From: a virus
Direction: 5' to 3' (one strand)
IMG/VR virus record: IMGVR_UViG_3300032289_002165
Coordinates: 1-28,881 of that record
Length of the DNA stretch: 28,881 nucleotides
Positions 1 to 28,881 of the stretch are shown piece by piece; positions within the stretch are counted from its first letter, which is position 1, and each line of letters begins with the position of its first letter. A program made the translations under genes and the position numbers. Below the pieces are notes generated by a model. That model saw only the letters and a program-made list of their open reading frames with translations, had not been told where the DNA came from and ran no database searches.

Positions 1-1514
1 AAAATACCAAGGACGCCGATTTTATTGTACCGGATAGTCGTGAGGGCTGGATTCGCCTTTTGGAAAAGGTTTTAGAGGCTTTCTTTATTAAGGGGTCTTC
101 TTTTAATTATTCTACAATTTTAATTCGAGGGGCTGGTGAAAAGATTAGCGGCTTTGGAGGCGTTGCTAGTGGTCCGCAAATTTTATTGGACGGTATAGAA
201 AAAATTAATAAGATTTTCCAATCTAGAGAAGGTAAAAAACTTCGCTCTATTGACGTACTTGATGTATGCAATATTATTGGTGGAATTGTTGTTTCGGGTA
301 ACGTCCGTCGTAGCGCGCAAATTGCTATTGGCGATCCAGATGACTACTTATTTCTTCGTGCTAAGAATTGGTCTTTGGGCAATATTCCAAATTGGCGCGC
401 GATGTCAAATAATACAATTTATGCAGATGATTTTTCTCATATCTCAAATGAGATATGGAGTAATGGTTATGTGCTAGATTCCCAAACTGGTTTTGCAAAA
501 GGTGAGCCCTACGGATTTTTTAATCTACCACTTTCTCAAAAATATGGAAGACTTAAAGATGGACCAATGAAAGACAGTAATCTTTATCCAACTGATGAAG
601 ATAATGTCGTTGGAACAAATCCATGCGGAGAGATTAGCCTTGCTTCTTATGAATGCTGTAACCTTTCTGAATTATATTTAAATAATATAACTTCGAAAGA
701 AGAGCTAAATCTTTGTGCTAAGCTTTTATATAAAACTCAGAAAGCTATTGCTGCACTACCTTTTATTCATGAAGAAACAAATCGTATTGTACATAAAAAT
801 ATGCGTCTTGGGTTAGGGGTTACTGGTATTTGTCAATCTCTTAATAAAATCGAATGGCTAGATACTTGTTACAAAGAACTTCGTAAATTTGACAAAGAAT
901 GGAGTAAAGAACGCGGATGGAATCGTAGTATTAAATTAACAACAATTAAACCTAGCGGTACATTAAGTCTTTTAGGTGGGTCTACGCCAGGAGTACATCC
1001 TGCTTATTCTAAATATTATATTCGGAGAGTAAGAATGGCAAGTAATGATGTTTTAGTAAGTTATTGTAGAGATTTAGGTTACAATATTGAATATGTTGTT
1101 AATTTTGACGGATCTGAAAATCATGATACTGTTGTAGTTGAATTTCCATGCGAAACACCAGATGGGGCATTATTTGCAGATGATATGGGTGTAACCAAAC
1201 AACTTGAAATGGTCAAAAAACTTCAAGAAGTTTGGTCTGATAATGCAGTTAGTGTTACTGCCTATTATAGTGATTCAGAACTTGGAGAACTTAAAAAGTG
1301 GCTTTCTGAAAATTATGAAAATGGAATTAAATCTGTTAGCTTTTTACTAAGGCAAAAGCATGGCTTTAAACAGGCTCCTTATGAAGAAATTACAAAAGAA
1401 GCATACGAGAATAAAAAGTCCAAAGTAAAACCAATTACAATTATAAATCAAAATATTGGCAACGATGCTTTGGAAGGCATTGAATGCGAAGGAGGAGCAT
1501 GCCCAATAAAATAA
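1..1514 (+). CDS. nrdJ: Adenosylcobalamin-dependent (class II) ribonucleotide reductase, C-terminal part
   Basis: Reduces ribonucleotides to deoxyribonucleotides for DNA synthesis, using B12 to make the thiyl radical. The reading frame is open to the left edge (codons from base 3), so the gene begins outside the window; the TTG at base 60 lies inside conserved sequence (DSREGW just before it) and is not the start. Visible class II landmarks are SGNVRRSAQ, the catalytic NPCGEIS loop near bases 618-638 (Asn, Cys and Glu are the radical-chemistry residues), KPSGTLSLLGG, and TPGVHPAYS. The C-terminus ends C-E-G-G-A-C-P-I-K, the swinging C-x4-C redox pair known from the monomeric Lactobacillus-type triphosphate reductase. 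Together these favour the monomeric RTPR type over NrdAB. Neighbouring dNMP kinase and dCMP deaminase genes fit a phage dNTP supply. The next gene starts inside its last codons. Confidence 0.93.
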   Translation, partial: NTKDADFIVPDSREGWIRLLEKVLEAFFIKGSSFNYSTILIRGAGEKISGFGGVASGPQILLDGIEKINKIFQSREGKKLRSIDVLDVCNIIGGIVVSGNVRRSAQIAIGDPDDYLFLRAKNWSLGNIPNWRAMSNNTIYADDFSHISNEIWSNGYVLDSQTGFAKGEPYGFFNLPLSQKYGRLKDGPMKDSNLYPTDEDNVVGTNPCGEISLASYECCNLSELYLNNITSKEELNLCAKLLYKTQKAIAALPFIHEETNRIVHKNMRLGLGVTGICQSLNKIEWLDTCYKELRKFDKEWSKERGWNRSIKLTTIKPSGTLSLLGGSTPGVHPAYSKYYIRRVRMASNDVLVSYCRDLGYNIEYVVNFDGSENHDTVVVEFPCETPDGALFADDMGVTKQLEMVKKLQEVWSDNAVSVTAYYSDSELGELKKWLSENYENGIKSVSFLLRQKHGFKQAPYEEITKEAYENKKSKVKPITIINQNIGNDALEGIECEGGACPIK

Positions 1515-1879
1515 TTATATTAATTTGTTTTTTATTAGTTTCATGTAAATCAGTACCTACAAATCCAGAATTTTGGATGGAAAAAGAAATTAATGCTTGC
1601 TTGCCAACAGCAATTATTTTTAAACAGTCATTAAATAAATATAAAATATGGTCTGAAGTTTTTAGATTTTCTTGGAAAGACGGGAGTACTGGAAAATTAA
1701 AAGGCCACGCGATGGTAGCATATCTTTACCCACCTAGAAAAAATCAACTTTTTACATATGATGCCATGGGTTCTTATAGAACATATGCTTATACAAACAA
1801 TGTGGAAAAGATTGCCCAATACGCTCATAATATTAGAGGAAATCAAGATAAAGTATTTTATGTTGAATGGGTTAAATGA
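1499..1879 (+). CDS. Predicted small lipoprotein with a Cys-His-Asp (papain/transglutaminase-like) pattern
   Basis: The 126-residue product starts with a lipoprotein signal: Lys-4, a hydrophobic stretch, and lipobox L-V-S-C with the lipidated Cys at 16. The start at 1499 is preferred over an in-frame ATG at 1484 because AAGGAGG (1489-1495) lies just upstream and the signal peptide then begins correctly. In the mature part, Cys34 in A-C-L-P-T heads a predicted helix, His70 sits in G-H-A-M-V-A-Y and Asp88 in F-T-Y-D-A-M-G. This order and spacing are what papain-like and transglutaminase-like folds show, so it may be a small cell-envelope peptidase or transferase. That is inference: I do not recognise a named family. 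It overlaps the reductase end by 16 bases and the next gene by 4 bases (ATGA), so it is translated with them. Confidence 0.8.
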   Translation: MPNKIIILICFLLVSCKSVPTNPEFWMEKEINACLPTAIIFKQSLNKYKIWSEVFRFSWKDGSTGKLKGHAMVAYLYPPRKNQLFTYDAMGSYRTYAYTNNVEKIAQYAHNIRGNQDKVFYVEWVK

Positions 1880-2304
1880 AAAATAAAGATCTTCATAAAA
1901 ATTTGCGTGATTCAATGGATGAAACATTGGAGACAAAGTTTATGCAAAATCTTAAATGGTCAATGTTATTTTTTTGTTTTAATTATATTGCAAATCATAT
2001 AAACGAAGAGCATGAATTTAAAGATAAACATGTTCATAAAGAATTTATTAAAACATGGAAAAAATTTGCTCATCAAAATATTGCAAGTTCAGATTTAAAA
2101 ATTATTAATGATATATTAAATTCACCTAAAAATGTTTTTTACTCTGCTTTACAAAATAGTAATGAAATTACAGAAAGTACAGAAATATATCAAGAAAAAT
2201 ATAATAATATTTTAAGTAAAATTGAACAATTTTTCATAAAAACTCTAGATACTCAACAAAATTTTGAACCACCAGAGGAAGAAGAAGATGATGAATATGC
2301 TTAA
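1876..2304 (+). CDS. Uncharacterised 142-residue protein
   Basis: I do not recognise this protein. It begins in an ATGA overlap with the lipoprotein gene. The sequence is mostly predicted helical and charged, with one more hydrophobic stretch (about residues 28-40, L-F-F-C-F-N-Y-I-A) that is too polar at its edges to call a membrane span. It ends with a very acidic tail, E-E-E-E-D-D-E-Y-A. The 3' end overlaps the GDP-mannose dehydratase gene by 17 bases in another frame, and the purine-rich codons of its acidic tail provide that gene's ribosome-binding site. Confidence 0.7.
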   Translation: MKNKDLHKNLRDSMDETLETKFMQNLKWSMLFFCFNYIANHINEEHEFKDKHVHKEFIKTWKKFAHQNIASSDLKIINDILNSPKNVFYSALQNSNEITESTEIYQEKYNNILSKIEQFFIKTLDTQQNFEPPEEEEDDEYA

Positions 2305-3334
2305 AAAAATTATTATAACCGGTGTTACTGGTCAAGATGGCAGTTATATGGCAGACCTTTTATTAGAAGAAACTGACTATGTAATTTACGGTATGGTTCG
2401 AAGAACTTCTACAAATAATTATTCTAATATAAAACATTTATTATTAAATTCTCGATTTAAACTCGTTACTGGCGATTTAACAGATTCGCAATCAATAGAT
2501 AATATTGTAAGAGAAATTGAACCAGATTATTTTATTAATTTGGCGGCTCAAAGTTTTGTTGGCGCTTCTTGGCAAATTCCAGAGCAAACATTTGATATTG
2601 ATGCTATTGGCGTTATTAGATGTTTAGAAGCTATAAGAAAACACGCTCCCAAATGTCGATTTTATAACGCTGGTTCTTCAGAAGAGCTTGGTAATGTTGA
2701 TTATAGCCCACAAGATGAAAATCACCCATTAAAACCAAGAAGTCCATATGGTGCCGCAAAAGCAGCAGCAAGACATATTGTTAAAGTTTATAGAGAGAGT
2801 TATAATCTTTTTGCAATTCAAGGGTTATTATATAACCACGAAAGCCCAAGGCGTGGCGAAGAATTTGTAACAAGAAAAATAACAAAAGAAATAGCAAGAA
2901 TTAAAAAAGCGCTTGATTATAAATATGAATTTAAACCATTAGAGTTAGGTAATATTTATGCACAAAGAGATTGGAGCCATGCAAAAGATTTTGTTAGAGG
3001 TATTTGGATGATGTTAAATCAAGACGAGCCAAAAGAATATATTTTAGCATCTGGGGAAACTCATACCGTAAAAGAATTTATTGAAAAAGCTTTTGAACAT
3101 ATTAATATTAAAGGATTTTGGGGTGGCAAAGAATTAGACGAAAAATATTATTTTGATAATAAAATTTTAGTACAAATTAATCCAGTATATTATAGGCCAG
3201 CAGAAGTTGATTTACTTTTAGGAAATCCGCACGAAGCAAAAGAAAAATTAAATTGGGAATCTAAAATTACATTTTTAGAGATGGTAGAAGAAATGGTAAA
3301 AAATGATTTAGAAAAAAATATAAATAAAGTGTAA
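2288..3334 (+). CDS. gmd: GDP-mannose 4,6-dehydratase
   Basis: Converts GDP-D-mannose to GDP-4-keto-6-deoxy-D-mannose, the precursor of GDP-fucose, GDP-rhamnose and related sugars. The 348-residue protein is an extended short-chain dehydrogenase. It has the NADP-binding G-V-T-G-Q-D-G (12-18), active-site S130 with E132 in G-S-S-E, the Y154-x3-K158 pair in S-P-Y-G-A-A-K, and the family signature N-H-E-S-P-R-R-G. Length is near the usual 340-370. The start at 2288 is chosen because GAGGA (2275-2279) lies 8 bases upstream; 2291 and 2297 are alternatives, and the longer frame from 2264 adds residues the family lacks. No GDP-fucose synthase or RMD reductase is visible in the window, so the final sugar is unknown; the host or another part of the genome may supply the next step. 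Confidence 0.95.
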   Translation: MMNMLKKIIITGVTGQDGSYMADLLLEETDYVIYGMVRRTSTNNYSNIKHLLLNSRFKLVTGDLTDSQSIDNIVREIEPDYFINLAAQSFVGASWQIPEQTFDIDAIGVIRCLEAIRKHAPKCRFYNAGSSEELGNVDYSPQDENHPLKPRSPYGAAKAAARHIVKVYRESYNLFAIQGLLYNHESPRRGEEFVTRKITKEIARIKKALDYKYEFKPLELGNIYAQRDWSHAKDFVRGIWMMLNQDEPKEYILASGETHTVKEFIEKAFEHINIKGFWGGKELDEKYYFDNKILVQINPVYYRPAEVDLLLGNPHEAKEKLNWESKITFLEMVEEMVKNDLEKNINKV

Positions 3335-3338
3335 AATA
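3328..3338 (+). promoter_or_regulatory. AGTGTAAAATA element before the small Cys-rich gene
   Basis: AGTGTAAAATA, partly overlapping the stop codon of the preceding dehydratase gene, ends 5 bases before the ATG at 3344. Very similar elements precede both minus-strand structural or membrane genes (22806-22817, 27597-27606). It may be a -10-only (T4 late-like) promoter. Because the stop codon contributes part of the match, chance is a real alternative. Confidence 0.3.
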
Positions 3339-3343
3339 TATTT

Positions 3344-3541
3344 ATGAGCGAAGTCCAACAATTGTCGTCAAAATTTGATACCTGTAAACATAGATCCACA
3401 GAAGAAATTTCTAAAACTATACAGAGATGCTCTTGCCAAGGTGGTAATTATGAAGTTAAAGGATTTTTTTGTCACAAAAAAAATATTCTCAAGTTAGAGC
3501 CCGAAATATGTATTAATTGTGATGAATATGAATCTAAATAA
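3344..3541 (+). CDS. Small Cys-rich protein, putative zinc-binding
   Basis: A 65-residue protein with six cysteines: C14 in C-K-H-R, C29 and C31 in C-S-C-Q-G-G, C43 in F-F-C-H-K-K, and C56/C59 in I-C-I-N-C. The paired spacing suggests one or two metal knuckles, most simply a zinc ribbon. Small Cys-rich proteins with this general pattern occur beside sugar-transfer genes in several bacterial and phage clusters, from memory, but no function is known to me. It has no clear Shine-Dalgarno sequence. Its last 20 bases overlap the next ORF. Confidence 0.7.
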   Translation: MSEVQQLSSKFDTCKHRSTEEISKTIQRCSCQGGNYEVKGFFCHKKNILKLEPEICINCDEYESK

Positions 3542-3881
3542 AAAAGAATTTATTAAAAAATTTGTAAAAGAAACTTCAAATATTTTTTGGCCAAAAGAAA
3601 TGAAAATGGTTAAAACTTTATTTAAAATTTTTCCAAATGAACAGTTTTGGCAGGGATTGGAATTAACTTTTAAATTAAATAGTTTGTGCTGGTTTCTTTC
3701 TGATGATGGGCGTAAATTTTTAAACCAGGAATATAAAAAATTTAATTTAAACTTGCCAGAAATAAAAAAGTTTGAAATAGAAAATAATAGTATTGCTTTT
3801 GAAGACAAAAAAGGCTATGATTTAGATAAAGTTCTGAACTTAAGAGAATTTTTAAATCTATGGCAAAAGAAAACAATCTAA
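3522..3881 (+). CDS. Uncharacterised 119-residue protein upstream of the recombinase
   Basis: I do not recognise this protein. It is rich in Lys, Phe and Trp, with a conserved-looking core N-E-Q-F-W-Q-G-L-E-L near residues 40-50 and S-L-C-W-F-L-S-D-D-G after it. The start could be the ATG at 3522 or the one at 3528; GTG at 3519 is less likely. It overlaps the Cys-rich gene by 20 bases and the RecA-like gene by 22 bases, so the three are likely co-translated, and it may be an accessory to recombination. That link rests on position only. Confidence 0.65.
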   Translation: MNMNLNKKEFIKKFVKETSNIFWPKEMKMVKTLFKIFPNEQFWQGLELTFKLNSLCWFLSDDGRKFLNQEYKKFNLNLPEIKKFEIENNSIAFEDKKGYDLDKVLNLREFLNLWQKKTI

Positions 3882-4954
3882 CCGGAAAAAGTATATTATC
3901 TTCACATCTTAAAGATAATAAAGATTCGCATTATAATTTTGAAGATGAACAGGTTTTTCAAGTATCTACCGGTTCTCTTCTTTTAGATTCGGAAATTGGT
4001 GGCGCTCTCGAAGTTCCTGCGATTATTCGTTTTACAGGGGTAAGCGGTGGTGGAAAAACAAGTTCCGCCCTTCTTATTATGAATAACTTTTTAAAGATGG
4101 TTCCTAATTCAAAAGGCTTTTTAGTAAAAGCTGAAGGGCGTCTTAACTCCAATGTGAAAAAAATATCTGGTGTTAATTTTGTAGATGATCCAGAAAAATG
4201 GGATAAAGGAACATGCTTTGTATTACGTTCTAATATTTATGAAAATGTTGCTACTTTAATTTTAGAACTTATTAAAAATAATCCAGAAAATACAAGATAT
4301 TATTTTCTTATTGATAGTATGGACGCACTTATTTCAAAAAACGATCTAAGTAAAGGTTTCGAAGATAGCGCAAAAGTTGCCGCTGGAGCAGTTCTTACTT
4401 CTAATTTTCTTCGTAGGATAATGTTACCGCTTTCTACTTTTGGTCATATATGTGGGCTTATCTCCCAAGTTCGTTCTAATGTTCAAATTAACCCATACGC
4501 TAAAAGTGATCCAAAACTAACTAATAGTTCTGGAGGAAATGCTTTACAGCATTATGCGGATTGGATTTTCGAGTTTCAGCCAAGATATAAATCAGATCAA
4601 ATCACAGAGGGTGATAAAATCATTGGGCATTGGTCAAAAATTCTTCTTCGTAAAACAACAAATGAAAAAGATGGCGTAGAAGTTACATATCCAATTCGCC
4701 ATGGTCGAATTGATGGGAAAAGTATTTGGACAGAGTACGAAATTGCTGACATGCTTATTCAATGGGGCTTTGCTAAAAAAAGTGGTGCTTGGATTGCTTT
4801 TGATGAAGGACTAATTAAAGATATAAAAGAAGATCTTTCAGAAACTTTTCCAGAAAAAATTCAAGGAATGGATCAGTTACGTACATTTTTAGAAAATAAT
4901 CAAAAAATTTGTAACTATTTATTTAATAAATTTAAGAATATATTAGCTAAATAA
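3860..4954 (+). CDS. RecA/UvsX-like strand-exchange recombinase
   Basis: ATP-dependent recombinase that forms filaments on single-stranded DNA for repair and recombination-dependent replication. Of 364 residues, the RecA core shows S-T-G-S-L-L-L-D-S-E-I-G-G-A-L (36-50), Walker A G-V-S-G-G-G-K-T-S (60-68), A-E-G-R (91-94, aligning with the catalytic Glu region), Walker B Y-Y-F-L-I-D-S (147-153) and a loop region G-L-I-S-Q-V-R-S-N. The C-terminal part has K-K-S-G-A-W, also familiar from RecA proteins. It is close to the usual RecA length. The N-terminus lacks a long extension. Codon choice (more CTT) resembles the replication genes rather than the TTA-rich sugar genes on both sides, so this looks like a core gene flanked by acquired ones. 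It shares one base (TAATG) with the next gene. Confidence 0.9.
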   Translation: MAKENNLTGKSILSSHLKDNKDSHYNFEDEQVFQVSTGSLLLDSEIGGALEVPAIIRFTGVSGGGKTSSALLIMNNFLKMVPNSKGFLVKAEGRLNSNVKKISGVNFVDDPEKWDKGTCFVLRSNIYENVATLILELIKNNPENTRYYFLIDSMDALISKNDLSKGFEDSAKVAAGAVLTSNFLRRIMLPLSTFGHICGLISQVRSNVQINPYAKSDPKLTNSSGGNALQHYADWIFEFQPRYKSDQITEGDKIIGHWSKILLRKTTNEKDGVEVTYPIRHGRIDGKSIWTEYEIADMLIQWGFAKKSGAWIAFDEGLIKDIKEDLSETFPEKIQGMDQLRTFLENNQKICNYLFNKFKNILAK

Positions 4955-5919
4955 TGAACATTTTTTGGCCGGATATTCATAAAAATTTAACAAAAGGAAT
5001 CGCAGAAGCTTTTAATTTTTTGGGATATACGTTAATTTTACCATCTAATAAATATAAAATAACACATAGACCTCCAAATCAATTTAGCCAATTTGTTTGG
5101 AATGAACAATGGACGCAAGAAAAAGCCGATTTGTTTTTTAAACATAAAAATGTTAAAGTTTTAAATAAAGAAGAAATTTTAGATTTAAAACCCGAAATTT
5201 TATTTATATCTAATTTCGAATCACAATTCGAAGTATTAAATGAGCTATGGCTACATTTAAAAGATAAATCTAAATTAGCATTTTATAGTGGCAATGATTA
5301 TTGGGATGGAGCATATCCATTTTACATTTCACAAAATTATCTTTGTGCTGATTATACTGGATATATTTTAAGTAATAAATATAAATTAAATTATTTATAT
5401 TATAAACCATGGGTTGATTATGATAGATGTAAATTTGAGGGTCCTACTGAAGGTAATATTGTTGGGATTTATATTTCTGAATACGAAAAAAATTTTAATA
5501 AAGAATACTTATATAGTAAAGAATTAGAAAAATTAACACCATATATTGAATACCAATATCATACGAATAGCACTCAAAAGGAATTAACAAAAACTTTAAA
5601 ATCTAGTATTGCTACACAACATATTAAAGGTTTAGAAGGGTATGGAATGGCGATAATTGAAAGTATGGCCTGTGGAAAGCCAGTTTTTTTACATCGACAA
5701 TTATCTCAAAATAAAAGTTTAATGCAATGGTCTATAGAAAATACAACAGCTTTATTTTTTGACTCTTCAGAAGAGTATGCTGCAAAGTTAAAAGCATTAG
5801 TCGATAGTAAAGATTATAGACATTTTTTACATTATCAAACCGCCAATACAATAAGACAAATTATAGATAACCAAAAAGAAACTGAAAAACTTAGAAACTT
5901 TTTAAATAATTTAATATAA
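4954..5919 (+). CDS. GT-B fold glycosyltransferase (GT4-like)
   Basis: Transfers a sugar from a nucleotide donor to an unknown acceptor. The C-terminal half carries the GT4-type donor-binding signature, E-G-Y-G-M-A-I-I-E-S-M-A-C-G-K-P-V (about residues 228-244), with the E-x7-E spacing expected of retaining GT-B enzymes. The N-terminal half (I-F-W-P-D-I-H, F-I-S-N-F-E) fits an acceptor Rossmann-like domain. The full length of 321 residues is slightly short for the family. The ATG overlaps the recombinase stop codon (TAATG). Leucine is mostly TTA, as in the rest of the glycan island. Substrate cannot be deduced. Confidence 0.85.
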   Translation: MNIFWPDIHKNLTKGIAEAFNFLGYTLILPSNKYKITHRPPNQFSQFVWNEQWTQEKADLFFKHKNVKVLNKEEILDLKPEILFISNFESQFEVLNELWLHLKDKSKLAFYSGNDYWDGAYPFYISQNYLCADYTGYILSNKYKLNYLYYKPWVDYDRCKFEGPTEGNIVGIYISEYEKNFNKEYLYSKELEKLTPYIEYQYHTNSTQKELTKTLKSSIATQHIKGLEGYGMAIIESMACGKPVFLHRQLSQNKSLMQWSIENTTALFFDSSEEYAAKLKALVDSKDYRHFLHYQTANTIRQIIDNQKETEKLRNFLNNLI

Positions 5920-5926
5920 TAATTTT

Positions 5927-6658
5927 ATGGACAACTCAATTTCAGTAATATTAAATGGGTATCGTCGCTCTTCAAATCTAGAAGAGCAATTTAAAGCGAT
6001 TCAAAATCAAACAGTCCAACCAAACCATATTTTCTTATGGCAAAATTTTCATTCAGAAACTTATGATAAATTTCCAGAGTCAGTTAAAAACAATTGCATT
6101 ACTGCAGTTTGTAACACGAATTTAGGGGTTTGGTCACGTTTTGCATACGCTCTAAATACAAAAACAAAATATGTTTGTATTTTTGATGATGATACGATTC
6201 CAGGTTCTAAATGGCTAGAAAATTGTTTAAATACAATTCAAACACACAGGGGGTTACTTGGTACTCGTGGAATTATATTTGAAAATCAATATTCTTATCA
6301 TCATACGAATGGAATTGGTTGGGAAACAGCAAACGAAGAAGTCACCCAAGTAGATATCGTTGGGCATTGTTGGTTTTTTGAACGCGAATGGTTAGCGGCA
6401 TATTGGGCAGAAATGCCCCCTAAAGAATTTTTCTTTGCTGGTGAGGACATGCATTTTTCTTATGCTATTCAAAAACATTATGGACTAAAAACTTATGTGC
6501 CACCACACCCAAAAAATGACAAAGAAATGTGGGGAAGCTTAAAAGCAGTAGAATATGGTGATGGTATAGAAGCAACTTGTAAATTTGCAATTCCAGAAAT
6601 GTATAATTATTTAAATTATATTGTAAGTAAAGGATTTAAAGTTATAAATCAAGTTTAA
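5927..6658 (+). CDS. GT-A fold (GT2-like) glycosyltransferase
   Basis: A 243-residue protein with the GT2 pattern. The N-terminus I-S-V-I-L-N-G-Y-R-R begins the Rossmann-like strand, and D87-D88-D89 in I-F-D-D-D-T-I-P-G is the DxD metal/nucleotide-sugar motif. V-D-I-V-G-H-C-W-F-F and A-G-E-D-M-H-F-S-Y-A (the ED-type acceptor/base region) follow at about 113-165. It is a single-domain cytosolic enzyme without membrane segments. A TATAAT-like sequence (5915-5920) lies 6 bases before the ATG, but the region is AT-rich and includes the previous stop codon, so I do not call a promoter. The donor and acceptor are unknown. Confidence 0.87.
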   Translation: MDNSISVILNGYRRSSNLEEQFKAIQNQTVQPNHIFLWQNFHSETYDKFPESVKNNCITAVCNTNLGVWSRFAYALNTKTKYVCIFDDDTIPGSKWLENCLNTIQTHRGLLGTRGIIFENQYSYHHTNGIGWETANEEVTQVDIVGHCWFFEREWLAAYWAEMPPKEFFFAGEDMHFSYAIQKHYGLKTYVPPHPKNDKEMWGSLKAVEYGDGIEATCKFAIPEMYNYLNYIVSKGFKVINQV

Positions 6659-6659
6659 T

Positions 6660-7646
6660 ATGATTTTATTATGTTTTGGTACGCGCCCAGAATGGCTTAA
6701 AATTAAACCTTTACTAAGTAAACTTAAAAGCTATAAACTTTTATTTACTGGGCAGCATATGGATTTATTAAAAGATATTCAAGTAGATTATAAAATTAAT
6801 ATTAATAATAATAATAATTCTAGACTAGATCAAATTATTGCTGATTGTTTATTACAATTTCCTAATGGCGACTTTGACTCTGTACTAGTACAAGGAGATA
6901 CCGCTTCTGCCTTTGGATGTGCTTTGGCCGCATTTCATCAATGCAAAAAGATTTATTATTTAGAAGCCGGATTGAGAAGTTATAATTTAGAACATCCATA
7001 TCCAGAAGAAGGTTATCGACAAATGATATCAAGATTATCTCATGTTAATTTTTGCCCGACAAATTTATCTAAAAATAACCTAACTAATGAAAAAACAAAT
7101 GGAGAATGTTTTGTTGTAGGAAATACGATATTAGATAATTTATTAGAATATAAAGAAAAATGTACATATGCCAATAAAGTTCTAGTAACACTACATAGAA
7201 GAGAAAATCATCATTTGATGGAAAAATGGTTTGTAGAAATAGATAAGCTTGCAAAAAAATATCCAAATTTAGAATTTATACTTCCAATACATCCTAATCC
7301 AAATGTAATTCGACATAAAAACTTATTACAAAATGTTAAAGTTGTCGAGCCATTAAAATATAAAGATTTGTTAAATTTATTAGTTGAATGTAAATTAGTA
7401 ATTACTGATAGCGGTGGACTACAAGAAGAGGGCTCTTTTTTTAATAAAAAAGTCATTGTATGCAGAAAAATTACAGAAAGACCGGAGGCTATTAATACAA
7501 ATCATTTACATTTGTGTTTGTCTCCATCAAGTTTAGAAAATATTTTTGATAATTTAGTTATTGATTATATTATTAATGAAGACTGTCCATATGGAGATGG
7601 ATTTTCTAGTGGTAAAATAGTAAAAATAATTAATGAAAATATTTAA
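6660..7646 (+). CDS. wecB: UDP-N-acetylglucosamine 2-epimerase (non-hydrolysing)
   Basis: Interconverts UDP-GlcNAc and UDP-ManNAc for surface polysaccharide synthesis. Family landmarks in order are F-G-T-R-P-E (6-11), V-Q-G-D-T-A-S-A-F-G with Asp80, Y-L-E-A-G-L-R-S with Glu102, P-E-E-G-Y-R with Glu116/117, V-G-N-T-I-L-D, T-L-H-R-R-E-N with His179, I-H-P-N-P, T-D-S-G-G-L-Q-E-E and E-R-P-E-A. These match the UDP-binding and catalytic positions of WecB. At 328 residues it is about 40 shorter than usual, largely in the N-terminal domain, where the linker is replaced by a run of Asn (N49-N53). The ATG follows the previous stop by one base. UDP-ManNAc dehydrogenase is not seen in the window. Confidence 0.93.
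   Translation: MILLCFGTRPEWLKIKPLLSKLKSYKLLFTGQHMDLLKDIQVDYKININNNNNSRLDQIIADCLLQFPNGDFDSVLVQGDTASAFGCALAAFHQCKKIYYLEAGLRSYNLEHPYPEEGYRQMISRLSHVNFCPTNLSKNNLTNEKTNGECFVVGNTILDNLLEYKEKCTYANKVLVTLHRRENHHLMEKWFVEIDKLAKKYPNLEFILPIHPNPNVIRHKNLLQNVKVVEPLKYKDLLNLLVECKLVITDSGGLQEEGSFFNKKVIVCRKITERPEAINTNHLHLCLSPSSLENIFDNLVIDYIINEDCPYGDGFSSGKIVKIINENI
6804..6818 (+). repeat. (AAT)5 simple repeat
   Basis: Five perfect AAT units in frame encode Asn49-Asn53 of the epimerase, in a surface-loop position where the family normally has more sequence. A replication-slippage product is the simplest reading; unit number could vary without frameshift. Confidence 0.75.
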
Positions 7647-8328
7647 TGAAGAAATAAAAAAAATTTTTGATAAACTTCAAAAAAAACAGCCATTTAGTTT
7701 CAGTAAATATGCTGATGGAGAATGGGCTATTATAAATGGACATAATATCAATAATGGAGAATTTAATTTCATTCAAGATAAAGATTCTGAGTTTTATAGA
7801 CAAAAACTAATTGAATCATTTCAATTTAAAAATGATCAATATTACGTTGGTATTAGTTGCGAATGTTGTCAAGGACAAGAACATTTTAAAATGAAAGAAA
7901 TGAGTAATCAGGATGACGACCATTTAACTTTTGCGAATGTTTTCGTTAATCATAATTATGAATTTTATAAACAAAATTTTATACCAGAGTACCAAAATCA
8001 TAAAGTATATCTGATAGCAAATAAAACTTCTAAAGTGAAAAATTTGCCGTTTAAACTAGAAAAATTTTATCCAGTAGAAGAAACAGCTTTTATTAAAAAT
8101 TATGATTTGATAAAAGAAATACAAAAAGAAAATATTCAAAATAGCTTATTTTTATTTTGCGCTGGACCTTTTGGAAATATATTGGCCCATCAACTTTTCC
8201 AATATAACCCAAATAATATTTATTTAGATATCGGATCGACATTAAACCCTTGGTTACAATCAGAAGGATTTAAAAGAGACTATTATGTTAATACATATCT
8301 TACAAATATGACATGCGTATGGAATTAA
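7633..8328 (+). CDS. GT-D-like glycosyltransferase (DUF1792-related)
   Basis: A 231-residue protein whose N-terminus, F-S-F-S-K-Y-A-D-G-E-W (21-31), matches the D-x-E motif region that defines the GT-D fold (DUF1792) glycosyltransferases; here D28-G-E30. Later, L-F-C-A-G-P-F-G-N-I-L-A-H near residues 177-189 and Y-L-D-I-G-S-T-L-N-P-W at about 197-207 resemble the Rossmann-like nucleotide-binding segments of that family. C-E-C-C near 76-79 is unusual. The start overlaps the epimerase gene by 14 bases, so the two are probably translated together. The assignment comes from motif resemblance only; a related but non-glycosyltransferase Rossmann protein is possible. Confidence 0.65.
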   Translation: MKIFNEEIKKIFDKLQKKQPFSFSKYADGEWAIINGHNINNGEFNFIQDKDSEFYRQKLIESFQFKNDQYYVGISCECCQGQEHFKMKEMSNQDDDHLTFANVFVNHNYEFYKQNFIPEYQNHKVYLIANKTSKVKNLPFKLEKFYPVEETAFIKNYDLIKEIQKENIQNSLFLFCAGPFGNILAHQLFQYNPNNIYLDIGSTLNPWLQSEGFKRDYYVNTYLTNMTCVWN

Positions 8329-9023
8329 GAAATATTGTATATTCACATTCTGAATATTTTGATGTATTAGAAATATTTTTAGAACAACAGGAGTTATATG
8401 GAATAAATACTGAGAATTTTATTATTTTTTCAGATAAACAATATAAGAATTACGAATGTATTATTTATAATAGTTTATTATCCTATCCAGATAGGATGAT
8501 TTATTGTTTAGAAAAAATTAATTATGAAATAATATTATATCAACACGAAGATATGTTTCTTTATGATTTTCCAGATACAATTAAAATTAAACAATATTTA
8601 AATTTTCTAAATGAATCTAGCTATTCATTTTTAAGGCTTTGTAGAACTGGCGCTTGTAATTTAAATCAAATAGAAAAATTTAATTCTTTATTTGAAATAC
8701 AAAAAGAATGTAGTGATTTTTTTGCTGTGCAGCCAACTATTTGGAAAACAAAAGATCTTATTAAATTTTTGTCAAATGCGGGGCAAATATCTATTTGGGA
8801 ATTAGAGTCTAATAGTTCAAAAATTTCTAAATATGTAGATATTACAGGGTTAATTCATTTCGATAATGAGAATCAAAGAGGTGGACATTTTAATTCAAAA
8901 ATTTGGCCATATGTCGCTACAGCAATAGTTAAAGGAAAATGGAATTTTATTGAATATAATCAAGAATTGAATAAAATAGATAAAATAAAAATTAATTTTA
9001 GACAAAAATTAATAACTATCTAA
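8319..9023 (+). CDS. Uncharacterised protein in the glycan island
   Basis: Function not recognised. The 234-residue product (start at 8319; an in-frame ATG at 8313 is an alternative) has I-I-L-Y-Q-H-E-D-M-F-L-Y-D at 71-83, where H-E-D follows a hydrophobic strand as a DxD-like metal motif does in GT-A enzymes. Later stretches R-L-C-R-T-G, F-A-V-Q-P-T-I-W-K-T and I-W-E-L-E also resemble acceptor-side pieces of small glycosyltransferases, as I recall them. It lies between a GT-D-like enzyme and a methyltransferase, so a sugar-transfer role is plausible but unproven. It overlaps the previous gene by 10 bases. Confidence 0.6.
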   Translation: MELRNIVYSHSEYFDVLEIFLEQQELYGINTENFIIFSDKQYKNYECIIYNSLLSYPDRMIYCLEKINYEIILYQHEDMFLYDFPDTIKIKQYLNFLNESSYSFLRLCRTGACNLNQIEKFNSLFEIQKECSDFFAVQPTIWKTKDLIKFLSNAGQISIWELESNSSKISKYVDITGLIHFDNENQRGGHFNSKIWPYVATAIVKGKWNFIEYNQELNKIDKIKINFRQKLITI

Positions 9024-9026
9024 TAT
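8998..9026 (+). promoter_or_regulatory. Weak sigma70-like promoter before the FkbM gene
   Basis: TTAGAC (8998-9003) and TAATAT (9021-9026) are separated by 17 bases and lie 14 bases before the ATG at 9041. The -35 box differs from TTGACA at two positions, and the region is so AT-rich that chance is likely enough to keep this tentative. Confidence 0.3.
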
Positions 9027-9040
9027 ATATATAACTAATT

Positions 9041-9754
9041 ATGATACCAACTTTTAACTATCTTATAAATAAGTATAATATAAAAATTAAAGGAGTTATA
9101 CATGTTGGTGCTCATGAAGGGCAGGAAACTTTAAGTTATATAAATGAAAATATAAATAAAGTAATTTTAATTGAAGCAAATCCACATAGATTCGAAAATT
9201 TAAAAGAATCTATTCAAACGGGAAGATACTGTACAAATTGTACTCCATTAGAATATATTTTTCTTAATCAAATACAGGCAGATATACTAAAAAAATATGC
9301 TGTATATAATTATGCCATAAGTGATGTAGAAGAAGGCTTTCTAGAATTTAATTTAAGTAATTATGACGGAGGGGTAGATTCGTTATTTAAAATAAACAAT
9401 TTTGGAACAAATTCATCTTGGGTAAATTATGAACATGTCGATAAAATTAAAGTACCAACAACTACTTTGGATAATCTAATTAAAGATAATAATGAATTTA
9501 ACTTTTTAAATATTGATGTCGAAGGTGCTGAATTATTAGTCTTAAAAGGGTCTGTTGAATTATTAAAAAATATCGATTTTATTTTACTCGAAACTCAAGA
9601 TATGCAAAGATTTGATGGGTCTTGTACTAAACAAGATTTAATTGATTATCTTAAAAACTTTAATTTTAAACTTGTAGAATATTTTGATACAGGAAAAAAT
9701 TGGGGGGATAGTTTTTTTATAAAAAATAAATATAATGTTATTTTAAATAAATGA
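9041..9754 (+). CDS. FkbM-family SAM-dependent methyltransferase
   Basis: Probably O-methylates a sugar of the glycan made by the neighbouring enzymes. The 237-residue protein has motif I of FkbM enzymes, V-I-H-V-G-A-H-E-G-Q-E-T (19-30), then an acidic strand end I-L-I-E-A-N-P (42-48) that would bind the ribose of SAM. The family signature F-L-N-I-D-V-E-G-A-E-L-L-V-L-K-G is at 155-170. Family knowledge (sugar or polyketide O-methylation) plus the context of glycosyltransferases support this; the substrate is unknown. Its stop overlaps the next start by 4 bases (ATGA). Confidence 0.9.
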   Translation: MIPTFNYLINKYNIKIKGVIHVGAHEGQETLSYINENINKVILIEANPHRFENLKESIQTGRYCTNCTPLEYIFLNQIQADILKKYAVYNYAISDVEEGFLEFNLSNYDGGVDSLFKINNFGTNSSWVNYEHVDKIKVPTTTLDNLIKDNNEFNFLNIDVEGAELLVLKGSVELLKNIDFILLETQDMQRFDGSCTKQDLIDYLKNFNFKLVEYFDTGKNWGDSFFIKNKYNVILNK

Positions 9755-11127
9755 TTAGTTTAATTATATTTGACTTAGATGGGGTTTTGATTGACGCTAG
9801 GGAAATTCACTACGAAGCTCTTAATAGAGCTATATCTTTAATTGGTCAAGAATTTACAATAAACAAAGAAGAACATTTATCTACATATGACGGTTTACCA
9901 ACAAAAAATAAATTACAATTATTGTCAAAAAATAAAAACTTACCAATAGGTAAACATGATTTAATATGGAACAATAAACAAAAATTTACAATAGAAGTAA
10001 TTAATGAAACGGTCAAAGAAGATAAAAGACTTAAATTAATTTTAAAAGAATTAAAAAATCAAGGATATAAAATTTATGTAGCTTCAAACTCTATTAAAGA
10101 AACTATTAAAGCAATTTTATTAAAAAAGGGGTTCATGGAATATGTGGATAATTATTATTCAAATGAAGATGTAAAGAATCCAAAACCAAAAGCTGAAATA
10201 TATTTAAAATGTATGATAGATGCTGGAGTTGATCCAGATGAATGTTTAATAGTAGAGGATTCTATCGTTGGTCGAAAAGCCGCTTTAAAAGCTGGTGGAC
10301 ATTTACATCCAGTATTAAGTAGTAACGATATTGAATTAAACAAAATAATAGATAACATAAATAAAATTAATAATAATAAAATAATGAAAACTAAGTGGAA
10401 AGATGAAAAAATGAAAGTCTTAATTCCAATGGCTGGGGCCGGAACTCGTTTTGAAAAAGCTGGGTATACATTTCCAAAACCGCTTATAGAAGTGAAAGGT
10501 AAACCAATGATTCAAGTTGTAATTGATTCTATCGGTATCGAATCAAAACATATTTTTATTGTTCAAAAAAACCATTACGAAAAATATAATTTAAAAGATA
10601 CTTTAAATTTGATTAGCCCAGATTGTGAAATTACGTTAACGAATGGTTTAACAGAGGGGGCAGCGTGTACAACATTGCTAGCTAAAGAATATATAAATAC
10701 AGATGAGCCACTTCTCATTGCAAATTCAGATCAATTTGTAGATTGGGATAGTAGTGAATTTATGTATTCTATGATGGCTGATAATATCGATGCTGGTATT
10801 CTTGTATTTGAATCAAACCATCCAAAATGGAGTTTTGTAAAACTAAACGAAAATGGATTTGTATCCGAAGTTGCTGAAAAAAAACCAATAAGTAATTTAG
10901 CTACTGTTGGAATTTATTTTTGGAAAAAAGGTTCAGATTATGTTAAATATGCAGAACAAATGATCTCTAAAAATATTAGGGTTAATAATGAATTCTATGT
11001 TTGCCCAGTATTTAATGAAGCAATTCAAGATGGTAAAAAAATAAAAGTATTTCAAATTGATAATAGCAAAATGTGGGGAATTGGAACACCAGAAGATTTA
11101 AATTATTTTTTAGAAAATTTTAAATAA
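9751..11127 (+). CDS. Fusion of HAD phosphatase and sugar-phosphate nucleotidyltransferase
   Basis: Two enzymes in one 458-residue chain. Residues 1-205 are a HAD hydrolase of the beta-phosphoglucomutase/phosphatase type: D8-L-D10-G-V-L-I-D, then V-A-S-N-S (motif II Ser), N-P-K-P-K-A-E-I-Y (motif III Lys) and V-E-D-S-I-V-G (motif IV). Residues 225-458 are a nucleotidyltransferase: M-A-G-A-G-T-R-F with F-P-K-P-L-I-E-V after it, and N-S-D-Q-F near 325 as metal site. The linker is an Asn/Lys-rich stretch coded by AAT repeats, with in-frame ATGs at 10384 and 10411, the second exactly where stand-alone nucleotidyltransferases begin (M-K-V-L-I-P-M-A-G-A-G). The chain likely dephosphorylates one intermediate and activates a sugar or polyol phosphate. 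The sugar is unknown. Confidence 0.9.
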   Translation: MISLIIFDLDGVLIDAREIHYEALNRAISLIGQEFTINKEEHLSTYDGLPTKNKLQLLSKNKNLPIGKHDLIWNNKQKFTIEVINETVKEDKRLKLILKELKNQGYKIYVASNSIKETIKAILLKKGFMEYVDNYYSNEDVKNPKPKAEIYLKCMIDAGVDPDECLIVEDSIVGRKAALKAGGHLHPVLSSNDIELNKIIDNINKINNNKIMKTKWKDEKMKVLIPMAGAGTRFEKAGYTFPKPLIEVKGKPMIQVVIDSIGIESKHIFIVQKNHYEKYNLKDTLNLISPDCEITLTNGLTEGAACTTLLAKEYINTDEPLLIANSDQFVDWDSSEFMYSMMADNIDAGILVFESNHPKWSFVKLNENGFVSEVAEKKPISNLATVGIYFWKKGSDYVKYAEQMISKNIRVNNEFYVCPVFNEAIQDGKKIKVFQIDNSKMWGIGTPEDLNYFLENFK

Positions 11128-11132
11128 TATAA

Positions 11133-11558
11133 ATGAAAATTATTTCTCATAGAGGTAATTTAAATGGACCGAATCCTATTATTGAAAATTCCATATCGGC
11201 AATTAATATAGCTTTAAATAAAGGTTTTGATGTTGAAATAGATGTTTGGTTTAAAAATAATAAATGGTACCTAGGACATGATAAACCACTTTACCAAGTA
11301 GAAGAATCTTTTCTTCAGAATCATAAACTATGGTGCCATGCAAAAAATTTAAATGCCTTAGATTTACTGTTAAAAAATAAAAAAATACACTGTTTTTGGC
11401 ATCAAAATGACGATTTTACATTAACTTCTAAAAATTATATTTGGACATACCCAAATAAAAAAACAGTAAATAATTCTATTATCGTGCTAATTAAAAAACA
11501 GAAAATTGCCAAAAATATTTTTGGTATATGTACAGATTACCCATTATTATACATTTAA
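11133..11558 (+). CDS. Short glycerophosphodiester phosphodiesterase-like (GDPD) protein
   Basis: The N-terminal half carries the GDPD catalytic pattern: H6-R7 in I-S-H-R-G, E18-N-S, E35-I-D37 in V-E-I-D-V-W (metal ligands) and H49-D50 in L-G-H-D. These are the acid-base histidines and calcium/magnesium ligands of the TIM-barrel phosphodiesterases. At 141 residues it has only just over half the usual 230-250, although the reading frame ends with a plausible C-terminus (T-D-Y-P), and other compact forms exist in polysaccharide clusters. Placement directly after the phosphatase/nucleotidyltransferase fusion suggests a phosphoglycerol-type or sugar-phosphate substrate, by inference. Start at 11133 sits 5 bases after the previous stop. 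Confidence 0.75.
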   Translation: MKIISHRGNLNGPNPIIENSISAINIALNKGFDVEIDVWFKNNKWYLGHDKPLYQVEESFLQNHKLWCHAKNLNALDLLLKNKKIHCFWHQNDDFTLTSKNYIWTYPNKKTVNNSIIVLIKKQKIAKNIFGICTDYPLLYI

Positions 11559-11572
11559 CATATAAAATTTAG

Positions 11573-11986
11573 ATGAAATTTAAAAACATTTTTGGAAAAG
11601 AAGTCAATAAAACAATTAACAAGTTTTTAATTGATTGGAATAAACCTTGTAAAAGTAAAGTACAATTTAATGTAAAAAAATTTTTTGAACACTCTTGGAG
11701 TACTCATGTTGTAGTCGAAGAGTTTCCAGTTTTTGGAACGAGAATGAAATGCGATCTTATTAATTTTACAAAAAAAATCGCAGTAGAAACACATGGGCTT
11801 CAACATGATAAATTTGTGAAACATTTTCATAAAACAAAAACCGGATTTAAAAATAGCGTTAAAAGAGATTTACAAAAGTACACATGGCTTGAAATGAATG
11901 GTTTTCGAGTTATTGAAATTTTTGAGAATGAACTTTTAAATTTATCGCCAAAATGGATAAAAGAAAAATTTGATATAGAAATTTAG
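11573..11986 (+). CDS. Vsr/PD-(D/E)XK-like endonuclease
   Basis: A 137-residue protein whose second half has the layout of Vsr/DUF559-type nucleases. E50 lies in V-V-E-E-F, D61 in M-K-C-D-L-I-N-F ends the first core strand, E72-T-H74-G-L-Q-H ends the second. A basic helix follows (R98-D-L-Q-K) and the strand F-R-V-I-E-I after G110. The E-x-H-G-x-Q-H ending resembles the very-short-patch fold and the related EDxHD homing endonucleases, so it may be a mobile nuclease or a repair enzyme. It sits at the seam between the glycan island and the replication operon, a typical place for a free-standing endonuclease. No catalytic test is possible here. Confidence 0.7.
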   Translation: MKFKNIFGKEVNKTINKFLIDWNKPCKSKVQFNVKKFFEHSWSTHVVVEEFPVFGTRMKCDLINFTKKIAVETHGLQHDKFVKHFHKTKTGFKNSVKRDLQKYTWLEMNGFRVIEIFENELLNLSPKWIKEKFDIEI

Positions 11987-11987
11987 C

Positions 11988-12016
11988 TTGAATATCAAAA
12001 AAAGTTAGGCTATCAT
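11988..12016 (+). promoter_or_regulatory. Sigma70-like promoter of the replication operon
   Basis: TTGAAT (11988-11993) and TATCAT (12011-12016) are exactly 17 bases apart. The ATG of the dNMP kinase gene starts 6 bases after the -10 box, so the transcript would begin at or next to the start codon (leaderless or nearly so). It follows the end of the glycan/nuclease block, a suitable point for a new transcription unit. Confidence 0.6.
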
Positions 12017-12022
12017 ATGTGA

Positions 12023-12619
12023 ATGAGCGTATTGTACATTGGTATAGCTGGCGTTGCTAGGTCTGGGAAAGATAGTTTAGCGCTTGAGATTGAAAATTTT
12101 ATTAGGGCTTTGAAGGGTCTAACTATTTATAGAACTTCTTTAGCACAACCTCTCAAAGAAGATTGTAAAGATTTTATTAATCAATATCTTAACTTAAATG
12201 TTTTTACTGATAATAACGAAGAAAAAGCAATATTCCGTGAGTTTTTAGTATGGTATGGTAAAGTCAAACGTCAACAAACAGAAGGAAAATATTGGACAAA
12301 TCTTTTAGACAAAAGAGTCGCAAAATTTCAACCAGATGTTTGTATTGTTCCCGATATTCGTTATCAGCAATATGAACAAGACGAAGTCAGCTGGCTTAAG
12401 GCAAAACCAAATAATATTCTTATTCACTTGCAAAGGGTTGCAATTAATGGTGAAATAGTGCCACCCGCAAATATGGACGAAACTATTAATGATTCAATTA
12501 TTCAGAACAGCGCAGACTACAAAATTCTTTGGCCTACTTTTACTGATGACAATAAACAAGAGAACATGAGAGAGTTTGCTGAAAAAGCATTTAATGCAGT
12601 AATTAAAGATAAAATTTAA
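12023..12619 (+). CDS. Deoxynucleoside monophosphate kinase
   Basis: Phosphorylates dNMPs to dNDPs for phage DNA synthesis. The 198-residue protein begins Y-I-G-I-A-G-V-A-R-S-G-K-D-S (5-18): a P-loop G10-x4-G15-K16-D17 of the form usual in phage and dephospho-CoA-type kinases, where Asp follows the Lys. Also visible is R-E-F-L-V-W-Y-G-K-V-K-R at about 72-83, similar to the R-E-L-L-x-F-G segment of T4-type dNMP kinases, and I-V-P-D-I-R-Y (about 112-118), matching the P-D-x-R element. It heads an operon with helicase and primase, and has its own promoter. No clear Shine-Dalgarno sequence is present before the ATG. Confidence 0.87.
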   Translation: MSVLYIGIAGVARSGKDSLALEIENFIRALKGLTIYRTSLAQPLKEDCKDFINQYLNLNVFTDNNEEKAIFREFLVWYGKVKRQQTEGKYWTNLLDKRVAKFQPDVCIVPDIRYQQYEQDEVSWLKAKPNNILIHLQRVAINGEIVPPANMDETINDSIIQNSADYKILWPTFTDDNKQENMREFAEKAFNAVIKDKI

Positions 12620-12620
12620 T

Positions 12621-14093
12621 ATGAATTCTATTCGTAGCGTACAAATAGAAAAACACGTTCTTGCGGGGTTTCTTAAGTATCCACAGGTATATTTCGAAGT
12701 ATCTCATTTTATTAATGAGAACGACTTTTCTAACGGTCATAAAACTATCTTCAGTGTCATCAAGGGGCAAATAATGAAAAGCCAACCACTTGATCCAGTA
12801 ATCCTCGGAGAAAAAATTAAGAACTTAGGAATTAACTTTAAACAAGATTTTAATATTTTTGATTATCTTGAGAGCATTGCATTTCTTAAGATTAGTCAGA
12901 AATCACTAATTGATGCTTGTAAAAATTTAAAAACAATCACTATCCGCCGCGAGATTGCGGAAACAGCATCTCTTATCGCAGAGTCCATGGAGAACTCTGG
13001 AGATAAGTCTCCAGATGAAATTATTTCATTTGCAGATAAGATGTACAATGATAAGATTACCGCTTATGATCTAGAATCTAATCCAGAAGATCTTTTTCAA
13101 GATATCGAAAAGATGGTTGAAGAAAGAGCTAATAATCCTATTACAGAAACAGGATATCTTACACCATATAAACTTTTTAATAAAATGTATGGAGGTTTGA
13201 GGCCAGGAGAGCTTTACGCATGGGTGAGTCGTCCAAAACATGGTAAATCAACTATTCTTAGCGATATTTGTTCAAAAGCAACACTGGTTAATCCAAACAT
13301 GCAGGCTCTTATTTTGGATACCGAAATGCAAACAAACGTAATTCGTTTTCGTATTGCTAGTAGCATTACTGGTATTCCAATGTGGTGGCTTGAAACAGGA
13401 CAGTTCAGAAACAATAAAGAACTTCTGGCCAAATGGAATAGTAAGAAATCAGAGCTTGCGAAAGCACAGGGTAAAGTAAAGCACTTACAAGTAGCGGGAA
13501 AACCCATCGCAGAGATTGAATCAATTATTCAGCGTTGGTATCTTGGTCAAGTCGGACGTGGCAATCCTGCTATTGTTGTTTATGACTATATTAAACTAAC
13601 AGGGGAAATAGAAAAAGGTAAACAGGAGTATCAACTTATCGGTGACAAGGTAGATCGTCTTAAAGAACTTTCTGTTCGTATGAATATTCCAATTCTTACT
13701 GCTTGTCAATTAAATCGTAGCGCTGAAAATGGGGCTGACGATTCTAGTGCTATTGCTCAATCAGATCGTCTTCAATGGTTTGCTGCTTACGTTGGAATTT
13801 TTAGACGCAAAACTCTTGAAGAACAAGCGGAAGATGGCGCTCAATTTGGAACACATAAAATGATTGAGCTTGCATCTCGTTATCAAGGTCAACATGCTCA
13901 TGGTCATAATGATCTTGTTCGCGTTATTGAAAATAACCGCCCAGTTTATCGTAAAAATTTTATTTCATTTAATGTAGATAATTTCAATGTAGAAGAAAAA
14001 GGTACTTTACAAGATATTGTAAATCATCAGAATGGTGTTAATGTGAATATCTTTGACCGCGAAAATAATCAGGCTCAAGAAGAAATCATATGA
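12621..14093 (+). CDS. DnaB-like replicative helicase
   Basis: Hexameric 5'-3' helicase that opens the fork and recruits primase. The 490-residue chain has an N-terminal helical domain (residues 1-140, L-A-G-F-L-K-Y-P like DnaB N-domains). The RecA-fold motor shows Walker A in W-V-S-R-P-K-H-G-K-S-T (201-211), D-T-E-M (233-236), Walker B A-I-V-V-Y-D-Y-I (317-324), L-T-A-C-Q-L-N-R (359-366, the H3 region), and S-R-Y-Q-G-Q-H. The first P-loop residue is Ser, which is normal for DnaB, whose sequence is usually A-R-P. Its start follows the kinase stop by one base; the 3' end overlaps primase by 4 bases. Confidence 0.94.
   Translation: MNSIRSVQIEKHVLAGFLKYPQVYFEVSHFINENDFSNGHKTIFSVIKGQIMKSQPLDPVILGEKIKNLGINFKQDFNIFDYLESIAFLKISQKSLIDACKNLKTITIRREIAETASLIAESMENSGDKSPDEIISFADKMYNDKITAYDLESNPEDLFQDIEKMVEERANNPITETGYLTPYKLFNKMYGGLRPGELYAWVSRPKHGKSTILSDICSKATLVNPNMQALILDTEMQTNVIRFRIASSITGIPMWWLETGQFRNNKELLAKWNSKKSELAKAQGKVKHLQVAGKPIAEIESIIQRWYLGQVGRGNPAIVVYDYIKLTGEIEKGKQEYQLIGDKVDRLKELSVRMNIPILTACQLNRSAENGADDSSAIAQSDRLQWFAAYVGIFRRKTLEEQAEDGAQFGTHKMIELASRYQGQHAHGHNDLVRVIENNRPVYRKNFISFNVDNFNVEEKGTLQDIVNHQNGVNVNIFDRENNQAQEEII
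12996..13015. repeat. Perfect 8-bp inverted repeat with TAAG loop
   Basis: TCTGGAGA (12996-13003) and TCTCCAGA (13008-13015) are exact reverse complements around TAAG, inside the helicase gene between the N-terminal domain and the motor (codons for about N126-E133). The fold is GC-richer than its surroundings. It could be an RNA hairpin slowing translation between domains, or chance. Confidence 0.55.
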
Positions 14094-14986
14094 GACTTTT
14101 AGAACTTTTAAAAGATGCTGGGTGTAATCCTAGGAACTATGGTAGTTATCTTACTTGTACTGCTCGCTATCGTGGTGGTGATGATCCTGGATCTGTAGCT
14201 ATTTATCTTCAGACGAATATTGTCAAAGATTTTGTCACAGGACATTCTTTTTCTTTGGAGGAATTTCTTAAACTAACCCTTAAATTAAAAGACATAAAGC
14301 AAGTAGAACAAATTCTTGAAGATAAAGCAAAGTACTATACAGGGTTTAATAACGATGTAGAAGACCCATTTAATAGAAGTATTAAATATTATTCACAAGA
14401 AGATATTGTAGATTTGAAACAAGATGGATCATATTGGAATCGTCGCGGGATTAGCGATGAAACATTAAAAGTTTTTGAAGGTGGTCTTTGTGAGGTCGGT
14501 AAAATGTATCAAAGATATGTATTTCCAATTTTTGATGCTCGCAAAAAAATTCAAGGATTTTCTGGCCGCGATGTAACTGGTAAATCAAAAATTAAATGGA
14601 AACATATTGGCCGCAAAAACGAATGGGCATATCCATTTATATTTAATCATAAATTTATCAGAGAATCTAAACAATTAATTCTTGTTGAAAGTATTGGCGA
14701 TATGCTTTCTCTTTGGGAAAGTGGTATTAAAAATACCGGAGTAACTTTTGGGACCGAGGCTGGTGGAGGCCTGTTAAAAGCGATAATTCGCCTTGATCCT
14801 GATAGTATCATCATTGCGACCAACAATGATGAAAACAGGGCGGGGCAAAAAGCGGCTATGAAAATACGCTCAACACTCATAGACGGATTTTTTGACCCCG
14901 CCCAAATTAATATTTACCATCCATTTAAAAATGATTTTGGCGACCAAACCAAAGAAGAGAATAAGGAGTGGTATTCTAACTTATGA
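14090..14986 (+). CDS. DnaG-type Toprim primase
   Basis: Makes RNA primers for the replication fork and works with the helicase coded just before it. Residues 1-60 keep the spacing of a CHC2 zinc-binding domain (Y-L-T-C-T-A-R-Y, then F-V-T-G), but the usual Cys/His ligands are gone. A catalytic core follows, Y-W-N-R-R-G-I-S (108-115) and F-P-I-F-D-A-R, with G-F-S-G-R-D. The Toprim domain has V-E-S-I-G-D (200-205, catalytic Glu), G-T-E-A-G-G-G and A-T-N-N-D-E-N-R-A-G at about 244-253, where D-x-D is replaced by N-x-D. At 298 residues it lacks the helicase-binding C-domain of DnaG, as many phage primases do. It is joined to its neighbours by ATGA overlaps. Confidence 0.88.
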   Translation: MRLLELLKDAGCNPRNYGSYLTCTARYRGGDDPGSVAIYLQTNIVKDFVTGHSFSLEEFLKLTLKLKDIKQVEQILEDKAKYYTGFNNDVEDPFNRSIKYYSQEDIVDLKQDGSYWNRRGISDETLKVFEGGLCEVGKMYQRYVFPIFDARKKIQGFSGRDVTGKSKIKWKHIGRKNEWAYPFIFNHKFIRESKQLILVESIGDMLSLWESGIKNTGVTFGTEAGGGLLKAIIRLDPDSIIIATNNDENRAGQKAAMKIRSTLIDGFFDPAQINIYHPFKNDFGDQTKEENKEWYSNL

Positions 14987-15405
14987 GAAGCACTTGGGAA
15001 CAACATGCAATGAATTTGGCGGCGATTGCTATGCAGCGTTCAGAAGATCCATACCAACAAGTAGGAGCTTGTGTTTTGGGGAATCATAACGAAGTTCTAG
15101 CTGTCTCCTATAACGGCCTTGCTGCTGGAGTTAATGTAACACGAGAATTTTGGAGTGATCGTGACGCAAGACGACCATATATGATTCATGCTGAAAGTAA
15201 CTGTCTTGCTAGAATTAAAATGGGCGAAGGCAAACTTTTAGCTTGTACTCTTCTACCATGTTCCGCATGCGCTACTAATATTGCTGCTTATGGAATTAAA
15301 CATGTTATTTTTAAAGATATCTATAATAGAGATACAAAATCAATAGATATTTTTAAATTTTATGGAATTTCTTGCCACCAAGTCGATCCAACATATCCAT
15401 TATGA
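14983..15405 (+). CDS. dCMP deaminase
   Basis: Converts dCMP to dUMP, feeding dTMP synthesis. The 140-residue protein has the cytidine/deoxycytidylate deaminase zinc site: H69-A-E71 and P92-C93-S-A-C96, and an N-terminal G-A-C-V-L-G-N segment of the T4-type enzymes. The length is close to that family (about 150-190). It sits in the replication operon with an ATGA overlap on both sides, after primase and before a nuclease. No riboswitch or allosteric region is visible. The neighbouring genome presumably has a thymidylate synthase outside the window. Confidence 0.93.
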   Translation: MRSTWEQHAMNLAAIAMQRSEDPYQQVGACVLGNHNEVLAVSYNGLAAGVNVTREFWSDRDARRPYMIHAESNCLARIKMGEGKLLACTLLPCSACATNIAAYGIKHVIFKDIYNRDTKSIDIFKFYGISCHQVDPTYPL

Positions 15406-16397
15406 GTGAACTAATAAAACTTTCAGCCAGTAGAATCAAGACATTACAATCATGTTCTTGGATGTATTATTGCAATTATAATCTTAAATTGCCACAAAAG
15501 AATAATTCTGGAGCAATGCGCGGCACTGTAGCGCATTTAATCTTCGAAGTGTTGGCCAATCCTCGACATGAACATTACGTTAAAAAAATTGTAAAAAACA
15601 AAACATGCCTAAAGTCTCCAGCAGTTTTTAAATTAATTATAAAGGCCGCTAAACGCGAAGGACTAGATTTAGATGAAATGGTAGCGCCCCTAAAAAAGAG
15701 TGGGCAAGAAGTAACTAATCTTAAATGTATAGATGAGATGATTCTAGTTGGTTTAAAATTTGATTTTATTGAGGATTATAAACTTATTGGTTCTGAATGG
15801 GAATTTGATATTACGAACGAAGAGCCTAAATACAGAATTGGTGGGTTTGTTGATCGTATTTTTAAAGATAAAAATCAAATGATTATTAGAGATTTTAAAT
15901 CTAGTAAGAAGGCTTTTAAAGGAGATGAATTAGAAAGTAATCTACAAGGAATGATGTACTCACTAGCTCTTCGTAAAAAATACAAAAAACAAAAAGATAT
16001 TTTAGTAAGATTCTTATTTTTAAGATATCCCGATGATCCAGAAAGAGAATGCCCACATTTTAATGAAGAAGAGTTAATTGGTTTTGAGCATTACCTTGAA
16101 TATATTAGCACATATTTAAAAAACTTTGATGAAAAAAAGGCTCGATCAAATTTTGCTTCTAGCGAATTTAGTCGTAAATGGATGTGCAAAACAAAATCTG
16201 GATGGCGCTGTCCATATTTAGATTCAATTGAATATAAGGTTCTTATAGATAAAGAAGGCAAAATTATTAAATCTATTTTTGCAAACGAGGAATTTAAAGA
16301 AAAAGATTTAAAACCAGAATATCGTATTGAAATAAGAAAATATGAGGGCTGCCCCGCTTGGAAACAAGTTCAGTCAAATAATGACTTTGACTTTTAA
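15402..16397 (+). CDS. Cas4/RecB-like PD-(D/E)XK nuclease with Cys cluster
   Basis: A 331-residue nuclease of the RecB/Cas4/AddB branch. Core residues are H45 in G-T-V-A-H (motif helix), D151 in G-G-F-V-D-R, D164-F-K166 in I-I-R-D-F-K-S-S, and Q182-x3-Y186. Cysteines are C18 and C24 at the N-terminus and C262, C270 and C317 near the C-terminus, the one-plus-three arrangement that holds an iron-sulfur cluster in Cas4 and AddB. It probably degrades or trims DNA ends during recombination or replication. The start at 15402 is chosen from the ATGA overlap with the deaminase. A promoter for the polymerase genes begins inside its last codons. Confidence 0.85.
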   Translation: MSELIKLSASRIKTLQSCSWMYYCNYNLKLPQKNNSGAMRGTVAHLIFEVLANPRHEHYVKKIVKNKTCLKSPAVFKLIIKAAKREGLDLDEMVAPLKKSGQEVTNLKCIDEMILVGLKFDFIEDYKLIGSEWEFDITNEEPKYRIGGFVDRIFKDKNQMIIRDFKSSKKAFKGDELESNLQGMMYSLALRKKYKKQKDILVRFLFLRYPDDPERECPHFNEEELIGFEHYLEYISTYLKNFDEKKARSNFASSEFSRKWMCKTKSGWRCPYLDSIEYKVLIDKEGKIIKSIFANEEFKEKDLKPEYRIEIRKYEGCPAWKQVQSNNDFDF

Positions 16398-16415
16398 AAA
16401 AAGTATTGCTAATAT
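16387..16415 (+). promoter_or_regulatory. Sigma70-like promoter of the polymerase genes
   Basis: TTGACT (16387-16392) and TAATAT (16410-16415) with a 17-base spacer, the -35 box overlapping the end of the nuclease gene. The ATG at 16424 lies 8 bases after the -10 box. This supports 16424 rather than an upstream TTG at 16406 as the start, because the TTG would lie inside the promoter. Confidence 0.65.
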
Positions 16416-16423
16416 TAGGCTTA

Positions 16424-17191
16424 ATGCTACCAATCTTTAGATCAAACTACTCATTGAGTTCGGTTCTTACTCTAGAGCCATACGCTCCTAGAGAGGATAG
16501 AGCCTTAAACCAGCCCGATTCTGTTTTCGATATTTGTAAAGACTATGGTATTGAAGACGTTTTTATTGTTGATAATACCTTAACTGGTATGGTAGAAGCC
16601 TACGAAAATTCAAAGAAAGCAAAATTGAATTTACGTTTTGGTTATCGAGTAAATGTTTGTCAGGATATTGAAAATAAAACTCCAGAGTCGGAATTGACAG
16701 AAAGCAAATTTATTATTTTTGCACTTCAAAATTCTTTTACAGATTTAATCAAATTGCATAATATTTCTACTACAATAGGAATCTACAACGGGAAAGCCCG
16801 TCTTGATTTTAAAACTTTAAAAGAGAATTGGAGTAAAAATCTCTTGCTTGCTGTTCCATTTTATGATTCTTACGTTTATTATAATCTTCTTTATGGTCGC
16901 CAATGCGTTCCAGAATTAGATTTTACAGATCCAGTTTATTTTATTGAAAATAATGGTTTGCCATTCGATGGTCTTTTAATTAATCATATTCAAGAAACTA
17001 TTAAAGATCATGAAATTATTCCGTCGAAAACTATTTATTATCGTGAGCGTAAAGACTTTAAATCTTATATGACGTATCGCTGTATTTTGAATCGGACAAC
17101 ATTCCAAAAACCAGAGTTACGTCATTTTGGAAGTCAAGAGTTTTGTATGGAGGCTTGGAAAGAAGTTACCCAAGAAAATAGTGTAAAATAA
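16424..17191 (+). CDS. PHP-like N-terminal part of Pol III alpha, separate gene
   Basis: A 255-residue protein that matches the PHP domain position of DnaE/PolC-type polymerases. It begins L-P-I-F-R-S-N-Y-S-L, where active PHP domains have H-x-H-x-x-Y-S. It later has G-I-E-D-V-F-I-V-D-N-T-L-T-G and L-R-F-G-Y-R-V-N-V, matching the A-I-T-D-H and P-I-x-G-x-E positions. Histidine and acidic metal ligands are mostly replaced, so it is probably structural, stabilising the polymerase rather than proofreading. The polymerase core gene downstream lacks this domain, so the two likely form one enzyme. An endonuclease gene separates them. Confidence 0.75.
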   Translation: MLPIFRSNYSLSSVLTLEPYAPREDRALNQPDSVFDICKDYGIEDVFIVDNTLTGMVEAYENSKKAKLNLRFGYRVNVCQDIENKTPESELTESKFIIFALQNSFTDLIKLHNISTTIGIYNGKARLDFKTLKENWSKNLLLAVPFYDSYVYYNLLYGRQCVPELDFTDPVYFIENNGLPFDGLLINHIQETIKDHEIIPSKTIYYRERKDFKSYMTYRCILNRTTFQKPELRHFGSQEFCMEAWKEVTQENSVK

Positions 17192-17211
17192 GTGCTACTG
17201 TTTCAGTATGT

Positions 17212-17225
17212 AGTGTAATAAAATA
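17212..17225 (+). promoter_or_regulatory. AGTGTAATAAAATA element before the LAGLIDADG gene
   Basis: This sequence ends one base before the ATG at 17227 and resembles the AGTGTAAA element of 22806-22817 and 27597-27606. A near copy, AGTGTAAAATA at 17180-17190, ends the PHP-like gene 32 bases earlier. It could be a late-type promoter brought with the homing gene, or a short duplication at its boundary. Confidence 0.3.
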
Positions 17226-17226
17226 A

Positions 17227-18066
17227 ATGAATATTTATAGACAAAAATTAGAAATTAATAAGAAAAATATAATCAAAGATTATAAAAACGGACTTTCTAT
17301 TAAAAATATTAAAAAAAAATATGGGCACGATAATAAAATTTTATTAGAGATGCTAAAAGAAAATAATTGTGAAATTCGTGGAAAAAGAGAGTCACATTTA
17401 AAATACTGGTGTGACGAAAATATTTTTGATAAGATTGATTCTTCAGAAAAAGCATATTGGTTAGGGTTTTTATATGCCGACGGAAATATTTATCAAAATA
17501 AATTACAATTACGATTAGGAAAAAAAGATTTGAACCATTTAAAAAAATTTAAATCTTTTATAAGATCTAATCATAAAATTTATAAAGATGGTAATTGTTA
17601 TGGAATTCAAATTCGTTCGCCTCAAATAGTTTCAAGTTTAATAGCTCTAGGTTTAATTAAAAATAAAACACAAAAAATTAAATATCCATCTACAAAACTT
17701 GTTCCAAATAAATTTATCAATAATTTTATTTTAGGGTATTTTGATGGAGATGGATGCTGTTCTTATAATAAATCTAGGAAAACATATTCAATATCGATAT
17801 TGGGAACAGAGAATTTGTTAAAAAAAATAAAATCTAATATTAAAAGATACGCACCATTATTAAAACCTAAAATTAGTCCAGAATCGCGTGGTAAAAAAGT
17901 ATGGGTTTTACATTTTAGCGGTGGAATTAAAAAACCAGATTCTCAAAAAAAAGTTAGTCAACTTATAAAATATTTCTGTTCTTCCGAATCAAATTATGCT
18001 TTAATAAGGAAACAAAATAAATTTTTACAAATACAAAAAGATGCAATCTCAATTACTCAGATTTAA
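17227..18066 (+). CDS. LAGLIDADG homing endonuclease, free-standing
   Basis: A 279-residue mobile endonuclease that cuts an allele lacking it. Two LAGLIDADG helices are present: Y-W-L-G-F-L-Y-A-D-G (77-86) and F-I-L-G-Y-F-D-G-D-G (167-176), each ending in the catalytic acidic residue, so it can act as a monomer. Residues 10-55 look like a helix-turn-helix (K-D-Y-K-N-G-L-S-I-K-N-I) added for DNA binding. It lies between the PHP-like and exonuclease parts of a replicative polymerase, a conserved target typical of such genes. It has no intein splice residues and its own start and stop, so I call it intronless and free-standing. Its end overlaps the exonuclease start by 26 bases. Confidence 0.92.
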   Translation: MNIYRQKLEINKKNIIKDYKNGLSIKNIKKKYGHDNKILLEMLKENNCEIRGKRESHLKYWCDENIFDKIDSSEKAYWLGFLYADGNIYQNKLQLRLGKKDLNHLKKFKSFIRSNHKIYKDGNCYGIQIRSPQIVSSLIALGLIKNKTQKIKYPSTKLVPNKFINNFILGYFDGDGCCSYNKSRKTYSISILGTENLLKKIKSNIKRYAPLLKPKISPESRGKKVWVLHFSGGIKKPDSQKKVSQLIKYFCSSESNYALIRKQNKFLQIQKDAISITQI

Positions 18067-18673
18067 CAAAAATCAAAAATATATTATATGGGATTTTGAA
18101 ACGGAAAGTCTAGCGCTTTGTCTTGCTAGGCCATTTCAATTATCATGGCTTGTTACTAATAGTGGTAAAATTTTTAAAAATGAAGACCATTTTCTTTATT
18201 GGAAAGATTTGAATGTATCTGCAGATGCTGCGCGAATTACTCGTTTTGATTATAATTTTTGGAAAGAAAAAGCAAAAGATCCGTTAGAAGTATTAAAAAA
18301 TTTTGAAAGTTATTTATATAATCCTGAATATTTAATTATTGGTGCTAATCTTTTTGGTTATGATATTTATGTTCATAATACTTTACGAAGAATATTAGGT
18401 TTAAAATCAGATTTTTCTTATCTTAATCGTGTTTTAGATATTCAGTGTATTCAAAAAGGAATATATATGGGTTTGAAGACCATTCCAGAAAACAGAACGG
18501 CTTGGCAATATCAAATGTATCATTACGTCAAGAAGGGAATCAAAACTTCTGTTAAGCATCTTGCTGGTTTATATGATATACCTTATGATGAAAATATGGC
18601 GCACGACGCAAAATATGATAACACCTTATGTCTTGAGATTTTCAAGAAGCAAATTTTGACTATTGAAATATGA
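18041..18673 (+). CDS. DEDDh 3'-5' exonuclease (proofreading)
   Basis: DnaQ/epsilon-like exonuclease, presumably the proofreader of the polymerase next to it. The 210-residue protein has ExoI W-D18-F-E20-T, ExoII G-A-N-L-F-G-Y-D108, and ExoIII H188-D-A-K-Y-D193 (H-x4-D, the DEDDh form). These four acidic residues and the His bind two metals and activate water. No other domain is visible. In PolC this exonuclease is inserted in the same polypeptide, while here it is a separate gene directly before the polymerase core, which it overlaps by 4 bases (ATGA). The ATG at 18041 lies inside the homing endonuclease gene. Confidence 0.88.
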   Translation: MQSQLLRFNKNQKYIIWDFETESLALCLARPFQLSWLVTNSGKIFKNEDHFLYWKDLNVSADAARITRFDYNFWKEKAKDPLEVLKNFESYLYNPEYLIIGANLFGYDIYVHNTLRRILGLKSDFSYLNRVLDIQCIQKGIYMGLKTIPENRTAWQYQMYHYVKKGIKTSVKHLAGLYDIPYDENMAHDAKYDNTLCLEIFKKQILTIEI

Positions 18674-21204
18674 AATTTTTAGAACAATTTAAAAATATTG
18701 AAATGAAAAATGTCAACCTTGTGAGGTTGCCAAATATTTCTTTTACAAAAGAAGAGAAAGGTTTATTGGCTGAAAAAGCAGAAACAAACGAACAATTTCT
18801 TCAACAATTAGTAAATGAAGGATGGAAAAAGTTTCGTGATAAGATCCCAGAGCATAAAAAGAAAATCTATCTTGATCGCATCAAAGAAGAATTTGACATT
18901 GTAAAAGATTTAGGTTTTATTGATTACTTTCTTCTTGTTTGGCGTGTTATCAACAAAGCTCGTCAGCTTGGGGCTTTTATTGACTGGGGCCGTGGTTCAG
19001 CGGCGGGTAGTCTTATTTTCTATTTGATTGGGGTTACTGGTGTTGATCCGATTGATAAGAATCTTTTCTTTACTCGTTTTATTTCTAAAACTCGCGCTAA
19101 AAAAGAAGTAATTGACGGAGTTACTTATATTCAAGGAGATCTTGCTCCAGACGTTGATATTAACTTGGGTGGAGTTCGTGATGAGATTATTGAGTGGCTT
19201 AAAAAATGCTATCCAAATAAAGTTTGCAAAATATCTTCTGTTTCTACTTTTTCTGGAAAGATTCTAGTTAAAGATGTTTTTAAAATCATGAATGAGGCTT
19301 CAGAGGAAGATGCTAGTCATTTGGCAGATACTATTGGTAAGCATTTCGGAGTTGTTGAAGATATTGAAGATTCTTACAAGAACAGCGAAAAATTTCGTGA
19401 TTGGGCTGATCGTTACCCAGAAACTTACCAAGTAGCGCTAAAATTACGAGGATTAATTCGTGGCAAATCTACTCATGCAAGCGGATATTTTCTTTCATAT
19501 TACCCTCTTGACAAGTTTGCTCCTGTCGAGATGAATAAAGAAGGTGAGTTGACCATTTCTTATGAAATGAATACTGCTGCTAAATTTGGTATTAAACTTG
19601 ATCTTCTTGGTCTTATTAGTAATGAGATTATTAAAAATGTATTTGAATTAATTCCAGAAAAATTCGAAGATATTAATCTCGATGACAATCCAGAAGTCTA
19701 TACCCATCTTCAGCGTGAGGATTTACTTCCTTATGGGCTTTACCAAATTAGTGCGGATTGTGCTTATCGTGTGTGTAAAAATATTCGCCCAGCCAATATT
19801 GCACATTTGAGTGACGTAAACGCTATCGCCCGACCTGGAGCTTTGGCATATGAAAAAGATTATATTAATTTTACGGGAGAAGCCCCGCATGAAAAACTTG
19901 CCCCAGTATTTGCGGAAACACGTAACCTTCCTCTTTATCAAGAACAACTAATTCAAGCGCTTGTTACAGTTGGCTTTACCCCAGACGAATCTGAATACAT
20001 TCGGCGCATTATTGGTAAAAAGAAACGGGACGAAATGCCTAAATGGAAAGATAAAGTTTTCGAGACTTGCGAAAAGAATGGGTTTGGAGAACAGGTTGCG
20101 GAAGCTATTTGGAAAGTCATGTTGGATTCCGCTGACTACAGTTTTAATAAATCACACTCATATTGCGTTGCTTATCTTGGAGCTTTGACGGTCTACCTCA
20201 AGTATAAGTATCCGCTACAGTTTTTTACAGCTTGTCTTAATGCCATTCAGAAGCTTCCTGATCCGATGGAAGAGATTAGACAGATAGAGCGAGAGCTACC
20301 GCATTTTAATATAAAATTGCTTCCGCCGAGCTTATTAAAGTCAGATATAGGATTTACCGTAGAGGGTGAAAATATTAGATATGGACTGAGTGCCATCAAG
20401 GGTGTTTCAGATAGCTCTATTGAAAAACTTATTAAGTTCCGTGGGGAGTATGATAATAAGATCGATTGTTTCTTGGCGGCTAAACAAGCTGGGTTGAATA
20501 TTGGTATTGTTTCATCTCTTATTCAAGCTGGCGCACTTGATGATTTGGGTTCATCACGCCCACATCTTGTTTTACAGGTTCAAGCTTTTAACCTCTTGAC
20601 TGATAAAGAAAAGCGTCTTGTCAAGGGCTTGCATGATGAAGGCGAAAATAAAAATATTCTTAGCATTATTCAATTGCTTGTAGATAAAAAACAAATTAAA
20701 GAATCGCGTTTTGAAACTTTTAAGAAGAAGTATGCGTCTTATAAACAAATTTATGAGTTAAATAGTCGAAATGAGGCTCTTACAAATTATTTTTACGAGA
20801 GAAATTGTTTAGGTTTTAGTTATAGTGAGAATCTCACAAGTATTTTTAAAAAAGGAAACCATAATTTTATTACAATTAAAGATGCTTTTGAAACAAAAGA
20901 GGATAATGATAGGGTATTAATTATTGGAGAAATTACTGAAACGCCAAGACAGTCTAAGTCAAGGAACGGCAATAAATTTTTTAAAGCTACTGTTTCTGAT
21001 GATACTGGGAAAGTTTCCGTATTAATGTTCGATGGGCGTTTTAATCTTTTTGAAGATTGTAAAGCTAAAAACGGAGGACAGTTTCCCGAAGAAGGAGATA
21101 TTGTAATTGTAAAGGGTCGTCTTAAAGGGACTGACGCTATTTTTGCAGATGAAATTGTTAAGCAAGATTGTAAAATCTACAAAAATATGCGAGACTTAAA
21201 ATAA
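18670..21204 (+). CDS. dnaE: DNA polymerase III alpha-type core (no PHP domain)
   Basis: The replicative C-family polymerase, 844 residues. The palm has W-G-R-G-S-A-A-G-S (106-114), the catalytic P-D161-V-D163-I-N pair, and D311 in I-K-L-D-L-L-G-L as third acid. H-A-S-G-Y-F-L-S (269-276) and S-H-S-Y-C-V-A-Y near 494 are fingers-region signatures. Residues from about 725 form an OB fold (V-L-I-I-G-E-I-T, then F-K-A-T-V-S-D-D-T-G), which usually binds single-stranded DNA. It lacks the N-terminal PHP domain and the exonuclease, both supplied by separate genes upstream; PHP plus core together have about 1,100 residues, like DnaE. CTT codons are common for Leu, unlike the sugar genes. Convergent with the next gene at 2 bases. 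Confidence 0.95.
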   Translation: MKFLEQFKNIEMKNVNLVRLPNISFTKEEKGLLAEKAETNEQFLQQLVNEGWKKFRDKIPEHKKKIYLDRIKEEFDIVKDLGFIDYFLLVWRVINKARQLGAFIDWGRGSAAGSLIFYLIGVTGVDPIDKNLFFTRFISKTRAKKEVIDGVTYIQGDLAPDVDINLGGVRDEIIEWLKKCYPNKVCKISSVSTFSGKILVKDVFKIMNEASEEDASHLADTIGKHFGVVEDIEDSYKNSEKFRDWADRYPETYQVALKLRGLIRGKSTHASGYFLSYYPLDKFAPVEMNKEGELTISYEMNTAAKFGIKLDLLGLISNEIIKNVFELIPEKFEDINLDDNPEVYTHLQREDLLPYGLYQISADCAYRVCKNIRPANIAHLSDVNAIARPGALAYEKDYINFTGEAPHEKLAPVFAETRNLPLYQEQLIQALVTVGFTPDESEYIRRIIGKKKRDEMPKWKDKVFETCEKNGFGEQVAEAIWKVMLDSADYSFNKSHSYCVAYLGALTVYLKYKYPLQFFTACLNAIQKLPDPMEEIRQIERELPHFNIKLLPPSLLKSDIGFTVEGENIRYGLSAIKGVSDSSIEKLIKFRGEYDNKIDCFLAAKQAGLNIGIVSSLIQAGALDDLGSSRPHLVLQVQAFNLLTDKEKRLVKGLHDEGENKNILSIIQLLVDKKQIKESRFETFKKKYASYKQIYELNSRNEALTNYFYERNCLGFSYSENLTSIFKKGNHNFITIKDAFETKEDNDRVLIIGEITETPRQSKSRNGNKFFKATVSDDTGKVSVLMFDGRFNLFEDCKAKNGGQFPEEGDIVIVKGRLKGTDAIFADEIVKQDCKIYKNMRDLK

Positions 21205-21206
21205 AA

Positions 21207-22001
21207 TTACAGAAGTTTTGTTATAGTAAAACTACCTTCTTGGAAACCATCTGTTTGAGCACTAAAACCACCAGCAGTAATATCTCCCACTACTTGGTAC
21301 TGAGTTTGTCCACCTCCGGCGCAACTTAAAGCAATGGCTGTTGCGGATGCAGTTTCCGTTACTGGGCAAAATTTAACACTTTTTGAAGCTCCAACCCCTC
21401 TTACGGTTAGACTTTGTGAACCACCATTGAATAATAATCCATTTGCGTCTGGCTCGCCTTGTTTTCCCATTAAAAGTACAGGCTCCCATTCAAAACTGGA
21501 TTCATATGTAAAACCTACGGCTTGGCTTCCACCAGCGACAGTGCTTGAAAAACCGTGTGCAAATGTAAAAGCCTGAGATTGAGAGGTTACTGGAGTAGCC
21601 TGGGTAGGAAGAGTTATACCATCTTTGGCAAAATTAACAAAACTTACAGAGCCATTAACAAGACCTTCCGCTTCAGCTGTGACACTATGCGAAGTCATGT
21701 AAATTTTAGCCATAGCGGTTCCGGCTATAGTTAAACCTGCCGTTCCAGCTTTTGCGTAATTTAGTGGTCCACTTATGATACTATCACTAACAGTTTTAAA
21801 AGGATCCGACCCATCTTTTAAAAGATAGTCAATACTTATTGTTGTTTCAACTGGGCCAGTTGGAACCTGTCCTTGGGCTAAAAAATTACCTAAAGTTCTA
21901 ACGGCTTCTGTACTTTTTGTTTGTTCAACTGAAACGCTTGTTGCGTAAATTTCTGCTCCACCTAATTGGACTTTGACATTTTGTGCGCTAAATTGTGACA
22001 T
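21207..22001 (-). CDS. Putative structural (tail tube-like) protein A
   Basis: A 264-residue, Ala/Gly/Ser/Thr-rich and almost wholly beta-type protein, without signal or membrane segment. It opens with V-K-V-Q-L-G-G-A-E-I-Y-A-T-S-V-S-V, then charged turns and a second half with S-F-E-W-E-P and F-T-I-T-K-L-L at the end. The pattern of long beta strands around a conserved G-x-x-V-E-T-T-I-S-I-D-Y strand (about 50-61) parallels the protein coded just upstream, so the two look like paralogs. Phage tail tube and related baseplate proteins share this build, but I recognise no specific family. It follows the upstream minus-strand gene by 2 bases and is co-translated with it. Confidence 0.7.
   Translation of the reverse strand: MSQFSAQNVKVQLGGAEIYATSVSVEQTKSTEAVRTLGNFLAQGQVPTGPVETTISIDYLLKDGSDPFKTVSDSIISGPLNYAKAGTAGLTIAGTAMAKIYMTSHSVTAEAEGLVNGSVSFVNFAKDGITLPTQATPVTSQSQAFTFAHGFSSTVAGGSQAVGFTYESSFEWEPVLLMGKQGEPDANGLLFNGGSQSLTVRGVGASKSVKFCPVTETASATAIALSCAGGGQTQYQVVGDITAGGFSAQTDGFQEGSFTITKLL
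21211..21240 (-). terminator. Weak hairpin and T-rich tail at the end of the minus-strand structural operon
   Basis: On the minus strand, AGAAG and TTTT (interrupted by GTAG) can pair with AAAACTTCT after an 8-base loop, at the last codons of the minus-strand operon, followed by a T-rich stretch (positions 21206-21195 read as AATTTTATTTTA). A bulged, AT-rich stem inside coding sequence makes this a weak candidate; no other terminator separates the convergent genes. Confidence 0.2.
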
Positions 22002-22003
22002 AA

Positions 22004-22801
22004 TTAATGAATAAAGGATTTATAAGTTAATTCTACACGCGAGGAATTATCTAAACTAACGCCGATATTTTCGGCTGTTAATACTGCGTTTGGTAGTGAA
22101 AATGATTCCATAGTGCTTGTATTATTACAATTTTTTAATTCTAAATAGATATCCTTTTTAGAATCACATAAAACTGTTTGAATATTATTACACTCGTAAT
22201 CATCAACTTCCACTCCAATAATTAATTCGACTTCCAAAGGTTTGTTTAAATAAATATCTGAAGGATAAGAACTTCCTAGAACATAATAAGGAACTCTTTT
22301 ACAATCAACTGAGATGTCAAAAGATACAATTCTGTTTGTATTGCCTTCGCTGGTCTGTAAATGGATATTTCCAAAATGTGAGATATCCAGATTTGTAGAC
22401 TGCTGTGGTAAATTATTAGGAGTAACTTGAAGATCCCCGCCAATTCTACCGTATATTTCAAAATCAGTTTGTGTTACTGCAATTTCTCCAACAGCACAAG
22501 ACATACTATAATTTGTAAGATAAGCGTTTTCAAAAGATAAATTTTTGTTACCATAAACAAGAATTCCATTGCAGGGCTGTACACCTGTAAAGTATCTTAA
22601 TGGTTCGTTTGGAGTTAAATATTTAGTAATACTGATATTTTTAACATCAGCAGCCGTTCTTTCTAACGATCCATAAGATGTTCCAAGTACCCGCGTGTAT
22701 TCAGTTGGAATTTCTAAATTGCCATTAAAATCTGTAACCCCTAAAATTTCTATATTATTTATAAAAATTCTATTATCTGCGTATATTTTTCTTCCGTACA
22801 T
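22004..22801 (-). CDS. Putative structural (tail tube-like) protein B
   Basis: A 265-residue beta-rich protein. I-F-I-N-N-I-E-I-L-G-V-T-D-F-N-G (12-27) begins a first beta domain, S-Y-G-S-L-E-R-T-A-A-D-V-K-N-I-S-I (42-58) continues it, and F-D-I-S-V-D-C-K-R-V-P-Y-Y near residue 165 starts a second half with a similar strand order. The first 60 residues line up in layout with the neighbouring protein A (strand, loop, G-x-L, strand I-S-I), suggesting gene duplication. There is no signal peptide or membrane segment. Candidate roles are tail tube, baseplate or head-tail connection; I cannot name one. A late-type promoter element lies just upstream (22806-22817). Confidence 0.7.
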   Translation of the reverse strand: MYGRKIYADNRIFINNIEILGVTDFNGNLEIPTEYTRVLGTSYGSLERTAADVKNISITKYLTPNEPLRYFTGVQPCNGILVYGNKNLSFENAYLTNYSMSCAVGEIAVTQTDFEIYGRIGGDLQVTPNNLPQQSTNLDISHFGNIHLQTSEGNTNRIVSFDISVDCKRVPYYVLGSSYPSDIYLNKPLEVELIIGVEVDDYECNNIQTVLCDSKKDIYLELKNCNNTSTMESFSLPNAVLTAENIGVSLDNSSRVELTYKSFIH

Positions 22802-22805
22802 TATA

Positions 22806-22817
22806 TATTTTTACACT
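22806..22817 (-). promoter_or_regulatory. AGTGTAAAAATA element, candidate late promoter
   Basis: On the minus strand, AGTGTAAAAATA lies 4 bases before the ATG at 22801. No -35 box at the normal distance is visible, as expected for T4-like late promoters, whose -10-only box is TATAAATA. The same element precedes the minus-strand gene at 27589. The divergent gene at 22863 has a looser version, ATGTAAAGTATA, at 22847-22858. Confidence 0.45.
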
Positions 22818-22862
22818 TATTATATATGTACAGAATTTTATAATTAATGTAAAGTATATATT

Positions 22863-23312
22863 ATGCCTTTAATTACTCCAAAAAAATCAGAAAAACAAGG
22901 TGATTTTGTTTCTCGTTGTATGGGCGATGAAACAATGAATAAAGATTTCCCCAATCAAAAACAGCGCGCCGCAGTATGTTATTCCCAATGGGGGGACAAA
23001 AAAGCCAAAGCAAGCGTTGTATTAGGGGAAGGTAAAAATGAAATGCTGTTTGAATTTAAAAAAAATAAAGCATTAGCTGAAAGCTTGGAGGAGTATAAAA
23101 ACGATTTTTACGAAATGTCAGTCGGTTCTTTAAATTCAATTAAAAAACATGCTGACAATATTTTACAATCTTTAGAAAATCCAATGGTCAAAGAAAATTT
23201 AACCGAATCTTGGTTACAAGGTAAAATCGCCATTACGGAAGATTACATGCTTACTATTCATAATTATGTAATGTTTGTACAGGATGAGGAAGAGTCTTCA
23301 AACAATGAATAA
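22863..23312 (+). CDS. Phage protein with Cys-containing F-x-x-R-C domain (head-cluster type)
   Basis: A 149-residue protein. Residues 13-44 carry the pattern D-F-V-S-R-C-M-G-D, then M-N-K-D-F-P, Q-R-A-A-V-C and Y-S-Q-W. I recall this as a small domain found in many phage and some bacterial proteins, often beside prohead protease or head genes and fused to them. The two Cys are in the usual places. The remainder is helical and charged, with an amphipathic helix near 75-110. Its last 8 bases overlap the next gene. A head or structural role is a reasonable inference from family and neighbours, not proof. Confidence 0.75.
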   Translation: MPLITPKKSEKQGDFVSRCMGDETMNKDFPNQKQRAAVCYSQWGDKKAKASVVLGEGKNEMLFEFKKNKALAESLEEYKNDFYEMSVGSLNSIKKHADNILQSLENPMVKENLTESWLQGKIAITEDYMLTIHNYVMFVQDEEESSNNE

Positions 23313-23727
23313 AATATTTGATTATATTTCTAATTCTTTATCGAATTATTTTTTAGAGTCGGCAAGATCTGGGCCCAGATCTTCTGCACAAACGCCAGCC
23401 AAGCCAAGTGAAAGAAGAAAAGGGTCGAGCAAAAATCCAAAAGGAACTGCAACCAAGCAAAAAGCCGCAAAAATTGAATTTACAGAAGCTGTTGTTACTG
23501 CTTTAAAAAATAAAGTTAAAGAACATAACGCCAAATCTAGTAAAAAAGTTACCCTTGGTCAATTAAAAGCGGTTTATCGTCGTGGCGCGGGGGCTTTTTC
23601 TAGCTCACATAGGCCTGGAAAAACTCGTGGTCAATGGGCAATGGCCAGAGTTAATACATTTCTTAAAATGGTTCGTGGTGGTAAAGTAAAAGAATCTTAT
23701 AGAAAAGCTGATAGCGATCTTGTATAA
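23305..23727 (+). CDS. Phage protein with basic R-R-G-A-G-A-F domain (DUF5824-like)
   Basis: A 140-residue protein. The C-terminal region from about residue 80 reads V-Y-R-R-G-A-G-A-F-S-S-S-H-R-P-G, then G-Q-W-A-M-A-R-V-N-T-F-L and K-E-S-Y-R-K-A-D. As I recall it, this is a conserved domain of phage and algal-virus proteins usually coded beside head genes (DUF5824). The N-terminal 40-60 residues are a basic, Ser/Lys/Pro-rich linker. The ATG at 23305 overlaps the previous gene's end by 8 bases. A GC-rich 20-base perfect palindrome lies inside the linker codons. Function is unknown; its position suggests head assembly. Confidence 0.75.
   Translation: MNKIFDYISNSLSNYFLESARSGPRSSAQTPAKPSERRKGSSKNPKGTATKQKAAKIEFTEAVVTALKNKVKEHNAKSSKKVTLGQLKAVYRRGAGAFSSSHRPGKTRGQWAMARVNTFLKMVRGGKVKESYRKADSDLV
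23364..23383. repeat. Perfect 20-bp GC-rich palindrome
   Basis: AAGATCTGGG is followed directly by its exact reverse complement, CCCAGATCTT, giving a 20-base palindrome with a GGGCCC centre, within codons for A-R-S-G-P-R-S-S. It is much GC-richer than the surrounding sequence. It could be a dimeric protein-binding site or a strong RNA hairpin early in this gene. Confidence 0.9.
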
Positions 23728-23728
23728 T

Positions 23729-24442
23729 ATGAAAATTAATAAATATTTTGACGAAAGAACTAAAACTTTAAAAGTAGGTTTCGAACCAGATTTTTTTTCC
23801 GAAGAAGATTTGGAAGAAGCAAGACAAGATTTAATTGAAGCTGGCGCGAGTGAAGATTCTTTAAATGAAGAAATTGACGAAGCACTTTTTGAAAATTCTT
23901 ATTTAGATGAATGTGAAAATTGTGAAAATGAAGAAGATGCCTATGGAAGTGAAGAAGAGATTGATGAAGATAATTTCTATATTCCCGAAGAATCGGAATA
24001 TGTTACAGCAGAAGAAGTTGAATTAGATGAATCTGAAATTATAGAAGTTGAAGCCGCTGGGCTTTGGGAGAATATCAGGAAGAAAAAAGCCAGAGAGGGT
24101 AAAAATTATAAACCAGCGAAGCCTGGAGATAAAGACCGTCCACAAAAAGAAGCTTGGGAAAGAGCCCAAGGCGCTGAATATCAAGGTAGAAAAGTTACTT
24201 TAAATAAACCATTCAGAACTCCAGGTGGTCCAAAAAAATTTGCGGTATATACTAAGAATGAGAGTGGTAATGTTATTATCGTAAGATTCGGAGATAAAAA
24301 TATGGAGATTCGACGCGATGATCCTAATCGTAGGCGTAATTTTAGGGCTCGACATAATTGCGATACTCCAGGCCCAAAATTTAAAGCCCGATACTGGAGT
24401 TGTCAATGGAGTTGGAGTCCAAGTAAAAAGGTTGGGGCGTAA
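23729..24442 (+). CDS. Phage protein with acidic N-terminus and conserved basic C-terminal domain
   Basis: A 237-residue protein. The first 100 residues are strongly acidic (runs such as E-E-I-D-E-D-N-F), then a linker G-L-W-E-N-I-R-K-K-K-A-R-E-G (about 107-120) and a basic C-terminal domain. That domain reads V-T-L-N-K-P-F-R-T-P-G-G-P-K-K-F-A-V-Y, then R-A-R-H-N-C and K-A-R-Y-W-S-C-Q-W at the end. Both pieces recur, as I recall, in phage proteins near prohead protease and other head genes, and the Cys pair may bind metal. Its exact function is unknown. The start at 23729 is used because TTG at 23720 would lie in the TTGTATAAT stretch and give a non-conserved extension. Confidence 0.75.
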   Translation: MKINKYFDERTKTLKVGFEPDFFSEEDLEEARQDLIEAGASEDSLNEEIDEALFENSYLDECENCENEEDAYGSEEEIDEDNFYIPEESEYVTAEEVELDESEIIEVEAAGLWENIRKKKAREGKNYKPAKPGDKDRPQKEAWERAQGAEYQGRKVTLNKPFRTPGGPKKFAVYTKNESGNVIIVRFGDKNMEIRRDDPNRRRNFRARHNCDTPGPKFKARYWSCQWSWSPSKKVGA

Positions 24443-24448
24443 TTGAAT

Positions 24449-24468
24449 TATTCATTTTTAAATGAATA
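24449..24468 (+). promoter_or_regulatory. Palindrome over the GIY-YIG start codon
   Basis: Perfect 9-base arms (24449-24457 and 24460-24468) around TT, with the ATG of the GIY-YIG gene (24462) inside the right arm. As RNA it would form a hairpin that hides the start codon, as known for the T4 homing endonuclease I-TevI, whose translation is blocked on early transcripts by a hairpin at its ribosome-binding site. No T tract follows, so it is not a typical terminator. Confidence 0.5.
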
Positions 24469-25136
24469 TATATTATATTTATTTTTATATAAGAGAAGAT
24501 GGAACACCTTATTATGTAGGTAGAGGTAAAAATAATCGTGCTTATACTAAACATTTTAGATCGAATGGTTTTAATTTCACACCCAAAAATAAAGATCAAA
24601 TAAAAATTATTTTTAATAATTTGAGCAAAAAACAAAGTATTGACTTAGAAAAATATTATATCCAGTGTTACGGTAGAAAAGAATTTGGTGGTATTTTAAT
24701 TAATATAAAAGAAGGCGGGGAAGATTTAAAAGACTGGACGCCCGAAATGAGAAAACGTATGTCTATACGACAAACAGGTAAAAAACATTCAGATATCACA
24801 AGATTAAAAATGTCAATAGCACATAAAGGTAAGAAATTAGAACCGGAATCTGTACAAAAAATGGTTGATACCAGACATAAATTAGGTAATTATAAACAAT
24901 CATTAAAAACAAAACAAAAATTATCTTTATCGCATATAGGACTACTTATTGGAAGTAAAAATCCTGCGGCACGGGCCGTGGATGTATATACAAAAGATGG
25001 CGATTTTATTAAAACTTTTTCAACTGGTAGAGAAGCTGCCCAATTTTTAAAATTAGGTAATTCTTGGAAACATATTCCAGAATGTTGTAAAGGTAAACGA
25101 AAATCTATAAAAGGATACAAATTTTTATATACTTGA
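24462..25136 (+). CDS. GIY-YIG homing endonuclease with NUMOD modules
   Basis: A 224-residue mobile endonuclease. The GIY-YIG nuclease domain shows Y-Y-I-Y-F-Y-I (4-10) and Y-Y-V-G-R-G (17-22), with catalytic Arg21, Glu63 and Asn81 in I-N-I-K-E-G-G. DNA-binding modules follow: NUMOD3-like pieces W-T-P-E-M-R-K-R-M-S and H-S-D-I-T-R-L-K-M-S, then a NUMOD1/IENR1-like end (Y-T-K-D-G-D-F-I, E-A-A-Q-F, Y-K-F-L-Y). It sits between head-type genes and has its own start codon inside a palindrome. Its insertion target is likely nearby. A promoter for the next gene begins within its last codons. Confidence 0.92.
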   Translation: MNIYYIYFYIREDGTPYYVGRGKNNRAYTKHFRSNGFNFTPKNKDQIKIIFNNLSKKQSIDLEKYYIQCYGRKEFGGILINIKEGGEDLKDWTPEMRKRMSIRQTGKKHSDITRLKMSIAHKGKKLEPESVQKMVDTRHKLGNYKQSLKTKQKLSLSHIGLLIGSKNPAARAVDVYTKDGDFIKTFSTGREAAQFLKLGNSWKHIPECCKGKRKSIKGYKFLYT

Positions 25137-25161
25137 CCGATAAATAAAATAGTTCTATCAT
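25133..25161 (+). promoter_or_regulatory. Sigma70-like promoter before 25171
   Basis: TTGACC (25133-25138) and TATCAT (25156-25161) with a 17-base spacer. The ATG at 25171 lies 9 bases after the -10 box, so the RNA would begin at about 25168, just upstream of the start. The -10 box lies inside the left arm of a palindrome that also covers the ATG (25155-25177). Confidence 0.65.
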
Positions 25162-25177
25162 ATTGATTATATGATAG
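25155..25177 (+). promoter_or_regulatory. Palindrome joining the -10 box and the start codon
   Basis: CTATCATAT (25155-25163) and ATATGATAG (25169-25177) are exact reverse complements around TGATT. The left arm holds the -10 box and the right arm the ATG at 25171. Transcripts read through from upstream could hide the ATG in a hairpin; transcripts from the local promoter, starting after the left arm, could not. It could instead be an operator for a dimeric repressor. Confidence 0.55.
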
Positions 25178-25458
25178 TAACATGGACAGTAGAAGGCGTT
25201 GATTGGTCAAAAAATATAAAAGCCAATATTGATTCAGAGCCTTCTGAGATTGCGACCCGTGCTGTTGAATCTGCTTTAGAATCTTTAAAAACAGAAGAAG
25301 ATTCAATTCAATTTGGTGCAATTTTAAGAGTCTTTCATAATAAAATGAAAGATGAGGGTGAACATTGGATTATTTATGCCCCCACAATCTTAGCAAATGC
25401 TGGTTATTATCAAGATGCTGAAGAACTAAGGCAAGCCGCCGAAAAAGAATTTTTGTGA
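25171..25458 (+). CDS. Uncharacterised 95-residue protein upstream of the VWA gene
   Basis: I do not recognise this small, acidic, largely helical protein: V-T-W-T-V-E-G-V-D-W-S near residues 3-13, and A-P-T-I-L-A-N-A-G-Y-Y-Q-D-A-E near 69-83. It has its own promoter and shares a GTGA overlap with the metallopeptidase/VWA gene, so the two are translated together. It may be a small partner of that system, by position only. Confidence 0.7.
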   Translation: MIVTWTVEGVDWSKNIKANIDSEPSEIATRAVESALESLKTEEDSIQFGAILRVFHNKMKDEGEHWIIYAPTILANAGYYQDAEELRQAAEKEFL

Positions 25459-26693
25459 ACCAAAATCTTACATATGAAGAATACAGACAAATTCTGGAAT
25501 CTCTTCTTGAGCATCATGGGGTATTTTATCAATTTTGGCGCTTGGTTAAGCCTGTTTATAGTAATGATGTTCCTACTGCATGCGTGGGTTTTAATAAAGA
25601 AGGTAACTGTATTGAATTTTTAATTAATAAAAAGTTTTGGGACGAACAATCTGATCATAATAAAAAGTTTATTATTGCACATGAATGTTTGCATGTGATT
25701 AATTCACATGGTAAGCGCATCGGAAAAAAAATGTCCAACATAGCAAATCAAGCTATGGATATTGTTGTAAATGAAAGTCTTATAAAATATTTTAGATTTA
25801 ATCGCAAAGAGATTGATCCGAATACAGAATACTATTGGTTAGATAATTCATTTGATAATGATCCAAATATTCTACCATGGAATAATTTTGAATATTATTA
25901 TAATAGGCTGTTAAAAAACGCAAAATTTATAAAAAATAAACGTCTTGTTAATGATCATAGTGGTCTCGGAGATTTTTCTGAACAGTCTGTTCAAGAAATT
26001 ATCAATAACCTTTCTGAAGAAGACTCTGAAAGTCTAAAAAATATTTCTGAAGACTCAGAAAAAAATGCTCGTAAAAATGATGATAAATCTATAGGTAATA
26101 CCAAAGGTGGTTTAATTCAAAAAATTGAAAATAAACCAACGCAATATAAGAAAAAATGGGAAAGTGTTATTCGACGCTTTGAAAAGAAAATGTCTAAAGA
26201 CGAAGGTTTAGAATCTCATTGGATAATGAGAGATCGTCGTCTTTATAATCTTAATTTTAATATCTTCCTCCCTTCTGATATAGAACAAACATTAAGAAAA
26301 ACCGAAAGTGAAAAAATTGCAACTTGGTTTTTTATGGATACTAGTGGATCATGTTGGGGGTTAGCTCCAAGGTTTTTTGATGCAGCTAAAAGTCTTGATC
26401 CAGAAAAATTTGATGTTAAATATTTTGCTTTTGATACCGTGGTATACGAAGTAGATTTAAAAAAACAAAAACTTGATGGTGGTGGAGGAACAAGTTTCCG
26501 TTGTATTACGGATTTTATATATAAAAAACAGAAAACAAAACCATTTGTTTGGGTACTTACTGATGGATGGGGCAATGGAGCGCAAATTCCAGAAGATCAA
26601 CGAAAAAAATGGAACTGGTTTTTAACTGGCGATGGAACAAGAGCGTATATCCCACAAGAATGTAAAATACATGAACTAAAAAATTTTGAGTAA
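25455..26693 (+). CDS. Metallopeptidase-like/VWA protein (DUF2201-type), MoxR partner
   Basis: A 412-residue protein in two parts. Residues 1-120 hold a zinc-peptidase-like domain with H76-E77-C-L-H80 in I-I-A-H-E-C-L-H and a further H85 in S-H-G-K-R. Residues 287-400 form a VWA domain with a MIDAS D295-x-S297-x-S299 in F-F-M-D-T-S-G-S-C, T346 in G-G-G-G-T-S-F and D370 in V-L-T-D-G. A Ser/Asp/Glu-rich linker (about 180-215) separates them. This pairing is known in DUF2201 proteins, which work beside MoxR AAA+ ATPases as ATP-driven chaperone or remodelling systems. It starts with GTG in a GTGA overlap with the previous gene, since no ATG fits. The target is unknown. Confidence 0.85.
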   Translation: MNQNLTYEEYRQILESLLEHHGVFYQFWRLVKPVYSNDVPTACVGFNKEGNCIEFLINKKFWDEQSDHNKKFIIAHECLHVINSHGKRIGKKMSNIANQAMDIVVNESLIKYFRFNRKEIDPNTEYYWLDNSFDNDPNILPWNNFEYYYNRLLKNAKFIKNKRLVNDHSGLGDFSEQSVQEIINNLSEEDSESLKNISEDSEKNARKNDDKSIGNTKGGLIQKIENKPTQYKKKWESVIRRFEKKMSKDEGLESHWIMRDRRLYNLNFNIFLPSDIEQTLRKTESEKIATWFFMDTSGSCWGLAPRFFDAAKSLDPEKFDVKYFAFDTVVYEVDLKKQKLDGGGGTSFRCITDFIYKKQKTKPFVWVLTDGWGNGAQIPEDQRKKWNWFLTGDGTRAYIPQECKIHELKNFE

Positions 26694-26728
26694 ATTGTTT
26701 ATGGAAATAGTTTATATATCACAGGTTC

Positions 26729-27589
26729 TCAAATAAGCTCCTCGAGTATACATAGACCATCAATTGAAAAATCCCATACTGTACCAATTCCCCCTCCACA
26801 TTCTGCGATGACTTGTACCGTCATCACGTTTGAATTGGCTGGCACTATCGCCGTAGCGGAAACACCGGACTGTCCATTTCCACCCGGACCAGTACCAACG
26901 CAGCCACTATCATAAATTACATTTCCATCTACAGAAATAATTAACTTGTCTGCAACTTGATAAGCGTTAAATGAAATAGAAATTTGTGTGTTTTCAGGTT
27001 TTGAAATTATACTAAAAATTCTAAGATAATCATCCGAGCCGCTTGCCGCATTCAAACCTTCGCAGGGACACTGGTTTTCTAGTTTTTCTATTTCCTTTAG
27101 TCGCGCGTCCGTTTTTAGTCTTAACTGTATTGCTTCAATTAGGAACATAGCTAACTGTGTGCCTAATGTAATAAGAGCGCCAATTAACAGGGGGCCTAGA
27201 GTTGCGCGAACTTTTGTCGATTGCCCCTGTAGATATTGTAAATTAGCTGCTCTTTGCTGAGACCCATAAGACCCTGTCATTTTCATACCCTCCAACCTTC
27301 TTTTTGCATCGTCGTATATGTCCTCAATATCCATTCTTCGTCTATTGAGTTTATCTAGGTTTCCTTGATATCTAGTATATTTAGCATTAAACTCGTCAAG
27401 AAATCTTCTTAGCGCTTTAACCTCTTCTTCAAGTTTTAAACATTTCATTTTGGATCTCACCTCCATTGCTTTTATTAGCCTATCGGTTTCCATCGCTTCT
27501 AATCTTGCTTTTTGTAGTTGAGCCACGCGCTCTAGATAGTAACCTGCAGCAGTTACTAAAATAAATTCTATGATCAAAACAAAATACAT
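26729..27589 (-). CDS. Two-pass membrane protein with coiled coil and beta-rich C-terminal domain
   Basis: A 286-residue protein of no recognised family. An N-terminal hydrophobic segment (about 2-18) is followed by charged helical sequence with heptad-like spacing (about 20-105, e.g. L-E-E-E-V-K-A-L-R-R-F-L), then a second membrane span (about 131-153, G-P-L-L-I-G-A-L-I-T-L-G-T-Q-L). A Gly/Ser-rich beta domain closes it (188-286, V-D-G-N-V-I-Y-D-S-G-C, later A-E-C-G-G-G). The C-terminal domain resembles beta modules of other phage and surface proteins. It is on the minus strand between the VWA and MoxR genes and is preceded by the late-type element, so it is probably a late, envelope-associated protein. 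Lysis or virion roles are both possible. Confidence 0.75.
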   Translation of the reverse strand: MYFVLIIEFILVTAAGYYLERVAQLQKARLEAMETDRLIKAMEVRSKMKCLKLEEEVKALRRFLDEFNAKYTRYQGNLDKLNRRRMDIEDIYDDAKRRLEGMKMTGSYGSQQRAANLQYLQGQSTKVRATLGPLLIGALITLGTQLAMFLIEAIQLRLKTDARLKEIEKLENQCPCEGLNAASGSDDYLRIFSIISKPENTQISISFNAYQVADKLIISVDGNVIYDSGCVGTGPGGNGQSGVSATAIVPANSNVMTVQVIAECGGGIGTVWDFSIDGLCILEELI

Positions 27590-27596
27590 ATTAATT

Positions 27597-27606
27597 TATT
27601 TACACT
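27597..27606 (-). promoter_or_regulatory. AGTGTAAATA element, candidate late promoter
   Basis: On the minus strand, AGTGTAAATA lies 7 bases before the ATG at 27589 and closely matches T4 late boxes (TATAAATA) over its last 8 bases. No -35 box is visible. It is the twin of the element before the minus-strand structural genes (22806-22817). Confidence 0.45.
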
Positions 27607-27649
27607 GATTTATTCTTAATATTAAAAAACTTTTTAATTTTTATTTAAA

Positions 27650-27677
27650 TAGACTTTATTTTAAATTCTCTTATAAT
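27650..27677 (+). promoter_or_regulatory. Sigma70-like promoter of the MoxR gene
   Basis: TAGACT (27650-27655), 16-base spacer, perfect TATAAT (27672-27677), and the ATG at 27684 just 6 bases later. It lies back to back with the minus-strand element at 27597-27606, in a 94-base divergent intergenic region. Confidence 0.5.
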
Positions 27678-27683
27678 AATCTT

Positions 27684-28715
27684 ATGGCTCAAGATATCAA
27701 TACAATTAAAAATAAATTAGACCAATATTTTAAACTCGGTAAAAACGTTTTACTTGAGGGGCGCCACGGAACAGGTAAAACAAGTCTTGTTACGGATGTA
27801 TTTAGCAAAAATTGCAAAAATTGGTTGTATTTTTCTGGCTCCACGCTCGATCCGTGGGTCGATTTTGTAGGAGTTCCGAAAGAAATTAAAAAAGGGAATG
27901 ATTATGTTCTTTCATTTGTTCTTCCAGAAAAGATGTCAGACGAGACTGTAGAAGCAATTTTTATTGATGAGTATAATCGTAGCCATAAAAAGATTCGCAA
28001 TGCTACGATGGAATTAATTCAGTTTAAAAGTATTAATGGTCGTAAGTTTCCTAATCTAAAAGTCGTTTGGGCCGCAATTAATCCGAGTGATGACGATGAA
28101 GAATATGATGTCGAAGAACTTGACGGTGCTCAAGTAGACCGTTTTCAAGTTCGTATTAAAGTGCCATTTGTCCCTGATATCGAATATTTTGAAAATAAAT
28201 TTGGCAAAGATTGGGCTAAATCAGCGCTTGAATGGTGGAATGGAATGCCGGATAAAGCTAAAAAATTAGTATCTCCACGTAGGCTTGATTATGCCCTTGA
28301 AATCCATAAAGAAGGTGGGGATGTATTTGATGTTATACCTTTTGAAACAAACCCAACAAAATTGATTGCTACTCTTAAACTGGGTAGTCTTGAGGATAAA
28401 ATTAAAAGTCTTTATAAATTGAAAGACGCAAATAAAGCTCAAAAATTTTTCGAAGATGAGAACAATTTTCAAGCGGCGTTACCAATTATTAAGAGAAAAG
28501 CGGATTATATGAAATTTTTCTTACCAACAATTGATAACGAACGTATCACTTCATTATTCTTTAGTGACGCTCATTTTAAAACATTTATTTTAGATCATGC
28601 GCCATATTTTAAACCAGCATTAGAAGAGATTTCTAAACTAAAATCGGTTAATCGGGATGATATTAGCATGATTAATCATGCTCTTAAACAAGTAGGAAAT
28701 ATTACTTATTTTTAA
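27684..28715 (+). CDS. MoxR-family AAA+ ATPase
   Basis: ATP-driven remodelling or chaperone protein, expected to work with the VWA/metallopeptidase-like protein coded upstream. The 343-residue protein has Walker A G-R-H-G-T-G-K-T (26-33), Walker B A-I-F-I-D-E (91-96), sensor-1-like A-A-I-N-P at 130-134, and D-R-F (152-154) with the arginine-finger-type R153. The C-terminal 170 residues are helical lid and an extra part with no recognised domain. The MoxR plus VWA pairing is known from RavA/ViaA and CbbQ/CbbO-type systems, where it activates or assembles protein complexes. In this phage the pair is interrupted by a minus-strand gene. Confidence 0.88.
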   Translation: MAQDINTIKNKLDQYFKLGKNVLLEGRHGTGKTSLVTDVFSKNCKNWLYFSGSTLDPWVDFVGVPKEIKKGNDYVLSFVLPEKMSDETVEAIFIDEYNRSHKKIRNATMELIQFKSINGRKFPNLKVVWAAINPSDDDEEYDVEELDGAQVDRFQVRIKVPFVPDIEYFENKFGKDWAKSALEWWNGMPDKAKKLVSPRRLDYALEIHKEGGDVFDVIPFETNPTKLIATLKLGSLEDKIKSLYKLKDANKAQKFFEDENNFQAALPIIKRKADYMKFFLPTIDNERITSLFFSDAHFKTFILDHAPYFKPALEEISKLKSVNRDDISMINHALKQVGNITYF

Positions 28716-28870
28716 GTATAAAATAATTCTTTATTAAAAGCCCAACCACTTAACATAAAAAGCCCCATTTGTAAAAATGAGGCCCAACAAAATGGCGGCT
28801 CTAATTTAAATCCGAAACCCATTCCAGCGGAAAATAAACAAAATGAAATACTTAAAAATATTAATGACAT
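28712..28870 (-). CDS. Small hydrophobic (probable membrane) protein, convergent with MoxR gene
   Basis: A 52-residue minus-strand ORF starts with ATG at 28870. Two hydrophobic segments, about residues 2-21 (L-I-F-L-S-I-S-F-C-L-F) and 28-46 (P-F-C-W-A-S-F-L-Q-M-G-L-F-M-L), suggest a two-pass membrane protein; the end is A-F-N-K-E-L-F-Y-T. The frame is open to the right edge, so the true start could lie outside the window. Its stop overlaps the MoxR gene's stop by a few bases on the opposite strand. Against it: a terminator-like hairpin lies inside its codons (28757-28783). No family is recognised; holin-like size and shape are noted, not claimed. Confidence 0.5.
   Translation of the reverse strand: MSLIFLSISFCLFSAGMGFGFKLEPPFCWASFLQMGLFMLSGWAFNKELFYT
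28757..28783 (-). terminator. Terminator-like hairpin and T tract on the minus strand
   Basis: On the minus strand, GCCTCATTT (28783-28775) pairs with AAATGGGGC (28770-28762) around a TTAC loop: nine pairs with one G-U wobble, and followed at once by TTTTT (28761-28757). This is the layout of a short intrinsic terminator. It lies within the small hydrophobic ORF, so either the ORF is not real to its end or the structure serves another purpose. Confidence 0.4.
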
Positions 28871-28881
28871 TACAAATATTG

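Follow-up and report, generated by a model that had tools for sequence, protein, structure and literature searches.

Promoters adjoining ATG start codons predict leaderless mRNAs in a family of uncultured phages

Do promoters that end a few bases before a start codon give rise to mRNAs without a leader, or are they chance look-alikes in AT-rich DNA? The window, i.e. the 28.9 kb record of an uncultured virus analysed at its full length of 28,881 nt, raises this question at four genes. The initial annotation had placed sigma70-like promoters 6, 8, 9, and 6 bases upstream of their ATG codons, and the coordinates proved to be exact, so that the observation of ATG-adjacent promoters is confirmed. 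These promoters, here termed class I, are TTGAAT-N17-TATCAT (11988..12016, +) 6 bases before ATG 12023 of a dNMP kinase gene (phrog_139), TTGACT-N17-TAATAT (16387..16415, +) 8 bases before ATG 16424 of a gene for a PHP/DNA polymerase part, TTGACC-N17-TATCAT (25133..25161, +) 9 bases before ATG 25171 of a gene that encodes a 95-aa protein and shares an operon with a vWA protein, and TAGACT-N16-TATAAT (27650..27677, +) 6 bases before ATG 27684 of a MoxR-like ATPase gene. We infer the actual +1 from the established sigma70 geometry, which places it seven bases past the −10 hexamer. The predicted leaders are 0 nt at 12023 and at 27684 (the +1 being 12023 and 27684, respectively), about 2 nt (0–2) at 16424, and about 3 nt (1–4) at 25171; gaps of 8–10 bases, that of 25171 among them, would accommodate a leader of 2–4 nt. 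A stray ATG at 12017, between the −10 box and the start codon at 12023, would be excluded from the RNA if the +1 is 12023. None of the four genes has a Shine-Dalgarno (SD) sequence, in agreement with the earlier claim of little or no leader and no SD site. A possible weak class I site, TAGAAA-N17-TATAAT (5892..5920, +), 6 bases before ATG 5927, is not kept in the sole relative that has that gene, and weak single sites like this one may be chance matches.

For the four sites, too, chance has to be considered, i.e. AT-rich DNA could yield TTGA/TATAAT look-alikes, some of them beside an ATG. Promoter matches counted regardless of an ATG are about as frequent in the window as in shuffled sequence (122 versus 113 for positions 1–20000, and 61 versus 56 for positions 16000–28881). 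Only the nearness to an ATG exceeds chance in the window, and modestly: the pattern of the initial annotation, TTGA-N17-TAnnAT with an ATG within 11 bases, has 4 matches versus 0.86 after shuffling (P = 0.010), and one of these matches, located within the primase gene at 14892, is probably due to chance. The window by itself would leave the case undecided; the relatives are decisive.

About 20 related contigs were recovered with the DnaB and vWA proteins (DnaB identities of 31–100%), several of them 100–178 kb in length. Close cultured phage relatives were searched for, and none were found. Four relatives of 138–178 kb (G001, G008, G014, and G015) and the distant G019 were read as whole genomes. 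Gene starts were assigned by a simple longest-ATG rule, and 447 starts were pooled over the four relatives for position counts. The related pattern TTGAC-N17-TAnnnT with an ATG within 11 bases was found 27, 32, 23, and 17 times in G001, G008, G014, and G015, versus 2.1, 1.8, 2.2, and 1.7 times in shuffled sequence, an excess of about 10- to 18-fold among genomes that are kin and hence not independent samples. Sites adjoining an ATG account for most of the promoter excess over chance in these four relatives; G008, e.g., has 43 TTGAC-N17-TAnnnT promoters, with 9.9 expected, and 32 of these are near an ATG. TTGAC is found at exactly −35 from the A of the ATG at 41 of the 447 starts, while most other positions have values of 0–2, and TAnnAT peaks at −12. 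Such spacing is expected if the +1 of the promoter coincides with the A of the ATG. A reverse-read control pattern gave few matches, and a stricter pattern gave zero control matches in all phages tested and zero matches in T4, phiYS40, Panino, and DSL-LC01. In the same analysis T4, whose GC content is similar, gave a strong SD signal and lacked the leaderless one.

The choice of the start codon is also at odds with chance. Leaderless translation depends on a 5′-terminal AUG. Following TTGAC-N17-TAnnnT at gaps of 3–13 bases, the four relatives have ATG in 82 cases, GTG in one, TTG in three, and CTG in none, and 41 of the 82 ATG codons are at a gap of 6 bases. Taken together, the shuffles, the conservation described below, and the T4 control rule out chance AT-richness for the family as a whole, and for the sites in the window chance is a very improbable explanation. 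The proposal of the initial annotation that this arrangement is used on purpose, and does not reflect AT-richness, is thus strongly favoured by the shuffles and the comparison across relatives.

SD-like sequences precede 0–9% of the genes in the leaderless classes, with energies that match those of shuffled sequence, and at three of the window sites they were found in 0, 0, and 1 of the aligned orthologues. The −10 box about 12 bp before the start, the absence of an SD motif, and the preference for AUG are features of sigma70-type leaderless units, and the family shows all three. The SD motif is also weak in the other genes of these phages, and internal genes mostly lack it. Tightly packed genes show a weak SD excess, so leaderless initiation is not the sole mode. 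A phage-encoded ribosomal protein S21 was considered as a translation switch and rejected because the gene is absent. G008 and G015 encode a tmRNA (Rfam RF00023; 132 and 97 bits; L051:3525-3959 (−) and L067:8700-9132 (+)), accompanied by many tRNAs, and the tag peptide of the G015 tmRNA is AKAITNAVSAVKSAMTNVVEFFCEEESYALAA.

Across orthologues, both promoter boxes (−35 and −10) and their distance to the ATG persist while flanking bases drift. For 12023, TTGA and TAnnnT are identically placed in 12 of 18 relatives, and upstream alignments revealed the same boxes, spacer, and distance in 10 of 16 relatives for 16424 and in 7 of 13 for 25171. At 12023 the boxes are better conserved than the spacer and the gap, and at both 12023 and 16424 the −10 box is better conserved than the bases that separate it from the ATG. 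The promoter of 27684 is kept in several relatives; others differ, yet keep a −10 box six bases before the ATG. The −35 box of 16424 doubles as the last codons of the upstream exonuclease gene, and in L030 and L033, where the upstream sequence is unrelated, TTGACT is still present before the 16424 orthologue. Upstream of 25171 a homing endonuclease gene (24462–25136) is inserted that was not found in the relatives; its stop codon TGA (25134–25136) falls within the −35 hexamer TTGACC, and relatives without it still have the promoter. Another reading is that the true start is a later codon, in which case the RNA would have a normal leader. The start codons are predictions, but the P-loop of the kinase lies within about ten residues of the ATG and conservation among the relatives extends to the N-terminus from residue 1 onwards, which makes a later start extremely improbable.

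The region around 16424 has some further features. The C-terminus of the upstream exonuclease, NNDFDF (16380–16397), resembles an acidic SSB-type tip and is encoded by the same bases as the next −35 box. From 16424 to 21204, DNA polymerase III-like functions are split over several ORFs, i.e. a PHP-like part (16424–17191), an exonuclease-like ORF (18041–18673), and the catalytic polymerase part (18670–21204), with an inserted endonuclease-like gene at 17227–18066.

The initial annotation also assigned each promoter to the first gene of an operon. This holds strictly for 27684 alone: 12023, 16424, and 25171 begin 26–36 bases past a preceding co-directional gene, and their promoters are therefore internal. 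Read-through RNAs from the upstream genes are probably also made, and since the three genes lie in co-directional runs, such RNAs with long 5′ regions may be translated. The promoters could thus be real and secondary, with most of the protein derived from read-through RNAs by initiation at AT-rich starts without SD or by coupling. The position of three of the four genes behind co-directional neighbours and the scarcity of SD motifs at internal genes are compatible with this view. However, the precise 6-base register and the near-exclusive use of ATG would be needless if the promoter merely added RNA, because a site farther upstream would serve equally, and we regard a secondary role as unlikely. 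In our view the sites are very probably genuine promoters that give leaderless or near-leaderless mRNAs.

Class I promoters also have a conserved element in the spacer. Of 72 distinct promoters, 88% have A at positions 9 and 10 (−21/−20) of their 17-base spacer, and AA is found at 66% of the sites near an ATG versus 19% of sites elsewhere (p ~3e-18, a generous value, since orthologues are not independent). One sub-family with a longer motif, approximately TTGAGTTGTCCTAAAGGTTCCGATATACT (G008 681, 2950, and 176394; G014 127281 and 125317), precedes small early-type ORFs and may include an operator. A second repeated spacer, approximately CCTCCTAAAGNATATAGAAT, also lies before small ORFs (G014 141149, 136831, and 132108; G015 137579).

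When the starts that have an upstream gap were listed, a second motif surfaced, GTGTAAWWA, here termed class II. The initial annotation had recognised class I and overlooked this class. The first G of GTGTAA is at −14, −15, and −16 from the ATG at 22, 6, and 10 of the 447 starts, respectively, far above other positions, and 33 ATG codons share one exact gap. The total number of GTGTAA sequences is not above chance; their register is, with 10–12 per genome at −16 to −14 versus 0.2–0.65 expected. A −35 sequence was sought before class II starts, and none was conserved. By its position, class II would likewise be leaderless. The window has GTGTAA at 3329..3334 (+), 15 bases from ATG 3344, at 17213..17218 (+), 14 bases from ATG 17227 of the endonuclease-like gene that interrupts the polymerase region, at 22811..22816 (−), 15 bases from ATG 22801 of a gene for a 265-aa, probably structural protein, and at 27600..27605 (−), 16 bases from ATG 27589 of a gene for a 286-aa protein. 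A degenerate copy, ATGTAA, at 22847..22852 (+) lies 16 bases from ATG 22863, and in relatives GTGTAA itself occupies this position or one close to it. The motif of 22801 is kept in L026, L028, L029, L032, and L033. Class II persists in G019 (about 35% protein identity) and in the contig L072 (52% TerL identity), where class I shows a weak peak or none. Class II precedes mainly structural genes, long genes of a late type, and inserted homing endonucleases, a gene content that suggests late expression.

Which factors might read the two classes? Early phage genes must be transcribed by the host polymerase, so the simplest view of class I is that it is recognised by the sigma70 of the host. The family also encodes two different sigma-like proteins (L035:8354-9064 (−) and L048:16324-16923 (+)), which are candidate readers of the two promoter classes, a pairing that we infer. 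One, of 189–200 aa, has sigma region 2 and, weakly, region 4, its sequence matches SigA in the PDB (E 9e-5), and in G001, G008, and G015 its gene is itself preceded by a class I promoter. The other, A2, of 212–236 aa, has a Sigma70_r2 match above the curated cut-off in several genomes, and its gene sits three genes upstream of terL. The best fold matches of a low-confidence A2 model (pLDDT 60) are sigma factors, with a best E value of 2e-3. Class I, TTGAC-N17-TAnnAT and often AA in mid-spacer, would put the +1 on the ATG or 1–4 bases before it and would be read by RNA polymerase with a sigma70-type factor, either that of the host or the 189–200 aa phage protein. Class II, GTGTAAWWA at about −14 to −6 from the ATG without a −35 box, is probably a late promoter, and A2 would be its reader.

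Class II partly resembles T4 late promoters, the exact positions of which are partly general knowledge, in that its box has about the same register relative to the predicted +1 (from −13), AT-rich DNA follows, and no −35 box is conserved. In contrast, it has TGTAAWWA with a preceding G instead of the 8-bp TATA-like box of T4, its mRNAs are leaderless by position, and A2, which was considered as a gp55 homologue, has no detectable similarity to that protein. T4 late promoters are read by gp55, and other T4-like phages vary at −13/−12 (PMC2988020). Leaderless middle and late mRNAs and a shift of IF2/IF3, with IF2 rising and IF3 falling upon infection, have been reported for the Thermus phage phiYS40 (PMC3594737), which is similar to the present family in being a large phage with transcripts without leaders and in sharing the class I signal (a TTGAC −35 and TANNNT −12 excess in its first 50 kb in the same test). 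It differs in that it infects Thermus, lacks a GTGTAA class, and has a strong SD signal too (22 versus 5.9 expected). In some bacterial phyla, leaderless genes preceded by TANNNT at a distance of about 12 bp are widespread (Zheng et al. 2011, PMC3160421); class I shares the −10 placement and falls within that definition, but adds a strong −35 box and the spacer AA, in a viral genome. In Deinococcus-Thermus, leaderless mRNA arises from a −10 region that lies a few bases ahead of the ORF (PMC12340547); this system shares the adjacency of −10 and ORF with class I, but is cellular, and its −35 box is optional.

A host was sought in several ways. A DnaB scan of genome contigs gave no match. The TerL alignment includes one contig in a Flavobacteriales MAG, which has the GTGTAA class and lacks the TTGAC −35 peak. 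The class I pattern showed no excess in 61 Bacteroidota genomes, 9 of which had a single match each. The closest RNR is that of Maribacter phage Panino, which is without both motifs, and a WhiB gene was looked for and not found.

As two promoter types end at the ATG, leaderless messages are apparently used throughout the life cycle. For mRNAs that start with AUG, translation would follow the leaderless route, i.e. the binding of a 70S ribosome to the 5′-terminal AUG. Whether the family commits nearly all promoter-proximal genes to leaderless initiation via two independent promoter classes, each tuned so that transcription opens with the initiator AUG, we regard as evenly balanced; if so, the translation apparatus, either that of the host or one modified by the phage, would have to favour a 5′-terminal AUG. 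Leaderless phage mRNAs were already known, and what is new is the two-class leaderless scheme and an apparently undescribed late motif: neither the two-class arrangement nor GTGTAA as a late motif or phage promoter was found in the literature searched. Gene finders and promoter annotation for phages presuppose that a leader carries the ribosome-binding site, while here the promoter marks the start codon, and starts marked in this way correct gene starts and bring to light which genes of uncultured genomes belong to the early and which to the late class. Should transcription be confirmed, these phages would offer a clear example, outside Thermus, of large phages relying on leaderless translation and, to our knowledge, the first in which a late promoter class, probably read by a phage sigma factor, is leaderless as well. 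The means by which lytic phages obtain ribosomes in the absence of SD sites would then become directly testable.
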